NCBI RefSeq assembly: GCF_008727735.1
Contig: NZ_CP044227.1
Coordinates: 1,178,001-1,242,000, forward strand
DNA length: 64,000 nt
Origin: Flintibacter sp. KGMB00164
Lineage (GTDB): Bacteria > Bacillota > Clostridia > Oscillospirales > Oscillospiraceae
Direction of reading: 5' to 3'
The notes below the pieces were generated by a model. The model saw nothing but the letters and a program-made list of their open reading frames with translations, was not told where the DNA came from and searched no databases. Position 1 is the first letter of the stretch, and every line of letters begins with the position of its first letter. The position numbers were made by a program, and so were the translations under genes. Shown piece by piece: positions 1 to 64,000 of this stretch.

Positions 1-1
1 A

Positions 2-106
2 AATCTGCCCTTTCTGGTGCCAGAGGCGGCAGACGCCACGGTGGAGTTCCAGATCAATGCCATTGTTGACTTACTGGAAAAGATGAAGCAAGGTCACGAT
101 ATCTGA
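2..106 (+). CDS. C-terminal end of an unidentified protein (cut by window edge)
   Basis: An open frame enters from the left edge and ends at a TGA at 104-106, giving the last 34 residues of a protein. The tail is acidic/amphipathic (ends LLEKMKQGHDI). A good intrinsic terminator follows 14 bases later, which supports this being a true gene end. I do not recognise the family from so short a piece. Confidence 0.5.
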   Translation, partial: NLPFLVPEAADATVEFQINAIVDLLEKMKQGHDI

Positions 107-119
107 GTAAAGGGATGAA

Positions 120-166
120 AATCCGTCGGTACCGTCCAGTCCGATGGTCCGACGGATGTTTTTTAT
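120..166 (+). terminator. Rho-independent terminator of the leftmost gene
   Basis: ATCCGTCGG at 121-129 pairs with CCGACGGAT at 149-157; the stem extends inward by ACC/GGT with a one-base bulge. It is followed by GTTTTTTATT. It sits just after the stop at 106. Confidence 0.8.
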
Positions 167-170
167 TAAA

Positions 171-202
171 AATAAAGATAAAATTAAATTATCATCTTTA
201 TT
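171..202. repeat. AT-rich inverted repeat
   Basis: AATAAAGAT (171-179) and ATCTTTATT (194-202) form a 9-bp inverted repeat in the AT-rich gap before the gene at 318. It could be an operator or a weak second hairpin after the terminator. No recognised site name. Confidence 0.35.
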
Positions 203-317
203 AGTTAATGCAAATCAAGGGGATATGATCAGCGGCTGGTGGGATTTATTTCTTTTGGCCCCTACTGCGGACAATGGGCCGCGAGGAGATAGAACAACAT
301 ACATAGGAGGAAAAACC

Positions 318-803
318 ATGGGATTTTTCAGCAAGATTTTCAAAGGACCTGAAGTGGACATGGAGAAAAGCAATGCCAATGCCCGGAAAATGCGCCAGCT
401 GTTTGACCAGGCGGTAGACAATGGGGCCGATTACAAGCTGATCTTTGGATACACAGAAGACGTGTCCCGCTTTAACTATGGCTTTGTCCACGGGAGCAAA
501 ACCAAAATCGGCAATCTGATCGTGGGCTGGAACGAGGACAGCCAGACCATTGTGGCCCTTCCCACGGTCCCGGACCTCTCCGGCTGCGGTGAGCCCACCT
601 ACTATCGCCGCTCTGAAATTTTAAAGGCTTACCGCAACAAATATCCCACGGATGCTTTTGTGATCTATCCGGACAAAAAGGGGTATCTGGCCATCAATGC
701 CTATGACTGGTTGGATGATGAGAAGCTGTATGTCTATGTTTCTCAGGAGGAGGAACTGGCTGCCTTTACCGATTTCTTCATGAATCGCTTTGCCACAAAG
801 TAA
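318..803 (+). CDS. Conserved hypothetical protein, 161 aa
   Basis: The start is ATG 318, with AGGAGG at 305-310; an in-frame upstream extension has no such site. The protein is soluble, with no signal peptide or membrane segment, and has aromatic-rich beta-like stretches (YKLIFGYTED, NLIVGWNEDSQTIVALP, FVIYPDKKGYLAINAYDWL). I do not recognise a named family; the look is of a small mixed alpha/beta protein that may bind a partner. It stands alone between a terminator upstream and a bidirectional terminator at 832-870, so it is probably monocistronic. Function unknown. Confidence 0.8.
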   Translation: MGFFSKIFKGPEVDMEKSNANARKMRQLFDQAVDNGADYKLIFGYTEDVSRFNYGFVHGSKTKIGNLIVGWNEDSQTIVALPTVPDLSGCGEPTYYRRSEILKAYRNKYPTDAFVIYPDKKGYLAINAYDWLDDEKLYVYVSQEEELAAFTDFFMNRFATK

Positions 804-831
804 CCTTCTGGACAGAGAAAAATAGAGTATA

Positions 832-870
832 AAAACAGGGAGACTGGATATTTTCCAGTCCCCCTGTTTT
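832..870. terminator. Bidirectional terminator between convergent genes
   Basis: AAAACAGGG-A-GACTGGA pairs with TCCAGTC-C-CCCTGTTTT around a short AT loop. A-tract and T-tract on the two sides let it serve both the gene ending at 803 (+) and the gene ending at 895 (-). Confidence 0.85.
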
Positions 871-894
871 CATAACTTGCAGTTGCAAAAAACC

Positions 895-1323
895 TTACAG
901 CCACAGAGCCGGTTCATCCCGGAACACCGGTACAGGTCCGTCGGCATAGGGATCATAGCGCTTGTCATTGCACCCGAATTCTTGTAAGAAACAAATCTTT
1001 TCCTCTTGGTCCCAGCGAATCAGGGAAAGACCATCAAAGCTCTGGTTCGGTTCCCCAGACAGCTGGCATTGAAAGTGCCACTGGACTACGGTCTGGTCAC
1101 CCTTATGAAAAAACTGCTGGATATCCCATTGCTGAACGGTACCACGGGTATTCCATTCCTCAAACCAAAACTTGATTGCCCCAATTCCGTGGTACTCCGG
1201 TCCCCAGCTCTCCACATACGTGGCGTCAGGGGAGAAGATACTCTCAACTCCGCGGTTCTGCCCGGTCAGCCACATGGAAAACCACTGGCGAATGATGGTT
1301 TCCCGTCGTTGAAGCAGCTCCAT
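895..1323 (-). CDS. SnoaL-like / NTF2-fold protein, 142 aa
   Basis: The length and pattern match the SnoaL-like (NTF2 fold) superfamily: an N-terminal helix (RETIIRQWFSMWLTGQ), then FSPDATYVESWGPEYHGIGAIKFWFEEW, which is the typical D-x-x-Y...GP.YxG..AI..WF.W pattern, followed by beta strands ending near VVQWHFQCQL and GLSLIRWD. These folds act as small-molecule isomerases or cyclases, or as binding proteins; the ligand cannot be read here. Start ATG 1323. It is monocistronic, with a shared terminator downstream and an AT-rich upstream region. Confidence 0.75.
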   Translation of the reverse strand: MELLQRRETIIRQWFSMWLTGQNRGVESIFSPDATYVESWGPEYHGIGAIKFWFEEWNTRGTVQQWDIQQFFHKGDQTVVQWHFQCQLSGEPNQSFDGLSLIRWDQEEKICFLQEFGCNDKRYDPYADGPVPVFRDEPALWL

Positions 1324-1492
1324 ACTGCACCATCCTTTCTGCTAGGTGTTTAAAAGGTTTTTCCTTATAAAAACGCATTATGCATGGCTGTATTATAACA
1401 CACAGATTTGATATTTGTCTGTGATAAAATGCAATGGTCAGAATGTTATGGAAGATCACCGGACTATCAAGGGAAGGGTGCTTATAAACAAA

Positions 1493-1508
1493 TCAGCCAT
1501 ATGGCTGA
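1493..1508. promoter_or_regulatory. Perfect 16-bp palindrome, candidate operator
   Basis: TCAGCCAT at 1493-1500 is followed directly by ATGGCTGA at 1501-1508, with no spacer. It lies 58 bases before the start at 1566 and just upstream of an AT-rich TAAAAT at about 1517-1522 that could be a -10 box, so the palindrome would overlap a -35 region. The binding protein is unknown. Confidence 0.45.
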
Positions 1509-1565
1509 ATTTGTGATAAAATAAAACCATGAGTTTTTGGCAAGGGAAAGGAGCGGCGAGGCATA

Positions 1566-2864
1566 ATGGAGTCAAAAGGAAATCCGAAAAAGAAAAGGTA
1601 TCTTCGATGGCCCTGGAATGTGCTGGTTTACATACTTTTGGTTGTACTGCTGCGAGTCTTTGCGATCCCGTTCATTCTCCTGATCATGTGGTGGAATAAG
1701 AAACAGCAGCCTGACGGTCCGGAGGAGGGGTACTGTCTCCAGCGTACCCGGGGCCGACTTACCGGGCTGATTTGGGCAGCCATCGTCCTCATTGGGGGCG
1801 GCCTGGCGATCTGGTTTTTTATGACTGCTCAGTCCATGCCGTACGAGGCGGAACGGCTAAAAGAAGAACTGAGTTTCGGCTACTACCTGATTCCTGTGGC
1901 GGGGGTGGTCGCTATACTGGTGGGCCTCTTTTTGGCGTACCGGAGCCTGCGGGATGCTCTGATTCCGGAGAAAAGCGCCTTGGCCCAGTCCATCCGCGCT
2001 CAGCTCCCTTACCCGGATGAGGCACCCCCGGTGAAGGAACTGTTCGCTATGGTGGATCAGGACTTAAAGCAAAACGGCCGGTGGTGCGGTAAGCTGGGCG
2101 TGGGCCGCGAGTGGGTGCTGGGAGATGAGGCTTCCTCCATCCCTCGCATCCGGGGTGTGTTCAGCAGGGCGGAGCAGCATACTCGCCACGCCGGAAAACG
2201 CACCCAGGTCACCAATATCTACGAAATCTGGATCGTGGATGACCGCCGGGAGCGGCAGGTCACCTCTTTGAGATCCAAACGGGAGTTAGAGGAGGCCATG
2301 GACTGTTTGCGCCAGCGGGCTCCCGCCGCTGTGTTTGGGACCTATGACTCCAAAGAGTACCAGGATCTGGTCTACGCCAAAGAGGAGGAGCAGCAGTACG
2401 CCCAGGAGCGCGTCTATCAGCAGAGAAAAGCCCGGTTTGATGAGCAGAACCGCCAGGAGCAGGAGCGGCTGGCGCAGAACCAGGTGCTCACGATGCCCGA
2501 CGGATCGGTGACCTCCCGCATCACCTGGGATACCATCCGTCAGCTGCTGCTCCGACCCAGTCGGACGGGGGAATCCAGCCCCTTCCAGTTGGTGCCCGGT
2601 ATTCCTTTCCAAGGGCAGGGGCATACATTCAGTCGTCTGGCCTGTCTTCCCGGCAGTGGGCAGGAGCTGACGCGCATCTTAATGGAGGAAGATTCCGGCT
2701 CTCCCCAGGAGCCCGGACAATACGCCTGGACCCGGGATGTCTCCACCAGTGAGGCAGAGTCGGTGCTGCGGGGGTGGTTGAGAGGAGAAATTCCATCTCT
2801 CGACGGCTGGACACTTATGGAGCGCGCTGGCCGTACCTGGCAGCAGGTTTCAGAGCGGAAATAG
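1566..2864 (+). CDS. Membrane protein with cytosolic coiled coil, 432 aa
   Basis: ATG 1566 is preceded by GGAAAGGAG. The first 130 residues hold a basic start (KKKRYLRW) and three hydrophobic segments at about 17-43, 66-88 and 106-126. The rest is soluble: a mixed domain at about 150-260, a Q/E/R-rich coiled coil at about 270-306, then a C-terminal domain of about 120 residues. No enzyme motif is visible and I do not recognise a named family. It lies 24 bases upstream of the Sel1-repeat gene, with no terminator between, so the two are probably one transcript; Sel1 proteins often act as scaffolds, suggesting a joint membrane-linked role (inference). Confidence 0.8.
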   Translation: MESKGNPKKKRYLRWPWNVLVYILLVVLLRVFAIPFILLIMWWNKKQQPDGPEEGYCLQRTRGRLTGLIWAAIVLIGGGLAIWFFMTAQSMPYEAERLKEELSFGYYLIPVAGVVAILVGLFLAYRSLRDALIPEKSALAQSIRAQLPYPDEAPPVKELFAMVDQDLKQNGRWCGKLGVGREWVLGDEASSIPRIRGVFSRAEQHTRHAGKRTQVTNIYEIWIVDDRRERQVTSLRSKRELEEAMDCLRQRAPAAVFGTYDSKEYQDLVYAKEEEQQYAQERVYQQRKARFDEQNRQEQERLAQNQVLTMPDGSVTSRITWDTIRQLLLRPSRTGESSPFQLVPGIPFQGQGHTFSRLACLPGSGQELTRILMEEDSGSPQEPGQYAWTRDVSTSEAESVLRGWLRGEIPSLDGWTLMERAGRTWQQVSERK

Positions 2865-2888
2865 CATGCAGCAGAGAAGGGGGATAGT

Positions 2889-4130
2889 ATGGGACAGTTT
2901 TTCAGTGACTCGGTGGAGCGGGCGCTCAAATATATCTACTATGATCTGCGTTCCCAACGCGGCGCAGAGGGATTCCACTTGCTGGAACAGGCCGTGGATG
3001 CCGGAGATGCAGACGCCTGCTGCCTGCTGGCCCGGTGTCTGTACGGCCCGGAGTACACCTGGCCTGGCCACCGGTTTCCGACGGACGAGAAAGCGGGGGA
3101 CGAGCTGATGCGCCGCTCCGTGCTGGAGGGCAGCGCCATCGGAACGCTGCTGTCCCTGCGCTGCGGGGTGATGAACCGGCAGCTGGCCCAGGCCATGCCC
3201 CTGAGTTTTCAGGAGGCCTTTGACATTGTGCTGGACAAGGCGGAGCACGGGGAGCCCCTGTGTCAGATGATCATCGGTAACGCCTACTACTGGGGAGATT
3301 TCCCGGAAATTCAGGGCAAGGCCCGGGAGGATTTCGACAGCGACGACGCCGTCCAAAGCTATCTGCGGGAGAATTACGCCAAGTGTGAGGACTGGCTGTG
3401 GAGGTCCCTGCGCAGCGGCATCTCCACCGGTGGCGTCAACCTGGCCAATTTCTACCGGGAGGGGAAAGCGGGGCTCATCTCTCCCCGGCCGGAGAAGGCC
3501 ATTGAGGTGTACCGCTATGGGGCGGAGAAGGGGTATCCCAGTTACTTCTTCTACTATGCCAATGAGCTCTATGATCAGGGGAAAAAGGGAGAGGCCTTTG
3601 AGTTCTACCGCCGTGCAGCGGAGGCGGGGGAGCCCCGGGCCTTCTTCTGGGCGGGCTACTCCTATGAGCTGGGAGATGGGGTTCCTAAGGATGCCGCCCG
3701 GGCAGCCCAATATTACCAGCAGGCGCTGGAGGCGCCTATCCACGAAAAGGTAAACCCGTCCAACCGAATGGGCATGTGCTACTATGACGGGCGTGGCGTG
3801 GAGCGGGACTACGCCAAAGCCTTTCAGCTTTTGAAGTGGGCGGAGGACCACGGCGGTCCGGCCATGCTTTACTATCTGGGGGCCTGCTACGCCAACGGCC
3901 AGGGAACCCGGCAAGACTACGCTAAGGCATTTACCTATCTGGAACGGATTGATTGGAACTGCCACCCCGCGTTTTATCTTCTGGGGAAGATGTACTGCAA
4001 CGGCCTGGGGGTTCCGATGGACATTGCCAAGGGTGTGGAATATCTTCAGAAGGCCGGCGATTATGTAGAAGTCAAAGAGGAATTAAGACACTATAAAAAG
4101 ACCTTCTTTGGTAAGTGGGTCCGGCGGTAA
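2889..4130 (+). CDS. Sel1-like repeat protein (SLR/TPR type), 413 aa
   Basis: Several Sel1-type helical repeats are visible in the C-terminal half, with the hallmarks G.GV..D..KA...Y..A: for example AGYSYELGDGVPKDAARAAQYYQQAL, MCYYDGRGVERDYAKAFQLLKWAE, ACYANGQGTRQDYAKAFTYLER and KMYCNGLGVPMDIAKGVEYLQKA (residues about 230-400). The N-terminal half has looser alpha-helical repeats. No signal peptide is seen, so it is cytosolic. Such proteins mediate protein-protein contacts. ATG 2889 has GAAGGGGG upstream. It is probably cotranscribed with the membrane protein before it and ends before a strong terminator. Confidence 0.9.
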   Translation: MGQFFSDSVERALKYIYYDLRSQRGAEGFHLLEQAVDAGDADACCLLARCLYGPEYTWPGHRFPTDEKAGDELMRRSVLEGSAIGTLLSLRCGVMNRQLAQAMPLSFQEAFDIVLDKAEHGEPLCQMIIGNAYYWGDFPEIQGKAREDFDSDDAVQSYLRENYAKCEDWLWRSLRSGISTGGVNLANFYREGKAGLISPRPEKAIEVYRYGAEKGYPSYFFYYANELYDQGKKGEAFEFYRRAAEAGEPRAFFWAGYSYELGDGVPKDAARAAQYYQQALEAPIHEKVNPSNRMGMCYYDGRGVERDYAKAFQLLKWAEDHGGPAMLYYLGACYANGQGTRQDYAKAFTYLERIDWNCHPAFYLLGKMYCNGLGVPMDIAKGVEYLQKAGDYVEVKEELRHYKKTFFGKWVRR

Positions 4131-4153
4131 TGTGTAACATTATATATGACGAT

Positions 4154-4190
4154 AAAAGAGGGCTCCTGCTATCGGCAGGAGCCCTCTTTA
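4154..4190. terminator. Bidirectional terminator
   Basis: A 15-bp perfect stem (AAAGAGGGCTCCTGC with GCAGGAGCCCTCTTT) around a 5-base loop at 4155-4189. It separates the Sel1 gene (+) from the convergent operon ending at 4206 (-). Confidence 0.9.
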
Positions 4191-4205
4191 CCAATTCAAA
4201 TTGAC

Positions 4206-4955
4206 TTATAATTTGCAGTAATCCTCGTCGGATACCGCTTCTAGCCACTGGTTGGAACAGTTTTCACCGGGAACCTCCAGAGCCAGATGGGAGAACCAGC
4301 TGTCCGGAGCGGCTCCATGCCAGTGCTTTACCCCAGTGGGGATGTTGACGACATCGCCGGGGTGCAGCTCCTGAGCTGCTTTGCCCCACTCCTGGTAGTA
4401 GCCTCGGCCGGCCACACAGATCAGGATCTGGCCGCCGCCCTGATCAGCCTGGTGGATGTGCCAGTTGTTGCGGCAGCCGGGCTCAAAGGTCACATTGTAC
4501 ACCCCCACCTGGCTGGTGGAGAGAGGGTGGAGGTAGCTCTGTCCCACAAAATACTGGGCAAAACCGTCATTGGGTGCTCCAATGGGGAAGACCATTTCCT
4601 GTTGATGCTGTGCCTTGCCGTCTTCTCCAGCCTCCTCGCTCCAGACCTCCTTGGCCATGCGGAAGGCAGCCCAGGCCTTGGGCCAGCCGGCGTAAAAGGC
4701 GGCATGGGTCAGGATCTCAGCGATCTCCTGTCGAGTGATGCCGTTTTGCTTGGCGGTGGACAAGTGGTACTGGAAGGAGCTGTCCACCAGTCCCTGTGCC
4801 ATGAGAGCCACTACGGTCACCAGAGAGCGGTCCCGCAGAGACAATTTATCCTCCCGGCTCCATACTTCTCCGAACAATACGTCGTCATTGAGCTGGGCAA
4901 ATTTGGGGGCGAACTCGCCCAGAGCATCTCTGCCAGCTGTCTGTTTTACTGCCAT
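4206..4955 (-). CDS. Carboxymuconolactone decarboxylase-like domain fused to a cupin, 249 aa
   Basis: Residues about 10-110 match the CMD/AhpD-like fold (SLRDRSLVTVVALMAQGLVD, then RQEIAEILTHAAFYAGWPKAW). The peroxidase-type CxxC of AhpD is absent, so the CMD rather than the AhpD branch is more likely. Residues about 130-249 are a cupin with the two metal-binding motifs: WHIHQADQGGGQILICVAGRG and HPGDVVNIPTGVKHWHGA. The fusion is common in gut Clostridia near flavodoxins; its substrate is unknown. It is the last gene of the minus-strand operon opening at 7600 and has an AGGAGG-type site (GGAGGTATTG) before ATG 4955. Confidence 0.88.
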   Translation of the reverse strand: MAVKQTAGRDALGEFAPKFAQLNDDVLFGEVWSREDKLSLRDRSLVTVVALMAQGLVDSSFQYHLSTAKQNGITRQEIAEILTHAAFYAGWPKAWAAFRMAKEVWSEEAGEDGKAQHQQEMVFPIGAPNDGFAQYFVGQSYLHPLSTSQVGVYNVTFEPGCRNNWHIHQADQGGGQILICVAGRGYYQEWGKAAQELHPGDVVNIPTGVKHWHGAAPDSWFSHLALEVPGENCSNQWLEAVSDEDYCKL

Positions 4956-4966
4956 ATCAATACCTC

Positions 4967-5470
4967 CTATGCAAGAGAAAAGGTTACCTGAACGGTTCCG
5001 GTTCCCAGCTTTGCCTGCAAGTCGGTGGAATCGTTGATTTTCGCCAGACGGGTAAAATTCCAGGTATTTGTGCCATAATAAATGGTGATTTGATTGCCCT
5101 GATAGAGGATCACATCTCCGGGCTGCGTGGTGATCCGGGTATCGTTCCGAGTCAGCGTTGTACCCAATGAGCCAACCTTCTCAAAGCCTCCATAGTCGTC
5201 CATAGAAATAGTCACCGGGCCTTGGGCCAGCAAGTCCCGAAACTCTTCTGCGGAACTGTTATCGGCAAAGGTGGCCAGCAGTTCCTGGTCTCCTACGGTG
5301 ATTTTTAACATGGGTTCCTCCTGACTAGATGAGTTGTCCTGGGACTGGCTGCTCTCCTGCTCAGAGATCACCGACTGAGACGGCGGCGGAGCGGAGTCCG
5401 CCGGGGACGAACCGTTCCCGCAGGCGGACAGCCCCAGAACAGCAAGGAGCAGATAGAGAATTCGTGTCAT
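4967..5470 (-). CDS. Lipoprotein with a cyclophilin-like domain, 167 aa
   Basis: A signal peptide with lipobox LSAC puts the lipidated Cys at residue 17, followed by a Ser/Gln/Glu-rich linker to about residue 50. The C-terminal 115 residues (MLKITVGDQELLATFADNSS...) match the bacterial cyclophilin-like fold, with the typical YGGFEKVGSLG, PGDVILYQGNQITIYYGTNTWNFTRLAKI and a closing beta strand. These domains lack proven isomerase activity; the ligand is unknown. It acts outside the membrane. It lies 11 bases upstream of the CMD-cupin gene and 23 bases after the hydrolase gene, within one operon. Confidence 0.88.
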   Translation of the reverse strand: MTRILYLLLAVLGLSACGNGSSPADSAPPPSQSVISEQESSQSQDNSSSQEEPMLKITVGDQELLATFADNSSAEEFRDLLAQGPVTISMDDYGGFEKVGSLGTTLTRNDTRITTQPGDVILYQGNQITIYYGTNTWNFTRLAKINDSTDLQAKLGTGTVQVTFSLA

Positions 5471-5493
5471 GGAATCTCTCCTCTCGCCAGTGC

Positions 5494-6468
5494 TTACTTC
5501 AAATTCTCCTGGAAAAACTGCTGGATCTTATCGAAGGGGATAATATTCTTTTGGTCGTAGAGGTCGGTGTGGACCGCGCCGGGGATGATGAGCAGCTCCT
5601 TATTTCCGGCATAGGGGCTGTTCTTGACCATATCGGCGTAAGCGTCCCGGCTGAAATAGCAGGAGTGGGCCTTTTCCCCGTGGATCATCAGCACAGCGCT
5701 GCGGATCTCATTGCTGTAGCGCAGGATGGGCATGTTGAGAAAGGACAGGGAGGAAGTAGTATTCCATCCGTCGTTGGAATTGAGGGAGCGCTCGGTGTAG
5801 CCCCGCTCCGTCTTATAGTAGTCGTAATAGTCCTTCACAAAGAAGGGGGCGTCCTCCGGCAGGGGGTCCACCACACCGCCCGCCCGGGCATAGGTCCCGT
5901 TCTGATAGTCCACGGTCCGCTGGGCGTTGAGGGCTTTCTTGGTTTCGTACCGGGCATCGGCGCTGTCGGCGGAGTCAAAGTAACCCTTGGCGTTCACACG
6001 GGTCATGTCGTACATGGTGGAGGTGACGGTGGCCTTGATACGGGTATCCATGGCGGCGGCGTTGAGCGCCATGCCGCCCCAGCCGCAGATGCCCAGAATG
6101 CCTACCTTGTCCGGATCGATAAACTCCCGGGTGGAGAGAAAGTCCACGGCGGCAGAAAAGTCCTCGGTGTTGATATCGGGGGAGGCCACGTTCCGCACCT
6201 GGCCGCCGCTCTCTCCGATGAAGGAGGGGTCAAAGGCCAGAGCGGCAAAGCCACGGCTGGCCAGCTCCTCGGCATAGAGTCCGGCGCACTGTTCCTTTAC
6301 CGCGCCGAAGGGACCTGCCACCGCTACCGCGGCCAGTTTTCCGGAGATAGCCATAGGCAGATACAGGTCGCCTACAAGCTCGATCCCATAGCGGTTATGA
6401 AAACGTACCTTCTCACGCTGGACGGTGTCCCGCAGAGGGAAGGAGTATCCCTGATATTTGGCGTTCAT
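5494..6468 (-). CDS. Alpha/beta hydrolase, dienelactone-hydrolase-like with Cys nucleophile, 324 aa
   Basis: The fold is shown by DLYLPM, AGPFGAVKEQ (an oxyanion-region loop), FDPSFIGESGG and the nucleophile elbow GICGWGG with Cys128 in place of Ser, as in dienelactone hydrolases. The likely catalytic His is H300 in PGAVHTDLYD. Cytosolic, no signal peptide. Related clostridial proteins are annotated as alpha/beta hydrolases acting on unknown esters. It lies 14 bases after the flavodoxin gene in the same operon. The start ATG 6468 has GGAGGAACAAG upstream. Confidence 0.88.
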   Translation of the reverse strand: MNAKYQGYSFPLRDTVQREKVRFHNRYGIELVGDLYLPMAISGKLAAVAVAGPFGAVKEQCAGLYAEELASRGFAALAFDPSFIGESGGQVRNVASPDINTEDFSAAVDFLSTREFIDPDKVGILGICGWGGMALNAAAMDTRIKATVTSTMYDMTRVNAKGYFDSADSADARYETKKALNAQRTVDYQNGTYARAGGVVDPLPEDAPFFVKDYYDYYKTERGYTERSLNSNDGWNTTSSLSFLNMPILRYSNEIRSAVLMIHGEKAHSCYFSRDAYADMVKNSPYAGNKELLIIPGAVHTDLYDQKNIIPFDKIQQFFQENLK

Positions 6469-6482
6469 ATTCTTGTTCCTCC

Positions 6483-7022
6483 TTACGCGTGCTTGCCCAG
6501 CTCGTAGGCCTTTTCCAATGCGGGGTGATTTTGAATTTCGCCCACCGTGGTCACGCCGCCGGCAAAGACAGTCCCAGCCAGACGGGCCTTTTCAAAGCAG
6601 TCGATCCAGCCCTGCAGGCCGGTGACCGCACCGTCCACGGTATGTTCATCCTCCTCTGCCGCAGCAGCCAGCAGGTAGATGTCCCGGAACTGATAATCGG
6701 AAGGGAAGAGAGGATTGGCCCGGTCCAGCATGGTCTTCATCTGGCCGCACATCCCGTAGTAGTAGATCGGGGTGGCAAAGGCGATGATGTCGGCGGTGAG
6801 CATCTTTTGGGCGATCACCTCCGCATCGTCGTGGATAATGCAGTGCTGGGTGTTCTGACAGGACAGGCAGCCCTTGCAGAACCCGATGGTTTTATCGTAC
6901 AGGGTAACCTTCTCCACCTGGTTGCCGGCCTCCCGGGCGCCACGGACAAATTCATCCGCCAGACAGTCTGAATTGCCGCCCTTCCGGGGGCTGGTAGAGA
7001 TCACTAAAATATTCTTGCTCAT
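6483..7022 (-). CDS. Flavodoxin-family NAD(P)H-dependent FMN oxidoreductase, 179 aa
   Basis: The N-terminus ILVISTSPRKGGNSDCLADEF is the FMN phosphate-binding loop of the NADPH-dependent FMN reductase family; ATPIYYYGMCGQMKTMLDRA is the typical isoalloxazine-side motif. A Cys cluster FCKGCLSCQNTQHC (residues about 48-61) resembles that of iron-sulfur flavoproteins, so an Fe-S cluster is possible. Its ATG overlaps the stop of the acetyltransferase gene by 4 bases (7019-7022), implying translational coupling. It probably supplies reduced flavin or reduces a small molecule for the operon. Confidence 0.9.
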   Translation of the reverse strand: MSKNILVISTSPRKGGNSDCLADEFVRGAREAGNQVEKVTLYDKTIGFCKGCLSCQNTQHCIIHDDAEVIAQKMLTADIIAFATPIYYYGMCGQMKTMLDRANPLFPSDYQFRDIYLLAAAAEEDEHTVDGAVTGLQGWIDCFEKARLAGTVFAGGVTTVGEIQNHPALEKAYELGKHA

Positions 7023-7600
7023 TGCATTTCCTCCTCACTTAACGAGCGCATTACGCTGGCGGGTACGCCGCCCACGATGGTATTGTCCGGCACATCCCGG
7101 GTTACCACTGCTCCAGCGGCCACAATGGCTCCGTCGCCGATGGTCACACCGGGAAGAATGGTGGCATTGGAGCCGATCCAGACCCGTTTGCCGATGTGAA
7201 TGGGGGCAGGGATCATAGTGGCGCGGTCCATGGGGGACTTGGCATGGTTGAGGGTGGCCAACACCACGTTATGGCCGATGAGCGTGCCGTCTCCGATAAA
7301 AATGCCGCCCTGATCCTGAAATTTGCAGCCCATGTTGATAAAAACGTGTTTGCCGATGTGGATGTTCTTTCCGCAGTCGGTGTAAAAAGGCGGAAACAGA
7401 GCAAAGCTCTCATCCACCGGTCTGCCGATGAGCTGGGAAAAGAGGGCGCGCAATTCCTCCGGCTGGTGGTAGCTGCCATTGATCTCAGCGGTGATGCGCA
7501 GGGCCTCCTGGCTGACGCCGTGCATAAACTGATGTGCCTCGCCGCCTCCCTGTACCGGGGCTCCGCTGTTCAGGTGTGCTAAAAATTCATCTAATTCCAT
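7019..7600 (-). CDS. Sugar O-acetyltransferase (maltose/galactoside acetyltransferase type), 193 aa
   Basis: It has an N-terminal Mac-like helical region (residues about 1-60) and then left-handed beta-helix hexapeptide repeats: IHIGKHVFINMGCKFQDQGGIFIGDGTLIGHNVVLATLNH, IHIGKRVWIGSNATILPGVTIGDGAIVAAGAVVTRDVPDNTIVGGVPA. The catalytic-type His is in the LATLNH segment. It transfers acetyl from acetyl-CoA to a sugar or similar acceptor; the acceptor is unknown. It is the first gene of a five-gene minus-strand operon, divergent from the LysR gene, which probably controls it. Confidence 0.9.
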   Translation of the reverse strand: MELDEFLAHLNSGAPVQGGGEAHQFMHGVSQEALRITAEINGSYHQPEELRALFSQLIGRPVDESFALFPPFYTDCGKNIHIGKHVFINMGCKFQDQGGIFIGDGTLIGHNVVLATLNHAKSPMDRATMIPAPIHIGKRVWIGSNATILPGVTIGDGAIVAAGAVVTRDVPDNTIVGGVPASVMRSLSEEEMQ

Positions 7601-7742
7601 CGTTTACTCCTGATCTATCAAATTTCTGATTTCATTGTACCATTGGTCATACAAGATAACAAATACCTATATAGAATAACTAACTATGCTTGAAACCTAT
7701 ATTTGGCCTGTGTTATCATCAAGGTAACCGGAGGTGAATGGA
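7601..7742. promoter_or_regulatory. Divergent promoter region of the LysR divergon
   Basis: This 142-base AT-rich gap separates the divergent acetyltransferase operon (-) and LysR gene (+). It holds repeated ACCTATAT motifs at about 7662-7670 and 7695-7703 that could be LysR half-sites, since LysR proteins usually bind such spaced repeats between divergent genes. Exact -35/-10 boxes are not clear to me. Confidence 0.45.
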
Positions 7743-8633
7743 ATGGAATTGAGAGTGCTGCAATACTTTCTGGCGGTGGCCCGAGAGCAGAATATTTCGG
7801 CGGCGGCCCAGTCCCTGCACTTGACCCAGCCCACCCTGTCCCGACAGCTGAAAGAGCTGGAGGAGGAGCTGGGCAAGCAGCTGATGATCCGGGGAAACCG
7901 GAAGATCGTTCTGACCCAGGATGGTATGCTGCTGCGCAAGCGGGCAGAGGAGATTCTGGAACTGGTGGACCGGACGGAAAAAGAGGTCATGTGTTCGGAG
8001 GAGACCGTCAGTGGGGATATCTACATCGGTACCGGCGAGACCGACGGGGTGCGGCAAATCGTGCGCAGTGCAAACCAGATCCAGGCGCGTTATCCGGGCA
8101 TCCACTTTCATATTGTCAGCGGCGACGCTGTGGATGTGTGTGAACGACTGGACAAGGGGCTTTTGGATTTTGGCGTTCTCCTGGGTGACATTGATAAAAT
8201 AAAGTATCACTATATGGAACTGCCCATGAAGGACACCTGGGGAGTCCTCATGCGGCGGGACAGTCCTCTGGCATCCCAGGACACCGTTTCCCCACAGGAT
8301 CTTTGGGACAAGCCGCTAATCCTCTCCCGGCAGGTGGACAACAAAAGCGGACTGTACCGCTGGCTGCGGAAGGAACCTTCCGAGCTGCACACCGCAGCGA
8401 CCTATAACCTGATCTACAACGCCTCTTTGATGGTGGACGAGGGGATGGGCTACGCCTTTACGCTGGACAAGCTGGTGAACACAACCGGCAGCAGCCTGTG
8501 TTTTCGGCCGCTTGAGCCGGAATTGAAGCTGGGCATGTATCTGGTGTGGAAAAAGTCTTGGATCTTTTCCCGGGCGGCTGAGCTGTTTTTGGAGGAGCTG
8601 AGAAAGCAGCTGGAACCCGCACAAGGCCAATAG
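7743..8633 (+). CDS. LysR-family transcriptional regulator, 296 aa
   Basis: The N-terminus MELRVLQYFLAVAREQNISAAAQSLHLTQPTLSRQLKELEEELGKQLMIR is a clear LysR winged helix, followed by a substrate-binding-type effector domain (about 90-290, including LDFGVLLG and the Asp/Gly-rich hinge). ATG 7743 fits GGAGGTG at 7730-7736; a GTG at 7734 would overlap that site. It is divergent from the operon at 7600-4206, the normal arrangement for a LysR regulator and its target, so it likely senses a substrate of the hydrolase/CMD-cupin/flavodoxin enzymes. Confidence 0.92.
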   Translation: MELRVLQYFLAVAREQNISAAAQSLHLTQPTLSRQLKELEEELGKQLMIRGNRKIVLTQDGMLLRKRAEEILELVDRTEKEVMCSEETVSGDIYIGTGETDGVRQIVRSANQIQARYPGIHFHIVSGDAVDVCERLDKGLLDFGVLLGDIDKIKYHYMELPMKDTWGVLMRRDSPLASQDTVSPQDLWDKPLILSRQVDNKSGLYRWLRKEPSELHTAATYNLIYNASLMVDEGMGYAFTLDKLVNTTGSSLCFRPLEPELKLGMYLVWKKSWIFSRAAELFLEELRKQLEPAQGQ

Positions 8634-8893
8634 TTTGGACGGGATCAGAGCAAGACAAGAAACTCATGTCGCTGGTACCCGGAACACAAAAGAAAATGTG
8701 ATTATGGAACAAATAGTTTAAAGAGATACAAACTTGATTTAGTTAATCCTACAAAGTTTAACCGGCGTTTATTTTTGCTCGGGGCAGATAAAAATGAATG
8801 TCGGTTGCTACGGGAAATAAAACGGCGCGCAAAAAAAATAATGATATGATAGGGCCAGAATAAATACAAATCGATGTGGAAAGGGGTATAAAC

Positions 8894-10555
8894 ATGAATA
8901 AGTTAAAGCGCGCCGCCCGTATCGAGGAGATCACCAGAGACCTTGCTAGCCAATTCAGCGTATTGGAGACTCCCAACGAGGTCGCCATGGCCGAAAAGGT
9001 CTACCGTATTTTTTCTCAAATGCCCTATTTCCAGGCCCATCCGGAAAATCTGAGCTATGTTCCGGTCAAAGATGATCCCTGGAACCGGAAAAGCGTGATG
9101 GCCATTGTGCGCGGCGAGAAAAAGCCCAGCCCCCGCACCGTGGTTATGATCGGACACATTGATACCGTGGGCGTCTCTGACTACGGTCCGCTGGCCGCCT
9201 ACGCCAACCAGCCCGACGTTTTGATGGAAAAATTCCGGGATATCGAGCTGCCCGAGGAGGTACGCCGGGATCTGGAGTCGGGAGATTATCTGTTTGGGCG
9301 CGGCGTCTTTGATATGAAATCCGGCGACGCTATCATCATTGCCCTTCTGGAAGAGATCAGCCAGTCTGTTGAGGAGTTTGAAGGCAACCTCATCTACGGT
9401 GCGGTCTGTGACGAGGAAGGTAACTCCGGCGGCATGCTGAACCTGGTTCCCAAGCTGGCCAAGATGCAGGAAGAGGAACACCTGGAATATCTGGCTCTGC
9501 TGGACACCGATTACATGACCTCGGAATTCCCCGGGGATGAAAATAAGTACGTATACGTAGGTACCGTGGGCAAGCTGATGCCGACCTTCTATGTGGTAGG
9601 CAAGGAAACCCACGTAGGCGAGTCTTTCAAGGGACTGGACCCCAACCAGATCACGGCCCAGATCATCTCCCGGGTCAACCTGAATCCGGAATTCTGTGAT
9701 GTGGCCGAGGGCGAGGTCACACTGCCTCCCATTACCCTGCGTCAGCGGGATATGAAGCCGGAGTATTCCTGCCAGATCGCAAAGTCGGCGGTGCTGTTCT
9801 TCAACTATGCCACCCACTGCAGTACGCCCGACCAGGTGCTGGAACGCATGGTGGGCGTGGCCCAGGAGTGTTTCCAGCAGGTGATCGATACCCTCAACCA
9901 GCACTACCGGACCTTCTGCAATATGTCCCGGCGTCCCTATGTGCGTCTGCCCTGGAAGGCGCGGGTCATGACCTATCAGGAGCTGTACACCGCAGTCAAG
10001 GCGGAACTGGGCAGCGCGCTGGATGAGATGGTCCGCGAGAAGTCGGAGGCCCTGCTGGCCCGGCAGGATATCGATACCCGGGTGCGGGCCAACATGCTGG
10101 TGGAGTACGTCCATGGGCTCTGGAGCGACAAGGATCCCATCGTGATCGTCTACCTCACGCCGCCTTATTACCCCCACGTCTATGTGGAGGGCAAGAGTGA
10201 GAAGGATAAAGCTCTGCTGGCCGCGGTGGATAAGGCAGTCACTTCTACCCAGACCGATTATAAGCTGGTCTACAAGAAGTTCTTCCCCTACATCTCCGAC
10301 CTCAGCTACGGAGCGGCGCCCAAGGACCCGGAGATTATCCGGGCGCTCAAGCGTAACACGCCGGGCTTCGGTATCTTCTACGATCTGCCTCTGAAGGAGA
10401 TGCAGGCTTTGGACCTTCCCGTTTTGGATATTGGTCCCTTCGGTAAGGATGCACATAAGTTTACTGAGCGCATTGAAAAGCATTATACCTTTGAGGTGGC
10501 TCCTGAACTGGTCTATAAAACGGTTATGAACCTGCTCCATGACGATCCTCAGTAA
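8894..10555 (+). CDS. M20-family peptidase, RocB-like, 553 aa
   Basis: Metal-site motifs of the M20 family are present: VVMIGHIDTVG (H88, D90), GVFDMKSGDA (D140) and VCDEEGNSGG (E174/E175). The long insertions and overall length of about 550 match the RocB arginine-utilisation subgroup rather than PepT or ArgE. RocB's precise reaction is poorly known. ATG 8894 follows AAAGGGG; an in-frame GTG at 8876 has no better site. A TATGAT box lies about 45 bases upstream. Followed by a strong terminator, so monocistronic. It is part of an apparent peptide/amino-acid-use neighbourhood with the genes to 14968. Confidence 0.9.
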   Translation: MNKLKRAARIEEITRDLASQFSVLETPNEVAMAEKVYRIFSQMPYFQAHPENLSYVPVKDDPWNRKSVMAIVRGEKKPSPRTVVMIGHIDTVGVSDYGPLAAYANQPDVLMEKFRDIELPEEVRRDLESGDYLFGRGVFDMKSGDAIIIALLEEISQSVEEFEGNLIYGAVCDEEGNSGGMLNLVPKLAKMQEEEHLEYLALLDTDYMTSEFPGDENKYVYVGTVGKLMPTFYVVGKETHVGESFKGLDPNQITAQIISRVNLNPEFCDVAEGEVTLPPITLRQRDMKPEYSCQIAKSAVLFFNYATHCSTPDQVLERMVGVAQECFQQVIDTLNQHYRTFCNMSRRPYVRLPWKARVMTYQELYTAVKAELGSALDEMVREKSEALLARQDIDTRVRANMLVEYVHGLWSDKDPIVIVYLTPPYYPHVYVEGKSEKDKALLAAVDKAVTSTQTDYKLVYKKFFPYISDLSYGAAPKDPEIIRALKRNTPGFGIFYDLPLKEMQALDLPVLDIGPFGKDAHKFTERIEKHYTFEVAPELVYKTVMNLLHDDPQ

Positions 10556-10570
10556 CTGGAAGCTTGAAAC

Positions 10571-10603
10571 GCGGCGCAGCAATCCCTGCTGCGCCGCATT
10601 TTA
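10571..10603 (+). terminator. Rho-independent terminator after the M20 peptidase gene
   Basis: Perfect 10-bp stem GCGGCGCAGC / GCTGCGCCGC with a 7-base loop (10571-10597), followed by ATTTTATATTTT. Confidence 0.9.
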
Positions 10604-10683
10604 TATTTTGCACAAGATTATTGTGATTGCTATTTAATTTTTATTCATATATAATAAGCCCAAGCGAAAGGGGGAGACATTGT

Positions 10684-12267
10684 ATGCTCCAAACTCCTGC
10701 ACATTCTGGAAAAATGACGCTCAGCGCAGGCTCTGCCCATGGCCGTTCGCTGCTTTTGTATAATGGGAATTTTTTTCGCTTTGGAGGAAAAAAGCATTAC
10801 ACGTGGGTCTGGATCAAAAATGGCATGATTCAGGATGCGGGGTACCGCAGTTGGGAACCGACCTATATCCGGGATGCGGAGGAGGCCATTGATCTGAAGG
10901 GAAACCTGGTGCTTCCGGGGTTCTCCGACAGCCATGTCCATTTTGTGCCCAGCGCCGTGGACCGCATGAAAGTGAATCTCAACGGCTCCCGGAATTTTGA
11001 AGAAATCGGGCAGCGGCTGAAGGACTGGGTGGAGCGCCATCCTCAGGAGAGTACGGTGCATGCCTGCTGCCTGGAGGTATCGGACCTGGAGGAAAAGCGA
11101 CCTCCCACCCGCAATGTCATTGACCACTATCTGCGGGACTATTCGGTTTTGATCGAAAGCCGGGACTTTCATTATACCGTGCTCAACACCCGGGCGCTGC
11201 ACAGTTCCCGCGTCCCCTTTACCATGGAGGGGGTGGAACTGGACGAACGTCAGCGGCCCACAGGAATTTTCCGTGGGAAAGCGAACGCCTTTCTGCGCCG
11301 GAAGACGGCAGACAGCTATTCCTGGGAGGATAAAGAGCGGGCAGTCTATGAGCTGTCCGGACGGCTGCTGAAAAAGGGAGTTACCTCCATCCACGCCATG
11401 GAGGGCGGCTACGGTTTCCCGGAGTCGGACGCGGAATTTCTGGCCTCCTGCGGGCCAAAACTGCCGCTGGATATTGCCATCTACTTTGGAACGACCTCGC
11501 CGGAAAAAGTCAAAAGGCTGGGGCTATCCCGGATCGGCGACCTGTTTCTGGACGGCTCCTTTGCCTCGGGAAATGCAGCCCTGCTCAGCAATTATGAGGA
11601 CCATCCCGGGAACGGAACCTTGAACTATTCCCAGGAGGAATTGAATTCTTTCCTCTTACGCTGTTACCTGGCTGATTTGGATACTTCTCTGCATGCGGTA
11701 GGAAACCGGGCTATGGAACAGGCGCTGATCGCCCATGAGTATGCCCGGCAGAAGACAGGAAATGTCTACCTCCGCCACCGGATCGAGCATGCGGAGCTTA
11801 CCACAGAGCTTCAGCGTAAACGGGCCGCCGCCCTGGGCCTCACGTTTTCCATGCAGCCGGCCTTCGAGTATTATTACGGCGGCAGCCACAGCATGTATGC
11901 CGAACGTCTGGGAGAGCGCTGGAGACAAACCAATCCCTTCCGGGAAATCCGCAACGCGGGCATCCGGATCTGCGGCGGCTCGGACAGCGGTTTGACTCCC
12001 GTCAATCCTCTGGTGGGCATCTATGCCGCAGTCAATCCTCCGGTGGATGAGAACCGCCTGACCATTGAAGAGGCGCTGTCCATGTTTACCCGTGACGCAG
12101 CCTGGGCGGTACGGGAGGAGGACTACAAGGGGGAGATCGAGATCGGGAAAATTGCAGATCTGACGGTCACCGACCGGAACATTTTCCTGACCAACCCCAA
12201 AAACATTATTACCGCGGAAATCATCATGACCATCAAGTCTGGCTCTGTTCTCTATCACAATCTTTAA
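10684..12267 (+). CDS. Amidohydrolase (YtcJ / amidohydrolase-3 type), 527 aa
   Basis: The motifs of this metal-dependent hydrolase group are visible: LVLPGFSDSHVHF (H84 and H86, the HxH metal pair), HAVGNRAMEQAL, RIEHAEL and ICGGSDSGLTPVNPL (catalytic Asp). The C-terminal strand region (YKGEIEIGKIADLTVTDRNIF) is the usual composite-domain end. ATG 10684 has GGGGGAG upstream. Such enzymes cleave amide or formyl bonds in varied substrates; the substrate here is unknown. The BTAD-type regulator starts 10 bases after its stop, so the two are probably cotranscribed. Confidence 0.9.
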   Translation: MLQTPAHSGKMTLSAGSAHGRSLLLYNGNFFRFGGKKHYTWVWIKNGMIQDAGYRSWEPTYIRDAEEAIDLKGNLVLPGFSDSHVHFVPSAVDRMKVNLNGSRNFEEIGQRLKDWVERHPQESTVHACCLEVSDLEEKRPPTRNVIDHYLRDYSVLIESRDFHYTVLNTRALHSSRVPFTMEGVELDERQRPTGIFRGKANAFLRRKTADSYSWEDKERAVYELSGRLLKKGVTSIHAMEGGYGFPESDAEFLASCGPKLPLDIAIYFGTTSPEKVKRLGLSRIGDLFLDGSFASGNAALLSNYEDHPGNGTLNYSQEELNSFLLRCYLADLDTSLHAVGNRAMEQALIAHEYARQKTGNVYLRHRIEHAELTTELQRKRAAALGLTFSMQPAFEYYYGGSHSMYAERLGERWRQTNPFREIRNAGIRICGGSDSGLTPVNPLVGIYAAVNPPVDENRLTIEEALSMFTRDAAWAVREEDYKGEIEIGKIADLTVTDRNIFLTNPKNIITAEIIMTIKSGSVLYHNL

Positions 12268-12277
12268 GGAGGCAGCC

Positions 12278-13435
12278 ATGGATCAAGGATTGTTCATTCA
12301 GATGTTTGGCTCTGCAGAATTCTTTGTTTCAGGCAAGCCAGTGACCACCCGACTGAGCGCAAAATCCCTGGCTATCTTGGTATTTTTAATCTGCCACGAG
12401 CAGCGCCGGGTCACCCGGGAAAAACTGGCCTCCATGTTTTGGGCGGAGAGCTATGATACCGCAACCTATAATCTGCGCTATAACCTGTGGAACATCAAAA
12501 AGGTAATTCCGCCGGATGAAAACGGAGCAGAATTCCTGATCACGTCAAAAGATTTCTGTGGAATCAACCCTGCCTACCGGTATACCTCTGACCTGACACG
12601 GCTTGAGCAGCTGCTTGAAATCCATGACGAAGATGCGCCTGCGGACATTCTTCTGGAAATCAATGAAATTCTCAGCCGGGAATTTTTAGAGGACTTTTAT
12701 ATCCGGGACAGCGACGAGTTCAACGACTGGCTGCTGTTTGAGCGCACCCGCTATCAGAAGCTGTCCCAGCAGAATCTGGAGCAGCTCTACGACAGCTATA
12801 TCAAAAACCAGGATATCGACCGGGCGGAAGAGGCGCTGCGCGCCCTGCTGCGGATCAACCCTTACGAGGAAAAGTATTACTGCCGGATCATGAAGCTGTG
12901 TCTTCAAAAGGGCGAGCGGCATGCGGCACTGCGCTGGTATCAATCCTGTGAGGACCTGTTGCGGAAGGATTTGAATCTGGCACCCTCCAAGACCCTGCGT
13001 GAGCTATATCTGGAGATCACTTCCCAGGAGCAGGAGCTGTCCCCGCGGGGGGAGACGCTGGAGGAACTGACGCTGGAGCTGTCGGGAAATGAGGATACCG
13101 CAGTGATTTCCGGCCTGCTGCTCAGCGAGTTTATCGAATTGCTGACCTGCGCCTGTGAACGTACCGTGGTCAATCAGATCCCAAAGGTATTTCTGGAAGA
13201 TCTGTCCAGCATACAATCGGCCCTGATTCCTACCTATGGGTTGGAGGGCGACTGCCGCCAGGTCTCTCAGGCAAGATTGCTGAACTCGCTGCGGGGGTTG
13301 ATCACCCAGCTGTCCAAGACTTACTGCATCACGGTTTACCTCAAGCAGGAGGCGATGGCAGATCCCTTTTCACGTCATGCCCTGCGCTATCTCCAACGTA
13401 CATGTCCCGATGTTTTCCGGTTATATCCCCAATAA
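12278..13435 (+). CDS. SARP/BTAD-type transcriptional regulator, 385 aa
   Basis: The N-terminal about 95 residues form a winged-helix domain (QMFGSAEFFVSGKPVTTRLSAKSLAILVFLICH, then REKLASMFWAES...YNLRYNLWNIKKV), and residues about 100-245 form the bacterial transcriptional activator (BTAD) TPR-like domain (EFNDWLLFERTRYQKLSQQNLEQLY, ALLRINPYEEKYYCRIMKL, PSKTLRELYLEI). The C-terminal about 130 residues are not recognised. SARP-type regulators are best known from Actinobacteria but also occur in Clostridia. Placed right after the amidohydrolase and before the symporter, it probably regulates them. Confidence 0.88.
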   Translation: MDQGLFIQMFGSAEFFVSGKPVTTRLSAKSLAILVFLICHEQRRVTREKLASMFWAESYDTATYNLRYNLWNIKKVIPPDENGAEFLITSKDFCGINPAYRYTSDLTRLEQLLEIHDEDAPADILLEINEILSREFLEDFYIRDSDEFNDWLLFERTRYQKLSQQNLEQLYDSYIKNQDIDRAEEALRALLRINPYEEKYYCRIMKLCLQKGERHAALRWYQSCEDLLRKDLNLAPSKTLRELYLEITSQEQELSPRGETLEELTLELSGNEDTAVISGLLLSEFIELLTCACERTVVNQIPKVFLEDLSSIQSALIPTYGLEGDCRQVSQARLLNSLRGLITQLSKTYCITVYLKQEAMADPFSRHALRYLQRTCPDVFRLYPQ

Positions 13436-13494
13436 ACCCATGGTGTTTATTTGAGGTTTAACTTAAATTTCCACAAAAACAAAAAAATAAAAAA

Positions 13495-13550
13495 ACAAAC
13501 GTTTGTGCCCTTTCAATAAAATACAGAGAAAACCACTTCAGCGGTATAAT
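13495..13550 (+). promoter_or_regulatory. Palindrome and -10 box upstream of the symporter
   Basis: A perfect 12-bp palindrome, ACAAACGTTTGT, lies at 13495-13506, and a TATAAT -10 box at 13545-13550, 27 bases before the GTG start at 13577. No good -35 is seen at 17 bases, which fits a promoter that needs an activator. The palindrome could be its operator. Confidence 0.45.
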
Positions 13551-13576
13551 GCAGAAAAACGAAGGAGGGGTTTTTT

Positions 13577-14968
13577 GTGGATCAAATCGTGAAAGCAATC
13601 GTAGACTTTACCAACTGGCTTTGGGGTCCCCCGCTCATGATTATCCTGGCCGGCGGCGGCCTGTTCCTCACCATTCGTCTTGGGTTTTTCCAGTTCCGGC
13701 ATCTGTTCTACATGTGGGGACAGACGTTCGGACAGATGATGAAAAAGCCCGAAGATCCCAACGCAATTTCTCCCTTCCAGGCCGCAACGGCGGCCATCGC
13801 ATCCACCATCGGCGCGGCAAACATCGTAGGTGTTCCGGTAGCCATTGCATTTGGCGGCCCGGGTGCCGTGTTCTGGATGTGGATCATTGCCCTGTTGGGC
13901 TGTGCCTCCAAGTTCTCTGAGATCGTTCTGGGCATCAAGTACCGGGAAAAGGATGCCAGCGGCGAGTATGTAGGCGGACCGACCTACTACCTGGCCAAAG
14001 GCTTTAAGAACAAGGCCCTGGGTAAGTTCCTGGCCGGCTGGTTCGCCTTCTTCCTGATGATCGAGATCATCCCGTCCATCTCTACTCAGACCGTTTCCGC
14101 TGCGCAGAACGCAGCCACCCTGGGTATTCCTGACATCGCTACCGGCATCGCCATGGCTCTGATCGTTCTGGTCATCGTGGTGGGCGGCACCAAGCGTCTG
14201 GTTCAGGTTACCGAGCGCCTGGTTCCCGTTATGGCTCTGATCTATGTCATTGGTGCCCTGGTGGTTATCGGCGTCAACATCGATAAGCTTCCCGGCGTCT
14301 TTGTCCTGATTTTTGAAAGCGCCTTTGCTCCTATGGCTCCTGTGGGCGGCTTTGCCGGTTCCACTCTGGCTCTGGCTCTGCGCTGGGGCGCCGCCCGCGG
14401 CACTTACTCCAACGAGGCCGGTATGGGTACCGCTCCCATCGCCCATGCTACCGCTCAGACCGACCACCCTGTCCGTCAGGGCTTTTGGGGTATCTTTGAG
14501 ATCACTCTGGACACTCTGATCGTCTGCACCGTTACCGCTCTGGTGGTGCTGGTCACCGGCGCTTGGCAGGCCGTTCCCGCCAGCGAGGCTGCCGCTATGC
14601 CTTCCATGGCCTTCCAGACCGTGTTCGGCAAGGTGGGCGACTATGTGGTCACCATCTCCATCCTGCTCTTCGTGCTGTCCACCGTCATCGTGCTGGTGTT
14701 CTACGGTGAGCGTCAGGCCCGCTTCCTCTTTGGTTACAAGTTCTCTCGTATTTGGAAGTTTATCTACATCGCTGCCATCCTCTTCGGCGTGTTCGGCGGC
14801 CTGGAGTTCCTGTATCAGTTCCTGGACTTCTTCCTGGCTCTGGTTATCCTGCCCAACATGATTGCGCTGATTGCATTGAGCGGTGAGGTGAGGGACCTGA
14901 AGAACGAGTTCTTTACCGGCGAGCAGTATTACCTGCGGGATAAGGCGAGAAAGCACGCGAAGAAGTAA
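13577..14968 (+). CDS. Alanine/glycine:cation symporter (AGCS family), 463 aa
   Basis: This polytopic membrane protein carries AGCS hallmarks: WGPPLMIILAGGGLFLTIRLGFFQFRHL near the start, ISPFQAATAAIASTIGAANIVGV, GGPTYYLAKG, and the family signature region ALRWGAARGTYSNEAGMGTAPIAHATAQTDHPVRQG. It imports small neutral amino acids with Na+ or H+. GTG 13577 follows AAGGAGGGG. Codon choice is strongly biased (CTG, GGC, ATC), suggesting high expression. The preceding promoter region has a palindrome, so the BTAD regulator next door may control it. Confidence 0.95.
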   Translation: MDQIVKAIVDFTNWLWGPPLMIILAGGGLFLTIRLGFFQFRHLFYMWGQTFGQMMKKPEDPNAISPFQAATAAIASTIGAANIVGVPVAIAFGGPGAVFWMWIIALLGCASKFSEIVLGIKYREKDASGEYVGGPTYYLAKGFKNKALGKFLAGWFAFFLMIEIIPSISTQTVSAAQNAATLGIPDIATGIAMALIVLVIVVGGTKRLVQVTERLVPVMALIYVIGALVVIGVNIDKLPGVFVLIFESAFAPMAPVGGFAGSTLALALRWGAARGTYSNEAGMGTAPIAHATAQTDHPVRQGFWGIFEITLDTLIVCTVTALVVLVTGAWQAVPASEAAAMPSMAFQTVFGKVGDYVVTISILLFVLSTVIVLVFYGERQARFLFGYKFSRIWKFIYIAAILFGVFGGLEFLYQFLDFFLALVILPNMIALIALSGEVRDLKNEFFTGEQYYLRDKARKHAKK

Positions 14969-14994
14969 TCCCAAACGTGCCAACCTTTTTTCCT

Positions 14995-15047
14995 CATATG
15001 CGCCCGGGGCTGAAAGCTTCTGCTTTTGGCCCCGGGCGTATCATATG
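14995..15047 (+). terminator. Very GC-rich hairpin after the symporter gene
   Basis: CGCCCGGGGC (15001-15010) pairs with GCCCCGGGCG (15029-15038); flanking CATATG copies at 14995-15000 and 15042-15047 can extend the stem past a 3-base bulge. There is no T-tract right after, so termination efficiency is uncertain; it may instead be a 3' stabilising stem. Confidence 0.6.
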
Positions 15048-15113
15048 CTGTGAGAGGAAGGGATTGTGTATCTTCCATATGACAAAGGGGGTACTGCGAC
15101 TTTTTTGGGGGAA

Positions 15114-15142
15114 TTGACAAGAACGGCCGTTGGTAGTATACT
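15114..15142 (+). promoter_or_regulatory. Sigma-A promoter of the riboflavin operon
   Basis: TTGACA at 15114-15119, 17-base spacer, TATACT at 15137-15142. The expected start of transcription at about 15149 lies just upstream of the riboswitch aptamer. Confidence 0.92.
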
Positions 15143-15160
15143 GTGGTAAATTGAATCAGG

Positions 15161-15267
15161 ATCTTCAGGGCGGGGTGCAATTCCCCACCGGTGGTATAGC
15201 CCACGAGCCGAAAGGCATGACCCGGTGTGATTCCGGGGCCGACAGTATAGTCTGGATGGAAGAAGAT
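15161..15267 (+). promoter_or_regulatory. FMN riboswitch (RFN element)
   Basis: The aptamer is closed by P1, ATCTTC (15161-15166) with GAAGAT (15262-15267). The conserved RFN segments are all present: AGGGCGGGGTGCAATTCCC, CACCGGTGGTATAGCCC, ACGAGCC, GACCCGGTGTGATTCCGG, GGCCGACAGTATAGTCTGGATG. FMN binding normally favours the downstream terminator (15309-15344) and so turns off rib transcription. Confidence 0.97.
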
Positions 15268-15308
15268 CGTGTACTGCGGGGAGTCATATACCTGCGCGCA
15301 TGAAGTCG

Positions 15309-15344
15309 CTCTGGAATGGTATCATTCCAGAGTTTTCTTTTTTT
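15309..15344 (+). terminator. Riboswitch expression-platform terminator
   Basis: Perfect 10-bp stem CTCTGGAATG / CATTCCAGAG around GTAT, followed by TTTTCTTTTTTT. It is the expected FMN-dependent attenuator of the rib operon. Confidence 0.92.
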
Positions 15345-15379
15345 GCGGCAGGTTTTGATCCGTTTTCCTGTACCATGAT

Positions 15380-15415
15380 GCCTTGAACGATTCCGTTCAA
15401 GGCATTTTCTTTTTC
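15380..15415 (+). terminator. Second terminator-like hairpin before ribD
   Basis: Perfect 10-bp stem GCCTTGAACG (15380-15389) / CGTTCAAGGC (15394-15403) around ATTC, followed by ATTTTCTTTTT. It lies between the first attenuator and the ribD ribosome-binding site at about 15416-15421, an unusual doubling of terminators in the leader. Confidence 0.75.
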
Positions 15416-15427
15416 AGGAGGCACAGG

Positions 15428-16534
15428 ATGAACGATACCGACTATATGAACCTGGCCCTGGAGTTGGCCCGGCGAGGAATGGGCTGGACCTCACCCAATC
15501 CCATGGTGGGAGCTGTTCTGGTGAAGGACGGAGAGATCATCGGACAAGGGTGGCACACCCGGTACGGAGAGCTCCACGCGGAGCGGGAGGCGCTGAAAAA
15601 CTGTACCGGTTCGCCCGCCGGAGCAACCCTCTATGTTACGCTGGAACCCTGCTGCCATCAGGGCCGCCAACCGCCCTGCACCCAGGCCATTCTGGACGCG
15701 GGCATTACCCGCGTGGTGGTGGGCTCTGATGATCCCAACCCTCTGGTGGCGGGCAAAGGACTTGAACTTCTGCGGGAGCACGGCATCCAGGTGGAGACCG
15801 GGGTGTGCAAGCAGGCCTGCGACGCCCTCAACCAGGTGTTTTTCCACTTCATCACCACCCGCCGACCCTATGTGGTTCTGAAATACGCCATGACCATGGA
15901 CGGAAAGATCGCCACCCGCACCGGGGCATCCAAATGGGTCACCGGGGAAACGGCCCGAAAGCGGGTCCATGAGGATCGGCACCGCTACCGGGCCATTCTG
16001 GCCGGAGTGGGGACCGTGTTAGCCGATGACCCGCTGCTCACCTGCCGCATGGAGGGAGGACGGAACCCCATCCGGGTCATCTGCGATACTCATTTACGTA
16101 CGCCGTTGACGAGCCAGATCGTCCGCACTGCAAAGGCGGTGCCCACCATTCTGGCTACCGCCTGCCCTGATGAAGCACTCCGGGCCCTCTATGAGGCCGC
16201 CGGGTGCCAAGTGTGGGTGCTGCCCCAGCGGGGGGGACATGTGGATCTCGCCGCCCTCATGGATCAGTTGGGAGCGGAGAATATCGACAGCGTCCTGCTG
16301 GAGGGGGGAGGCACCCTGAACTGGTCCGCTCTGGAGCAGGGATTGGTTCAGAAGGTGCAGGCCTACATCGCGCCCAAACTCTTTGGCGGCGGTGCGGCCA
16401 AGTCCCCGGTGGAAGGGCTGGGAGTGGAGACCCCCGACCAGGCGGTGCGGCTCATCAACACCACCATCACCCCCCTGGGAGACGACTTTTTACTGGAGAG
16501 CGAGGTAGAACACCATGTTTACCGGGATCGTTGA
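15428..16534 (+). CDS. ribD: Bifunctional riboflavin biosynthesis deaminase/reductase RibD, 368 aa
   Basis: The N-terminal deaminase domain has the zinc site HAE (H50, E52) and PCCHQGRQPPC (C75, C84); the C-terminal reductase domain starts at about residue 148 (RPYVVLKYAMTMDGKIATRTGASKWVTGETARKRVH) and contains the VLLEGGGTLNWSAL motif. The enzyme deaminates the GTP-derived pyrimidine and reduces its ribose side chain using NADPH. ATG 15428 follows CAGGAGG. Its end overlaps ribE by 20 bases, so translation is coupled. First gene of the rib operon, controlled by the FMN riboswitch. Confidence 0.97.
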   Translation: MNDTDYMNLALELARRGMGWTSPNPMVGAVLVKDGEIIGQGWHTRYGELHAEREALKNCTGSPAGATLYVTLEPCCHQGRQPPCTQAILDAGITRVVVGSDDPNPLVAGKGLELLREHGIQVETGVCKQACDALNQVFFHFITTRRPYVVLKYAMTMDGKIATRTGASKWVTGETARKRVHEDRHRYRAILAGVGTVLADDPLLTCRMEGGRNPIRVICDTHLRTPLTSQIVRTAKAVPTILATACPDEALRALYEAAGCQVWVLPQRGGHVDLAALMDQLGAENIDSVLLEGGGTLNWSALEQGLVQKVQAYIAPKLFGGGAAKSPVEGLGVETPDQAVRLINTTITPLGDDFLLESEVEHHVYRDR

Positions 16535-17162
16535 GGAATTGGGGAGCATCCGCTCCGTACGCCGGGGGCAGCACTCGTCGGTGCTGTCCATTGCGGCGAA
16601 GGATATCCTGTCTGACCTGAAGGTTGGGGACAGTGTGGCGGTCAATGGGGTGTGTCTCACCGCTACCACCGTGGACAGCGGCGGCTTCACCGCCGATGTG
16701 ATGCACGAGACCCTGAACCGCTCCTCTCTGGGTAACCTGACGGTGGGCAGCCACGTGAATTTGGAGCGGGCCATGGCGGCCAATGGCCGCTTCGGCGGGC
16801 ATATCGTCTCCGGCCATATCGACGGAACCGGTACCATTACCGCTCTGCGCAAGGACGACAACGCAGTGTGGTACACCATTTCCGCTTCCCAGGAGCTGCT
16901 TCGCTACATCGTGGAGAAGGGTTCCATCGCCATCGACGGCATCAGCCTGACGGTGGCAGCAGTGGGCGAAAGCTGGTTTTCCATCTCCGCCATCCCCCAC
17001 ACAGTGGCTGTCACCACCCTGGGTGAGAAGCGGCCCGGCGACACGGTGAATTTGGAAAACGACGCGATCGGAAAGTACGTGGAGAAGCTGCTGCGGCCCC
17101 AGCCCCAAGAGACGGCCAAGGGCTCTCTCACGTTGGAATTTTTAGCACAGCATGGATTTTAA
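16515..17162 (+). CDS. ribE: Riboflavin synthase alpha chain, 215 aa
   Basis: The start MFTGIVEELGSIRSV is the diagnostic N-terminus of riboflavin synthase, and there are two lumazine-binding repeats (about 1-97 and 98-200), including GDSVAVNGVCLTAT, GGHIVSGHIDGTGTI and GSIAIDGISLTVA. It dismutates two 6,7-dimethyl-8-ribityllumazine molecules to riboflavin. Length is normal for the family. Some Firmicute annotations call this gene ribB or ribC. It overlaps ribD by 20 bases and precedes ribBA by 24. Confidence 0.97.
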   Translation: MFTGIVEELGSIRSVRRGQHSSVLSIAAKDILSDLKVGDSVAVNGVCLTATTVDSGGFTADVMHETLNRSSLGNLTVGSHVNLERAMAANGRFGGHIVSGHIDGTGTITALRKDDNAVWYTISASQELLRYIVEKGSIAIDGISLTVAAVGESWFSISAIPHTVAVTTLGEKRPGDTVNLENDAIGKYVEKLLRPQPQETAKGSLTLEFLAQHGF

Positions 17163-17186
17163 GCACATACAAGGAGGATTTTAACC

Positions 17187-18389
17187 ATGGAACATCCCTA
17201 TTGCACCGTGGAGGAAGCTCTGGAAGAACTGCGGGCGGGCCATCTCATCATCACCATCGATGATCCTGACCGGGAGAACGAGGGGGACCTTATCTGCGCG
17301 GCTCAGTTTGCCACCACGGAGAATGTGAATTTTATGGCCGTCCATGCCAAGGGGCTCATCTGCACCCCCATGAGCGAGGAAGTGGCTGCCCGTCTGGGGC
17401 TGGAGCAGATGGTAAAGGTAAATACCGACAACCACTGCACCGCCTTCACTGTCTCCATCGACCACGTGGACACCACCACCGGCATCTCCGCCCAGGAACG
17501 GGGCTACACCTGCCGCAAATGTGTGGACCCGGCTACCCGGCCTGAGGACCTGCGCCGGCCCGGCCACGTGTTCCCCTTGGTGGCCCGGCGGGGCGGCGTG
17601 CTCACCCGCAACGGCCACACCGAGGCTACGGTGGACCTGTGCCGTCTGGCAGGGCTGACCCCCTGCGGCCTGTGCTGCGAGATCATGCGGGACGACGGTA
17701 CCATGATGCGCACTACTGAGCTTCTGGAGAAGGCCCAGGAGTGGGGACTGAAGGTCATCACCATCAAGGCGCTCCAGGACTACTGCCGCCTCCACGACAA
17801 GCACGTGGTGCGGGAGGCATGTGCCAAGCTGCCCACCCGCTTTGGAGAGTTCCAGATTTACGGCTATGTCAACGACCTCACCGGGGAGCACCATGTGGCC
17901 CTGGTGAAGGGAGAGATTGGGGACGGCAAGGACATCCTGTGCCGGGTCCACTCCGAGTGCCTCACCGGGGACGTATTCGGCTCCCGCCGGTGCGACTGCG
18001 GCCAGCAGCTGGCTGCTGCCATGCGGCAGATCGAGGAAGAAGGCCGGGGCGTGCTGCTCTATATGCGCCAGGAGGGCCGTGGTATTGGCCTCATCAACAA
18101 GCTCAAGGCCTATGAGCTCCAGGAGCAGGGCTTTGACACCGTGGATGCCAACGTGAAGCTGGGCTTTGCCCCCGACCTGCGGGAGTACTGGACCGGCGCG
18201 CAGATTCTGCGGGATCTGGGTGTGCGGACCATGCGCCTGCTCACCAACAACCCGGACAAGGTCTATCAGCTCTCTGACTTCGGCCTGGAGATTGCCCAGC
18301 GGGTGCCCATCCAGGTGGAGGCCAACAAGGACGACATCTTCTATCTGCGCACCAAGCAGCGTCGTATGGGCCATCTGGTGAACTATTGA
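17187..18389 (+). CDS. ribBA: Bifunctional 3,4-DHBP synthase / GTP cyclohydrolase II, 400 aa
   Basis: The N-terminal half is DHBP synthase ([16 protein letters not shown], then [13 protein letters not shown] and the acidic site motifs); the C-terminal half, from about residue 206, is GTP cyclohydrolase II with its zinc site ([20 protein letters not shown]) and the RQEGRGIGL motif. It makes both precursors of riboflavin, from GTP and ribulose 5-phosphate. AAGGAGG lies before ATG 17187. Third gene of the operon. Confidence 0.97.
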
Positions 18390-18425
18390 TCAAACTCAAT
18401 TTACATAAAACAGGAGGAATTTACT

Positions 18426-18893
<468 letters not shown>

Positions 18894-18895
18894 GC

Positions 18896-19576
18896 ATGGT
18901 AAACTTGCTCTTTGACTACGACGGTACCCTCCACGACAGCCTGGCCATCTATGCTCCCGCCGTCCTGGCAGCCTATGACGATCTGGCCTCCCGGGGACTG
19001 GCTGTGGGTGATCCCCCAGACCGGGAGACCATCCGGAGGTGGATCGGCATGACTCCCTCAGAGATGTGGGAGCAGTTCCAGCCTCAGCTCTCTTCTCAGG
19101 AGAAGCAGGCAGGGGGCGCGTACATTGGCCGGCGGATGCAGGAGCTGGTGGAGGAGGGAAAAGCCCGACTCTATCCCGGCGTGCCCCAGGTCTTGGACGC
19201 GCTGAAGAAGCTGGGGGTAGGGATGCTGCTGCTAAGTAACTGCCCCGTCTCCTATCTCCGAGCTCACACGGCCTGTTTTGGGTTGGAGCGCTGGTTTGAC
19301 GGGCTCTATTGCGGCGAGCAATTTCAATATCTGCCCAAGTACGAGATCCTGCCTATTCTGAAAAAGCGCTGGCCGGGAAAATTTCTGGTTATTGGCGACC
19401 GGAATCAGGATATGGAGATGGCACGGAAAAACCAAGTATCCGCTGTGGGCTGTACTTATGGCTATGGAAGTCCGGAGGAACTCTCCGGGGCGGACTGGCT
19501 TGCAGGGACTCCGGAAGAAGTGCCGTACTTTGTGCGGGAATTTCTCGGTACGAACCAGGTTTTAGAGCATATATAA
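18896..19576 (+). CDS. HAD-family phosphatase at the end of the rib operon, 226 aa
   Basis: Motif I is LLFDYDGTLHDS (nucleophile D7, acid D9), motif II is LLLSNCP and motif IV is VIGDRNQDMEMA, with a cap of the phosphoglycolate-phosphatase type between. It begins 2 bases after ribH and ends before the operon terminator. The riboflavin pathway needs a phosphatase for 5-amino-6-ribitylamino-uracil phosphate, a step served by diverse HAD enzymes in E. coli and B. subtilis; this gene is a strong positional candidate (inference). Confidence 0.88.
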   Translation: MVNLLFDYDGTLHDSLAIYAPAVLAAYDDLASRGLAVGDPPDRETIRRWIGMTPSEMWEQFQPQLSSQEKQAGGAYIGRRMQELVEEGKARLYPGVPQVLDALKKLGVGMLLLSNCPVSYLRAHTACFGLERWFDGLYCGEQFQYLPKYEILPILKKRWPGKFLVIGDRNQDMEMARKNQVSAVGCTYGYGSPEELSGADWLAGTPEEVPYFVREFLGTNQVLEHI

Positions 19577-19577
19577 G

Positions 19578-19622
19578 AAAACCCCGGGCGGATGGCTTAT
19601 AGACCACCTGCCCGGGGTTTTA
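19578..19622. terminator. Terminator closing the rib operon (bidirectional)
   Basis: AAAACCCCGGGC-type arm at 19578-19589 pairs with GCCCGGGGTTTT at 19610-19621. Its flanking A- and T-tracts serve the rib operon (+) and the convergent flavin reductase gene (-). Confidence 0.85.
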
Positions 19623-19638
19623 TGTAGATTCTAAAGAA

Positions 19639-20199
19639 TTATTTCAGCTTTGCTCCATCCTGGAACGCATTGCCCACTTTTTCACCCAGCTTGCGGTAAG
19701 CGCTGTGAATGGGGTCAAAGGTAATGGGCTGAAGTTTATCCGGATCGATTTTTCCGTCATCCCCCAGCACCGATTCGTCGGCACTGACATTGACGATCTC
19801 ACCTACCAGACGGCAGCTCTCCGGGTCATAGCTGATGAGGCGGCACTCCACGGCCATGGGCAGCTCATCAATGACAGGGGCGTCTACAAATTCCGATTTG
19901 GTGGTGTGCCAGCCCGCCTTCTCCAGTTTGTTGGCCACATTGTTGCCCGACTCGATGCCCACGTAGTCACAGGCCACCATTTGCTCCACCGTGGCCATGC
20001 TGACGGTAAAGGCTTTTCGGGCCAGAATGTTGGCGGTGGTCTTGTGACCGGCACTGATGCACATAGACAGCTCTTTATCGTCGCTGATCCCGCCCCAGGC
20101 CGCATTCATGGCATCGGGCGTACCGTCTTCCCCATAGGTGGCGAGAATAAAAACCGGCTGGGGATAGGTCCAAGGTTTGGCTCCAAAATTCTTGCGCAT
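19639..20199 (-). CDS. Flavin reductase-like / flavoredoxin-family protein, 186 aa
   Basis: Matches the FMN-binding split-barrel flavin reductase family: PQPVFILATYGEDGTPDAMNAAWGGISDDKELSMCIS, then NILARKAFTVSMATVEQMVACDYVGIESG and a C-terminal strand region (CRLVGEIVNVSADESVL). Flavoredoxins of this type bind FMN and carry electrons or reduce small molecules in anaerobes. ATG 20199 has AGGAGGTATT upstream. Convergent with the rib operon. The exact electron partner is unknown. Confidence 0.9.
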   Translation of the reverse strand: MRKNFGAKPWTYPQPVFILATYGEDGTPDAMNAAWGGISDDKELSMCISAGHKTTANILARKAFTVSMATVEQMVACDYVGIESGNNVANKLEKAGWHTTKSEFVDAPVIDELPMAVECRLISYDPESCRLVGEIVNVSADESVLGDDGKIDPDKLQPITFDPIHSAYRKLGEKVGNAFQDGAKLK

Positions 20200-20436
20200 A
20201 AGAAATACCTCCTATTGTATGGATGTTTGCATCAGACGGCAGCGCTTTGGGCCGTGAGGGCAAAAGAGGGGACGATCATGCCTGTTCCCTTGCAGAAAAT
20301 ATTATAGCACATCGGCGCGGAAAGGTCATAGAAAATCAAATAGGTACAGCGGCGGGACCAAAGGGGGTACGATTGCGCCGCCTGCGGTTTCCGGCTATAA
20401 TAGGAATAATCCATATCGGTTTGGAGGAGCGCAGCG

Positions 20437-21576
20437 ATGAAACTGATCCATCTCTCCGACCTGCATCTGGACAAGCGGGTCAACGAATTTTCCATGCTGG
20501 AGGACCAGCAGTATATTCTGACTGAAATTTTGCAGATCATTGACCGGGAGAAGCCGGATGGCGTGATGATTGCCGGGGATGTCTACGACAAGTCAGTGCC
20601 CTCTGCCGAGGCGGTGGCGCTGCTGGACGATTTTCTGGTACGCCTGGCCAAGCGGGACCTCCAGGTCTTTCTCATCAGCGGAAACCACGACTCGCCGGAG
20701 CGCATGGCTTTTGGCGGTCGGCTTATGGCGCAAAGCGGCGTGCATCTGGCCCCCGTCTATGATGGCAAAGTGAGCCCGAGTACGTTAACGGATGAGTACG
20801 GCCCGGTAAACCTCTATTTGCTGCCCTTTCTGAAACCGGCCCATGTCCGCCGGTGTTTTCCAGAGCGGGAAATTTTGACCTATACGGACGCACTGGCCGC
20901 AGCCATTGAGGCCATGGGAGTGGATACCGCGCAGCGGAATGTGCTGGTGACCCATCAGTTTGTCACCGGCGCGGCCCGGTGCGACTCAGAGGAAATCTCG
21001 GTGGGCGGCACAGACAATGTGGATGTGTCGGTCTTTGAGCCCTTCGACTATGTAGCTCTGGGCCATATCCATGGTCCCCAGCAGGTGGGACGGGAGACCG
21101 TACGTTACTGCGGTACGCCTTTGAAATACTCCTTTTCGGAAGCGAAACATCAGAAGTCGGTGACAGTAGTGGAGTTGGGGGAGAAGGGGGCTGTGTCGGT
21201 GCGCACCGTGCCCCTTACTCCTATGCGGGATCTGGCAGAACTGAGAGGTACTTATGAGGAACTGACCTTCCGGGGTTTTTACCAGGGGACGAGCTATCCC
21301 CGGGACTACGTCCATATCACCCTTACGGATGAGGAGGACATTCCCGATGCGGTGAGTAAGCTGCGGATCATCTATCCCAACCTGATGAAGCTGGACTATG
21401 ACAACAAGCGCACCCGGGCAGGGATCATCCTGGAGGGGGCGGAGGATCAGCAGCGCTCCCCGTTGGAGCTGCTGGAGGAATTTTATGAAAAGCAGAACGG
21501 GCAGCCCATGGGGGAGGAACAGCGCGCCTTTGCCAAGAGCCTGATGGAGCGGATCTGGGAGGAGGATGAGGCATGA
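20437..21576 (+). CDS. sbcD: DNA double-strand break nuclease subunit SbcD, 379 aa
   Basis: Calcineurin-type phosphodiesterase motifs occur in order: HLSDLHLDKRV, IAGDVYDKSVPSAEAV, LISGNHDSPERM, VTHQFV and ALGHIHGPQ. The C-terminal capping domain follows. With SbcC it forms the Mre11-Rad50-like complex that cuts hairpins and protein-blocked DNA ends. GGAGGAGCGCAGCG precedes ATG 20437. Its stop overlaps the sbcC start by 4 bases (ATGA), the usual coupling of this pair. Confidence 0.96.
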   Translation: MKLIHLSDLHLDKRVNEFSMLEDQQYILTEILQIIDREKPDGVMIAGDVYDKSVPSAEAVALLDDFLVRLAKRDLQVFLISGNHDSPERMAFGGRLMAQSGVHLAPVYDGKVSPSTLTDEYGPVNLYLLPFLKPAHVRRCFPEREILTYTDALAAAIEAMGVDTAQRNVLVTHQFVTGAARCDSEEISVGGTDNVDVSVFEPFDYVALGHIHGPQQVGRETVRYCGTPLKYSFSEAKHQKSVTVVELGEKGAVSVRTVPLTPMRDLAELRGTYEELTFRGFYQGTSYPRDYVHITLTDEEDIPDAVSKLRIIYPNLMKLDYDNKRTRAGIILEGAEDQQRSPLELLEEFYEKQNGQPMGEEQRAFAKSLMERIWEEDEA

Positions 21577-24500
21577 GACCACTGAAATTGACTGTATCGG
21601 CCTTTGGACCCTATGCCGGAAAAGTGGTCATGGACCTGGAGAAGTTGGGAAAGCAGGGGCTTTACCTGATTACCGGGGATACCGGCGCGGGAAAGACTAC
21701 GATTTTTGATGCCATTACCTACGCTCTCTATGGAGAGCCCAGCGGTGAGAACCGGGATCCATCCATGTTCCGCTCCAAGTATGCCCAGCCGGACACCCCT
21801 ACCCAGGTGGAACTGATTTTCTCCTACGGCGGCAAGACCTACACTGTGCGCCGCAATCCGGAGTATGAACGTCCGGCCAAACGGGGCGGCGGGACCACTA
21901 CGCAGAAGGCGGAGGCAGAACTGATCCTTCCCGATGGCCGTGTGGTTGTCAAACCCCGGGAGGTCAACCGGGAGATCGTGGGCATCATTGGCCTGGACCG
22001 AGGCCAGTTTGCCCAGATTGCCATGATCGCGCAGGGAGATTTTTTGAAGCTGCTGCTGGCAGATACCAAAAGCCGTCAGGAAATTTTCCGGGAGATCTTT
22101 AAGACCCGGTACTATATGGTGTTTCAGGAGCGGATGAAGAACGAAGCGGGACAGCTTCAGCGGGAGTGCGAGGCCGCCCGGGCCAGTGTACAGCAGTACA
22201 TTGGAGGAGTGGTCTGTCACGAGGATGACCTGTGTATGCCTACCCTTCAAAAGGCTCAGGAGGGTCAGCTGCCGTTTCCGGAGACCGTGGAGCTGATCCG
22301 TCAGCTGATTGACCAGGACTGTGAGGCCCAGGAGGAGCAGCAGAAGGTACTGAACCGCCTGGAGGAAGAACTGAAAGAGACCTCGGCCCTGCTGGGTAAG
22401 GCAGAGGAGGCTCAAAAGACCCAGAAGAAGCTGGAGGCGGCCTGCAAAGCCAGGGAAGAACTGCTGCCCCAGGTGGAGGCAGCCCGGAAGGCACTGGAAG
22501 AGGAGGTACAAAAGGCTCCCCGGCAGGAGGAATTGAGCAAGGAACTGGCTGCACAGGAGGCGGAACTGCCCCGGTATCAGGAGCTGTCAGAAAAAGAGGC
22601 TGCCCGCGCTGCCCTCACCGGGCACATCGCGGCGCTGGAGCAGAAGCGGAACGGGCAGACACAAATGCAGCAGGCAAAAGCCCAGAATCTGGAGCGTTGG
22701 AAACAAGAACTTGCCGGTCTGGCCGGGGTGGAGACAGAGCAGGAGCGACTGCTGCGAGAGAAGGAACAGGCAGAAAACCGCAAGGCTGCCCTGGAATCTC
22801 TGCAGGCTCAGGTAAGAGCCTGGCAAGCCTGCTTGGGACAGCTGACCGAGAGCCAGACCCGGCGGGAGGTCCTCTCCCAGCGGCAAAAGGATCTGGTTGC
22901 CCAAGTTCTCCAGGCAAAGAACACGCTGCAGACCAGCCGGGAGACCTGGCAAGCGGCTCAGGGTTTGCCGGAGGAGAAGCAAAAGCTTCTGCGCAGCCAG
23001 GAGCGGGCGCAGAAGAAAGCGAAGGTCCTGGATGAACTGGCAGCCATGCTGGATGGCTGCGGTAAGGCGCAGCAGGCGCTCCAGAGGGCTCAGACGGCAT
23101 ATCAACAGGCCAGAGAGCAGGCGGAGCAGCTGGAGGAGGATTACCGCCGAAAGAACCGGGCGTTCCTGGACGAGCAGGCGGGGGTGCTGGCGCAGTCCCT
23201 GGAGGATGGCAGTCCCTGCCCCGTGTGCGGCTCCCTTCATCATCCAAATCCGGCTCAACTGTCCGGCGGCGCTCCCACCGAGGCAGAACTGGAACAGGTG
23301 AAAGGAAAACTGGAGGCGGCTCGGCAGCAGGCCCAAACAAAGAGCCTGGCTGCGGGGACGGAGCGGGCCGCCCTGGAGGAGCGGCAGCGCCAGCTTCTGA
23401 CGCAGATGTCGGTGTATATTCCGGACCCTGACCTGGAACGTGCCGGGCAGCAGATCGACGCTGGCCGGGAGGAGGCCGGGAGAGAGCTGTCTCAACTGCA
23501 TCAGGCGCTGATGGAGTTGGAGGCGCAGCTTGCCCGCCGGGAGGAGCTCGGACAGGAGATCCAGCGGCAGGAACTGGCCTTGGCTGACCTGGAAAAGCAG
23601 CAGGAGCAGCTGCAGCAGGACCTTACCCAGGCGGAGGTGGCCCGGAGTGCCTTAGATGGCCAGCGGGAGCAGATGGAGAATACCCTTGGCCGGGAGCTGA
23701 CTGTCCACCTGGGAGGCTGCGCACTGGAGAAAGCCCCCGCTGTGATCACAGAGGATCTGGAGCGGGAGAAAACGACGCTGACACAAATGGAGGAGCGGAC
23801 CCAGACACTCCAGAAGAAATTGCAGCAAAAGCAGGAACTAGACCGGAGAATCCCCCAGGAGGAGCAGGCCTTAAGAGAGCTGGAGCAGTCTGCTGCCGCT
23901 CTGCGTGAGGAATTGGCGGGGGCTGAAAGCCGGAACGAGGAGATGACGGAGCAGATTGAGGCCCTGCGCGCCCAGCTTCATCATCCGGATCTGCAGGCGG
24001 CCAGAGGATGTATTGCCGCACTGGGAGAGGAGATCCAAAGTCTGGCCGCAGCGCGGAAAGCGGCCGAGGAGACTGCAAACAGCCGTCAGGCAGAACTGAC
24101 CAGGGCGGACGCTGCCATCCAGGAGCTGAAACAAATGCTGGAGAGCAGCCAGAAGGTGGATATCCAGGCTCAGCAGCTGCGAAGCGATGAGCTGACCCGG
24201 CAGCGAAGCGAAGCATCCCAGGCCCAAAAGACCATCCATGCCCGTCTCGTGACCAACAAGACGGCCCTGGAAAATATGCAGGAGAAGGCGGCAGACCTGG
24301 AGAAACTGGAAAAGCGGTATACCTGGGTGCGGGCCTTGTCCAACACGGTCAACGGCAATCTCGCCAGCAAGGAGAAGGTAGCCCTGGAGACCTATATCCA
24401 GATGACCTTCTTTGACCGCATTTTACAGCGGGCCAATGTCCGCCTGCTGGTCATGTCGGGGGGACAGTATGAGCTGAAGCGCCGCCGGGAGGCGGAGAAT

Positions 24501-24866
24501 AACCGCAGCCAGAGCGGCCTGGAACTGGACGTGATCGACCACTACAACGGATCCCAGCGCAGTGTCAAATCTCTGTCCGGCGGAGAGTCCTTCAAGGCCT
24601 CGTTGTCTCTGGCGTTGGGGCTCTCGGACGAAATTCAGTCCGCTGCCGGAGGGATCCGGCTGGATACCATGTTTGTGGATGAGGGCTTTGGTTCTCTGGA
24701 TGAGGAGTCGCTGCAGCAGGCCATCCGGGCGCTCACCGGACTGACCGAGGGAAACCGTCTGGTGGGGATTATCTCCCATGTGGCGGAGCTGAAAGAAAAG
24801 ATCGAAAAGCAGATCGTAGTTACCAAAGATAAGTCCGGCGGAAGCCGGGTGGAGATTTTGGCGTGA
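21573..24866 (+). CDS. sbcC: SMC-like exonuclease subunit SbcC, 1097 aa
   Basis: N-terminal Walker A is GDTGAGKTT (about residues 35-43), preceded by LTVSAFGPYAG typical of SbcC. A very long Q/E-rich coiled coil spans about 190-880, with the zinc hook CPVCGS in the middle (near residue 550). The C-terminal ATPase half has the signature LSGGESFKASLSLALGLSD and Walker B MFVDEGFGSLD. It is the ATP-driven partner of SbcD. Length is within the family range. A terminator follows at 24885. Confidence 0.96.
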   Translation: MRPLKLTVSAFGPYAGKVVMDLEKLGKQGLYLITGDTGAGKTTIFDAITYALYGEPSGENRDPSMFRSKYAQPDTPTQVELIFSYGGKTYTVRRNPEYERPAKRGGGTTTQKAEAELILPDGRVVVKPREVNREIVGIIGLDRGQFAQIAMIAQGDFLKLLLADTKSRQEIFREIFKTRYYMVFQERMKNEAGQLQRECEAARASVQQYIGGVVCHEDDLCMPTLQKAQEGQLPFPETVELIRQLIDQDCEAQEEQQKVLNRLEEELKETSALLGKAEEAQKTQKKLEAACKAREELLPQVEAARKALEEEVQKAPRQEELSKELAAQEAELPRYQELSEKEAARAALTGHIAALEQKRNGQTQMQQAKAQNLERWKQELAGLAGVETEQERLLREKEQAENRKAALESLQAQVRAWQACLGQLTESQTRREVLSQRQKDLVAQVLQAKNTLQTSRETWQAAQGLPEEKQKLLRSQERAQKKAKVLDELAAMLDGCGKAQQALQRAQTAYQQAREQAEQLEEDYRRKNRAFLDEQAGVLAQSLEDGSPCPVCGSLHHPNPAQLSGGAPTEAELEQVKGKLEAARQQAQTKSLAAGTERAALEERQRQLLTQMSVYIPDPDLERAGQQIDAGREEAGRELSQLHQALMELEAQLARREELGQEIQRQELALADLEKQQEQLQQDLTQAEVARSALDGQREQMENTLGRELTVHLGGCALEKAPAVITEDLEREKTTLTQMEERTQTLQKKLQQKQELDRRIPQEEQALRELEQSAAALREELAGAESRNEEMTEQIEALRAQLHHPDLQAARGCIAALGEEIQSLAAARKAAEETANSRQAELTRADAAIQELKQMLESSQKVDIQAQQLRSDELTRQRSEASQAQKTIHARLVTNKTALENMQEKAADLEKLEKRYTWVRALSNTVNGNLASKEKVALETYIQMTFFDRILQRANVRLLVMSGGQYELKRRREAENNRSQSGLELDVIDHYNGSQRSVKSLSGGESFKASLSLALGLSDEIQSAAGGIRLDTMFVDEGFGSLDEESLQQAIRALTGLTEGNRLVGIISHVAELKEKIEKQIVVTKDKSGGSRVEILA

Positions 24867-24884
24867 GCCGTGCTGCGCCCATTT

Positions 24885-24920
24885 GTCCCCTGTGTCCATG
24901 CGGATACAGGGGACTTTTTT
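24885..24920 (+). terminator. Rho-independent terminator of sbcDC
   Basis: GTCCCCTGT (24885-24893) pairs with ACAGGGGAC (24906-24914) and is followed by TTTTTT. Confidence 0.9.
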
Positions 24921-25019
24921 GCGCTGTGGGGTAGGGAAGCAAGGAAAAAGCAAGATTTCCAGGCGAGCCAAAGAGCGGCTTCTATGGTATGATAGGGAAA
25001 ACCCGTGGAGGTGAGAGAT

Positions 25020-27674
25020 GTGAAAGGGGAGCGCACCATTCATCGGCGTGTTCTGGAGTACGCATATATGGATACTGACGCGCTGTATCGGGATTTTCAT
25101 ATTCCGGAGCAGGGCTATGATGAGGAGCAGGCGGAGGAGAGTCGGCAGCGGTATGGCAGCAATGTGTTGTCAGGCCGGGCGTCGGACACGGTGCTCTATC
25201 GCCTGCGCCGGGCGTTTATCAATCCCTTTGCAGTGATCCTGTTTGTGCTGGCCAGTATTTCTTTTGTGACCGACGTTCTTCTGGCCTCCAACTTCAGCCG
25301 GGATATGACCACCGTCATCATCATTTTATCCATGCTGCTCATCAGCGGCGGCGTGCGGTTTATTCAGGAGATGCGGGCCAAGCGTGTGGCAGATCGTCTG
25401 ACCGAGATGATCGCGTCGGAGGTGTTGGCGTACCGGGACGGCCAGTGGGTGGGACTGTCCTCCACCGAGCTGGTGGTGGGCGATACGGTCCGCCTGCTTG
25501 CCGGGGACCGTGTTCCGGCGGATATTCGCCTGACGGCGGCCAAGGATCTGTTCGTCTCTCAATCGGTGATCACCGGTGAGAGTGCCATATGGGAGAAACA
25601 GGCCCAAGTCCTTCCCAAGGGACAGGCGCGCTCCTATGGCGAGTATGAAAATATCGTCTTTATGGGCTCCTCCGTCATTGGAGGTACGGGGGAGGGCATT
25701 GTGCTGGCGGTGGGAAAGGACACCGTCTACGGCGGCTTCTCGGATGCCGAAGCCCACTTGAAAAACGGCTTTGACCAGGGGGCCAACTCCATCGCCTGGG
25801 TGCTTATCCGCTTTATGGTCATTTTGACCCCCATCGTGTTTGCCGCCTGCGGGCTTACCAAGGGCAACTGGTTTTCGGCCTTCTTGTTTGCCCTGTCTGT
25901 CGCCGTGGGACTTACCCCGGAGATGCTCCCCATGGTCATCAATGCGTGCCTGGCCAAGGGCAGCGCGGCTATGGGGAAAAAGCAGACTGTGGTCAAAAAC
26001 ATCAATGCCATGCAGGGCTTTGGCAGCATGGATATCCTGTGCGTGGACAAGACCGGCACTCTGACCGGGGACGAGATTCTGCTGGAATATTACATGGATA
26101 TCCTGGGCAACGAGAGCGAGAAGGTGCTGGACTTTGCCTATCTCAACAGCCTTTACCACACCGGCGTGAGAAACCATCTGGATTCTGCAATTTTGAAGTG
26201 CCGGGAGATGCCGGGGCGCAGCGGGTATTTTCAGCGGTGGGCGGAGGAGCACCCAAAGCTGGATGAGCTGCCCTTTGATTACGAGCGGAAGTTTGCCAGC
26301 GTTCTGGTGAAGGGAGAAGAGAAGAATCTGCTTGTCGTCAAGGGCAGTGTGGACGAGGTGTGCCGCCGGTGCAGCTTTGTGGAATATAGGGGAGAGCGGC
26401 AGGCCATGCAGGCCGACGGACTTGCCAGCGTTCACGCCATCGTGGACGAGATTCTGGAGGATGGCATGAAGGTGCTGGCCGTAGCCTATAAACCGCTGGA
26501 TGCGGCGCAGCTGGAGGGAGAAGAAGAGAGGGACTTTGTCCTGTTGGGCTATCTGGCCTTTTTCGATGCGCCCAAGCAGACTGCCGCCGCTGCCATCGGC
26601 AAACTGCAGGGACTTCATGTGGGCGTCCGGGTACTCACCGGAGACCAGAGAAGCGTGGCTGTGTCCATCTGCCGCAGGCTGGGCATCGATACGGTGCACA
26701 CTCTGACAGGCGAGGAACTGGAGCGGCTCACCGAGGACGAACTGCCCGTCAAGATCGAGCATACCACCGTATTTGCGGAGCTGTCGCCCAAGCAGAAGGT
26801 GCGGGTCCTTCAGACGCTGCAGGCCAATGGGCATACGGTGGGATTTCTGGGGGACGGCATGAATGACCTGCCCGCGATGGTGGAGTCGGATGTGGGTATC
26901 TCCGTAGACACCGCGGCGGAGGCAGTCAAGGAGGGGGCCGACGTTATCCTGCTGAAAAAAGACCTCAATGTGCTGGAGGAGGGAATTCAGGAGGGCCGGA
27001 AAGCCTTTGCTAACGTGTCCAAATACATCAACATCACGGCCTCGTCCAATTTCGGCAATATCCTTTCCATTGTGATTGCCAGCGTATGTTTGCCCTTTTT
27101 CCCCATGACTTCGGTGCAGCTGCTTTTGCTGAATCTGCTTTATGACATGCTGTGCCTGGTCCTTCCGTGGGACCATGTGGACGAGGAGATCTGTGCCCAG
27201 CCGCTGGAGTGGTCTGGGCGGACACTGGGCCGTTTCATGCGCTTCTTTGGCCCCATCAGCTCGGTGTTTGATATCGCCACCTTTGGGTATTTGTTTTTTG
27301 TCCTGTGTCCCTCTGTGTGCGGCGGGAGCTTTGAAGCCTTAGCCGGCAGCGGGGAGCAGCTGCGCTTTATTACCCTGTTTCAGACCGGGTGGTTCCTGGA
27401 GTCCATGTGGACTCAGGTGCTGATTCTGCACCTGCTCCGAACCCAGAGAGTGCCGCTGCTTCAGAGCAAGCCCTCCCGTCCGGTGATGGTGGTCACGCTG
27501 CTGGGAATTTTACTCTTTACCGTTCTGACCTTTACTCCGGTGGGAAAGCTCATCGGCCTGACCGCGCTGCCGCTGTCCTATTTCGGATTCCTGGTTGGGA
27601 TCGTTTTGCTCTACCTGCTGGTGGTCACATGGGCCAAGAGCTGGTATCGAAAAAAATATCACGGCCTGCGCTGA
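25020..27674 (+). CDS. mgtA: MgtA-type magnesium P-type ATPase (first copy), 884 aa
   Basis: P3-type ATPase with VITGESAIWEK (TGE), the phosphorylated Asp in CVDKTGTLTGDE (D343), the LTGDQR hinge and GFLGDGMNDLPAM, plus about ten membrane segments. Length and architecture match MgtA/MgtB Mg2+ importers. GTG 25020 follows GGAGGTGAG; the N-terminus is VKGERTIHRRVLEYAY. It is 17 bases upstream of a winged-helix gene and near a second, related ATPase at 28452, an in-window duplication with substantial divergence. Substrate Mg2+ is by family, not proven. Confidence 0.92.
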   Translation: MKGERTIHRRVLEYAYMDTDALYRDFHIPEQGYDEEQAEESRQRYGSNVLSGRASDTVLYRLRRAFINPFAVILFVLASISFVTDVLLASNFSRDMTTVIIILSMLLISGGVRFIQEMRAKRVADRLTEMIASEVLAYRDGQWVGLSSTELVVGDTVRLLAGDRVPADIRLTAAKDLFVSQSVITGESAIWEKQAQVLPKGQARSYGEYENIVFMGSSVIGGTGEGIVLAVGKDTVYGGFSDAEAHLKNGFDQGANSIAWVLIRFMVILTPIVFAACGLTKGNWFSAFLFALSVAVGLTPEMLPMVINACLAKGSAAMGKKQTVVKNINAMQGFGSMDILCVDKTGTLTGDEILLEYYMDILGNESEKVLDFAYLNSLYHTGVRNHLDSAILKCREMPGRSGYFQRWAEEHPKLDELPFDYERKFASVLVKGEEKNLLVVKGSVDEVCRRCSFVEYRGERQAMQADGLASVHAIVDEILEDGMKVLAVAYKPLDAAQLEGEEERDFVLLGYLAFFDAPKQTAAAAIGKLQGLHVGVRVLTGDQRSVAVSICRRLGIDTVHTLTGEELERLTEDELPVKIEHTTVFAELSPKQKVRVLQTLQANGHTVGFLGDGMNDLPAMVESDVGISVDTAAEAVKEGADVILLKKDLNVLEEGIQEGRKAFANVSKYINITASSNFGNILSIVIASVCLPFFPMTSVQLLLLNLLYDMLCLVLPWDHVDEEICAQPLEWSGRTLGRFMRFFGPISSVFDIATFGYLFFVLCPSVCGGSFEALAGSGEQLRFITLFQTGWFLESMWTQVLILHLLRTQRVPLLQSKPSRPVMVVTLLGILLFTVLTFTPVGKLIGLTALPLSYFGFLVGIVLLYLLVVTWAKSWYRKKYHGLR

Positions 27675-27691
27675 GAAGGGAGGAGTCTGGT

Positions 27692-28189
27692 ATGAAAAAG
27701 AAAATCGGTTTTATTGCTCTGGATTCCTCCCTGGCGGGGTGGCTCTATGAGAAGCTACGTACCTCCGCGCCGGATACTCCGGCAGCAAAGGACCTGACAG
27801 AGGGATTGGAAGAGCTGATGACAGGCAGCGCAGACTCCCTTATGCTGGAGCTGGGAGAGACGGATGCAATAGTGTCCTCCGGCGACAGTATAAGCTGCGG
27901 TGCGCTGTCCATCGACCTGCGGCTGCGCAGAGTGATCCGGGACGGACAGGAGATCGCGCTGACTCCAAAGGAGTTTGACATTCTTTACTTTTTGGCCCGT
28001 AACCGCGGGGAGGTATTTACCAAAGAGCAGATCTATCAGGCGGTGTGGGAGCGGGATTACCTGCTGGATGACAGCAACATCATGGCCTTCATCCGAAAAC
28101 TCCGCAAGAAGATCGAACCCAATCCCGATGCACCGGAATACATTTTGACCATCTGGGGTATCGGCTATAAATTCAATGACAAATTCTGA
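27692..28189 (+). CDS. Winged-helix regulator without receiver domain (OmpR/PhoB type), 165 aa
   Basis: The C-terminal about 95 residues are a canonical OmpR/PhoB winged helix (GALSIDLRLRRVIRDGQEIALTPKEFDILYFLARNRGEVFTKEQIYQAVWE..., ending in YILTIWGIGYKF). The first about 65 residues replace the receiver; there is no D-D-K phosphorylation site. It is thus either a constitutive or ligand-sensing DNA-binding protein. ATG 27692 follows GGGAGGAG and lies 17 bases after the first ATPase gene. It sits between two mgtA-like genes, so regulation of Mg2+ transport is the likely role (inference). Confidence 0.88.
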   Translation: MKKKIGFIALDSSLAGWLYEKLRTSAPDTPAAKDLTEGLEELMTGSADSLMLELGETDAIVSSGDSISCGALSIDLRLRRVIRDGQEIALTPKEFDILYFLARNRGEVFTKEQIYQAVWERDYLLDDSNIMAFIRKLRKKIEPNPDAPEYILTIWGIGYKFNDKF

Positions 28190-28204
28190 TCCTGTATCCT
28201 GACG

Positions 28205-28258
28205 AAATCGCAAGGAAATCGCAAGGCTTTGGCCATGTGATTTTCCTTGCGATTTTTG
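28205..28258 (+). terminator. Rho-independent terminator after the winged-helix gene
   Basis: AAATCGCAAGGAAA (28205-28218) pairs with TTTCCTTGCGATTT (28242-28255), then TTG. A second partial TCGCAAGG copy inside the loop (28219-28226) allows an alternative pairing. Confidence 0.8.
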
Positions 28259-28318
28259 TATCCTGTTTATGGTCGGCGGGGGAAACGCTTTGGAGTGTAT
28301 CCCTTCCGAGAGAATGAT

Positions 28319-28495
28319 GTGAAAAGCGAGGTGAGCGGCATGGACTCTGACGGCAGTCCCAGAAGGCGCAGTGCAGCACATAGGAGGCGGGAGTTTTATG
28401 CCTCTCATACCGCACTGCTTGCCTCTATGAAAAAGCAAGGAGGTAAGACCGATGAACAAGAAAGAAAAGCGCATTGCCCTTCGCCAGAACGTTGA
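28319..28495 (+). CDS. Possible small leader protein overlapping the second mgtA start
   Basis: A frame opens with GTG 28319 (or ATG 28340) and ends at 28495, past the ATG of the ATPase gene at 28452, in another frame. The peptide is Arg/Ser-rich then [19 protein letters not shown]. Its 3' part contains the AAGGAGG used by the ATPase gene. Such an overlap would couple translation of the two, as with Mg2+-responsive leader peptides elsewhere. The evidence is only position and an open frame; it may be chance. Confidence 0.3.
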
Positions 28496-31217
28496 GAAGG
28501 CAGTGGTCCGTGACGAGCAGAACCGCCGCATCCAGGATGCGGCCACCAACTCCGCACAGAATGTTTTGCGTCAGATGAATGCCGCTCTGCGTGGTCTGGA
28601 CGCAGAGACCGTGTTGGAACACCGCAATCAATACGGCAGCAACAAAGTGACCCGGGAAAAAAAGAAATCCCTGGCCAAGCGGCTGGCCGGCGCCTTTATC
28701 AATCCCTTTACAGCGATTTTGTTCTGCCTGGCTCTGGTATCCATCATGACGGACATGGTATTTCCTTATCTGTCTTTGTTTGGAAGCGTGCCGGAGGATT
28801 TTGACTGCCTGACGGTGGTGATTATCCTGACCATGGTCATCCTCTCCGGGACCCTGCGCTTTGTCCAGGAGTCCCGGAGCGGCAATGCGGCAGAAAAGCT
28901 GTTGGCCATGATCACCACCACCTGTACCGTCACCCGCAAGGGACAGGAGAAAGTGGAGATCCCCATGGACGATCTGGTGGTGGGGGACATTGTCCACCTG
29001 TCCGCAGGGGATATGATTCCCGCCGATGTTCGCATTCTGGAGGCAAAGGACCTGTTTGTTAGCCAGGCCAGTCTCACCGGGGAGAGTGAGCCGGTGGAAA
29101 AAACGCCCCATGTCAACGACCGGAAGGAGAGCGTCACCGACTACACCAACATTGCCTTTATGGGCAGCAATGTGGTCTCCGGCAGCGCAACGGCGGTGGC
29201 AGTGTGTGTGGGCGACCATACGCTGTTTGGCTCCATGGCCTGCGCGGTAGCAGGGGAGGCGGTGGAGACCAGCTTTACCAAGGGCGTCAATGCGGTTTCC
29301 TGGGTGCTCATCCGCTTCATGCTGGTCATGGTCCCGCTGGTGTTTTTCATCAACGGCATCACCAAGGGCAACTGGCTTGAGGCTTTCCTGTTCGGAATCT
29401 CCATTGCCGTAGGCCTGACCCCGGAGATGCTCCCCATGATCGTGACAACCTGCCTTGCCAAGGGCGCGGTGTCCATGAGCAAAAAGCAGACCATCGTCAA
29501 GAACCTCAATTCTATCCAGAATTTCGGCGCCATCGACATTCTCTGTACCGATAAGACCGGCACCCTGACCCAGGATAAGGTAGTGTTGGAGTACCACCTC
29601 AATGTGAACGGGGAGGACGACACCCGGGTGCTGCGCCACGCCTATCTCAACAGCTATTTCCAGACCGGCTATAAGAATCTGATGGACCTGGCCATCATCC
29701 ACAAGACGGAGGAAGCGGAGGCGGAAGATCCCCGCCTGCTGGACCTTTCAGAGCACTATGTAAAGGTAGATGAAATTCCCTTTGACTTCACTCGCCGCCG
29801 CCTGACCACGGTGGTGCAGGATCAGGCCGGAAAGACCCAGATGGTGACCAAAGGGGCGGTGGAGGAGATGCTCTCCATCTGCGCCTTTGCAGAGTGTGAC
29901 GGCAGCGTGCAGCCGCTGACCGACGAGGTGCGTGGCCGGATCCTTCAGACTGTGGAAGGTCTCAACGAGAAGGGCTTCCGTGTTCTGGCCATTGCCCAGA
30001 AGAGCAACCCTTCTCCAGTGGGAGCTTTCGGAGTGAAGGATGAGCAGGACATGGTGCTGATGGGCTACCTGGCCTTCCTCGATCCGCCCAAGGAGTCTAC
30101 CGCCGACGCCATCAGAGCCTTGAAGGACCACGGCGTGACGACCAAGATCCTCACCGGGGACAACGAGAAGGTGACCCGAACCATCTGCAAGCAGGTGGGA
30201 CTGAAGGTGCGCAACATGCTGCTGGGGTCCGATCTGGAACATATGAGTGACGCTGAGCTGGCAAAAGCTGCAGAAACCACCGACGTCTTTGCCAAGCTGA
30301 CCCCGGACCAGAAGGTGCGGGTGGTCTCAGTCCTCCGGGAGAGCGGACACACGGTGGGATTCATGGGCGACGGCATCAACGATGCCGCGGCGATGAAGGC
30401 GGCGGATATCGGTATTTCGGTGGATACCGCCGTGGATGTGGCTAAGGAGTCGGCAGATATTATCCTGCTGGAGAAGGACCTGATGGTTTTGGAGCAGGGG
30501 ATCATCGAGGGGCGCAAGACCTATGCCAATATGATCAAGTATATCAAGATGACCGCCTCCTCCAACTTCGGCAACATGTTCTCGGTGCTGGCGGCCTCGG
30601 CGCTGCTGCCTTTCCTGCCCATGATGAGCGTACATCTGATTTTCCTCAATCTGATCTACGACCTGTCCTGCACGGCCATTCCCTGGGACAATGTAGACGA
30701 GGAATTTATTGCAAAGCCCCGGAAGTGGGATGCCTCCAGTGTGGGCAGCTTTATGTTGTGGATCGGCCCCACCAGCTCCATCTTCGACTTTGCCACGTAT
30801 ATCTTCATGTACTTTGTGTTCTGCCCGATGTTTGTATCCGGCGGTGTGCTGTATAACGATCTGGCCAACCACTTCAGCGGAGCTGAGCTGGTGCAGATGC
30901 AGATGGCATATATGGGACTGTTCCAGGCGGGATGGTTCGTGGAATCCATGTGGAGCCAGACGCTGGTCATTCACATGATTCGGACCCCCAAACTGCCCTT
31001 TATCCAGAGCCGAGCCTCCGCGCCGCTGACTCTTTTGACCTTGACTGGAATCACGGTGTTGACCATCATTCCCTTTACTCCTCTTGGTGCTATGTTGGGG
31101 TTTGTGGCTCTGCCTGCGGCCTACTTTGCCTATCTAATTCCCTGCATCCTGCTCTATATGGTTCTGGCCACCAGCCTGAAAAAGGCCTACGTGCGGCATT
31201 ACGGCGAACTACTTTAA
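28452..31217 (+). CDS. mgtA: MgtA-type magnesium P-type ATPase (second copy), 921 aa
   Basis: Same family as the gene at 25020: [11 protein letters not shown], phosphorylated Asp in [12 protein letters not shown] (D367), [14 protein letters not shown] and [13 protein letters not shown], then C-terminal membrane segments with [22 protein letters not shown]. It keeps the canonical GDGINDAAA, while the first copy has GDGMNDLPA, so the two paralogues may differ in ion or regulation. ATG 28452 follows AAGGAGGTAAG. A 55-aa membrane protein gene follows 17 bases later. Confidence 0.95.
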
Positions 31218-31234
31218 GAATGGAGGAATGACTG

Positions 31235-31402
31235 ATGAACTGGATGAAAATTTGGCTGGACCTGTTTGGAACCACCACTCTGTGGGGACTAGACATGGGC
31301 TTTTGGGTAGCTATGGCGGCTGTTTTGCTGATCGTGGTGCTGATGAATGTGGTGTTCTGGGGCATGAAACCTCAGCAGCCGGCATCGGGCAAAGAACAGT
31401 AA
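31235..31402 (+). CDS. Small single-span membrane protein downstream of mgtA, 55 aa
   Basis: ATG 31235 has GGAGG at 31222-31226. The protein begins MNWMKIWLDLFGTTTLWGLD, continues with a hydrophobic helix at about residues 22-43 and ends in a short polar tail (MKPQQPASGKEQ). It shares the transcript of the second ATPase and is followed directly by a terminator. Small membrane proteins such as MgtS, MgtR and KdpF act on partner P-type ATPases; this one is a positional analogue without recognisable sequence similarity (inference). Confidence 0.75.
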   Translation: MNWMKIWLDLFGTTTLWGLDMGFWVAMAAVLLIVVLMNVVFWGMKPQQPASGKEQ

Positions 31403-31411
31403 CCGGAATAT

Positions 31412-31453
31412 AAAAACAGCACTGCTGGCATGATGCGCGGCAGTGCTGTTTTT
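31412..31453. terminator. Bidirectional terminator between mgtA unit and rtcB
   Basis: AAAAACAGCACTGC (31412-31425) pairs with GCAGTGCTGTTTTT (31440-31453). It serves the plus-strand ATPase unit and the minus-strand rtcB gene ending at 31455. Confidence 0.9.
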
Positions 31454-31454
31454 G

Positions 31455-32663
31455 TTAGTCCTCGTCCCCAGCTTTGAAATTATAGATCGGGCGAATGATC
31501 TTTTTCACTTCTGCAGTGGGACCGATGTTGTCCAGAATGTCCTGCATCCCCTTGTAGGCCATGGGACACTCGTCCAGAGTGGCGCGGCTCACTGAGGTGG
31601 TGTAGATGTCCGCCATCTGCTTTTTGAATTCAGAGACGGTAAAGGACTGTTTGGCGTCTGCACGGCTCATCAGCCGTCCGGCGCCGTGAGGCGCGGAGCA
31701 GTTCCAGTCCTCGTTGCCCTTACCTACGCACAGAAGACTTCCGTCCCGCATGTTGATGGGGATGAGCAGCTGTTCTCCTGCCTGGGCAGATACGGCTCCC
31801 TTCCGCAGGATCATGTTTTGGGTATCAATATAGTTGTGGATGGTGGTAAACTGCTCCTCCACGTGGAGCTTCATGCCCTTTATGATCTCATCCATCATGG
31901 CCTGCCGGTTGAGCATGGCAAAGTGCTGAACAAGTTTCATATCGTGGATATACTGCTCAAACAGCTCCCCGGACACATAGGCCAGAGCCTTGGGAATGTT
32001 AGTCTGCTTGAGATTTTTTAGCTTCTTCAGCTCTTTCTGAATGTCTTTTTCACGACCATCGGCCCGCATTTGGGCAATCAATGCCGCAATGGAGGCGTCA
32101 TCGGTGCGGTTAAGGACCTTGTAGCCTGCCTGTTGATAGTAGCTGGCGACCTCCACACCCAAGTGACGGCTGCCGGAATGGACGACAATATAGAGATTAC
32201 CCTCGTCATCTCTGTCCACTTCGATAAAGTGGTTTCCGCCGCCCAAGGTGCCGATGCTTTTTTCTGCCCGCGGCAGATCCACATGGCGGGCGCAGTACAG
32301 CTGGCTCAGGTCGATCTCGTTGAGATACCGGTGAGCTTTGTCTCGGATGGAGAAGCCGGAGGGGATCCGCTCATAAATAAGTTTGTCCAGCTTTTGCAGC
32401 TCCAGCCGCTTTTCCCGGATACGAGTAGTCTCCATCCCGCAGCCGATATCCACGCCGACCAGATTGGGCACTACCTTATCGGCGATGGTCATGGTAGTGC
32501 CAATGGTGCAGCCCGCACCGGCATGAATGTCAGGCATCAGACGGATTCGGCTGCCTGCGGTAAATTCCTGGTTACACAGCTCCTGAACCTGGGCAATGGA
32601 GGCGCTGTCCACCACGTCAGTAAAGATTTTGGCCTGGTTGTATTTTCCTTTAATTTCGATCAT
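31455..32663 (-). CDS. rtcB: RtcB-family RNA ligase, 402 aa
   Basis: The RtcB metal and guanylylation residues are visible: VDIGCGM (D72, C75), LGGGNHFIEVD (N144, H145), VVHSGSRHLG (H162), TTIHNYID (H276) and SAPHGAGR (H326, the His that takes GMP). It joins RNA 2',3'-cyclic phosphate or 3'-phosphate ends to 5'-OH ends. ATG 32663 follows TGAGGAG; an in-frame ATG 10 codons earlier has no site. No rtcA or rtcR is nearby, so RNA repair or another role is open. Preceded by a TATACT -10-like box at 32720-32725 (minus strand). Confidence 0.95.
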   Translation of the reverse strand: MIEIKGKYNQAKIFTDVVDSASIAQVQELCNQEFTAGSRIRLMPDIHAGAGCTIGTTMTIADKVVPNLVGVDIGCGMETTRIREKRLELQKLDKLIYERIPSGFSIRDKAHRYLNEIDLSQLYCARHVDLPRAEKSIGTLGGGNHFIEVDRDDEGNLYIVVHSGSRHLGVEVASYYQQAGYKVLNRTDDASIAALIAQMRADGREKDIQKELKKLKNLKQTNIPKALAYVSGELFEQYIHDMKLVQHFAMLNRQAMMDEIIKGMKLHVEEQFTTIHNYIDTQNMILRKGAVSAQAGEQLLIPINMRDGSLLCVGKGNEDWNCSAPHGAGRLMSRADAKQSFTVSEFKKQMADIYTTSVSRATLDECPMAYKGMQDILDNIGPTAEVKKIIRPIYNFKAGDED

Positions 32664-32871
32664 AGTCTCCTCACAATTATCTTTGTGGGGCATTGCCCCG
32701 CTTTGTTGTGCAGCAGGGGAGTATAGTCCGCACCCGGGCGGCGAAGACAGTTTGCTTCATAAACGGATTTTGATAAAAAAGTAGGGTTTGACACAGCCTT
32801 TCCTGCTTATCATACCGAATACACGGAAAATTATCAACTAAAGTTTCGTATAGCATTTAGGGATGAATTTA

Positions 32872-32918
32872 GGCAAACAAAAAAGGATGCCGATAAACAG
32901 TCTGTTTATACGGCATCC
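32872..32918 (-). terminator. Terminator of the FUSC-family gene
   Basis: On the minus strand, GGATGCCG...TAAACA pairs with TGTTTAT.CGGCATCC (32885-32918) and is followed by TTTTTTGTTT. It ends the marR-FUSC transcript. Confidence 0.85.
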
Positions 32919-32940
32919 GAAATGTTGTTTTTCTCTGCGG

Positions 32941-34011
32941 TTACTCCGCTTCCGGATCAGGCAGAAGCCGGACAGCTGCCAGCTGATGGAAGAGTGCAGC
33001 AAATACCAGGCCAAATGTCACGCCCAGGAACGTGTCTGCAATACGCAGAATGACTGCGCCCTGCAGTCCGTAGATCCCGGTTCCCAGCATCAGTGCGCCG
33101 AAGCAGTTCATGGCGGTTTTATACCGGTAATCGGTGCAGAAACCCAGACACAGCCCTCCCAACGGACCCATCAGTGGATGAAGGGCTTCCGGTGTTACCA
33201 AATGAAGGACAAAAAACGCGCAGCAGCCTGCGACGGCTCCTACAATCCGCTGCCGGAAGCGGACAACTGCATTGCCGGAGTAGGGATATTCCGACAGCAG
33301 CGACGCGCAGGCAAATCCCATCCACATAAACCGTTCCACGCCGAATACCTGCCCGGCAGTCAGAACCAGACTCACGCCAAGGGCCATGCGCAGCTGCCAC
33401 AGGTGAACCGGTGTGGACAAATCAAATTTACGCATGACGTGGTGGAAACGGGTGGTTTTATGATGATGCCGGTGCTTGGCAAACAGGATCGCTCCGCAGA
33501 TCAGGTAGCCCACCAGTGCCATGAGAGCGCGGCGAACCAGGGCCTCTCCCAGTACGGGATTGCCGGTCAGATAGACGTAGGCAAAGCTATATAAGCCGCC
33601 GTTTCCCATTTCGGGCCGTTGGGTAGTCATGTAGAGCATGGCAAAAAAGGCTGTAAAGTGCAGCGGGATCAGGAAAAGCGGCGGAAGCACCATGGCGGCG
33701 CTGGGAACCAGAACCAGAATGGCCAGAACGGCCGCCAAAGTGACAAGAGAGTCGCCGATGCAGTATTCGAAATTGACAAAACGGATCCCCAGCATCATGC
33801 AGAATAAGGCCACAGCCAGAGGCGTGTTGTCCGAGCCAAACACACCAGACAGCAGGCTGATAAAGACGATGGCAAAGGCTACGATCAGTACCGAGCGCAC
33901 GGCCATGGCGATCCAGTAATAGTTTTTTTCCTGCCTTGTGTCACAAGCGGCGATCTTCCGCTTCAGCACAGCAGGATCCATTTGCAGTGCATCATAGAAC
34001 TTCGTGGTCAC
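32941..34011 (-). CDS. FUSC-family membrane protein (aromatic acid exporter type), 356 aa
   Basis: Two sets of about five hydrophobic segments with a His-rich cytosolic stretch between (AKHRHHHKTTRFHHVMRK, about residues 195-212) match the FUSC/ArAE exporter family; RFMWMGFACASLLSEYPYSG and MGPLGGLCLGFCTDYRYKTAMNCFGALMLGTG are typical second-half motifs. GTG 34011 follows AAAGGA and overlaps the MarR gene by 20 bases; ATG 33981 is an alternative start. Cotranscribed with the MarR gene, it probably exports a toxic aromatic or weak acid sensed by MarR. Confidence 0.85.
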   Translation of the reverse strand: MTTKFYDALQMDPAVLKRKIAACDTRQEKNYYWIAMAVRSVLIVAFAIVFISLLSGVFGSDNTPLAVALFCMMLGIRFVNFEYCIGDSLVTLAAVLAILVLVPSAAMVLPPLFLIPLHFTAFFAMLYMTTQRPEMGNGGLYSFAYVYLTGNPVLGEALVRRALMALVGYLICGAILFAKHRHHHKTTRFHHVMRKFDLSTPVHLWQLRMALGVSLVLTAGQVFGVERFMWMGFACASLLSEYPYSGNAVVRFRQRIVGAVAGCCAFFVLHLVTPEALHPLMGPLGGLCLGFCTDYRYKTAMNCFGALMLGTGIYGLQGAVILRIADTFLGVTFGLVFAALFHQLAAVRLLPDPEAE

Positions 34012-34438
34012 GGGATCTATCCTGTCCTTTCTCAATGTGTGCGGCAAGTTTGTCCGCGTAATACATAAATGCTTCAAAATCTTCGCTGGAGCTGCGCCAC
34101 AGATCGTAAAATGGCTGCAAAATACTTTCGTATCCCTCTTTTAATTCGGCAAGGCCTGTTTCCGTAATAAAGAGCCGATAGCTGCGCTCGTCTGTTTCCT
34201 GGCGCTGTTTCCGGATACACTCTTTTTCGTAGAGGGATTTCAGACAGCGGCTCACCGCTTCTTTTTTCATACCGCTGTTCTGGCTGAGCAGAACAGGAGT
34301 ATTTTGTTCCGGCTGCAAATACAGGTGGGCCAAGAGCTCACACTCGCTGGCAGTCAGCAGAGACTTCCGCAAAGGGAGCAAGGAGCGCATAACCTTTTGA
34401 AGCTGTTGCTGGAAGTGCATCATATCGGTCCATTCCAC
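33992..34438 (-). CDS. MarR-family transcriptional regulator, 148 aa
   Basis: Winged-helix pattern of MarR: LTASECELLAHLYLQPEQNTPVLLSQNSGMKKEAVSRCLKSLYEKECIRKQRQETDERSYRLFITETGLAELKEGYESI (recognition helix about 60-75, wing DERSYRLFIT). It overlaps the exporter gene downstream and has a strong promoter with an operator-like palindrome just upstream, so autorepression released by a ligand is likely. Confidence 0.92.
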   Translation of the reverse strand: MEWTDMMHFQQQLQKVMRSLLPLRKSLLTASECELLAHLYLQPEQNTPVLLSQNSGMKKEAVSRCLKSLYEKECIRKQRQETDERSYRLFITETGLAELKEGYESILQPFYDLWRSSSEDFEAFMYYADKLAAHIEKGQDRSRDHEVL

Positions 34439-34464
34439 GCGTAGTGTCTCCTTCTTGCATATAG

Positions 34465-34505
34465 TTAACGGCGTTAAGTATATCGGAGAGACTTGCTTTT
34501 GTCAA
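34465..34505 (-). promoter_or_regulatory. Sigma-A promoter with MarR-type operator
   Basis: On the minus strand: TTGACA (34505-34500), 17-base spacer, TATACT (34482-34477). Directly downstream, sharing the last A, is the palindrome TTAACGCCGTTAA (34477-34465). A palindrome at the start of transcription of a marR gene is the expected autoregulatory site. Confidence 0.85.
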
Positions 34506-34760
34506 GTGTTTTGAGAAAGGCAGGCGGCCACCCTGGGAGCGTATGACAGATTATGGATGGTCGGTTATAGGGAATGCGACTCCTTGATATTCTCGGACAA
34601 GTCGGGAAGCGTACCGGATCGGCCAGATACAGCAAGATCTGGAAGCTCTTATCCTCGGTAAATCCTATGGAGGACAATTCTGCCTTTTCTAATCCGGGCA
34701 GCGTCACCGGCGTCTGGCTGGGCCTCCGGCAGCTTTTGCCGGGATAACCGAGCGGAAAAT
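34506..34760. other. Gene-free stretch of unknown content
   Basis: About 255 bases between the marR promoter and the terminator at 34761. A minus-strand open frame crosses it, but it continues through the real membrane-protein gene in the wrong frame and lacks family features. A short GC-rich part at 34695-34740 (CCGGCGTC...CCGGCAGC...GCCGGGAT) could be a decayed gene or repeat remnant. I see no convincing gene. Confidence 0.4.
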
Positions 34761-34787
34761 AAAAAACCACTCGCAGAGCGAGTGGTT
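34761..34787 (-). terminator. Terminator of the membrane-protein pair
   Basis: AACCACTCGC (34765-34774) pairs with GCGAGTGGTT (34778-34787) around AGA; on the minus strand it is followed by TTTTTTATTTT. Confidence 0.85.
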
Positions 34788-34850
34788 GAAAGATAGTTGG
34801 ATACCTCAAAAAGAAAGGAGGGCGCAATGTGGAGCGGGAAATACGAAACG

Positions 34851-35516
34851 TTATCGGCACTCCTGCTTCATGGCGAAATACCCGATGAGTACCGTCCAAA
34901 CATAGGCGCAGGTCTTGGGGATCATCAGCATCCCGATCATGGGGATGGCATCCGCCCAAAGAACGACAGGGATGTAAAAGCCAAAGCTCAATACAATGGT
35001 CAGCCACATCCAGCGGAACGCCCGGTCTCCGTGGTCTCTGGCGCTGCGATAAAACAGCACGATCACTAGCAGGCCAAGCAGAGCGAAGGGAATGTTGCGG
35101 TAGATACCCCAAGAGAGGGGGGCGTCGGCACTGAGCCACTGATTTTGAGGCATCATACATAGAAGGATCCGCAGACCGGCCAGAACATATACTGCGGCGG
35201 TCAGGCCGCCCTGCCCCTTGACACGGTACCGCTGCCGCCATACATAGTAAAGCAGCACATAGAAGATCGTCATGGTGACCGAGGTGATCCATTTTCCCAG
35301 TCCCAGAGGAACGGTGTAATTTTCAAGGCCTGTGGTGCACAGAGCAACCGCACGGGGGATCAGATGGAAGGCGTCGCCTGCGCCCAGCACCACCGCCATG
35401 AAGCCGAACAAACGGAACTGACGGTTTCCCTTGCTGCCCCGGATCATCAGGATACCGATGGTAATGACCGAGACCAGGTAGACCGCATCAAACAGAGTTT
35501 CCATAATTGCCTGCAT
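34851..35516 (-). CDS. Seven-helix membrane protein, 221 aa
   Basis: Seven hydrophobic segments are visible at about 9-25, 35-54, 73-92, 102-121, 137-156, 168-188 and 195-216, joined by short loops. A His/Arg pair in GDAFHLIPRAV (about 47-57) sits near the second segment. I do not recognise the family; the layout is of a small sensor or transporter. It begins 3 bases after the gene at 35520 and the two are one transcript, under a TetR-type operator. Confidence 0.82.
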   Translation of the reverse strand: MQAIMETLFDAVYLVSVITIGILMIRGSKGNRQFRLFGFMAVVLGAGDAFHLIPRAVALCTTGLENYTVPLGLGKWITSVTMTIFYVLLYYVWRQRYRVKGQGGLTAAVYVLAGLRILLCMMPQNQWLSADAPLSWGIYRNIPFALLGLLVIVLFYRSARDHGDRAFRWMWLTIVLSFGFYIPVVLWADAIPMIGMLMIPKTCAYVWTVLIGYFAMKQECR

Positions 35517-35519
35517 CGC

Positions 35520-35963
35520 TTATACTCCTTTTTCTTCCATGTTTTGATTTGCAGCAAAGGCCGCTTTGCCAAAGTTTCGGCCAAACAGCAATCCGGCCAG
35601 CAGCAGGGCAGCTCCCAGGCCGGTGTAAAACACGGCAATAAACTGCTCCGGCGCAAGTCCACTTACCCGCAGGCCAATTCCACCGGTCATCATTACCGCC
35701 ATAATGGCAAAGGCCTTTTCATCAAAGAACTTTAGAAAAAAGTGCCGCTCCTCCAAATAAGAGATAATCCGGCTGGTGTGCTTTTTCACCAGTTTTCCAA
35801 AGATAAACCGCTGAAACACGGCAAAAACCAGCGCAGAAAGCAGGAAATTCAGCACCGAGAGGTAGGCTGGGTAGGCCGTCAGGCCGATGCGTAGGATATT
35901 GAATCCCGCCGCGCTCCACACCAGACAGGCCATAAGCAACAGGGTGTTTCGCTTTACTTTCAT
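35520..35963 (-). CDS. Small polytopic membrane protein, 147 aa
   Basis: About four hydrophobic segments (near 8-26, 32-52, 84-104 and 110-130) with a basic middle loop (FGKLVKKHTSRIISYLEER). ATG 35963 follows AAGGAGG; the in-frame ATG 11 codons upstream overlaps the operator at 35983 and lacks a site. No named family recognised. It lies downstream of tetR, and its own upstream region carries the same TGAACAATGTTCA element as the tetR promoter, so TetR should control it. Confidence 0.8.
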   Translation of the reverse strand: MKVKRNTLLLMACLVWSAAGFNILRIGLTAYPAYLSVLNFLLSALVFAVFQRFIFGKLVKKHTSRIISYLEERHFFLKFFDEKAFAIMAVMMTGGIGLRVSGLAPEQFIAVFYTGLGAALLLAGLLFGRNFGKAAFAANQNMEEKGV

Positions 35964-35982
35964 GGGTTTCCTCCTTCTTAAG

Positions 35983-35995
35983 TGAACAATGTTCA
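35983..35995. promoter_or_regulatory. TetR-type operator, copy 1
   Basis: TGAACAATGTTCA (TGAAC-N3-GTTCA) 20 bases upstream of the membrane-protein start at 35963. The identical 13-mer occurs at the tetR promoter (36608-36620). Confidence 0.8.
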
Positions 35996-36008
35996 ATTTT
36001 TGGGATAT

Positions 36009-36036
36009 AAAATTCCCACTGGCCGGTGGGAATTTT
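36009..36036 (-). terminator. Hairpin at the end of tetR
   Basis: AAAATTCCCAC (36009-36019) pairs with GTGGGAATTTT (36026-36036). It overlaps the tetR stop region and reads ATTTTAT after the stem on the minus strand, so it probably reduces read-through from tetR into the membrane-protein genes. Confidence 0.65.
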
Positions 36037-36592
36037 AATAGAGAGTCCTGCGGACAATCTCCAGTACAGCGGTTGGATCATAATCCTGCCGCAGTAAAGC
36101 TGACAGCATTAGGGAAAACAGAAGATCTGCAAATTTTTCCGCCGTAAATTGTTCTGTGAAGGCATCTGGCCGCACTTTGGTGTCCTGCTGTAAAACGGAG
36201 TGCAATCCCTCCAAAATGTGCTGCCAGGTCTGCTGCATCTTCCGTCTCCCGTCCGATTTGTCTTCCCCCATAAAGCCCAGGGAGTGGAGGGTAAAGAATC
36301 CGGGATATTGTTTGCAGCCATATTCCATTCGTTCGTACAGCCAGGTAATGCAGGCCTGGGTGTCCTGAAACACAGCTCCATCCTTCGGGCGGTGGAAGAT
36401 CTCACACCAGACGCTTTCCACGGTGGCGCCAACCAGGGCAGACTTGGAGTCAAAGTAGTTGTAAATGGAACCAACCGATACTCCGCAGGCCGCCGCCACT
36501 GAACGAATATTGACGGCCGACCAGCCCTCTCGCTGGATCAGTTCCCGGCTGGTTTTTAAGATATCCTCTTTTGATGTGACAACGGTATTCAT
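36035..36592 (-). CDS. TetR/AcrR-family transcriptional regulator, 185 aa
   Basis: N-terminal helix-turn-helix is clear: ILKTSRELIQREGWSAVNIRSVAAACGVSVGSIYNYFDSKSALVGATVESVW (residues about 11-60, with the GSIYNYFxSK recognition helix). The ligand-binding C-terminal part is variable. Two identical operator copies, one at its own promoter and one before the membrane-protein pair, suggest that it represses both. Confidence 0.94.
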   Translation of the reverse strand: MNTVVTSKEDILKTSRELIQREGWSAVNIRSVAAACGVSVGSIYNYFDSKSALVGATVESVWCEIFHRPKDGAVFQDTQACITWLYERMEYGCKQYPGFFTLHSLGFMGEDKSDGRRKMQQTWQHILEGLHSVLQQDTKVRPDAFTEQFTAEKFADLLFSLMLSALLRQDYDPTAVLEIVRRTLY

Positions 36593-36607
36593 CCAATCAC
36601 CTCAATA

Positions 36608-36647
36608 TGAACAATGTTCATTATAGGGATTTATCCGTTGTTGTCAA
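36608..36647 (-). promoter_or_regulatory. tetR promoter with operator copy 2
   Basis: On the minus strand: TTGACA (36647-36642), 16-base spacer, TATAAT (36625-36620), then TGAACATTGTTCA (36620-36608) directly at the expected transcription start. This is the reverse complement of the 13-mer at 35983. Confidence 0.88.
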
Positions 36648-36731
36648 GTGTGATTTGTATCGTAACTTTTGCTGGGACTGGATTGCCGATAAACAAAGGG
36701 GTGATTGTCTATTACTATGAGACCGCTTTGA

Positions 36732-36760
36732 TTGTCAGATGGGGATGCTCATGGTATGAT
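36732..36760 (+). promoter_or_regulatory. Sigma-A promoter for the DUF2200 gene
   Basis: TTGTCA at 36732-36737, 17-base spacer, TATGAT at 36755-36760, about 70 bases before ATG 36829. Confidence 0.65.
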
Positions 36761-36828
36761 AAGAATATCAAATAAAGTGCCTGTCAAGAACCTTTGCCGG
36801 GTGGCTGAGGTTTGGAAAGGAGAAGTAT

Positions 36829-37179
36829 ATGCCCCGTACTGATGTAACACAGATGCCTTTTGCAAAACTATACCCGTTGCTGGTAAACAAGGCCGGAAAA
36901 AAGGGCCGCAGCAGGGAAGAGGTGGATCAGGTGACCGCTTGGCTCACCGGGTATACCGCGGAGGAGATTGCCCATCTGGAGCAGTCTGATACCAGCTACG
37001 GCGACTTCTTTCGGAAGGCTCCTGCCTTGAATCCAAACCGGACTAAAATTACAGGTAAGATATGTGGGATCCGGGTAGAGGAGATCGAAGACCCGCTGAT
37101 GCGGGAGATTCGGTATCTGGATAAACTGGTGGATGAGCTGGCCAAGGGAAAATCCATGGAACAGATTTTGAGAACATAA
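36829..37179 (+). CDS. DUF2200-family protein, 116 aa
   Basis: The sequence shows the family pattern: an N-terminal MPFAKLYPLLVNKAGKKGRSREEVDQVTAWLTGYTAEEIA, the segment TSYGDFFRKAPALNPNRTKITGKICGIRVEEIEDPLMREIRYLDKLVDELAKGK. Proteins of this family are about 115 residues, widespread and of unknown function; the basic/helical look has led to suggestions of nucleic-acid binding, unproven. ATG 36829 follows AAAGGAGAAG. Monocistronic, with a bidirectional terminator 4 bases after its stop. Confidence 0.9.
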   Translation: MPRTDVTQMPFAKLYPLLVNKAGKKGRSREEVDQVTAWLTGYTAEEIAHLEQSDTSYGDFFRKAPALNPNRTKITGKICGIRVEEIEDPLMREIRYLDKLVDELAKGKSMEQILRT

Positions 37180-37182
37180 ATG

Positions 37183-37227
37183 AAATTCCCCTATTCTGTG
37201 CTGCAGCAAGCATAGAATAGGGGAATT
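37183..37227. terminator. Bidirectional terminator
   Basis: AATTCCCCTATTCT (37184-37197) pairs with AGAATAGGGGAATT (37214-37227); shared by the DUF2200 gene (+) and the XRE gene (-). Confidence 0.88.
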
Positions 37228-37233
37228 GTTTAC

Positions 37234-37683
37234 TTACATTTGTCCCTTCCATACCCGGGCCAAAATATCTTTGAGCACGAGCAGAGCGTCGGTGTTGTTA
37301 TAGCCGTAGTCCACACGCAGCTGGGTGAGCATCTCGCGCAGGGCCGGAGCATAGTCGTTGATACGCACCGTTTTATGGTAGGTAGCCAGCACCGGGTACT
37401 TCTTGCTCCATACCTTGTTCCAGTCGATCCGGGCCTGGGCCTCGTCACTGATGCTGTCAATCATTTGCTGGGCCTGCTGCTCGTCAAAATCGTACTCAAT
37501 AAGCTCATCCAGGGTCATGTGGTAGAGCATGGCCAGTCCCTTGGACTGCCGGATGTCGGGCAGAGTCTCGTTGGTCTCCCATTTGGAGATGGTCTGGCGG
37601 CTGACTCCCAGCTTTTCCGCTACGTTTTCCTGGGATAATCCGCTTTTCTTCCGGGCGTGATATAAGCTGCTCCCTAAACTCAT
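37234..37683 (-). CDS. XRE-family helix-turn-helix regulator, 149 aa
   Basis: Cro/CI-type HTH at residues about 5-60: SSLYHARKKSGLSQENVAEKLGVSRQTISKWETNETLPDIRQSKGLAMLYHMTLDELI. The rest (about 65-149) is an acidic/aromatic region without a recognised effector domain. ATG 37683 follows CAGGAGGG. It stands alone, convergent with DUF2200 and divergent from the PNPOx-like gene, which it may regulate. Confidence 0.9.
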   Translation of the reverse strand: MSLGSSLYHARKKSGLSQENVAEKLGVSRQTISKWETNETLPDIRQSKGLAMLYHMTLDELIEYDFDEQQAQQMIDSISDEAQARIDWNKVWSKKYPVLATYHKTVRINDYAPALREMLTQLRVDYGYNNTDALLVLKDILARVWKGQM

Positions 37684-37837
37684 AACAGTTCCCTCCTGAT
37701 ATTACGTGTTCTGCACTTCAGTATACCGTCCGAACAGTAAAAAATCTACCAAGAGAAACAGGCACTTTCGCCCGGTTTCCTGACATTTCCCTTGCGGCTG
37801 TGCTATACTGGAGAAAACGGAGATGGGAGGGATCTGT

Positions 37838-38359
37838 GTGACAAAGGAAGAGTACCAAGCGGCTGCCCGTTACTGGGAGGAAAAGGACGCAGACAGCGTC
37901 AAACTGGAGCCCGGGAAGCTGCGCTCCATGGTGGAAGAGTATATCCAGTCCAGCAACACCTGCGCTCTGGCCACCGGGACAGGGGACTATGTGCGCTGTA
38001 CCCCCATTGAGTACAGCTGGCACGACGGCTGCTTCTGGATGTTCAGTGAGGGGGGCAAGAAATTCATTGGCCTTGAAAAGAATCCCCATGTGTGTCTGGC
38101 CATCTATGACCGGTACGAGGGTTTTGGCTCACTCCATGGGATGCAGGTCATGGGTTTGGCGGAGTTGGTAGAGCCGTTCAGTGAGGCTTACAACGACCAC
38201 GCCGCACGCAAAAAGATTTCTTTGGAGTTTCTGCGTAAACTGCCGTCTCCCATGCACTTAATTTCTGTTCGGCCTACTCGCATCGACTGCCTGTTCTCTG
38301 ACTTCAAAAAGCTGGGATGCGCTCCGCGGCAGACGTTGTTGCTGGAGGAGACATTGTGA
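37838..38359 (+). CDS. Pyridoxamine 5'-phosphate oxidase-like split-barrel protein, 173 aa
   Basis: Split-barrel flavin-binding pattern: an N-terminal helix, then VEEYIQSSNTCALATGTGDYVRCTPIEYSWHDGCFWMFSEGGKKFIGLEKNPHVCLAIYDRYEGFGSLHGMQVMGLAELVE. Such proteins bind FMN, F420 or heme and are common near redox genes. GTG 37838 follows GGGAGG; an ATG 5 codons earlier overlaps that site. A short helical-protein gene follows 41 bases later in the same direction. Confidence 0.85.
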   Translation: MTKEEYQAAARYWEEKDADSVKLEPGKLRSMVEEYIQSSNTCALATGTGDYVRCTPIEYSWHDGCFWMFSEGGKKFIGLEKNPHVCLAIYDRYEGFGSLHGMQVMGLAELVEPFSEAYNDHAARKKISLEFLRKLPSPMHLISVRPTRIDCLFSDFKKLGCAPRQTLLLEETL

Positions 38360-38400
38360 CAGGAGCAAAACATTCAGACAGAGCCGATAGGAGGCAAAGC

Positions 38401-38607
38401 ATGGTATATTCCGAAGAGGAACTTCTGGAGGCCAAACGGCAGATCGATTCCACCCTGCATAAGTTGGCAGAGACCATCAAAACCCTGGAGGGAAAAGAAA
38501 ACCCTGCCCGCTATAAGTCTCAGATCACCTTGGCTAAGCGGCGCATCCAAGCCTTTACCCTTGCAGTGGATCTGATCCAGAGAGAACTGGAGCAGAGGAC
38601 AACATGA
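38401..38607 (+). CDS. Small helical protein, 68 aa
   Basis: ATG 38401 is preceded by GATAGGAGG. The product is almost entirely helical and charged (EEELLEAKRQIDSTLHKLAETIKTLEGKENPARYKSQITLAKRRIQAFTLAVDLIQREL). The pattern suggests a helical hairpin around the GKENPARYK turn that could dimerise. I do not recognise a family. Probably cotranscribed with the PNPOx-like gene, ending in the terminator at 38612. Confidence 0.75.
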   Translation: MVYSEEELLEAKRQIDSTLHKLAETIKTLEGKENPARYKSQITLAKRRIQAFTLAVDLIQRELEQRTT

Positions 38608-38611
38608 TAAC

Positions 38612-38653
38612 AAAAAGCCCGGGGCATCTGAAGTTGCAGAAGCTCCGGGTTTT
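38612..38653. terminator. Bidirectional terminator
   Basis: AAAAAG-CCCGGGGC pairs with GCTCCGGG-TTTT (one G-U pair). It closes the plus-strand small gene and the nine-gene minus-strand operon ending at 38661. Confidence 0.75.
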
Positions 38654-38660
38654 CCTGTTC

Positions 38661-39767
38661 TTAGAATGGTCCCAGCTTGCCGCTCTGGATGCGGCGCTTC
38701 AGGTCAAGCACCTTTTCCTCGATTTGGGTCATGACAGCGAGAAATTCTTTATCTTCCTTGCCGCTGGGATCATCCAGGCCCCAATCCTCCCGATGGGAAC
38801 AGGGGAACGTGGGACACTGGACATTGCAGCCCATGGTGACGACGATATCTACCGGCGGGAGGTCGGAGAGCAGTTTATTGTGCTGGGTCCGTTCCATATC
38901 GATGCCGTGTACCTGTTTCATCAGACGTACCGCATCGGGGTTGATCCGGGAGCCGGGTTCAGTGCCGGCAGAGAAGCTATCAAACACATCGCCGGCCAGT
39001 TTTTTGCCTAGCGCCTGGGCCATCTGGCTGCGGCAGGAGTTATGAACGCAGAGAAAAGCCACCTTGGGCTTTTTGAGGTTGGCAGCAGAGAAGGGGCAGC
39101 GCTTGCCGATGCACTGGTTGTTTTGACTGCTGTAAGAGCAGACGGGGAGAGTCCGTTCCATCTCCACCCCAAGATGCTCCCGGGTAAAGTCGATGGCGGC
39201 CAGGATGGACAGAAAGGAATCCCGTTTGCAGCACCGGGGGCCGCCCGCCTTCCCGATGCTGTCCAGTGCCCGGGCGGTCATCTGGTTGCTCAGTCCCCAA
39301 GGTTCCTGGGCCAGTGGTGTGGACTGCGTGGCAACGGCCAAAAACTGTCCCGCACTGATCCCAGCCCCGCAGGCACCCCAAAAGCCGCAGGCTCCGCCGG
39401 GAACTTCTTTGCCCCGGCTGTACATCTCGCGAAGGGCGGCTTCCAAATCCAAGCTGCCTCCGGCATTTTTATAGGCGGTGAGCAGAGCGGCTCCCACCAT
39501 GACATGGTGTTCCGGGCCGTGCATATGGCAGAAGGGGAGATCCATCATCCGTCGGACAATGGCCACAGGGTCTTTGGAGGTCTCAGAGAGACACAGGCCA
39601 AAGATGCTGTCCATGCCCTGGGTATGGCAGTCATTGCACACATAGTGTCCTTTTACGCAGCGCGTTTTGCTGGGTTCTTTTTTATGGCAGATAGCGCACT
39701 CCATGATCTCATCCTGGATCAGATATTCCAGGGGCGCCCGACAAATCAAACATTCTTCCCGGTTCAA
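38661..39767 (-). CDS. DUF5714 domain fused to thioredoxin-coupled arsenate reductase, 368 aa
   Basis: Residues about 1-228 match DUF5714, a Cys-rich domain with CLIC, CAIC, C37, CNDC and FCHMH motifs (metal-binding look) and GGACGFWGACGAGISAG. Residues about 233-368 are a complete LMW-phosphatase-type arsenate reductase: catalytic loop C240-VHNSC-R246 and the reductant cysteines in GCNVQCPTFPC (C314, C318, C323). TTG 39767 overlaps the previous stop as TTGA with GGGAGG upstream; ATG 39785 is an alternative. It is roughly 65 percent identical to the ArsC at 55393 by eye. The fusion is unusual and its use in arsenic resistance is inferred. Confidence 0.85.
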   Translation of the reverse strand: MNREECLICRAPLEYLIQDEIMECAICHKKEPSKTRCVKGHYVCNDCHTQGMDSIFGLCLSETSKDPVAIVRRMMDLPFCHMHGPEHHVMVGAALLTAYKNAGGSLDLEAALREMYSRGKEVPGGACGFWGACGAGISAGQFLAVATQSTPLAQEPWGLSNQMTARALDSIGKAGGPRCCKRDSFLSILAAIDFTREHLGVEMERTLPVCSYSSQNNQCIGKRCPFSAANLKKPKVAFLCVHNSCRSQMAQALGKKLAGDVFDSFSAGTEPGSRINPDAVRLMKQVHGIDMERTQHNKLLSDLPPVDIVVTMGCNVQCPTFPCSHREDWGLDDPSGKEDKEFLAVMTQIEEKVLDLKRRIQSGKLGPF

Positions 39768-40468
39768 ACCTCCGTCTCCTCCCATTTTTGCAGCGCAGCA
39801 TGTTGTTCCGGTGTATGAAACCAGTGTTCTCCACCTTCCAACACAGTGAGCTTAGCATTGTGTTGATGAGTATACTCTTCCACAGTATGACGGGGAGTCA
39901 TATTGTCCCCACTTCCGTAGAGAATGCAGATAGGGCAGTCCCAATGGTGGACTGGATGCTCCCGTACCCAGCATAGATACGTCCAGGATAGGGTTTGGCC
40001 AAAAGAGGTGGCGATTTCACCCTGCTCCTTTAGTTGTTCCTCCGACACTCCGGCCCAGCCCATCATAGTCAAAATCAAGCGTTCCATGTCCACAATAGGG
40101 GAGACAAGTAGAGCGCGACGGGGTGTGTCCGAGGCCAGCATAGCAAAATAAGCTCCGATGCTGTTGGTACGGAGAGAGACCGTTTTCCAGTGCTGCTTTG
40201 ACCAATACAGCGCAGCTTGAATGTCTGGTACTGCTGTCCATGGGGTAAATACCTCATCTCGATTCTGACGTTCTCCATGACCAGGCAAATCAATGGACAG
40301 TACCTGGTACCCCTTGGGACAGGCTATCAGAGCAAAGGCTGCAGCTTCTTCTTTATGCCCCATTTGTCCGTGGAGAAATAGATATCCTCGCTGCGCAGGT
40401 TCCCCATATAAAATCGCGGGAATCATACCAATTTGAATGTGTTGGGTTTTCATTGTTTTGCCTTTCAT
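39764..40468 (-). CDS. Alpha/beta hydrolase, 234 aa
   Basis: Core motifs: YLFLHGQMGHKEEA (oxyanion loop), LSIDLPGHGERQ, the nucleophile elbow SIGAYFAML (LRTNSIGAY, Ser in N-S-I-G), CPICILYGSGDNMTP (acid) and GGEHWFHTPEQ (catalytic His). Cytosolic. Substrate unknown; the closest look is to serine esterases. ATG 40468 overlaps the upstream stop as ATGA; ATG 40453 with AAAGG is an alternative. It overlaps the DUF5714-ArsC start, all in one operon. Confidence 0.85.
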   Translation of the reverse strand: MKGKTMKTQHIQIGMIPAILYGEPAQRGYLFLHGQMGHKEEAAAFALIACPKGYQVLSIDLPGHGERQNRDEVFTPWTAVPDIQAALYWSKQHWKTVSLRTNSIGAYFAMLASDTPRRALLVSPIVDMERLILTMMGWAGVSEEQLKEQGEIATSFGQTLSWTYLCWVREHPVHHWDCPICILYGSGDNMTPRHTVEEYTHQHNAKLTVLEGGEHWFHTPEQHAALQKWEETEV

Positions 40469-40968
40469 TGGGTTAGTATCAACGCCATCCGCTCCAGACC
40501 CAGTCCAAGCCCCTCATGGCCTACACATCGGCTAGGGCGGGTGTTGACGGCATGATCCAGCAGAGGCTGAGTTTGGTTGGAAGTGTCCAAACATAGATCC
40601 AGTGCCAGAACATCTTCCCAAGCCCGGTTTAGGAAGGCTACCTCACGGCGGCCATGGGTACGGGTGATTTCAATCGTGCCTGCCTGACGCAGGTAGTCCG
40701 CGGCCTGTTCGTTGGAAAAACCGGCGGCAGTGAGACTGTCGAGCAGTCCCTCACGAAACAGTCCTGGGATGTCGGCCCACTGGAAAGGCGATACATCATA
40801 GCGGACAAAGGTATACCGGCTGTGGCAGTGGACAGCCAGAAGGGACTTGTGCCCCCGCAGGTCAATGACATGAAGATCCCAGCAAAAACGCCGATCCGAC
40901 TCAGTGCCATACTCCGGCGTTTTAACCTTCAGAAATCGCTGGAGAGGAAAAGTAAGACCCAGTTCCAT
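40465..40968 (-). CDS. DUF6933-like protein, 167 aa
   Basis: The protein starts MELGLTFPLQRFLKVKTPEYG and has FFCWDLHVIDLRGHKSLLAVHCHSRYTFVRYDVSPFQW, a pattern I associate with the DUF6933 group of clostridial proteins; the name is a recollection, not a search result. It is soluble and alpha/beta, without catalytic motifs I can name. It overlaps the phosphodiesterase gene by 1 base (TAATG) and the hydrolase by 4, so it belongs firmly to the operon. Confidence 0.72.
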   Translation of the reverse strand: MELGLTFPLQRFLKVKTPEYGTESDRRFCWDLHVIDLRGHKSLLAVHCHSRYTFVRYDVSPFQWADIPGLFREGLLDSLTAAGFSNEQAADYLRQAGTIEITRTHGRREVAFLNRAWEDVLALDLCLDTSNQTQPLLDHAVNTRPSRCVGHEGLGLGLERMALILTQ

Positions 40969-41426
40969 TACTTCACCTCGTGGGGGATGGTGATCTTTGT
41001 TACCTGAATGTGCCCGTCTGCAATCTCCGCCATCATCATGGTGATCTCCTGATGAAACCGCCTGGGACCGCAGGAGCCTGGGTTCAGCCACAAAATGCCG
41101 TCTTTTTCTTCCTGCAGATACTTGTGGGAGTGGCCAAATACCACTGCATCCACGCCGGAAAGGTCCGCTGGGACCTCTTTTTTGTTGTGGACCATGTAAA
41201 AGGTCACGCCATCCAAGATAACTGTGAGATCGTGGGGGATGGCTTCCGCCCACTCTTTGTCGTTATTGCCCCGAACGATGTAGAGGGGAGCGTGCTGCCG
41301 CAGCTCGTCCACGATGCCGGGTTTATTGATGTCGCCGCCGTGGAGAATGGCGTCGACGTTTTTCAGATATTCCAGCACCTCGGGCCGAAGCAGGCCGTGG
41401 GTGTCGGAGAGAATGGCAAGTTTCAT
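40968..41426 (-). CDS. YfcE-family metallophosphoesterase, 152 aa
   Basis: Motifs in order: MKLAILSDTHG, LHGGDIN, VRGNNDKE, YMVHNKKE (reduced H motif) and VFGHSHK, then WLNPGSCGPRR. This is the small Mn2+-dependent phosphodiesterase family of YfcE/YfcD-like enzymes, of about 150-190 residues. ATG 41426 follows ACAGGAG; the ATGA overlap at 41444 is an alternative start. The natural substrate is unknown. Confidence 0.92.
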   Translation of the reverse strand: MKLAILSDTHGLLRPEVLEYLKNVDAILHGGDINKPGIVDELRQHAPLYIVRGNNDKEWAEAIPHDLTVILDGVTFYMVHNKKEVPADLSGVDAVVFGHSHKYLQEEKDGILWLNPGSCGPRRFHQEITMMMAEIADGHIQVTKITIPHEVK

Positions 41427-41440
41427 GGGGATATCTCCTG

Positions 41441-42079
41441 TCATGGGTTGATTTTGCGAATCTGTTCCAGATCACCGCTGCATAAGGTTTCCAGATTGCG
41501 GAAGATTTTCTCCGGCTCCCAGTCCCACCACCGGAGTTCCAGTAAGTAGGCCGTCAGTTCCTGGTTGAAACGGGGACGGATCACACGGCAGGGATTTCCC
41601 GCTGCGATGGTGTAAGGCGGAATATTGCTGGATACCACGGAGTTGGCCCCGATAATCGCACCGTTGCCAATGTGGACACCGGGCAGGACGGTGACATTTT
41701 GCCCCATCCACACATCGTTGCCCACGACAGTATCGCCCTTAAAGGGCAGCTCGTCCAATGTGGGTGTGCATTTCTCCCAGCCATGGGCAAAGATATTGAA
41801 GGGGTAGGTGGTAACCGAGGCCATGCGGTGGTTTGCGCCGTTCATGACAAACTCAACGCCCTTGCCGATGGCGCAGAACTTCCCAATGATCAGCTTGTCC
41901 CCGATAAACTCATAGTGGTGAGTTACATGGGATTCAAAGTCCTCGCCCCCGGTGGCCGCATCGTCGTAGTAGGTATAATCGCCCACCTGAATGTTGGGAC
42001 GGGTAATGACATTCTTAATGTAGCAGACGCTGGGAATGTTCTCGTTTGGGTGGACAGCGTTGGGGTTGGGTCCAAACAT
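41441..42079 (-). CDS. Vat-like xenobiotic O-acetyltransferase (left-handed beta-helix), 212 aa
   Basis: Near the start, GPNPNAVHPNENIPSVCYIKN, then VGDYTYYDD and HHYEFIGDKLIIGKFCAIGKGVEFVMNGANHRM with TTYPFNIFAHGWEK, followed by hexapeptide repeats KGDTVVGNDVWMGQNVTVLPGVHIGNGAIIGANSVV and a C-terminal WWDWEPEKI. This is the layout of the Vat/CatB xenobiotic acetyltransferases, including the catalytic-type His in NGANH. Streptogramin A or chloramphenicol are the known substrates of the group, but chromosomal homologues often act on unknown compounds. Confidence 0.85.
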   Translation of the reverse strand: MFGPNPNAVHPNENIPSVCYIKNVITRPNIQVGDYTYYDDAATGGEDFESHVTHHYEFIGDKLIIGKFCAIGKGVEFVMNGANHRMASVTTYPFNIFAHGWEKCTPTLDELPFKGDTVVGNDVWMGQNVTVLPGVHIGNGAIIGANSVVSSNIPPYTIAAGNPCRVIRPRFNQELTAYLLELRWWDWEPEKIFRNLETLCSGDLEQIRKINP

Positions 42080-42091
42080 TGTGAAGCCTCC

Positions 42092-42550
42092 TTATCCCTG
42101 TGGATTCTGTGCTTGGATTTTCCGGTAAAATTTGCGGGCGTTTTCCAGGTCCTGCGTATCCGGATGTCCCTTGGCAATGCCGCCAATCAGCTTGAAGGGA
42201 CCGAAGGTATCGTAGCCCTTGCAGGAAAACTCGCCCAGCACCGGGCAGTTTTTCTCTCTGGCGATCTCAACCATGGATTTCGCACCGCTGCCCTTGGCTC
42301 CACCGTAGGTATAGACGAAGAACACCGATTTGCCCTGGGGCAGATACTGCCGGGCAAACTCCACGACGGCCTTTTGAACGTCAAAGCCGTAGATGCCGGA
42401 GGCAAAGCCGATGCAGTCATACTCTTCCAGCCGGACCGTCTGTCGGGTTGTCACATCAATGAGGTCGAGATTTCCTTCATCAGCCATGGCATCCAAGACC
42501 TTTCGGGTATTCCCATGGTGGCGGGAGTAGTAACAGACAGCGGTTTTCAT
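42092..42550 (-). CDS. Flavodoxin-family protein, 152 aa
   Basis: FMN phosphate loop at the start (TAVCYYSRHHGNTRKVLDAMA), then EYDCIGFASGIYGFDVQKAVVEF and SVFFVYTYGGAKGSGAKSM. The CPVLGEFSCKGYDTFGP and KGHPDTQDLENARKFYRKI tail matches flavodoxins of gut Clostridia. Its ATG overlaps the SDR stop by 4 bases (ATGA) and it ends 12 bases before the Vat-like gene. It probably carries electrons or reduces a quinone. Confidence 0.88.
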   Translation of the reverse strand: MKTAVCYYSRHHGNTRKVLDAMADEGNLDLIDVTTRQTVRLEEYDCIGFASGIYGFDVQKAVVEFARQYLPQGKSVFFVYTYGGAKGSGAKSMVEIAREKNCPVLGEFSCKGYDTFGPFKLIGGIAKGHPDTQDLENARKFYRKIQAQNPQG

Positions 42551-43257
42551 CGGTTTTCCTCCAAGGTCCAGCCAAAGTCGTTATGGTAGATCATCTGGCG
42601 GGTCATGCCGCCGTCAATGCAGATGTTCTCTCCGGTGATGAAGCCCGCCTTGTTCGAGCAGAGGTAGAGCACCATGTTGGCGATATCCAACGGATTGCCT
42701 ACCCGGCCGGCGGGCTGCTGGATCGCGTCCGGACCTTCATAGACCGTATAGTCCGTATCGATCCAGCCGGGGGAGACAGAGTTTACCCGCACCTTTCCGC
42801 TGAGACTCACCGCCAGCGCATGGGTCAGGGCGGAGATACCGCCCTTGGCGGCTGTGTAGCTCTCGGTCTGGGGCTGGCTCATCCGGTCCCGGGAGGAGGA
42901 AATATTTACAATAGCCCCGCCGGGAGCAAAGTGGGGAGTAAACAGCTTGGCAAGGTAAAAGGGAGCGGTAACCCCTACCCGCAGCGCGTAGTTGAATTCC
43001 TCATAGGTACACGCATCGATGCCCTTCATCAGGGGCAGAGCGTTGTTGATGAGATAGTCCACATGGCCGTGGTCGGCAATGACCTTGCGGGCGAAGTCCT
43101 CCAAGACGGCCTGGTCGGCCAGGTCGCCCACAAAATAATCGTTGGGCAGCAGGTCGATGACACACACCTGGGCCCCTTCCTTCCGAAATTGTTCCGCAAT
43201 GGCCTTGCCGATGCCTTTGGCACCGCCGGTGACGACGGCAACTTTGTTTTCAAACAT
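42547..43257 (-). CDS. Short-chain dehydrogenase/reductase (SDR), 236 aa
   Basis: Rossmann motif VAVVTGGAKGIGKAIAE, NNALP-type NNA (YLINNALPLMK), catalytic Ser in ISSSRDRM, and Y-x-x-x-K in SYTAAKGGISAL; then PGWIDTD. A classical NAD(P)-dependent SDR of normal length; substrate unknown. ATG 43257 follows AAGGAGGAAG and lies 12 bases after the TIGR04076 gene. Confidence 0.93.
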   Translation of the reverse strand: MFENKVAVVTGGAKGIGKAIAEQFRKEGAQVCVIDLLPNDYFVGDLADQAVLEDFARKVIADHGHVDYLINNALPLMKGIDACTYEEFNYALRVGVTAPFYLAKLFTPHFAPGGAIVNISSSRDRMSQPQTESYTAAKGGISALTHALAVSLSGKVRVNSVSPGWIDTDYTVYEGPDAIQQPAGRVGNPLDIANMVLYLCSNKAGFITGENICIDGGMTRQMIYHNDFGWTLEENR

Positions 43258-43269
43258 AGTGCTTCCTCC

Positions 43270-43584
43270 TTACTCGGCATCCTCATCCAGAGCTTCTACC
43301 AAAAAGCTCACCGGACGAAAGCCGTCGTTGCAGGAGAGCATGGCAGACTTGGGATTTTTCATCCAGCCGTCATAAAAGTTCTTTCCGCCGTGGCTCAGGG
43401 CCAGTACAAAGGGGGAGAGGGTATCCCAGGCACTTTGGCAAAAGCCATCCGGCTTCTCCCAGCCATTGGCGATAAAAACCTGTCCCACTTTCATGTCGCA
43501 GGCGTGGGAGATAGGATTTTCGTACTGGGCCATTAGGTCCTCATATTGCGTGATACGCATGACGGTGATCTTACATTTTTTCAT
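43270..43584 (-). CDS. TIGR04076-family protein, 104 aa
   Basis: Small protein with the family look: KKCKITVMRITQYEDL, CDMKVGQVFIANGWEKPDGFCQSAWDTLSPFVLALSHGGKNFYDGW, then a C-terminal strand with CNDGFRPVSFLVEAL. TIGR04076 proteins occur in anaerobes, often beside oxidoreductases, and their function is unknown; the conserved Cys and His/Trp residues suggest metal or redox involvement. Its ATGA start overlaps the deformylase-like stop. Confidence 0.88.
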   Translation of the reverse strand: MKKCKITVMRITQYEDLMAQYENPISHACDMKVGQVFIANGWEKPDGFCQSAWDTLSPFVLALSHGGKNFYDGWMKNPKSAMLSCNDGFRPVSFLVEALDEDAE

Positions 43585-43991
43585 ATGATGATACCCTCGC
43601 AGTGGTCAATTTCATGCTGGATGATCTGAGCGGTCCAACCGGTAAAGGTTTTGAGCCGCTCCTGGAATTTTTCATTCTGCCAGCGCACCTTGATGGACTT
43701 CCACCGCTTGGCCGGGCGGGTACCGGTGAGGGAGAGACAGCCCTCCTCTGCCTCATAGGGACCGGATTGTTTGATGATTTCCGGGTTAAACATGACCATG
43801 TAGGTGCCCTCGTTGTCAAAGGCGATGATTCGCTTATTGACGCCAATCATGTTGGCCGCCATGCCCACACAGCCGGCCTTGTGGTGCTCCAGCGTTTCCA
43901 GCAGGTCGGCAGCGATGGAAAGGTCGTCCGGGGTGGCAGGCTCTGCCTTTTGAGCCAAAAAGGTTTCGTCTTTACAGATATCTCGAATCAT
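43581..43991 (-). CDS. Peptide deformylase-like protein, 136 aa
   Basis: Motifs II and III are intact: EEGCLSL (C85) and QHEIDHCEG (H126, E127, H130), the Fe/Zn site. Motif I reads GCVGMAANMIG, with Met at position 48 where active deformylases have Gln, which supplies the oxyanion contact, and the protein is short. It may thus be a secondary deformylase or one with another role. First gene of the nine-gene minus-strand operon. Start ATG 43991 has CAGGAGAAA upstream. Confidence 0.85.
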   Translation of the reverse strand: MIRDICKDETFLAQKAEPATPDDLSIAADLLETLEHHKAGCVGMAANMIGVNKRIIAFDNEGTYMVMFNPEIIKQSGPYEAEEGCLSLTGTRPAKRWKSIKVRWQNEKFQERLKTFTGWTAQIIQHEIDHCEGIII

Positions 43992-44100
43992 AATTGATTT
44001 CTCCTGATGTAATAATTAACTGCTTGGTTATGAAGGTCTTATTTATTGGGATAAATCCCGCTTGATCGTGCGGCCTATGGCATAGAATCCCATATTGGGC

Positions 44101-44130
44101 ATTATAGCACAGCAAGAAAGATGATTCCAA
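44101..44130 (-). promoter_or_regulatory. Probable promoter of the nine-gene minus-strand operon
   Basis: On the minus strand, TTGGAA (44130-44125), 18-base spacer, TATAAT (44106-44101). It would give a leader of about 100 bases before ATG 43991. Confidence 0.5.
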
Positions 44131-44147
44131 TGTTTCTGCCCGCATAG

Positions 44148-44159
44148 TGCGGAAATAAA
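44148..44159 (+). repeat. 12-base direct repeat, copy 1 (TGCGGAAATAAA)
   Basis: TGCGGAAATAAA ends just before the -35 box of the HTH gene promoter. The same 12-mer recurs at 44779-44790, upstream of the next gene. Possible binding site of the HTH protein encoded between them. Confidence 0.4.
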
Positions 44160-44188
44160 TTGTCTTTTTTTCTTATATGACGTATAAT
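44160..44188 (+). promoter_or_regulatory. Sigma-A promoter of the HTH gene
   Basis: TTGTCT at 44160-44165, 17-base spacer, TATAAT at 44183-44188, 55 bases before ATG 44243. Confidence 0.75.
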
Positions 44189-44242
44189 AGTACTAACATT
44201 ATGCCGCATTTCCATATTCTCCGATCAGAGAGGAAGATAAAT

Positions 44243-44767
44243 ATGGCTCGAGTATCCACCAAAGAAAATAAGACCATTTACCAGCTCACGCGGGAGGGTT
44301 TAAAGCTGACCCGGGAAGAGGCCAGTGAACTGTTGGAAACCATGTCTCCCGAACGGATTGAGAAGATTGAAAATGAACGATCCATGCCTCATCCTGATGA
44401 AGTGCTTCTGATGTCAGATAAGTATAAGCAGCCGGGGCTGTGCAACCACTACTGTGCCAATCAGTGTCCCATCGGGCAGCAGTATGTCCCGGAGATCAAA
44501 ATTAAAGAGCTGTCTCAAATCGTGTTGGAAATGCTGGCCTCACTGAACTCCATGAACAAGCAGAAGGACCGTCTGATTGAAATTACAGCCGATGGCAAAA
44601 TCACGGATGATGAATTGGAGGACTTTATCCATATTCAGGAGGAGTTGGAGCGGATCTCAATTACTGTGGAGACCCTTCAGCTTTGGTGTGAGAAGATGCT
44701 GGATCATGGGGTGATTGACGTCGAACGGTATAACGCCCACCGTAAATGTGCGAAAGCCGAGGCTTAA
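44243..44767 (+). CDS. Helix-turn-helix protein with Cys motif and coiled coil, 174 aa
   Basis: The N-terminal about 60 residues look like an XRE-type HTH (YQLTREGLKLTREEASELLETMSPERIEKIENERSMPHPDEVLLMSDKYKQP), followed by a Cys cluster, CNHYCANQCPIGQ, and a long helical/coiled region with an acidic linker (GKITDDELEDFIHIQEELERISITVETLQLW). The Cys set could bind metal or Fe-S. ATG 44243 follows AGAGGAAG. It lies divergent from the nine-gene operon and upstream of AIM24 and could regulate either. Confidence 0.8.
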   Translation: MARVSTKENKTIYQLTREGLKLTREEASELLETMSPERIEKIENERSMPHPDEVLLMSDKYKQPGLCNHYCANQCPIGQQYVPEIKIKELSQIVLEMLASLNSMNKQKDRLIEITADGKITDDELEDFIHIQEELERISITVETLQLWCEKMLDHGVIDVERYNAHRKCAKAEA

Positions 44768-44778
44768 TTTTCTCTTTT

Positions 44779-44790
44779 TGCGGAAATAAA
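44779..44790 (+). repeat. 12-base direct repeat, copy 2 (TGCGGAAATAAA)
   Basis: Second copy of the 12-mer seen at 44148, 12 bases after the HTH stop and 157 bases before the AIM24 start. Confidence 0.4.
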
Positions 44791-44946
44791 CCATTGTAAT
44801 TTGCGCCTGCATACCTTTATTCTCATGGCACATCTCAGTAGAATAAAAGCATACAAGAGATGCTGTTTATTCCAAGGAGCAAAAGCAGAAATCTTTTGTT
44901 GGATGACCATGCAATCCACTTAAAATTATTTTATGGAGGGAAAGAT

Positions 44947-45624
44947 ATGCGTTACGAAGTAAAAGGTGGCTCGTTTCCGGTTGTTGTGTGTAATCTGGAC
45001 AGCGGAGAGCAGATGATCACAGAAAAAGGCTCTATGGTCTGGATGAGCCCCAACATGAAAATGGATACCCGTGGCGGTGGCCTGGGCAAGATGTTCTCCA
45101 AGGCATTTTCCGGCGAGAGCATGTTCCAGAATACTTATACGGCCCAGGGTGACGGCATGATTGCCTTTGGCTCCAGCTTCCCGGGACAGATCAAAGTGGT
45201 TACGATTGCACCCGGGCAGGAAATGATCGTACAGAAGAGCGCGTTCCTGGCGGCAGAATCCGGTGTAGAACTATCTATCCACTTCAGCAAAAAACTCGGG
45301 GCTGGATTTTTCGGAGGAGAGGGCTTCATTATGCAGCGCCTGTCCGGCCGCGGAATTGCCTTTGTAGAGATCGATGGCGAATTGGTGGAATATGAATTAA
45401 AGCCCGGCCAGCAGATCGTTGTGGATACCGGAAATGTGGCAGGCTTTGAGCCGGGCGTCCAGATGGATATCCAGCAGGTGCCCGGACTGAAGAACAAGCT
45501 GCTGGGCGGAGAGGGGCTGTTCAACACCGTTCTTACCGGCCCGGGCCGTGTATGGCTGCAGACCATGCCCATTTGCAATGTGGCGGCGTCCATTCGTCCC
45601 TTTATCCCCACTGGGAATGGCTGA
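44947..45624 (+). CDS. AIM24-family (TIGR00266) protein, 225 aa
   Basis: Matches the bacterial AIM24/TIGR00266 family by its repeating beta strands and Gly pattern: SGEQMITEKGSMVWMSPNMKMDTRGGGLGKMFSKAFSGESMFQNTYTA, QEMIVQKSAFLAAESGV, and GLFNTVLTGPGRVWLQTMPI. The fold is a double-stranded beta-helix-like barrel; roles remain unclear, with a proposed stress or membrane link. ATG 44947 follows TGGAGGG. A DUF975 membrane gene follows 98 bases later in the same direction. Confidence 0.92.
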   Translation: MRYEVKGGSFPVVVCNLDSGEQMITEKGSMVWMSPNMKMDTRGGGLGKMFSKAFSGESMFQNTYTAQGDGMIAFGSSFPGQIKVVTIAPGQEMIVQKSAFLAAESGVELSIHFSKKLGAGFFGGEGFIMQRLSGRGIAFVEIDGELVEYELKPGQQIVVDTGNVAGFEPGVQMDIQQVPGLKNKLLGGEGLFNTVLTGPGRVWLQTMPICNVAASIRPFIPTGNG

Positions 45625-45722
45625 CGAACTGGAATCTGCGCAGAACGAACCTCTGTGCTGTTTGCGTAGAAAAGTCAATGTCCCGTTCCAATCGGCAATG
45701 TGCAGACTGAAAGGAGGGCCAA

Positions 45723-46463
45723 ATGAAATACGCGGCTGATTTTCGCAGTATTGCAAGAGAATCCTTGCGAGGGAAATGGCTGTTTGCGGTTGCAGCTGGT
45801 CTGGTTGCAGTGCTCTTGGGCGGTATCAGTTCGGATGGACCTGAGATCAAGTTCCATGTCGATGCTGCGGGTGCAAGCGCCAGTCTGGAACTTGCAGGAC
45901 AGAATATTTATTCTACCAGCAAAGGATTGGGACCGGAGCTGAGCACGTTCCTGATTGGAGGCGCTGTTTATCTTATCCTGATTGCCATTGTGTTTGCTGT
46001 GGCCTACTTTATTCTTGGCAGCATCATTGGCGTTGGGTACGCGCGGTTTAATCTGCGGATGGTAGATCAGGAAAATCCGGCCTTTGATGTTCTGTTTGCT
46101 TATTTTCCCTACTGGAAGACGATGGCTGTGGCCCGGTTTCTTCAGAGTCTCTACATCCTGCTGTGGTCCCTGCTGCTGATTGTCCCCGGCATTATCGCCA
46201 CATACAGCTATGCGATGACAGAATTCATCTTGGCGGAGCAACCTGAGCTTACGGCCAGTGAAGCCATTGCCCGTTCCAAAGAGCTGATGACAGGAAACCG
46301 TTGGCGGCTGTTCTGTCTGCACTTCAGCTTCATTGGCTGGCACATCCTGTGTATATTTACTTTGGGAATTGGCAATCTGTGGTTGAATCCGTATATACAA
46401 ACGGCGACAGCAGCATTTTACTGTGAGATTTCCGGCTCTGTACCCGAAATCGGATACGTTTAA
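45723..46463 (+). CDS. DUF975-family membrane protein, 246 aa
   Basis: It begins with RSIARESLRGKWLFAVAAGLVAVLLGG, the typical DUF975 opening, has four to five hydrophobic segments (about 16-36, 79-105, 139-165, 202-228) and the characteristic C-terminal part (TYSYAMTEFILAEQPELTASEAIARSKELMTGNRWRLFCLHFSFIGWHIL). Function unknown; members are integral membrane proteins of Firmicutes. AAGGAGG precedes ATG 45723. A terminator follows at 46501. Confidence 0.93.
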   Translation: MKYAADFRSIARESLRGKWLFAVAAGLVAVLLGGISSDGPEIKFHVDAAGASASLELAGQNIYSTSKGLGPELSTFLIGGAVYLILIAIVFAVAYFILGSIIGVGYARFNLRMVDQENPAFDVLFAYFPYWKTMAVARFLQSLYILLWSLLLIVPGIIATYSYAMTEFILAEQPELTASEAIARSKELMTGNRWRLFCLHFSFIGWHILCIFTLGIGNLWLNPYIQTATAAFYCEISGSVPEIGYV

Positions 46464-46500
46464 GCGGAAATGCACGCGGATGAATTCTTAATGTAACAGA

Positions 46501-46534
46501 AAAGCAGGTCCCCTTCGTGGGGACCTGCTTTTTT
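46501..46534. terminator. Strong bidirectional terminator
   Basis: AAAGCAGGTCCCC / GGGGACCTGCTTTTTT with a 4-6 base loop. It serves the DUF975 gene (+) and the flavodoxin gene (-). Confidence 0.9.
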
Positions 46535-46545
46535 GTCCAATAAAC

Positions 46546-47901
46546 TTATTTGCCAATCTCTTTTGCCTGTTCCACAACTTTTTGGTGAGGGCCAATGATA
46601 TACTGGTTCATCTGTCCCTTCATCTTTTTCTGTACCGACGGAACCGCGAGCATAGCGCCCACCAGTTTCATCTGTAAAATACGTTTCTTTTGCTTCTGAG
46701 GGAAGTCGTAGATACCGTGGGCCTTATAAAATTTGTGGTCAGCCTTCATCATACCCTGCATCACATAGATGAGGTCACGGAAGATCTTCATGCCGCCTAC
46801 GCCATAAAAGTTGGCCGGGCGGGACAGCTTCTTTTCCATGGCAAACACCAGAGCATCGGCCAGAGTCTGAATTTCGGATGCAGGATCCCCCTCGTCTGTG
46901 GCTACACCGCACAGGTAGTTGCCGCCCACCTCGCTGCGGCCCTCGATGATCATGCGAAGATTGCTTTCATACTGATAGTCGCCGCTGATGAGATAGGCGA
47001 TGGGGGTGCCGTGGGTCACGGTCCGGTGGCCGTTACAGAACTGACGGTCATCGAAGCATTTGAAGCTGGAGTGGGTGTAGTGGTCTGAGATGGTGAAAGC
47101 ATAGACAAAGGCGTCGGCGGACTGGATGGTGCTGCGCAAAAACGCATCAAATCCATCCTTGTAGACGCATGTCCCGGTGATGGCACAGCCAAAACACCCT
47201 AGACAGCCGCCGTCAAAGGGGAATTCCCGCAGGTTCACCACCCGGCTCTCAAAGGGCAGTGCGGCACGAAAGTCCGTGATCATGTTCTGAAGATTTTCAT
47301 CGTCAGGGGAGTAGTTGGTAACGATGACCACATCCTTGGCCTTGCTCTTGGCTGCGCAAGGCAGCACCGGCTGATAGACTCGTTTCTCCCGCTGGGGCGC
47401 GCTGACAGGCGGTGTCACAAACAACCCATGCTCACAGGAAAACATCAGCTGGTCAAAAAAGTTCCGGGCATCCCGCTGGCCCTGTTCGGTGAGCAGGTCA
47501 TCCATGTCGGCAGACAGCCCCCGCACGACCTTCATTCCAAGATCAAAGCAGTTCTCCTCCACGTAGCGGTGGGCGGTCACGTCATAGAAGTGCTTGGATG
47601 TCGTGATCTGGGAGGCAAATTTGCCGGAGAGATCCACGCCGTCGGCCTTGATGAGCTCGATGAGCCGGTGGAGCTGATAGGGTGCAATAAAGGTATAGAC
47701 CGGGTAACAGAACAGCAGCAGATCTGCCTGCTCCAACTGGCAGCGCAGCGGGGCAAAGTCTTTCTCATAGTTTTTAATGCGCTGCCCCACCGGAAGCACA
47801 GTAAAGGTGTGTTCGGGATGCAGCGCCTGTAAATATAGGGCAGTGTGGACCGTGGTGGAGTTTTTGCCCTTGGGGCTGGCGTTTAACACAAGAATATTCA
47901 T
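46546..47901 (-). CDS. Tandem flavodoxin-like domain oxidoreductase, 451 aa
   Basis: Two flavodoxin-like modules: the first starts ILVLNASPKGKNSTTVHTALYL with LLLFCYPVYTFIAPYQLHRLIELI (residues about 1-160); the second begins at about residue 190 (DVVIVTNYSPDDENLQNMITDF) and carries CLGCFGCAITGTCVYKDGFDAFL, a Cys set seen in NAD(P)H-dependent FMN reductases. The C-terminal about 80 residues are basic/helical. ATG 47901 overlaps the PadR stop by 4 bases, so the PadR protein probably controls it. Substrate unknown. Confidence 0.85.
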   Translation of the reverse strand: MNILVLNASPKGKNSTTVHTALYLQALHPEHTFTVLPVGQRIKNYEKDFAPLRCQLEQADLLLFCYPVYTFIAPYQLHRLIELIKADGVDLSGKFASQITTSKHFYDVTAHRYVEENCFDLGMKVVRGLSADMDDLLTEQGQRDARNFFDQLMFSCEHGLFVTPPVSAPQREKRVYQPVLPCAAKSKAKDVVIVTNYSPDDENLQNMITDFRAALPFESRVVNLREFPFDGGCLGCFGCAITGTCVYKDGFDAFLRSTIQSADAFVYAFTISDHYTHSSFKCFDDRQFCNGHRTVTHGTPIAYLISGDYQYESNLRMIIEGRSEVGGNYLCGVATDEGDPASEIQTLADALVFAMEKKLSRPANFYGVGGMKIFRDLIYVMQGMMKADHKFYKAHGIYDFPQKQKKRILQMKLVGAMLAVPSVQKKMKGQMNQYIIGPHQKVVEQAKEIGK

Positions 47902-48449
47902 GGGTGTTCCTCCAATTCGTGAAGCAGGCGGCTATACCAGCCGATTTCAAATTCTGCGGCGGCGATGCCGTACTGGATGGTGTATCCCTGAAAGCGCAAT
48001 ACCTGGGGCCAGTCAATGCCCGGCGGAAGCGCCTTGGGGTCCATCTGTTGGAAATACTCCTGGATTGCACAGAGCACCCCGCGGGTCTCTTCCATCTGCC
48101 GGATGTAGTCCCGGATCGCGGCGAGACGTTCCTCCGGCTGGGCAAGGCCTGCGAAAAACAGCCGGGATAGTTCCATATTTTTTACCCGGTCCGCCTGCAT
48201 GGGCTGAGCAACCCAGCGGGAAAAGGATGCCCAGCCGGTTTCTGTGATGGAAAATCTCTTTTTGCGGCGTTTTCCCTCTGCGGTTTCGCTGGCTGTCACC
48301 TTGCCCTCTTTTTCCAGCTTGGAAAGGGCGGTCTGTACACTGCCCGCGCTGTGGGAGCAGATCAGGGCCAGGTTTTTCTTAATAAACTGCTGCAATTCAT
48401 ACCCGGTCATGGGGGAGAGGATGAGTAGGCCTAAAATCAGATATTCCAT
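47898..48449 (-). CDS. PadR-family transcriptional regulator, 183 aa
   Basis: N-terminus MEYLILGLLILSPMTGYELQQFIKKNLALICSHSAGSVQTALSKLEKEGKVTASETAEGKRRKKRFSITETG is a clear PadR winged helix; the C-terminal part is a helical dimerisation/ligand domain. ATG 48449 follows GGAGGG. The AT-rich inverted repeat at 48460-48480 sits directly upstream. It is coupled by overlap to the flavodoxin gene. Confidence 0.93.
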   Translation of the reverse strand: MEYLILGLLILSPMTGYELQQFIKKNLALICSHSAGSVQTALSKLEKEGKVTASETAEGKRRKKRFSITETGWASFSRWVAQPMQADRVKNMELSRLFFAGLAQPEERLAAIRDYIRQMEETRGVLCAIQEYFQQMDPKALPPGIDWPQVLRFQGYTIQYGIAAAEFEIGWYSRLLHELEEHP

Positions 48450-48459
48450 AGCGCCCTCC

Positions 48460-48480
48460 AATATATCGAATAGATATATT
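48460..48480. promoter_or_regulatory. PadR-type operator
   Basis: AATATATC-N5-GATATATT, an inverted repeat with 8-bp perfect arms, ending 11 bases before the padR start. Its position over the promoter region fits autorepression. Confidence 0.75.
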
Positions 48481-48547
48481 ATAAGCGAGAGGTAGACTTC
48501 CGTCAATCTGCAGAGCAGACGTTTAAACCGACCGCAGCCAATAAGAA

Positions 48548-48575
48548 GAGCAGGTCCCGGAAATGAGACCTGCTC
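48548..48575 (-). terminator. Hairpin downstream of the small minus-strand genes
   Basis: GAGCAGGTC (48548-48556) pairs with GACCTGCTC (48567-48575); on the minus strand it is followed by TTCTTATT. It would end the transcript running from about 49943 to 48620. Confidence 0.6.
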
Positions 48576-48619
48576 AAATTTTGGGTATGTATGTGATATT
48601 TTCCGGCAAAAAGGGGTGT

Positions 48620-48790
48620 TTACTGGATGCGGAAACCATTGGAGCACTTTTCAACGGCATAGTCCAATTTTTCATCCTTAGAGGGAAAATCCAATCGTTC
48701 ATATCCATCTTCCGCATGGAAGGATACGATATGTTCCGTCCAGTCGATCCACAGGGAGGGGAAATTGGCTGCTTCCTGATTCTTGTCCAT
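48620..48790 (-). CDS. Small acidic protein, 56 aa
   Basis: ATG 48790 (minus) follows AAAGGATTGGAG. The 56-residue product begins MDKNQEAANFPSLWIDWTEH and continues with ED-rich and aromatic residues (EDGYERLDFPSKDEKLDYAVEKCSNGF). It reads as a real small protein rather than a shadow: good ribosome-binding site, balanced composition and position next to the coiled-coil gene. No named family recognised. Confidence 0.65.
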   Translation of the reverse strand: MDKNQEAANFPSLWIDWTEHIVSFHAEDGYERLDFPSKDEKLDYAVEKCSNGFRIQ

Positions 48791-48838
48791 AGGTTCTCCA
48801 ATCCTTCTTTCTAAGTCTTCTGTGTTGTCAGCTTCTGT

Positions 48839-49624
48839 TTACATGGGGACGCTGCTGACCAGACGCTCGATTTCTTGCTGGAGCCTTGTTTTTTCTTCGG
48901 TAGTCTGGTCCATCAAAGTCTGCAGATAGTCCAACACGCTGCAAATTTGGCTTCTGGTATTTTGTACCTGGTCCTGGGATTGATGGATTTGATCCAGTAC
49001 GGCCCAGTCAGCAAAGAGGCCGTCAAAGAAATAGTCGGCAACGCGAAGAAACCCGTCAATGTTGACCTGGAAGTCGGCGGCGATGGTCACGTCAGCCAGT
49101 TCCGTTTTGAAGCGGCGCAGCTGAGATTGAAGGGATTCTACGCAAGCCTGAGCCTCATCCAAACGGCTGTGCTTTGCCAGGTCTGCCACCAGGCCGCCGC
49201 CCACCAGATCCCAGGTGCCCCAGCTTTCGGCACTGTTCAGGCTGTCTACGATCTGGTCTGTGATGGTCAGCGCATTCTGGCCGGCGGCAAAGGCTTCTTC
49301 CAGTTCACGGCTCTGACTCTCCAGATAGGCAGTGCGCTCTTCCAGACGCAGGATTTGTTGTGCAATGTCGCCGCCGTTGGCCTTGACGGCCTGGGTTTTC
49401 TCGCGCAGCACAGCAGCATAGCGGGCTTCGCAGTTCTGGAGGGAATAAAGCTCTGCCTGATACCGCTCCAGGTCCTCCTCGATTCCGGCCAGTTCTCTGG
49501 CGACTGCGTCATACTTTACCTGAGCGGCGTAGGCCTCCTGCCGCTCCTGGGTCAGTTTGTCATCCATTTTTCCGATGACGTTGTAAAAGAACGCAGATAG
49601 GCTTCGGCCTTCCAAACGATCCAC
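48839..49624 (-). CDS. Coiled-coil protein, main part of an interrupted gene, 261 aa
   Basis: The product is largely coiled coil: VDRLEGRSLSAFFYNVIGKMDDKLTQERQEAYAAQVKYDAVARELAGIEEDLERYQAELYSLQ, then QILRLEERTAYLESQSRELEEAFAAGQ, and a C-terminal helical region from about residue 165. A GTG at 49624 gives the open part, but there is no good ribosome-binding site. The same frame continues upstream past one TAG (49631-49633) to ATG 49780, so this is probably the main body of a gene cut by a nonsense codon. Function unknown; a cytosolic structural or envelope-stress role is a guess. Confidence 0.75.
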   Translation of the reverse strand: MDRLEGRSLSAFFYNVIGKMDDKLTQERQEAYAAQVKYDAVARELAGIEEDLERYQAELYSLQNCEARYAAVLREKTQAVKANGGDIAQQILRLEERTAYLESQSRELEEAFAAGQNALTITDQIVDSLNSAESWGTWDLVGGGLVADLAKHSRLDEAQACVESLQSQLRRFKTELADVTIAADFQVNIDGFLRVADYFFDGLFADWAVLDQIHQSQDQVQNTRSQICSVLDYLQTLMDQTTEEKTRLQQEIERLVSSVPM

Positions 49625-49630
49625 ATCAGC

Positions 49631-49780
49631 CTATTCTTTCAGAAAGCTCTCTTTTAACTCCTGTGCTCTGGCAGAATAGGTGTTCCGCTGGGTGCACAAT
49701 TCTGCGATGCAGGTTTCCAACTTCTTTTTTCGGGCACACTGGGCCTGTAATTTGCAAAGCTGTTCATCATAGCGGTTCAT
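49631..49780 (-). pseudogene. 5' part of the coiled-coil gene, ending at an in-frame TAG
   Basis: ATG 49780 follows AAAGGAG and opens a 49-residue helical segment starting MNRYDEQLCKLQAQCARKK. It runs to a single TAG (49631-49633), after which the same frame continues as A-D-V-D-R-L-E-G and the whole 261-residue coiled-coil protein. The joint fragment would be about 313 residues. This is the mark of a nonsense mutation, a sequencing error or read-through, and the segment alone is unlikely to be functional. Confidence 0.7.
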
Positions 49781-49814
49781 ATCCCCATACTCCTTTCCCA
49801 AGTTCACACAAACT

Positions 49815-49937
49815 CTATGGTTTCAGCGAAATTGCTTTTCTCATCTTGATTTGGATGCCCAATCGCTGAGCATATCCGGAGTCTTTTTGAAGTGTCTCCA
49901 TCAGACGAATGGTCAAAATTCTTGCTTTCACGTCCAT
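49815..49937 (-). CDS. Small basic protein, 40 aa
   Basis: ATG 49937 (minus) follows GAGG with 8-base spacing. The product reads MDVKARILTIRLMETLQKDS, then GYAQRLGIQIKMRKAISLKP, with a mainly helical look. It is placed immediately upstream of the coiled-coil gene on the same strand, so they may share a transcript. I do not recognise a named family; short gut-Clostridia proteins with the same opening come to mind, but this is a recollection only. Confidence 0.55.
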   Translation of the reverse strand: MDVKARILTIRLMETLQKDSGYAQRLGIQIKMRKAISLKP

Positions 49938-50352
49938 CGGCATTTCCTCGCTTCAAGCAAACTCAGAGTGGTTTCTTCCTGTTTTCAAGGATATTCTATC
50001 ATTCCCATGAGAGGAACACCACGTCGGTTTTGGCAAAATAGAACCGCCTATTTCTGCTGCTGCAGCAAATATTCAGCTTAAAGGCGGTTGAGAGTCCGAA
50101 ATGGCAAGAGAAGTAGTTTGGACGCAGCGGATGACATACGGATTCCGCTCCCCATGTGATATAAAAAAGCCTTGGAAAGACAAGGCTTGTCGGCTGTCCT
50201 TCCAAGGCTCCTTGATTCAAAGAGTGTGCAGCAGTTCCGGAATGATTCCAGTTGGATTCCGGCAATCGGCTGCTCAGCATTTCTCAAATCTATATTCCAT
50301 GGTGGCGATTGCTAGAACCACATTGTGGTTGTTACGCTATCTTAAGTGAAAA
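49938..50352. other. Gene-poor stretch with hairpins
   Basis: About 415 bases without a convincing gene. It holds the terminator-like hairpin at 50168-50209 and an imperfect inverted repeat (CCGGAAT at about 50239 and ATTCCGG nearby). The open frames crossing it show no start sites or family features. Confidence 0.45.
50168..50209 (-). terminator. Probable terminator of asrABC
   Basis: AGCCTTGGAA (50168-50177) pairs with TTCCAAGGCT (50200-50209), continued inward by GACA/TGTC. On the minus strand the stem is followed by TTTTTT. It lies 144 bases after the asrC stop. Confidence 0.7.
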
Positions 50353-51420
50353 TTATTCTTTTGGACCAGCGGTGTGGTGCATGGACAGGGGTTTAACATT
50401 GAAGTTGGAGCGGTATTCGGTCTCGTGCCAATACAGGTCCTCTGCCACCAGACACTCGGGATTCAGTTCCACGCCGTCCAGGATGATCTCCTTAAATTTC
50501 TTGTAACCGGCCCGGTCGATGAGGTGGCCGCCGTGAAGATACTCGGGCTTGTAATCCATAACCCAGGCGGAGAACTTCTGCCAGTTCTTCAGTACGCCCA
50601 GAATCACATCCTCCGTAGCCCAATTGAGGAACATTTTCCCGGCACGGGGAGTCTGTCGGCCTGTGCGGCCGCCCAGGATCACCCGGTAGAACTTGGTCTC
50701 CTGGCGGGTCCAGGCGCTGGTGGGGCAGGCGCGGACACACTCGCCGCAGCCCACGCAGCAGCAGGCGTCTTTTTCTACCTTGCCGATGGCCGGATTGGCG
50801 GAGAGAACCCGGGTGGCTCCATTCTGACAGGCCCGCACGCAGGCACCGCAGGCGATACAGCGCTCGGGATGGTATGTCATGCGAGCCACGCCGATGATGC
50901 CGAAGTCACACATATGAGCTTTGTTGCAGTCGTTGGGGCAACCGGCAATGTTGATTTTAATGTGGTAGTGGCTGGGGAAAATGATAGGTTCGATCTTCCG
51001 GGCCAGCTCAAAGGTATTGCAGTTGCCGCAAATGCAGTGGTAATTGCCGATGCAGGCGGTGATATTACGGGCGCCGATGGTGGGGTAGCCCTCTGTGGGG
51101 TCCCAGGGGTGAGGCTCGTGGGCAATGGTATCCATGTCCACATTGCAAAGCTCAGAGTCTACTTCTTTGATGTATGACTCCAGATAGGCGTTGACCGCCG
51201 GGATATTTTCGTAGGGGATGCCGGGAATGTCAAAGTTCTGCCGGGTACCCATGTGGAAGGTGCCGTCGCCCCAGGTTTTGGCGATGTGCTCCACATAACT
51301 GAGATACTTAGCGTCCACCGTGCCGCCGGGCACGCGCATCTGCAGCATGAATTCTCCAGGCACTTTGGACTGCCGGTAGCAGTTCAGCCGGACCTTTTTG
51401 ATGTTGATGTCCTGATTCAT
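50353..51420 (-). CDS. asrC: Anaerobic sulfite reductase subunit C (siroheme subunit), 355 aa
   Basis: It has a siroheme-[4Fe-4S] domain with the cysteines of ACIGNYHCICGNCNTF and the NIAGCPNDCNKAH motif, and an inserted ferredoxin module with two clusters (CIACGACVRACQNGA and CVGCGECVRACPTSAW). This matches AsrC of the sulfite reductase of Salmonella and Clostridia, which reduces sulfite to sulfide. ATG 51420 lies 18 bases after asrB, with a good AAGGAGGGG. Last gene of asrABC. Confidence 0.95.
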   Translation of the reverse strand: MNQDINIKKVRLNCYRQSKVPGEFMLQMRVPGGTVDAKYLSYVEHIAKTWGDGTFHMGTRQNFDIPGIPYENIPAVNAYLESYIKEVDSELCNVDMDTIAHEPHPWDPTEGYPTIGARNITACIGNYHCICGNCNTFELARKIEPIIFPSHYHIKINIAGCPNDCNKAHMCDFGIIGVARMTYHPERCIACGACVRACQNGATRVLSANPAIGKVEKDACCCVGCGECVRACPTSAWTRQETKFYRVILGGRTGRQTPRAGKMFLNWATEDVILGVLKNWQKFSAWVMDYKPEYLHGGHLIDRAGYKKFKEIILDGVELNPECLVAEDLYWHETEYRSNFNVKPLSMHHTAGPKE

Positions 51421-51438
51421 CCTCTGGCCCCTCCTTTC

Positions 51439-52230
51439 TTAGTCCACCAGATCCCGGGCTACCGTGTAGGGGAATACCGGGCCGTCGAGACAGACATACA
51501 CCTCATCGATGCGGCAGTGGCCGCACTTGCCCACCGCGCAGGACATTTTGCGCTCGAAGCTCATCCAAACCTTTTCGGGATCCACGCCATGGTCCATGAG
51601 AGCCAGACCGGTAAATTTCATCATGGGCGGCGGGCCTACCACCACCACAGCATAATCGCCGCCGAAGGTGTCAAAGGGAATCTCCGGCACAAAGGCTGTC
51701 ACCATACCGGTGCGCCAGCCCTCCATGGTGCCGTTGTCCAGAGTATAAATGGTAGAAAAGTGTTTTTTCCACTCTTCCAGCTCACTGTGAAACACAATAC
51801 CATCGGCATTTTTGAAGCCGCAGATCAGGTGGACAGACTGGGCATAGCCCGGGATTTGGGCCAGCATGTTGAGCATGGAACGAACGGGAGCTAACCCAGT
51901 ACCGCCTGTGATGACCACCAGATGCTTGTCACGGAACTGCTCTACGGGCCAACCTTTGCCGTAGGGACCCCGCAGGAACAGGGTATCTCCGGCCTCCTTC
52001 TGGAAGATAACGTTGGTGACCTTGCCGACGGAACGGATGGTAAACTCCAGCCATCCGTCGCCCTGGGCGGAGACGGATATGGGGGCCTCGCCGATCATGG
52101 GAATGGACAACTGCATGAATTGACCGTGGGCGGGCTTGGCGTCGGTAGCAACCCGGAAGGTCCACTCATGACGGCTTTCTTTTTTGACACTCAGGATCGT
52201 ACAAGCCTGAGGCTGAACAGGATTCATCAT
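51439..52230 (-). CDS. asrB: Anaerobic sulfite reductase subunit B (FAD/NAD subunit), 263 aa
   Basis: Ferredoxin reductase-like: FAD region FRVATDAKPAHGQFMQLSIPMIG, NAD-binding LVVITGGTGLAPVRSML, and a C-terminal iron-sulfur set CAVGKCGHCRIDEVYVC as in dihydroorotate dehydrogenase electron-transfer subunits. It passes electrons from NADH to AsrA/AsrC. ATG 52230 follows AAGGAGG; the next Met is also a possible start. Middle gene of the operon. Confidence 0.95.
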   Translation of the reverse strand: MMNPVQPQACTILSVKKESRHEWTFRVATDAKPAHGQFMQLSIPMIGEAPISVSAQGDGWLEFTIRSVGKVTNVIFQKEAGDTLFLRGPYGKGWPVEQFRDKHLVVITGGTGLAPVRSMLNMLAQIPGYAQSVHLICGFKNADGIVFHSELEEWKKHFSTIYTLDNGTMEGWRTGMVTAFVPEIPFDTFGGDYAVVVVGPPPMMKFTGLALMDHGVDPEKVWMSFERKMSCAVGKCGHCRIDEVYVCLDGPVFPYTVARDLVD

Positions 52231-52244
52231 GGTGCAGACCTCCT

Positions 52245-53282
52245 TTACTGGCTGGCCATGGAAGCCTTGATTTCTTCCACGGCGGCGGACATTTTGTTGA
52301 CGGTTGCAGAAATGGAGATCAGTTCGGGGCAGCGATGGGTGCATCGGCCGCAGCCCACGCACATGTGTTCCTCACCGAACCGGGCCTTGTAGTCGTGGAA
52401 TTTGTGGAGTATTTTATAACGCATGCGGTCGGCGGCGGTGGAGCGGAATTCACGCTGGCCGGCCATCTGGTCAAAGCCGGCGATCTGGCAGGAGGCGGTT
52501 ACCCGGCGGCGCTCGCCCACCTCGGGGTTGTCGCCGTAAATGATATCCCGGGTGGTGAAGCAGGTACAGGTGGAGCAGGCCACAGTGCACGAGCCGCAGG
52601 AGATGCAGCGGCTGTTATACTCCTGCCACATGGGATGGGTTTTCAGCGCCTTGCGGACCGCCTTGTCGCTGAGATCAGGAACGGTGACCTTCAGTTCATT
52701 TTCTTCCACAAACATGTGGGTGTAATCGGCCTGGGGCATGTCCTGGAAGTAGGGAAGCAGGGACTCATCGGCCACCTCAACCAGAAGCCCATCATAGGAG
52801 AACTTCAGGGCCAGGGCGTAATCGTCGGTGCGGTTGGTGCCCATGGATACACAAAAGCAAGTGTCGTCGCCGCCGTTACAGTCCATGACAGCGAACTTTA
52901 CCAGTTCCCGGACCCGGGTGTAGTACAGATCATCATAACCGCCGTTGCCGGCATAGATGCGGGCTTGAATCCGCTGGGCGTTGATGTCACAGGGGCGGGC
53001 CAGCAACAGAATCGGCTTTGTTTTGGCCTTGCTGGCGCGATATTCGTCTTCAGTAAAATAGAAAATGGCTTGCTGGATGGGAGTGATGACTTCTTTGGCT
53101 GGGTAATCGGACTTGGTGTCCCATACAATGTCGGCAAAAGAATCTACTTCCGCATACCGAATAATATCGGTATCGGAGTAGCGACCCTGCTTGGGAAACC
53201 GTTTTGGTGCATAGACACGGTAGTCTTTCTTCAGTGCACGCAGTACGGCGTCCGCCTGGGAGACGGAGAGAGAAAAGCCCAT
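52245..53282 (-). CDS. asrA: Anaerobic sulfite reductase subunit A (ferredoxin-like), 345 aa
   Basis: Two C-terminal [4Fe-4S] ferredoxin motifs are visible, CISCGSCTVACSTCTCF and CVGCGRCTHRCPE, following an N-terminal domain with PILLLARPCDINAQRIQARIY. AsrA carries electrons within the AsrABC complex. ATG 53282 follows GGGAGG; a longer in-frame start exists at 53564 but lacks a site and runs through AT-rich intergenic sequence. First gene of the operon. Confidence 0.93.
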   Translation of the reverse strand: MGFSLSVSQADAVLRALKKDYRVYAPKRFPKQGRYSDTDIIRYAEVDSFADIVWDTKSDYPAKEVITPIQQAIFYFTEDEYRASKAKTKPILLLARPCDINAQRIQARIYAGNGGYDDLYYTRVRELVKFAVMDCNGGDDTCFCVSMGTNRTDDYALALKFSYDGLLVEVADESLLPYFQDMPQADYTHMFVEENELKVTVPDLSDKAVRKALKTHPMWQEYNSRCISCGSCTVACSTCTCFTTRDIIYGDNPEVGERRRVTASCQIAGFDQMAGQREFRSTAADRMRYKILHKFHDYKARFGEEHMCVGCGRCTHRCPELISISATVNKMSAAVEEIKASMASQ

Positions 53283-53553
53283 GTTCAGTACCTCCCTAAT
53301 ATAGTGTGCCATTGAAAACTGTCCGTCCCGGAACCACTCAGCAAGAGAGAGTGCGGTTTGTGTCAGTTCCACAGAGAATTTCCACATAGCTGATGCCAGT
53401 ATATCATAATTTGCATAGTTTGAATAGCAGATGAAGATAAATAAAAAGATATATTGTGCGATATTAACAGAAATAGGCAAAACAAAACCTAAAAAATCGC
53501 GGCGATTCTTTCGCTGGGGTAATATGCGCGTGGATAAAAGTTCCGCATCGCTA

Positions 53554-53582
53554 TTGACAAACAAATCTCTGCTGCATATACT
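53554..53582 (+). promoter_or_regulatory. Sigma-A promoter of the ars operon
   Basis: TTGACA at 53554-53559, 17-base spacer, TATACT at 53577-53582; the operator follows directly. Confidence 0.92.
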
Positions 53583-53586
53583 AATA

Positions 53587-53606
53587 ACATCAAAAAGTTT
53601 TGATGT
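53587..53606. promoter_or_regulatory. ArsR operator, copy 1
   Basis: ACATCAAAA-AG-TTTTGATGT, perfect 9-bp arms, at the expected transcription start and just before the arsR ribosome-binding site. ATCAA-type repeats are typical ArsR sites. Confidence 0.9.
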
Positions 53607-53617
53607 GAGGTGAGCAG

Positions 53618-53932
53618 ATGGGAATCCACCAGGAAGATGCCAAGGTATTCAAGGCCCTATGTGACCCAAAGCGTCTTGCCATTCTGGAGCAATTACGCAG
53701 CGGAGAGAAGTGCGCCTGTGTTTTGCAGGAACCCATGGATTTGACGCAGTCTGGTCTGTCCTACCACATGAAAATCCTGTGTGATTCTGGTATTGTCACC
53801 AGTCGGCAGGAAGGAAAATGGACCCATTACCGTTTAAGTCCAGATGGTGCGGCATGGGTGCAGAAACGGCTGCGAGCCATCCTGACTCCCGATACGGAAC
53901 AAGATGATCACTGTCTATCCTGCGGCAGATAA
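53618..53932 (+). CDS. arsR: ArsR-family transcriptional repressor, 104 aa
   Basis: ArsR winged helix (VFKALCDPKRLAILEQLRSGEKCACVLQEPMDLTQSGLSYHMKILCDSGIVTSRQEGKWTHYRL). The As(III) box is the CxC at C32-C34, with a second Cys pair at C99 and C102 near the C-terminus. It represses the ars genes until it binds As(III)/Sb(III). ATG 53618 follows GAGGTGAG. Two identical operators, before it and before the permease, support this. Confidence 0.95.
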   Translation: MGIHQEDAKVFKALCDPKRLAILEQLRSGEKCACVLQEPMDLTQSGLSYHMKILCDSGIVTSRQEGKWTHYRLSPDGAAWVQKRLRAILTPDTEQDDHCLSCGR

Positions 53933-53960
53933 ACGCCATCAAAAAAGATGGCGTTTATCT
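53927..53960 (+). terminator. Hairpin between arsR and the permease gene
   Basis: AGATAAACGCCATC (53927-53940) pairs with GATGGCGTTTATCT (53947-53960) around AAAAAA. There is no T-tract after it, so it may be a partial attenuator or an mRNA-processing stem rather than a strong terminator; it begins within the arsR stop region. Confidence 0.55.
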
Positions 53961-53969
53961 AACACCAAC

Positions 53970-53989
53970 ACATCAAAAACTTTTGATAT
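53970..53989. promoter_or_regulatory. ArsR operator, copy 2
   Basis: ACATCAAAA-AC-TTTTGATAT, matching copy 1 except the centre and the last bases. It lies 34 bases before the permease start, so the permease gene has its own ArsR control. Confidence 0.82.
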
Positions 53990-54022
53990 ATCATTCAATG
54001 TGTGCAAAGCGAGGTTTCCGGT

Positions 54023-55024
54023 ATGGGTATATGGCAATTCGTTCAAGACGAGCTTTTGGGAATGAAATGGCTCAATCGGGTCATTGGAAATGGCTTGTCT
54101 GCGTTAGGTTTGGACATAAACGGGAGATTGGGCGGCAGCGTTCAGTTTTTTCTCTATGATGTGATCAAGATCACGATTCTCTTATGTTTTTTGATTTTTG
54201 TGATTTCTTATATTCAAAGCTACTTTCCTCCTGAGCGCAGTAAGAAAATTTTGGGCCATTTTCATGGAATTCGTGCAAATATCATCTCGGCTTTACTGGG
54301 GACAGTGACACCGTTTTGTTCTTGTTCCTCTATCCCGCTGTTTATCGGGTTTACCAGTGCAGGACTTCCTTTGGGTGTGACCTTTTCTTTTTTGATTTCC
54401 TCTCCCATGGTGGATTTGGGCAGTTTGGTACTGCTGATGAGCATCTTTGGAGCGAAGGTCGCGGTGATCTATGTGCTGGTTGGATTGGTGATTGCTGTGG
54501 CAGGGGGAACCATCATTGAAAAGCTGCACATGGAAAGGTACGTGGAGAGCTTCATCCTGTCCGCTGGGAGTGTCGATATTGAGTCACCTTCTTTGACCAA
54601 AGCAGAACGTATAAAGTATGCAGCAGAACAAGTTTCTGCCACATTTAAGAAAGTGTTCCCGTATATTTTAGTGGGTGTGGGAATCGGAGCGGTGATCCAC
54701 AACTGGATACCGGAGAGCTGGATCGAAGCTGTCCTGGGCAGCAACAACCCCTTTGGAGTGTTTTTGGCAACCCTGGTCGGGATTCCTATGTACGCGGATA
54801 TTTTTGGTACCATCCCGGTGGCGGAGGCACTGCTTGCAAAGGGCGCACAGCTTGGTACGATCCTGGCCTTCATGATGGCGGTTACAACACTGAGCCTGCC
54901 GTCCATGATTATGCTGCGCAAGGCGATTAAACCGAAGCTGCTGGCTTTGTTTATTGGAGTTTGTACCGGTGGGATTATCCTGGTAGGTTACTGGTTTAAT
55001 ATATTCCAATTTGTTTTTATTTGA
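54023..55024 (+). CDS. ArsP/UPF0718-type permease, 333 aa
   Basis: Polytopic membrane protein with the family motif TPFCSCSSIPLFIGFTSAGLPLGVTFSFLISSPMVDLGSLVLL and the second-half equivalent NNPFGVFLATLVGIPMYADIFGTIPVAEALLAKGAQLGTILAFMMA. This permease family includes ArsP, which exports trivalent organoarsenicals, and other metal/metalloid permeases. ATG 54023 follows GCGAGG. Together with arsR, the thiol protein and arsC it forms an ars operon; no ArsB or Acr3 is present in the window. Confidence 0.88.
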   Translation: MGIWQFVQDELLGMKWLNRVIGNGLSALGLDINGRLGGSVQFFLYDVIKITILLCFLIFVISYIQSYFPPERSKKILGHFHGIRANIISALLGTVTPFCSCSSIPLFIGFTSAGLPLGVTFSFLISSPMVDLGSLVLLMSIFGAKVAVIYVLVGLVIAVAGGTIIEKLHMERYVESFILSAGSVDIESPSLTKAERIKYAAEQVSATFKKVFPYILVGVGIGAVIHNWIPESWIEAVLGSNNPFGVFLATLVGIPMYADIFGTIPVAEALLAKGAQLGTILAFMMAVTTLSLPSMIMLRKAIKPKLLALFIGVCTGGIILVGYWFNIFQFVFI

Positions 55025-55041
55025 ATTAGGAGGTATCAGTT

Positions 55042-55389
55042 ATGGGATTTTTCAGCAGAAACAAGAAAACAGAGGCGGCTTCCTGCTGCTGCGGCGGCAG
55101 CTGTACGCCTGAGGCAATGGCTCAGGCGGAGGCAGGTAAAGCCACGGTCGGGGTCAAAGTGCTTGGTTCCGGCTGTGCCAAATGCAATGCTTTGGAGCAG
55201 GCAGTCCATGAGGCCCTGGCTGAGCTGGGTATGGAGACTGCCATTGACCACGTAACAGATTTTGCACAAATTGCGGCCTATGGTGTGATGACCACTCCGG
55301 CACTGGTGGTGGATGGCAAGGTCGTGTCCTACGGCAAGGTTTTGAAAAAGGATGAGGCCAAGGCTCTGATCCAGAAGGTTCGGGGGTAA
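55042..55389 (+). CDS. Small thioredoxin-fold thiol protein with CCCGGSC tail, 115 aa
   Basis: Residues about 35-115 are a small thioredoxin/glutaredoxin-like fold of the MTH895/TM0996 type: VKVLGSGCAKCNALEQAVHEALAEL, with the active pair C45-x-x-C48, then DFAQIAAYGVMTTPALVVDGKVVSYG. The N-terminus carries an extra Cys patch, SCCCGGSC (about 15-21). It may reduce ArsC or bind As(III). ATG 55042 follows AGGAGGTATC. It is 17 bases after the permease gene. Confidence 0.9.
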   Translation: MGFFSRNKKTEAASCCCGGSCTPEAMAQAEAGKATVGVKVLGSGCAKCNALEQAVHEALAELGMETAIDHVTDFAQIAAYGVMTTPALVVDGKVVSYGKVLKKDEAKALIQKVRG

Positions 55390-55392
55390 CCT

Positions 55393-55803
55393 ATGCATCA
55401 AAAACCGAAAGTGGCCTTTGTATGTGTTCACAACTCCTGCCGCAGTCAGATCGCAGAAGCGCTTGGCAAGCAGCTGGCCGCCGATGTGTTTGACAGTTAT
55501 TCTGCGGGTACGGAGACGAAACCACAAATCAATCAGGACGCAGTCCGGCTGATGAAGCAGCTCTATGGTGTGGATATGGAGCAGAACCAATATAGTAAGC
55601 TGCTATCTGAAATTCCCCCGGTTGATATTGTGATCACCATGGGGTGCAATGTATCCTGTCCATCCCTGCCCTGTCGATACCGGGAAGATTGGGGATTGGA
55701 TGACCCAACCGGAGAGAAGGATGACGTCTTTTTGGAAGTGATCCACAGTATTGAGGAGAAGGTTTGTGAACTAAAACGCAGAATAGATAACGGCCTGCTG
55801 TAA
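55393..55803 (+). CDS. arsC: Arsenate reductase, thioredoxin-coupled (LMW-PTP fold), 136 aa
   Basis: Catalytic loop C11-VHNSC-R17 in VAFVCVHNSCRSQIAEALGK, DP-type acid later (GLDDPTGEKDD), and the reductant cysteines in TMGCNVSCPSLPC. Reduces As(V) to As(III) for export. About 65 percent identical by eye to the ArsC half of the fusion at 38661. The start is 3 bases after the thiol protein stop; the two are probably translationally coupled. Last gene before the terminator at 55917. Confidence 0.95.
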   Translation: MHQKPKVAFVCVHNSCRSQIAEALGKQLAADVFDSYSAGTETKPQINQDAVRLMKQLYGVDMEQNQYSKLLSEIPPVDIVITMGCNVSCPSLPCRYREDWGLDDPTGEKDDVFLEVIHSIEEKVCELKRRIDNGLL

Positions 55804-55916
55804 TCAATCAAAATGGTATTTTAAAAAATCCTTTGCGAAAACGTAAGATGCCCAGCCAGAGTTATGATCTCTGCTTTCCAGGGTAAAACGCTGCAGCAGG
55901 GAAGAAAGCTGAGACA

Positions 55917-55961
55917 AAAACCCGGCCCATCAGGAAATTCATTCCTGGTGGGCCGGGTTTT
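55917..55961. terminator. Strong bidirectional terminator after arsC
   Basis: AAAACCCGGCCCA (55917-55929) pairs with TGGGCCGGGTTTT (55949-55961); inner CAGGAA/TTCCTG continues the stem. It lies 113 bases after the arsC stop. Confidence 0.88.
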
Positions 55962-56050
55962 GCTGCCAGAAGAGTACGTGCTTATATGGGCGTTCATACC
56001 CTGTCTTTCATTTTGTTTCCTTCTTCGTTTGAATATTTCTGTATGGAGTG

Positions 56051-56365
56051 TTATAGCCCGGTCAAAGGCTTCTCGATGCAGTATCCGTCCTCGTCTTGAT
56101 AGGACATACCGACTGTTCCTGCGGGAAAATAATAAATAGTATAGTATACCCGGTTTTCAATATAATTATCCACATGGATATAAACTGGAACAAGCGGTAT
56201 TTGTTTTGAGTACAGTCCTTTCGCTTCTCCCTCAATGGCCTGCAAGTAGTCCTTTGGAATCTCAATGTTGCAGGAAAGGATCGGATGAGAAGATAACCAC
56301 CCCAGTATTGACATCAATAAGAACCCTGCTATAACAGTCCCAACTGCGATCCGTTTTTTCCACAT
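56051..56365 (-). CDS. Small membrane-anchored protein, 104 aa
   Basis: A basic start (MWKKR) and one N-terminal hydrophobic helix (about 7-25) leave an extracytoplasmic domain of about 75 residues with IPKDYLQAIEGEAKGLYSK and VPVYIHVDNYIENRVYYTIYYFPAGTVGMSYQDEDGY. No lipobox Cys is clearly placed. I do not recognise a family. It lies 18 bases after the gene at 56384 on the same strand, so they are probably cotranscribed. Confidence 0.75.
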   Translation of the reverse strand: MWKKRIAVGTVIAGFLLMSILGWLSSHPILSCNIEIPKDYLQAIEGEAKGLYSKQIPLVPVYIHVDNYIENRVYYTIYYFPAGTVGMSYQDEDGYCIEKPLTGL

Positions 56366-56383
56366 GCGATTTTCACCTGCATT

Positions 56384-56719
56384 TCATATTTGAAATTGGT
56401 TGGCTTGCTCCAGCCGTTCTATCAGCAGCGGGATTGCCGTACCGATCCAAAAATCTCCGCATAACCAGCCGGTTGACATTCCCACATGGGTTTTAGCAAA
56501 TTGTTCTACGTAGCAGTCTTTGCCTGACTCAGGCAGTTCGCCCGTTAGACTGCGAAAGACGCTGAGTATGTCCTCACGGAGAGTTTCGGGGGAATATGGC
56601 AGTTCCACGGTCTGATACCGTTTCTTTAGAAGCTGCCACAGAAATGGATCACCCCGTAACCCCCACTGGTAAGGTTCCGGATCAAAAATCAAAGCAACAG
56701 ATTTAGTTCCCATATGCAA
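56384..56719 (-). CDS. Hypothetical protein, 111 aa
   Basis: A soluble protein with ALIFDPEPYQWGLRGDPFLWQLLKKRYQTVELPYSPETLREDILSVFRSLTGELPESG and a C-terminal VGMSTGWLCGDFWIGTAIPLLIERLEQ. The Gly/Trp-rich end and the DPxPYQWGLRGDPFLW segment suggest a conserved but unnamed family in Clostridia. The start is uncertain: TTG 56719 fits the GGAGG at 56729-56733 best; ATG 56713 and TTG 56725 are alternatives. Upstream gene of a two-gene unit. Confidence 0.7.
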   Translation of the reverse strand: MHMGTKSVALIFDPEPYQWGLRGDPFLWQLLKKRYQTVELPYSPETLREDILSVFRSLTGELPESGKDCYVEQFAKTHVGMSTGWLCGDFWIGTAIPLLIERLEQANQFQI

Positions 56720-57161
56720 TTGCAATGCCTCCTTTATTTTATTCAGCCGGTATGCATGCCGCTATGTTTTGGAAAACTCTGCAAACGAAATATGCCCTGC
56801 GACATGCTGTCCCTTGGACAGGCTGACGCAGGGCATGAAAAGGGCGCAACAAACAAGCCGCATCTACAGTCAGATGTGGTTTCATACACGGATAGGATCT
56901 GGTTTTTGTATATCAAAGGGGTTACTTTTGAATCGTTCTGCAGCATTTGGAAATTTTCAGTGGCATCACAGCAGATTCACTGTATACGGTGTACGCTGTT
57001 GCCCTGTGATCTTGGTATTTAGAGGATACATTGCTGTTTAAGAAAAGAACAATGTAGCAGAATGCTTTTTTCTATCATACGGAATTATGTGACGATTAGC
57101 AACAAAAACTTTTGCTTTTTTGAAACTGCGGCATGGTATAAAGCTGTTTAGCAGTACAAAA
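56720..57161. other. Gene-free stretch with one strong stem-loop
   Basis: About 440 bases with no convincing gene. It holds the nested stem-loop at 56792-56836 and AT-rich flanks. The open frames crossing it have no ribosome-binding sites or family features. It lies downstream of the redox operon (57162) and upstream of the gene at 56719, so the latter's promoter should be here. Confidence 0.45.
56792..56836. repeat. Nested stem-loop in a gene-free region
   Basis: ATGCCCTGCG (56792-56801) pairs with CGCAGGGCAT (56827-56836); inside it TGTCC pairs with GGACA. No T-tract follows on either strand, so it is not a normal terminator; a structured RNA or a protein-binding site is possible. Confidence 0.5.
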
Positions 57162-57701
57162 TCAGGACTCTTTCCTGGTTATGAGTTCCAGGCGATCCAG
57201 CAAGATATCTTCCTGATTTTTTACAACTCCGGCCAAGGGAGCACCAATGATATTTCCTTCACGATCTACAATATAAGTTGTTGGAAATCCTGCGATTTCA
57301 CAGATGAAATTCTTATAGAACTCACTTTCTGGATCAGGAATAATATTGGTATATGTTACACCTTTTTCTGTCAGAATTTTTTCTGCTTCTGCATGCATCT
57401 CCTCGGAGTCACCAGCACTGGCAGCTACAGCGACCAAGTTGATGTTTTTTTTCTTAAATTCTTGATAATATTTTTCCAAATCCGGCATTTCTGCAATACA
57501 GCTTCCGCAGCCGTTAGTCCAGAAATTGATGATCGTGGCATCATAGTCGGCGAATAGATCATTGTTGACGGTGTTTCCGTCAAAGTCCACACCTTCGAAT
57601 GCTGGAAAGGGTTTCTTGGATGCTTCAATATTGCTGCTTCCACAGGCGGCGAGTGAAAAAATACAAGCTGATGCCAACAACAGACTAAGTAGTTTCTTCA
57701 T
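57162..57701 (-). CDS. TlpA-like thiol-disulfide lipoprotein, 179 aa
   Basis: A signal peptide with lipobox SLAAC puts the lipidated Cys at residue 20. The rest is a thioredoxin-fold domain with the active site FWTNGCGSCIAEMPDLEKYYQEF (C65, C68), the TlpA-type KGVTYTNIIPDPESEFYKN and GFPTTYIVDREGNIIGAPLAGVV (cis-Pro region). It acts on the outer face of the membrane in thiol-disulfide exchange. AAGGAG precedes ATG 57701, inside the end of the Fe-S gene (17-base overlap). Last gene of a four-gene operon. Confidence 0.93.
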   Translation of the reverse strand: MKKLLSLLLASACIFSLAACGSSNIEASKKPFPAFEGVDFDGNTVNNDLFADYDATIINFWTNGCGSCIAEMPDLEKYYQEFKKKNINLVAVAASAGDSEEMHAEAEKILTEKGVTYTNIIPDPESEFYKNFICEIAGFPTTYIVDREGNIIGAPLAGVVKNQEDILLDRLELITRKES

Positions 57702-58551
57702 GTTGATTTACTCCTTTTGAAAATGGAATGGTTTTAGAAATTGCACCATAGGGGCAGGTTCGAAGACAATCTCCACAGCGGATACATTCTGTATGGTTTG
57801 GTGTTTTATAAACTTCGACATCCATTTTACATGCTTTAGCACATGCTCCACATGCAGTGCATTTATTCCGATCAATGTGAAAGCGATACAACGATACTTG
57901 ATTGAACAGAGCATAGAACGCACCAAGCGGGCAGAACCATTTGCAAAATGGGCGATAAAAAAAGACAGATAATATGACGATGCCAATGAGGATACAGCTT
58001 TTCCAGGTGAACAGGAAACCGAGAGAAGCGCGAATTGCACCATTGACGATAGACAGAGGAATGGCGCCTTCCAATACGCCTGCGGGGCAGAACCATTTGC
58101 AGAACCAAGGATCGCCCATTCCGACTTCGTTGACCATTGTCATGGGGAGTACAATTACAAACAGCAGCAGAATCATGTATTTCCCGTAAGTCAGGAAATA
58201 CAGTTTTTTGGTACTGAATTTTTTGGTAGGGATCTTGTGCAGAAGCTCTTGAAACCAACCAAAGGGGCAAAGAAAACCGCAAATCACCCGTCCTAACAGC
58301 ACACCAAAAAGAATGATGATTCCAACAACATAGTAGGAAAAGCAAAATTTGGATGAGCCGATAACTGCCTGCAAAGAGCCTATTGGGCAAGAGCCAATTG
58401 CTCCGGGACAGGAATAGCAGTTTAATCCGGGAACACAGAGTCCTTTCAAATTTCCTTTGAATATTTTCCCTGTAAAAAATCCGGTTAGATGGGCATTCGT
58501 CAGCAAAGTGGAGAGTGCCTGGATCTTCCAGCGATTTTTATTTTCAGCCAA
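57685..58551 (-). CDS. NapH/MauN-like membrane Fe-S protein, 288 aa
   Basis: Several hydrophobic segments alternate with Cys motifs: CVPGLNCYSCPGAIGSCPIGS, VICGFLCPFGWFQELLHKIPTKKF, CKWFCPAGVLEGA and CKWFCPLGAFYALF, followed by two C-terminal [4Fe-4S] motifs, CTACGACAKACKM and CIRCGDCLRTCPYGA. This matches the NapH/CcoG/MauN-like membrane ferredoxins that move electrons from the cytosol toward the membrane. A start TTG at 58551 follows TGGAG; an in-frame ATG lies far upstream without a site. It overlaps its neighbours on both sides. Confidence 0.88.
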   Translation of the reverse strand: MAENKNRWKIQALSTLLTNAHLTGFFTGKIFKGNLKGLCVPGLNCYSCPGAIGSCPIGSLQAVIGSSKFCFSYYVVGIIILFGVLLGRVICGFLCPFGWFQELLHKIPTKKFSTKKLYFLTYGKYMILLLFVIVLPMTMVNEVGMGDPWFCKWFCPAGVLEGAIPLSIVNGAIRASLGFLFTWKSCILIGIVILSVFFYRPFCKWFCPLGAFYALFNQVSLYRFHIDRNKCTACGACAKACKMDVEVYKTPNHTECIRCGDCLRTCPYGAISKTIPFSKGVNQHEETT

Positions 58552-58678
58552 TACCAACACACTCCAGGCAAAGATTTGTCCCCTTTTCCAGTACCGTAGA
58601 TGCTTCACCCCGCACCGCACCAAAAACAATCAAGCATATTGCCGCGGCTGCAAGGATTGCCGGAAGTTTATTTCTCAT
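58544..58678 (-). CDS. CD1871A-type CXXC micro-protein, 44 aa
   Basis: A 44-residue product MRNKLPAILAAAAICLIVFG, then AVRGEASTVLEKGTNLCLECVGIG: one membrane helix and a C-terminal C37-L-E-C40 near the end, the pattern of the CD1871A-type clostridial micro-proteins. ATG 58678 follows GAGGG with 8-base spacing. It overlaps the redoxin gene by 11 bases and the Fe-S gene by 8. It would put a redox-active Cys pair beside the Fe-S protein. Confidence 0.85.
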   Translation of the reverse strand: MRNKLPAILAAAAICLIVFGAVRGEASTVLEKGTNLCLECVGIG

Positions 58679-59288
58679 TTGCAATTCCCTCTGCGGCATC
58701 CAGGAGTCCCTCAGCACTGCAATCGCTATTCCAGGCTGAGTAAATACCCCCGTCCTTTGTAAACACAGAAACAACGTTATCTTCAATCAAGTCCTTGTAA
58801 AAATCAAAAGATTTCTCCATTTCTTCGTTATAAACGATAACAGGAAATTTCAGCTCCGGCAGTGACGCACGAGCTGTATCAACGTCATGGTCGGTAATGA
58901 TACCAAGCACGGGAACGCCTAATTGCTTCATTTGCTCCGAGATCTTACTGATTTCTTTGAGTGTATCTATACTGCTGTCCACGGTGCTGTTAAAGAAAAC
59001 CAGGCACATAGTTCCTTCAATGAGTTGGGAAGAGGCTGGGGTACCGTCCAGATAAGTGGTGTCAAAGGGGTCAAGAAGATAGATTTTGGACTTTGCTTCC
59101 ACTGGTTCAAAATGCTTCTCGATCCATGCATCATCAATCCAACCTTTGGATTTGGCATCTTCTACTGTGATTGTCCCCTTTTCCAGGGCAGACATAATTT
59201 CCTCCTCTGAGGGACTAGAACTGCATCCCGCCATGGCGACCACAAGTAATCCAGCCATTAGGAGGGAACAGCGCTTTTTGTGCTGCAT
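58668..59288 (-). CDS. Redoxin-like lipoprotein, 206 aa
   Basis: Lipobox AMAGC gives a lipidated Cys at residue 22. The mature part has an acidic linker, a short helical repeat (EEEIMSALEKGTITVEDAKSKGWIDDAWIEKHFEPVEAKSK) and a thioredoxin-like fold (GTMCLVFFNSTVDSSIDTLKEISKISEQMKQLGVPVLGIITDHDVDTARASLPELKFPVIVYN). A CxxC is not present at the usual place. First gene of the four-gene redox operon; ATG 59288 is preceded by an AAAGTGAGGA-type site. Its role outside the membrane is unknown. Confidence 0.85.
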   Translation of the reverse strand: MQHKKRCSLLMAGLLVVAMAGCSSSPSEEEIMSALEKGTITVEDAKSKGWIDDAWIEKHFEPVEAKSKIYLLDPFDTTYLDGTPASSQLIEGTMCLVFFNSTVDSSIDTLKEISKISEQMKQLGVPVLGIITDHDVDTARASLPELKFPVIVYNEEMEKSFDFYKDLIEDNVVSVFTKDGGIYSAWNSDCSAEGLLDAAEGIANEK

Positions 59289-59347
59289 AGCGAATCCTCA
59301 CTTTCCTATGTTTGGGGACAGTCTATCAGACCAAGGTTAAAATCCGT

Positions 59348-59371
59348 GTTAAGCAAAGAACACACCTTAAC
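59348..59371. promoter_or_regulatory. Inverted repeat between redox operon and two-component genes
   Basis: GTTAAG (59348-59353) and CTTAAC (59366-59371), with a 12-base spacer, lie in the divergent region between 59288 and 59420. It could be the site of the response regulator. A TATACT box at 59393-59398 fits a promoter for the plus-strand genes, though no -35 at 17 bases is clear. Confidence 0.4.
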
Positions 59372-59419
59372 ACAAACTTTATCTTGTTATGCTATACTGC
59401 TTACAGCAGGAGGTGTACC

Positions 59420-60100
59420 ATGCGAATTTTAATTGTGGAAGATGAGGCTGAGCTTTGCGACACCATTGCGGAAGGCCTGGAATTGGATGGCTATGCGGTG
59501 GACCGCTGTTATGATGGTAAGGTTGCCCACGAACTGCTCGCGGTGGAAACCTATGATTTGGCTGTACTGGATTTAAACCTGCCGGGAATGGATGGGATGG
59601 ATGTGCTGCGGGAGGTTCGCAAAGTCAATCAGGAGCTCAAAGTGTTGATTTTGTCTGCTCGAGGCAGTGTGTCGGATAAGGTGCAGGGGTTGGACAATGG
59701 AGCCAATGACTATTTGGCAAAGCCCTTTGCGTTTGAAGAACTGGAAGCACGTATCCGAAGTTTGCTTCGTCGAAGCTTTGTGCAGGAAAATACCGTGTTG
59801 GTTTGGAATGCAATTTCCTTGGATACCGCCAAGCGGATTGCTTGTGTAAACGGAGAGCAGATTCCCTTAACCAAAAAAGAACTGTCAATTCTAGAGTATT
59901 TTATGCTACACCCGACAAAGGTGATTAGCCAGGAAGAACTGATGGAACATATCTGGAATATGGAGATTGACAGTTTCAGTAATGCGGTTCGGGTTCATAT
60001 TGCTACGCTGCGGAAAAAGCTGAAGCAGGCATTAGCCTATGATCCGATTGTAACCCGGATTGGACAGGGGTATTGTCTTAGACGGGAGGATACGATGTGA
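59420..60100 (+). CDS. OmpR-family response regulator, 226 aa
   Basis: Receiver domain with the acidic pocket (LIVEDEAE), phosphorylated D51 in LAVLDLNLPGMDGMDV and the Lys in AKPFAFEELEARI; then a PhoB-type winged helix (LTKKELSILEYFMLHPTKVISQEELMEHIWNMEIDSFSNAVRVHIATLRKKL, ending RIGQGYCLRR). ATG 59420 follows CAGGAGGTG. It overlaps the histidine kinase start by 4 bases (GTGA). It is divergent from the redox operon and precedes the lipoprotein and ABC genes it probably controls. Confidence 0.95.
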   Translation: MRILIVEDEAELCDTIAEGLELDGYAVDRCYDGKVAHELLAVETYDLAVLDLNLPGMDGMDVLREVRKVNQELKVLILSARGSVSDKVQGLDNGANDYLAKPFAFEELEARIRSLLRRSFVQENTVLVWNAISLDTAKRIACVNGEQIPLTKKELSILEYFMLHPTKVISQEELMEHIWNMEIDSFSNAVRVHIATLRKKLKQALAYDPIVTRIGQGYCLRREDTM

Positions 60101-61215
60101 AAAAGCTCTCCTTACAGATGCGCTTGACCGGTATGAGCGTTTTTTTGCTTTCTATCTGCTGCATTGGATTAACGTTCATATTAAATTTCAATGCCAACAA
60201 CATGGCAGATGTGATTGAAGCTACTGTGGTATTGCCCGCAGTTGAAGTAGGGAGTGAAGAATCATTTTCTGCTTTGTCGACCGGCGGTGCTGAACTGTCT
60301 CCTTCTGTGGAATCCCAACAAGCAAGGACGGATTTTTTCCAGACAAGCATTGCCTATATGCTGCTTGTGATTGCCGCCGGAGGCGGTATCACCTGGTTTA
60401 TGGTCGGCCGCGCACTAAAGCCGCTAAAAGCCTTGAGCAGCCGGATGAAATCCTGTACAGCCAATAATTTATCCCAGCAGATTTCGGTCCCCCAAAGCCG
60501 GGATGAGGTTGCTGAATTGACGGAGTCTTTCAATCAGATGTCGAGTAAATTGGACCAGGCATTTGCCATGCAGCAGCGCTTTGCTCAAAGTGCAGCCCAT
60601 GAATTGCGCACTCCGCTGACTGTTTTAAGAACGAAAGTAGACGTATTTAGAAAGCATGCGGAACATGATCAGCAGGACTATGACAAGCTGATTGAGGGCG
60701 TATTGGTACAGGCCAGGCGTTTATCTGATCTGGTACAAGAGCTTTTGGAGCTGACAAACTTGGATGGGGTGACAGAGCGGGAACGCGTCCCTGTGTATGA
60801 GCTTCTAGAGCAAGTAACGAAGGACCTTTCTCCTCTTGCCGAGACAAAGAAAGTAAATGTTTTTCTCAAAGGAAGCGAAGAGTATACGGTCGGGAACCGG
60901 TTGTTGTTAGGTAGAGTGTTTTTTAATCTGGTGGAAAATGCAATCAAGTATAACCGCCCTAGTGGCAGTGTATGCATTACACTATCACCAGGACCGGTCG
61001 TGAGCATATCAGATACAGGGATAGGCATTCCAGAAGAAGCATTGGAATTGATTTTTGAACCGTTCTATCGGGTAGACAAGTCGCGTTCACGTCAAATGGG
61101 AGGTGCTGGACTTGGACTTGCTACAGCTAAGGCAATCGTCGAACAACATGGAGGGACCATTGAAGTAAGTTTAATTCCGGAAGGTGGAAGCTGCTTTACC
61201 GTCCATTTACCCTAA
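60097..61215 (+). CDS. Membrane histidine kinase, 372 aa
   Basis: Two membrane helices (about 13-33 and 85-104) flank a short extracytoplasmic loop of about 50 residues; then come HAMP (RALKPLKALSSRMKSC...LTESFNQMSSKLDQAF), the dimerisation and phosphorylation site (SAAHELRTPLTVLRTKVD, H168) and the ATPase domain (VFFNLVENAIKYN, DTGIGIPEEAL, GGAGLGLATAK). GTG 60097 overlaps the response regulator stop. The short sensor loop is unlike big-ligand sensors, so it may sense membrane state or a partner protein (inference). Confidence 0.94.
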   Translation: MKKLSLQMRLTGMSVFLLSICCIGLTFILNFNANNMADVIEATVVLPAVEVGSEESFSALSTGGAELSPSVESQQARTDFFQTSIAYMLLVIAAGGGITWFMVGRALKPLKALSSRMKSCTANNLSQQISVPQSRDEVAELTESFNQMSSKLDQAFAMQQRFAQSAAHELRTPLTVLRTKVDVFRKHAEHDQQDYDKLIEGVLVQARRLSDLVQELLELTNLDGVTERERVPVYELLEQVTKDLSPLAETKKVNVFLKGSEEYTVGNRLLLGRVFFNLVENAIKYNRPSGSVCITLSPGPVVSISDTGIGIPEEALELIFEPFYRVDKSRSRQMGGAGLGLATAKAIVEQHGGTIEVSLIPEGGSCFTVHLP

Positions 61216-61218
61216 TTT

Positions 61219-61258
61219 AAAAGGCCCGGATCATTTCTCAAGATGATCCGGGCCTTTT
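61219..61258 (+). terminator. Terminator after the histidine kinase gene
   Basis: AAAAGGCCCGGATCAT (61219-61234) pairs with ATGATCCGGGCCTTTT (61243-61258). It separates the two-component genes from the lipoprotein/ABC unit. Confidence 0.9.
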
Positions 61259-61329
61259 ACTGTGCTTAACATGGATTTTATGTCAGTTTTGATAGACTGC
61301 ACTTATCCTAAAGAATCGAGGTAGCCTAT

Positions 61330-62025
61330 ATGAAACGATTTCCTGCATTTGCAGCAGTATTCCTGACCGTTCTTTCTCTTGCAGGATGCGGAAATTTGTC
61401 TGCGCCGCAGAATGAGGACATTTGTCCTGGCAAGCAGGTGGGAGCGGAAGGTGTTCCTGTAATGAAGGCGGAAGGTTTTGATGAAACAGAGGATATGAGT
61501 TTTACCACAGCAGATACAAAGGGAAACTCTGTCACAAACGAAATTTTTAATGGTAGCGAGCGAGGGGTCTGGCTGCTGTTTTGGGAGACTGACAATGAGA
61601 ACAGTAGGGAGGCCTTGGCACAGTTGGAAAGATTGCTTCCTGATGCAAAAGAAAACGGATATAAGATGATCGGTGTGGTGATGGATGGTGAAAAGCATCC
61701 GGAAACGGCTGCGAAAATGACGGCCAATCTGCACTTTGACAATCTCATATGGAATGATGAGATGGCGCAGCGATATGAGGGAATCATGGACTTCTTTGAT
61801 GGAACGCACTATGAGAAAAACAAAGAGGATTATGCCCAGATGAATCCCAAGCCCCATCCTGGCGATCCGATTTCCACGCGCACAAACAGCCGTGGCCAGC
61901 TTCAAACTTCCTGTACACTCGTTTCTTTGACAGATGAGCAGATCCTTTCCCGGATGCAGGAAATTGACAGCAACATGACTTATGATGAATTGATGGAAGA
62001 GACCAACGAGTTTTTGAAAAAATAA
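61330..62025 (+). CDS. Redoxin-like lipoprotein without CXXC, 231 aa
   Basis: Lipobox SLAGC gives the lipidated Cys at residue 20. The mature domain has a thioredoxin-like pattern (GVWLLFWETDNENSREALAQLERLLPDAKENGYKMIGVVMDGEKHPETAAKMTANL), but no CxxC at the active-site position, and a long acidic C-terminal part. It resembles the lipoprotein at 58668 and the TlpA-like protein at 57162 in size and layout, so it may be a divergent paralogue. It lies 11 bases before the ABC gene. Confidence 0.8.
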   Translation: MKRFPAFAAVFLTVLSLAGCGNLSAPQNEDICPGKQVGAEGVPVMKAEGFDETEDMSFTTADTKGNSVTNEIFNGSERGVWLLFWETDNENSREALAQLERLLPDAKENGYKMIGVVMDGEKHPETAAKMTANLHFDNLIWNDEMAQRYEGIMDFFDGTHYEKNKEDYAQMNPKPHPGDPISTRTNSRGQLQTSCTLVSLTDEQILSRMQEIDSNMTYDELMEETNEFLKK

Positions 62026-62036
62026 GGAGACAGTAG

Positions 62037-63980
62037 ATGTTTGAAGTTAAGCACGTATCAAAACAGTTTCATGGCGAATATGCACTGCGGGATGTTTCGC
62101 TTTCCATTGGCAAGGGACTGAACTTTCTGGTGGGGGCGTCGGGCAGCGGAAAAACCACTCTGCTTAAGATTTTGACCGGCATGGAGCAAGAATATGATGG
62201 ACAGGCGGTTTATTGTGGTCAGGATTTAAAAAAGTTGACTGCACAAGAAAAAAGTTGCTGTTATAACCAGCAGTTTGGATTAATCTGGCAAGATTTTAAT
62301 CTTCTGGAGGATCATACTGTGCTGGAAAATGTGATGCTTCCCCTATATCTGAAAAAACAGCCGGATAAGCTGATAGCTCGAAAGGTTTTGCGTGAACTTC
62401 GTATAGAAGAGCTGGCGAATCAGAAAGTCAGCAAATTATCTGGCGGCCAAAAGCAGCGTGTAGCCATAGCACGGGAACTGGTCAAAAGCCCCAACGTTAT
62501 TTTGGCTGACGAACCAACCAGTGCGTTGGATGAAAAATCGGCCAAAGTCATTATGGATCTTCTGCGGACAATCGCAAAAAAGAGAACGGTCATTGTGGTG
62601 ACTCATGATACTTCTCTGATCCGTCCAAGTGACAAGGTGTATGAACTGGATAAAGGAGAATTGATTTCAGCCCCTGAGACACCGGATGCTGCTTCCGGAG
62701 CTGTAAAGCTTGGTAAATTCCATCGCCTTTCCCCGAAAAGTGTATGTATGTTATCTTGGAGCGGGATAAAAAGTAACGTGGGACGTTCATTATCATCTGT
62801 TCTTGCGTTGATGGTTTCCGCAACGCTGCTGTTGGTGAGTGTAAGCGGAGTAATCACAGACAGTGGACAAGAAGCATTTCAAAAATTGTATGATACTTAT
62901 GGCGAAAGCATCCTGGATGTCAGTGTAGTGGGGAGCTTTACCAGTGCAGGCGGTACAGACGGACAAAGTAGTGACGAACCATCTGCTGATGTAGATCAGA
63001 ACATTGATGGTCTTTATGATCGCTATCTACATGACAACCGAGTCTCTCACATTGTTTTTACGCAGGCATACCAAGATATCTCAGTGACCGTGGATGGCCA
63101 AACGTATAAAGTGGAGAGCAGCAGTTCCGTTCCCCATGCCGATAAGTTGGTGGCGGGTACTATGCCGATGGGAAGCGGAAAAGAAATTGTGATTCCCGAG
63201 AGCTTTGCTGCGCGGTTGGGACTTTCAGCAGAAGAATCGCTAGGGAAAAGTGTGAAGTTTTCCGGCAGCATTTACAACTGGGATAGCGGAGAACCAGTCT
63301 CCATGCCGGTATCGATCCAAGCAAAAATTGTAGGCGTGATGGATACCACAGTGCGATATGATTATGGAAATCAAATTATGTCTTACACGGTGGATGATGC
63401 GTTCTTCTTCAGTAAAAGTGCTTTGGATGATATGCGTACCCAAGCGAAAATCACCAGCGGTGAAAGCAATTTTGTGATCCGTGCTAAAACACCTGCGGAT
63501 ATGATTGCGATTAAAGATGAACTGAATGCGGAAGGCATTGTTCCGCTGGGGCGTTTTGAGCTGGTGGAGGATATGGTACGACTCAATCAGCAGACGACTC
63601 AGCAGTCTGGTTCGGCCGTGGTAGTAATTAGTGTGTTGGCTATTGTAGTAGACTTGGCGGTTGCACTGGTGACGGCTATGAGTCGACGCAGAGAATATGC
63701 CATCTTTCAGGTCAGTGGATATAGAAAAACTCATCTTATGGGTATCACAAGCGCGGAATATCTCATGCTTGGAATCGGTTCAATCGCAATATTCCTGTGT
63801 GCCTCTCCGCTGTTAAGTTTGGGAACGAATGCATTTTGGAATGTAAGCCTAATGAATGGCAGAATGCTTGGCGTCGGTGCTGTACTGATCCTTTTGTCCG
63901 CGCTGCTTGGCTGGCTGCTTACAGGGGGAGTCGCTGCGGCGGTGAAGGCTTCCACTATTTTGAAAATAGGAGAGCACTAA
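62037..63980 (+). CDS. MacB-like ABC transporter, ATPase fused to permease, 647 aa
   Basis: The N-terminal about 220 residues are an ABC ATPase: Walker A VGASGSGKTT, signature LSGGQKQR and Walker B ILADEPTSALDE. A membrane helix follows (about 255-280), then a large extracytoplasmic domain (about 280-510) and an FtsX-type membrane part near the C-terminus with three helices (about 525-550, 575-600, 620-640). This matches MacB-type mechanotransmission transporters, which act on lipoproteins, antibiotics or cell-wall signals. AAGGAG precedes ATG 62037. Its substrate is unknown; the lipoprotein before it may be a partner. Confidence 0.92.
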   Translation: MFEVKHVSKQFHGEYALRDVSLSIGKGLNFLVGASGSGKTTLLKILTGMEQEYDGQAVYCGQDLKKLTAQEKSCCYNQQFGLIWQDFNLLEDHTVLENVMLPLYLKKQPDKLIARKVLRELRIEELANQKVSKLSGGQKQRVAIARELVKSPNVILADEPTSALDEKSAKVIMDLLRTIAKKRTVIVVTHDTSLIRPSDKVYELDKGELISAPETPDAASGAVKLGKFHRLSPKSVCMLSWSGIKSNVGRSLSSVLALMVSATLLLVSVSGVITDSGQEAFQKLYDTYGESILDVSVVGSFTSAGGTDGQSSDEPSADVDQNIDGLYDRYLHDNRVSHIVFTQAYQDISVTVDGQTYKVESSSSVPHADKLVAGTMPMGSGKEIVIPESFAARLGLSAEESLGKSVKFSGSIYNWDSGEPVSMPVSIQAKIVGVMDTTVRYDYGNQIMSYTVDDAFFFSKSALDDMRTQAKITSGESNFVIRAKTPADMIAIKDELNAEGIVPLGRFELVEDMVRLNQQTTQQSGSAVVVISVLAIVVDLAVALVTAMSRRREYAIFQVSGYRKTHLMGITSAEYLMLGIGSIAIFLCASPLLSLGTNAFWNVSLMNGRMLGVGAVLILLSALLGWLLTGGVAAAVKASTILKIGEH

Positions 63981-63982
63981 GA

Positions 63983-64000
63983 ATGATTCAACTTTGCGAT
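63983..64000 (+). CDS. Start of the next gene (cut by window edge)
   Basis: ATG 63983 follows AGGAGAG and opens MIQLCD before the window ends. Its position right after the MacB-like gene fits another ABC-transporter gene, but only six residues are visible, so the product cannot be named. Confidence 0.4.

Follow-up and report, generated by a model that had tools for sequence, protein, structure and literature searches.

To our knowledge, what powers thiol chemistry outside the cell in strict anaerobes is poorly understood. Among the described systems closest to the present locus is the CcdA-Etrx-MsrAB2 set of Streptococcus pneumoniae, presented in the available part of PMC3914529 as extracellular electron pathways, in which a membrane electron conduit feeds surface lipoproteins of thioredoxin fold. 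The conduit there is a CcdA thiol relay fed by thioredoxin, whereas here it would be a polyferredoxin together with a CXXC mini-protein; the present locus has its own two-component system and ABC pair and contains no MsrAB. NapH-like Fe-S membrane proteins also serve as electron conduits in flavinylated systems (available part of PMC8238504), and the DsbD flavinylated systems in the same part of that paper combine a protein of thioredoxin type with a small one that ends in a C-terminal CXC motif (DUF4266) and is fairly analogous to the CXXC mini-protein. However, the flavinylated systems are defined by FMN-binding or ApbE partners, which were not found among the locus proteins, and here the NapH-like protein pairs with TlpA, a name with 0 occurrences in the main text of PMC8238504. 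A literature search by titles and abstract openings found no description of this gene set, and no paper on CD1871A, the family of the mini-protein, was found in the literature searched.

The window analysed here is a stretch of 64,000 nucleotides from Flintibacter sp. KGMB00164, an anaerobe of gut type (contig NZ_CP044227.1, positions 1,178,001 to 1,242,000). From their sequence features, the genes at the locus look like one regulon, and the idea of a single system, put forward in an earlier sequence-only reading, is largely supported. We consider it rather probable that the locus is a horizontally moving, self-contained envelope-stress regulon in which a thiol reductase driven by Fe-S is coupled to a transporter of the MacB type.

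Gene content and layout of the locus

All genes that the sequence-only reading had described are present, with a four-gene set on the minus strand facing genes for a response regulator (RR), a histidine kinase (HK), a lipoprotein (LP7) and an ABC fusion (ABC1). The minus-strand unit begins with LP4 (58668-59288), a lipoprotein of ResA-like fold without active-site cysteines, followed by CXXC (58544-58678), a 44-aa membrane-anchored CD1871A-family protein with a C-terminal CLECVGIG. Next are Fe-S (57685-58560, its putative GTG start placed by comparison with relatives), a NapH-like polyferredoxin membrane protein with 3 predicted transmembrane (TM) segments and 18 conserved Cys (Fer4_5, 4.9e-21), and TlpA (57162-57701), a TlpA/ResA-type thioredoxin-fold lipoprotein with the active site CGSC (Redoxin PF08534, 4.6e-15; AhpC-TSA, 5.6e-16). 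Every frame in this unit overlaps its successor.

On the plus strand, RR (59420-60100) is an OmpR/PhoB-type response regulator (Response_reg, 4.4e-29; Trans_reg_C, 8.5e-23) and HK (60097-61215) has two predicted TM segments, a short outer loop and Cys21/Cys22 in TM1. LP7 (61330-62025) is a lipoprotein of ResA-like fold with no CxxC (C32 conserved in 20/20 and C195 in 19/20), and ABC1 (62037-63980) joins an N-terminal ATPase and a MacB-like 4-TM permease in one fused protein with intact catalytic motifs. A strong terminator-like hairpin on the plus strand (61218-61259; folded segment 61216-61262, -30.9 kcal/mol, z -9.7) splits HK from LP7, and we therefore expect three transcription units. Scans for consensus sigma-70 promoters and for terminators did not exceed shuffles and were set aside.

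The MacB-like ABC fusion reported earlier was confirmed, and the locus proved larger than had been described, since a second fusion of 596 aa, ABC2, starts at position 63983 on the plus strand (63983-64000 inside the window) and extends the plus-strand unit past the window end (genome 1241983-1243773; 11983-13773 in L003). The N-terminal ABC domain, 4 TM segments, MacB/FtsX permease domains and catalytic motifs of the MacB type were all found. In ABC1, FtsX stays short of its Pfam threshold (20.7 vs 25.5) and MacB_PCD only just passes (27.5 vs 27), the FtsX score of ABC2 is 42.7, and the NCBIfam MacB model is not reached (137.6 vs 966). A GNAT gene lies 3' of ABC2; no GNAT relative turned up in L087-L091.

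The Fe-S, CXXC and TlpA core

The conserved core is formed by the NapH-like Fe-S protein, the CD1871A-type CXXC mini-protein and TlpA. The Fe-S protein was found in 52 places in 50/292 genomes of the class (about one in six), with CXXC within 300 bp in 48/52 of these places and a TlpA relative within 1.5 kb in 43/52, pairing counts that take no account of relatedness; in L078 and L083 the Fe-S and TlpA genes are fused. The predicted topology of the Fe-S protein puts six conserved Cys on the outer side and the ferredoxin motifs on the inner side, and two stretches each of PF12801 and PF00037 give it the Fer4_5-plus-two-ferredoxin-clusters architecture. TlpA is the only carrier of a CxxC (CGSC) among the three lipoproteins and combines it with a thioredoxin fold recognised by PF08534/PF00578, while it falls short of two NCBIfam models, ResA (52.5 vs 170) and TlpA (44.6 vs 230). 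The 44-aa CXXC protein is present as previously described, with the correction that its family already has a name, NF040920 (CD1871A_fam; 57 bits vs a cut-off of 32). Plasmid searches returned one record for Fe-S at 1e-25 and no match for ABC1 at 1e-40.

In 7 loci an in-frame TGA takes the place of the first active-site Cys codon of TlpA, and in L071 alone that of the first Cys codon of CXXC; the L071 genome has SelA. Among the 20 genomes tested, SelA is present in 7/7 with such a TGA vs 4/13 others; downstream of the only TGA in CXXC, folding does not surpass that of shuffles (z -0.28). Read as selenocysteine, the TGA codons of TlpA and CXXC, together with the gene fusions, support a membrane-crossing thiol-redox relay.

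It is unlikely, in our estimate, that the mini-protein uses its CXXC as a structural metal knuckle or an Fe-S ligand and not as a dithiol shuttle. CxxCxGxG is the pattern of the DnaJ-type zinc finger; CLECVGIG fits it, and its glycines are strongly conserved. However, the TGA codon of L071 in a genome with SelA, although a single case, points to redox chemistry.

Less likely still is an oxidising or respiratory direction, in which extracellular thiols or another donor would be oxidised by Fe-S, CXXC and TlpA and electrons would enter the cell or the quinol pool, as with respiratory NapH-type proteins. The best named relative of the Fe-S protein is indeed NapH/MauN (NCBIfam TIGR02163), and NapH-like proteins partner quinols and extracellular oxidoreductases, according to the available part of PMC8238504. 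However, the Fe-S protein scores 58.6 bits against that model, under the cut-off of 213, no FMN-binding or terminal reductase domain was found among the scanned locus proteins, and the partner is of TlpA type, where a putative selenocysteine in the active site would suit a reductant.

The DsbD transmembrane domain (PF02683) is absent from the Pfam matches of the eight locus proteins. The Flintibacter genome itself holds one DsbD/CcdA-like gene with a PF02683 match (1913857-1914477), and therefore the Fe-S wire is not a simple DsbD/CcdA substitute. DsbD_TM is present in 19/50 genomes with Fe-S vs 135/242 without (Fisher P 0.03), and in 17/48 vs 137/244 when two distant homologues are discounted (P 0.01), counts and tests in which relatedness among the genomes is ignored. 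As this genome holds both, the difference in counts is only a hint at a functional replacement of DsbD by Fe-S.

A shared putative operator and the distribution of the genes

The sequence-only reading had suggested that the two-component system may drive both halves of the locus and had proposed 59289-59419 as the region in which to look for binding of the regulator. Two putative operators sit exactly in this interval, and the same putative operator heads each of the three units, both in the window and in L087-L090, in agreement with a single regulon. The operator, CTTAACAYRRAYTTTAW, has a perfect match only 3 times in the 2.92-Mb genome, one before each transcription unit. The first, on the minus strand (59337-59353, CTTAACACGGATTTTAA), has TAGACT after 11 nt and faces LP4-CXXC-FeS-TlpA; the second, on the plus strand (59366-59382, CTTAACACAAACTTTAT), has TATACT after 10 nt and faces RR-HK; the third, also on the plus strand (61265-61281, CTTAACATGGATTTTAT), has TAGACT after 11 nt and faces LP7-ABC1-ABC2. 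In the window, at up to 2 mismatches, 0.12 matches were expected vs 4 found, 3 of them perfect, with a pattern built from those 3. The next-best matches in the genome have 2 mismatches and occur in five places, with none other below 2 mismatches; around four of the five (46726, in the window, being left out) the frames have no obvious link.

L087, L088, L089 and L090 each have exactly 3 operator matches at up to 1 mismatch, one per unit, vs 0 in 40 shuffles of each, and the three-operator layout is kept in L088/L089 despite a rearranged gene order. The best -10-like hexamer lies 11 nt past the operator in 19/20 effector promoters and 10 nt past it in 9/11 RR promoters, the latter count leaving out 3 RR promoters without a recognisable operator. 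This arrangement, a shared operator near the -10 of each target promoter, is that of an OmpR/PhoB-type regulon. The operator variant CTTGAY of L091 and L124 accompanies RMH, not RVH, in the DNA-binding domain of RR. No operator was found at up to 2 mismatches in L050 and L056, two loci linked to a two-component system.

LP4 is present in eight loci (the window, L087-L091, L124 and L125). The co-occurrence of all seven genes, expected earlier for a single system, holds in part: RR-HK, CXXC and Fe-S are found in 8/8 (the Fe-S frame of L124 is split) and TlpA in 7/8 (the sequence of L091 ends before it), but the ABC pair in only 5/8 (L124 and L125 show none, and the sequence of L091 is too short for a judgement) and LP7, and with it the full set, in only 3/8. 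Members of Oscillospiraceae, Lachnospiraceae and Clostridiaceae share the eight-gene form, with their Fe-S proteins in a single group (97/84), which speaks for mobility.

It is very unlikely that the TlpA redox cassette and the two-component/ABC detoxification cassette are independent modules which are merely adjacent. Independent occurrence of the halves had been named as the observation that would speak against a single system, and the redox core does occur without this ABC pair, as in most loci, since with its 52 places the core is far wider. L124 and L125 have the two-component system, LP4 and the core with no ABC pair in the available sequence, and the Fe-S core is often present without a comparable two-component system and without these ABC genes, and can therefore do without them. 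However, the ABC half was found nowhere else: it is present in 1/292 genomes at E <= 1e-90 and was never seen apart from the core (up to 4 candidates scored per genome). Moreover, five loci, in two different gene orders, carry the same operator ahead of each unit, and other FtsX/MacB-type ABC genes adjoin the core in different arrangements in L042, L048, L049 and L056.

Evidence on movement comes from G407, where the module sits between genes whose homologues in the window (36035-36592 and 38661-39785; homology by eye) have none between them. When the right flank was compared in five relatives in search of an empty site, the one gene to match was the last, malic-enzyme-like one (5/5), and therefore no insertion junction is readable. 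We do not claim a mobile element of the conjugative kind, such as C. difficile CTn5, as no conjugation genes were noticed by eye in the frames listed around the locus and these genes are not discussed in the available part of PMC3158075.

Proposed mechanism and relation to known systems

Structure models of LP4 and LP7 adopt a ResA/TlpA-like fold, with query-normalised TM-scores of 0.43-0.53 for the best matches. ResA, Sco and Etrx structures are among the fold matches, the last a further likeness to the S. pneumoniae system. However, the active-site columns contain no cysteine in the alignments of LP4 (29 sequences) and LP7 (20 sequences), so that both lack the catalytic CxxC of TlpA/ResA oxidoreductases; the earlier label 'redoxin-like' is therefore misleading. 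LP7 has 48 relatives in the protein database, and 28 pattern matches to it in viral contigs include no relative. We give very little credence to a maturation factory, e.g. a ResA-like aid in haem or metal insertion with the ABC pair exporting a ligand: the models of LP4 and LP7 do look like ResA and Sco structures and TlpA is ResA-like by sequence, but no recurrent cytochrome or metalloprotein neighbour was noticed by eye in 24/49 loci, and LP4 and LP7 are without the active-site cysteines that ResA and Sco require.

In the regulon that we favour, phosphorylated RR would activate all three units. For the earlier suggestion that the two-component system may sense redox state, the TM1 cysteine of the kinase is a candidate sensor; it is present in 14/16 kinases beside Fe-S, with 2/16 lacking it, and in 1/7 related kinases away from Fe-S (L157). 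Cytoplasmic electrons would travel along the Fe-S clusters of the NapH-like protein and, from its outer face, by way of the CXXC mini-protein to the CGSC site of TlpA, which would reduce disulfides or oxidised thiols outside the membrane; the Fe-S wire may fill the role that DsbD/CcdA perform by thiol relay. ABC1 and ABC2 would pair as a heterodimer of the MacB (mechanotransmission) type, a transporter by which an envelope-acting agent is removed or detached, and the cysteine-less thioredoxin-fold lipoproteins LP4 and LP7 may act as accessory binding or adaptor subunits. The electron donor, the reducing direction and the transporter substrate are those we infer, and our best guess for the inducer is a membrane-active peptide or a thiol-reactive compound. 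For CD1871A, a family of unknown function, this yields a testable role in which both residues and partners are named, and the three-promoter regulon offers a simple handle for finding the inducing signal. Should one and the same insult call up both the reducing arm and the pump, the locus would stand for a new type of defence that joins redox and efflux.

Pairing of two-component and ABC genes is known for MacB/LolD/BceA-type transporters. The present locus resembles them in this pairing and in the MacB topology of an N-terminal ATPase with 4 TM segments, its structure-sequence matches including MacB (5lil); in contrast, it has two distinct fused subunits, which would be co-regulated with a thiol-redox arm. 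On a plasmid of Peptoclostridium acidaminophilum, CD1871A (NF040920) adjoins a '4Fe-4S binding protein' and a TlpA gene lies 1.6 kb away by annotation, but no two-component system, LP4, LP7 or ABC pair is annotated within 12.8 kb, a comparison of names only. In an xtr mutant of C. difficile, overexpression of the 4Fe-4S_BP CD17960 brought back tolerance of peroxide, metronidazole and vancomycin (available part of PMC13260099). This clostridial gene, also called '4Fe-4S binding protein', is possibly a relative of the Fe-S protein described here, whereas its regulator, in the same part of that paper, is an XRE protein. Beside DsbD and CcdA, we tentatively place a third class of transmembrane thiol-reducing system, an assignment that we regard as quite possible though just short of probable, in which an Fe-S wire would feed a CD1871A dithiol or selenothiol carrier and, through it, TlpA, here within a mobile three-operator stress regulon that would switch on the reducing arm jointly with a heterodimeric MacB-type pump.

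Gene content and protein features

All of the genes listed in the sequence-only reading are present in the window, and their frames could be located, four on each strand. The minus-strand genes, whose reading frames overlap, encode a lipoprotein named LP4 (58668-59288), a 44-aa CXXC protein (58544-58678), a NapH-like Fe-S membrane protein (57685-58560) and a TlpA-type lipoprotein (57162-57701). The plus strand carries a response regulator (RR, 59420-60100), a histidine kinase (HK, 60097-61215), a second lipoprotein, LP7 (61330-62025), and ABC1, a MacB-like ATPase-permease fusion (62037-63980). The last of these units is truncated by the window end; in the surrounding sequence (L003), a second ABC-permease fusion with ABC_tran and FtsX domains, ABC2, follows directly after ABC1 (11983-13773 of L003). 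The gap between HK and LP7 holds a hairpin of -30.9 kcal/mol and therefore three transcription units are expected, namely LP4-CXXC-FeS-TlpA, RR-HK and LP7-ABC1-ABC2. Adjoining the locus (54002-55803) are genes for a permease, a small protein resembling thioredoxin and a phosphatase resembling arsenate reductase; another phosphatase of this type, joined to a further domain, lies at 38661-39785 (all named by eye).

NCBIfam places the CXXC protein in NF040920, 'CD1871A family CXXC motif-containing protein', at 57 bits against a cut-off of 32. The Fe-S protein scores below the cut-off of the curated NapH model (58.6 vs 213 bits). Alignment of 58 Fe-S sequences, the window's included and some partial, revealed 18 conserved cysteines, of which 17 are invariant and the other is present in 56 of 57 rows. 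Three membrane helices are predicted, and the charge pattern suggests a topology in which both ferredoxin motifs face inward and six of the conserved cysteines lie outside. The active site of TlpA is CGSC. Models of LP4 and LP7 show a ResA/TlpA-like fold (mean pLDDT 83 and 78, respectively) with ResA-type top matches in the PDB at query-normalised TM-scores of 0.43-0.53; the active-site columns are devoid of cysteine in the 29 aligned LP4 and 20 aligned LP7 sequences. Outside the active site, Cys95 of LP4 is kept in 26/29, and C32 and C195 of LP7 in 20/20 and 19/20. In both ABC1 and ABC2 the ATPase is N-terminal, and its Walker A, signature, Walker B and H-loop motifs are intact; after it come four predicted helices, the first and second separated by a large loop. 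As judged from sequence, this layout is the MacB topology, and the two fusions may function as a pump.

A common putative operator and its probable regulator

A 17-mer common to the sequences before the three units was spotted by eye. This putative operator, CTTAACAYRRAYTTTAW, matches perfectly at 59337-59353 (minus), 59366-59382 (plus) and 61265-61281 (plus). At ≤2 mismatches the window holds 4 matches vs 0.12 expected, a figure that alone is circular because the pattern was built from the same three sites. Besides these, no match with fewer than two mismatches was found in the 2.92-Mb genome; at ≤2 mismatches there are 8, including the three window sites, and a reversed-pattern control gave 7.

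Four other LP4 loci (L087, L088, L089 and L090) contain exactly three matches each at ≤1 mismatch, one upstream of each unit, with 0 matches in 40 shuffles per locus. Gene order differs in L088 and L089, where ABC1 is divergent from RR and LP4 lies 0.1 kb after HK; since the operators still precede their units, the sites have moved with them. We surveyed 49 further Fe-S loci, listing nine with RR-HK beside the core (Fe-S, CXXC and TlpA) and placing L048, L049 and L061, whose nearby two-component system is of another subfamily, among the remaining 40. An operator at ≤2 mismatches lies within 2.5 kb of the Fe-S gene in 7/9 vs 5/40 loci (P 3e-4, kinship ignored), and at ≤1 mismatch in 3/9 vs 0/40.

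The top-scoring -10-like hexamer starts 11 nt past the 17-mer in 19/20 effector promoters and 10 nt past it in 9/11 RR promoters, a count that leaves out three RR promoters with >5 operator mismatches as well as L050 and L056. The operators of L091 and L124 have CTTGAY, and in these two loci the DNA-binding domain of RR has RMH in place of the RVH of the others with an operator, a position which, by comparison with PhoB, would be the recognition helix. Together, the operator conservation, spacing and covariation with RR suggest that RR likely drives all three units, the transporter included. Locus L060 has a TlpA-CXXC-FeS-RR-HK unit with a perfect operator and two ABC exporters of another type directly upstream (4874-8297).

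The outer loop of HK is short and has no cysteine. Position 22, in TM1, is a cysteine in 14/16 kinases beside Fe-S vs 1/7 related kinases elsewhere (P 0.002, uncorrected), the seven having been taken from the best full-length relatives and assessed by eye. This residue is a candidate redox sensor only.

The conserved core and its putative selenocysteine codons

Among 292 genomes of the class, drawn evenly with one per species, 49 contain the CXXC family, 47 of them with scores that exceed its cut-off. The Fe-S protein (E <= 1e-30) occurs at 52 places in 50 genomes. All 52 neighbourhoods were taken, some of them cut by contig ends. CXXC lies ≤300 bp from Fe-S in 48/52, and a TlpA relative ≤1.5 kb away in 43/52, a script count excluding the L083 fusion. 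The four places lacking CXXC are L071 (CXXC with an in-frame TGA), L057 (begins at a contig end), and L084 and L085 (distant homologues). Fe-S and TlpA are fused in L078 and L083, with TlpA as the C-terminal domain; in both loci the CXXC domain is the terminal part of a longer membrane protein. One genome (G532) has five CD1871A copies. No LP4 or LP7 relatives (E <= 1e-3) were found in the other 51 Fe-S neighbourhoods. Electrons may flow through the core, presumably in the reducing direction.

In L051, L064, L068, L069, L070, L072 and L073 a TGA interrupts the tlpA frame at precisely the codon of the first active-site cysteine, and a conserved ATTCCTGCGTTGCAGGAAAT-type stretch follows. All seven loci come from one family (f23), and their TlpA genes, which adjoin the Fe-S/CXXC pair, likely represent a TlpA selenoprotein group. 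In L071, TGA replaces the first cysteine of CXXC (V-TGA-LECIGIG; 9512-9514), a site shortly before the Fe-S gene. SelA is present in 7/7 genomes with a TGA codon vs 4/13 others (P 0.005, uncorrected; 20 hand-chosen genomes). On RNA folding, two tlpA stretches gave z of -3.2 and -1.5, and the L071 CXXC stretch, at -0.28, was no better than shuffles. No second TGA in CXXC was found among 146 genomes of the L071 family or in the 292-genome search (sets partly shared). We read these codons as putative selenocysteine at redox-active positions, for CXXC in one case only. The accessible part of a selenoproteome review (PMC13188914) has no match for CD1871 or NF040920; it lists other UxxC thioredoxin-like and TlpA-family selenoproteins, and so selenocysteine in TlpA is not in itself a novelty.

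Distribution and related systems

A pattern-based LP4 scan of 84,980 species genomes returned 5 loci. Among the 8 LP4 loci in total (window, L087-L091, L124, L125), RR-HK, CXXC and Fe-S occur in 8/8, TlpA in 7/8 (L091 ends before it), ABC1-ABC2 in 5/8 (not seen in the available sequence of L124 and L125; L091 is too short to tell) and LP7 in 3/8. In a midpoint-rooted tree of 59 Fe-S rows, all LP4 loci, six loci with a two-component system and four others form one group of 18 (100/100). The ABC-bearing form is one group (97/84) comprising the window, an uncultured Oscillospiraceae, a Bacillota MAG, Robinsoniella (Lachnospiraceae) and Clostridium sp. CF012.

The core is absent from both same-family and all eleven same-order genomes of the 292-genome draw, and a wider family search found LP4 with the core in 3/200 genomes (the window and two other members). 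This distribution is compatible with horizontal gain, without proving it. In genome G407 (L125), the module (7.9-12.7 kb) is flanked by homologues, assigned by eye, of window genes 36035-36592 and 38661-39785, and other genes occupy the corresponding window spot (36.6-38.6 kb); this placement would fit movement of the module as a unit. In L089 the eight-gene module lies between repeats ~12-13 kb apart and 89-92% identical.

FtsX/MacB-type ABC genes adjoin the core in 4/49 loci, in three architectures besides the window's: core-permease-ATPase-permease followed by RR-HK of another subfamily (L048, L049), RR-HK-core-permease-ATPase (L056), and ABC genes divergent from the core with one beta-propeller-like gene between (L042). 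The permeases were confirmed by Pfam in L048, L056 and L042, and assigned in L049 by likeness to L048.

The literature systems closest to this locus, CcdA-Etrx-MsrAB2 of pneumococcus (PMC3914529) and the NapH-like or DsbD systems of PMC8238504, lack the window's combination in the accessible parts of these sources. C. difficile CD17960, a '4Fe-4S binding protein' gene, may encode a relative of the window Fe-S protein; according to the accessible part of a 2026 study, this gene supports peroxide and antibiotic tolerance (PMC13260099).
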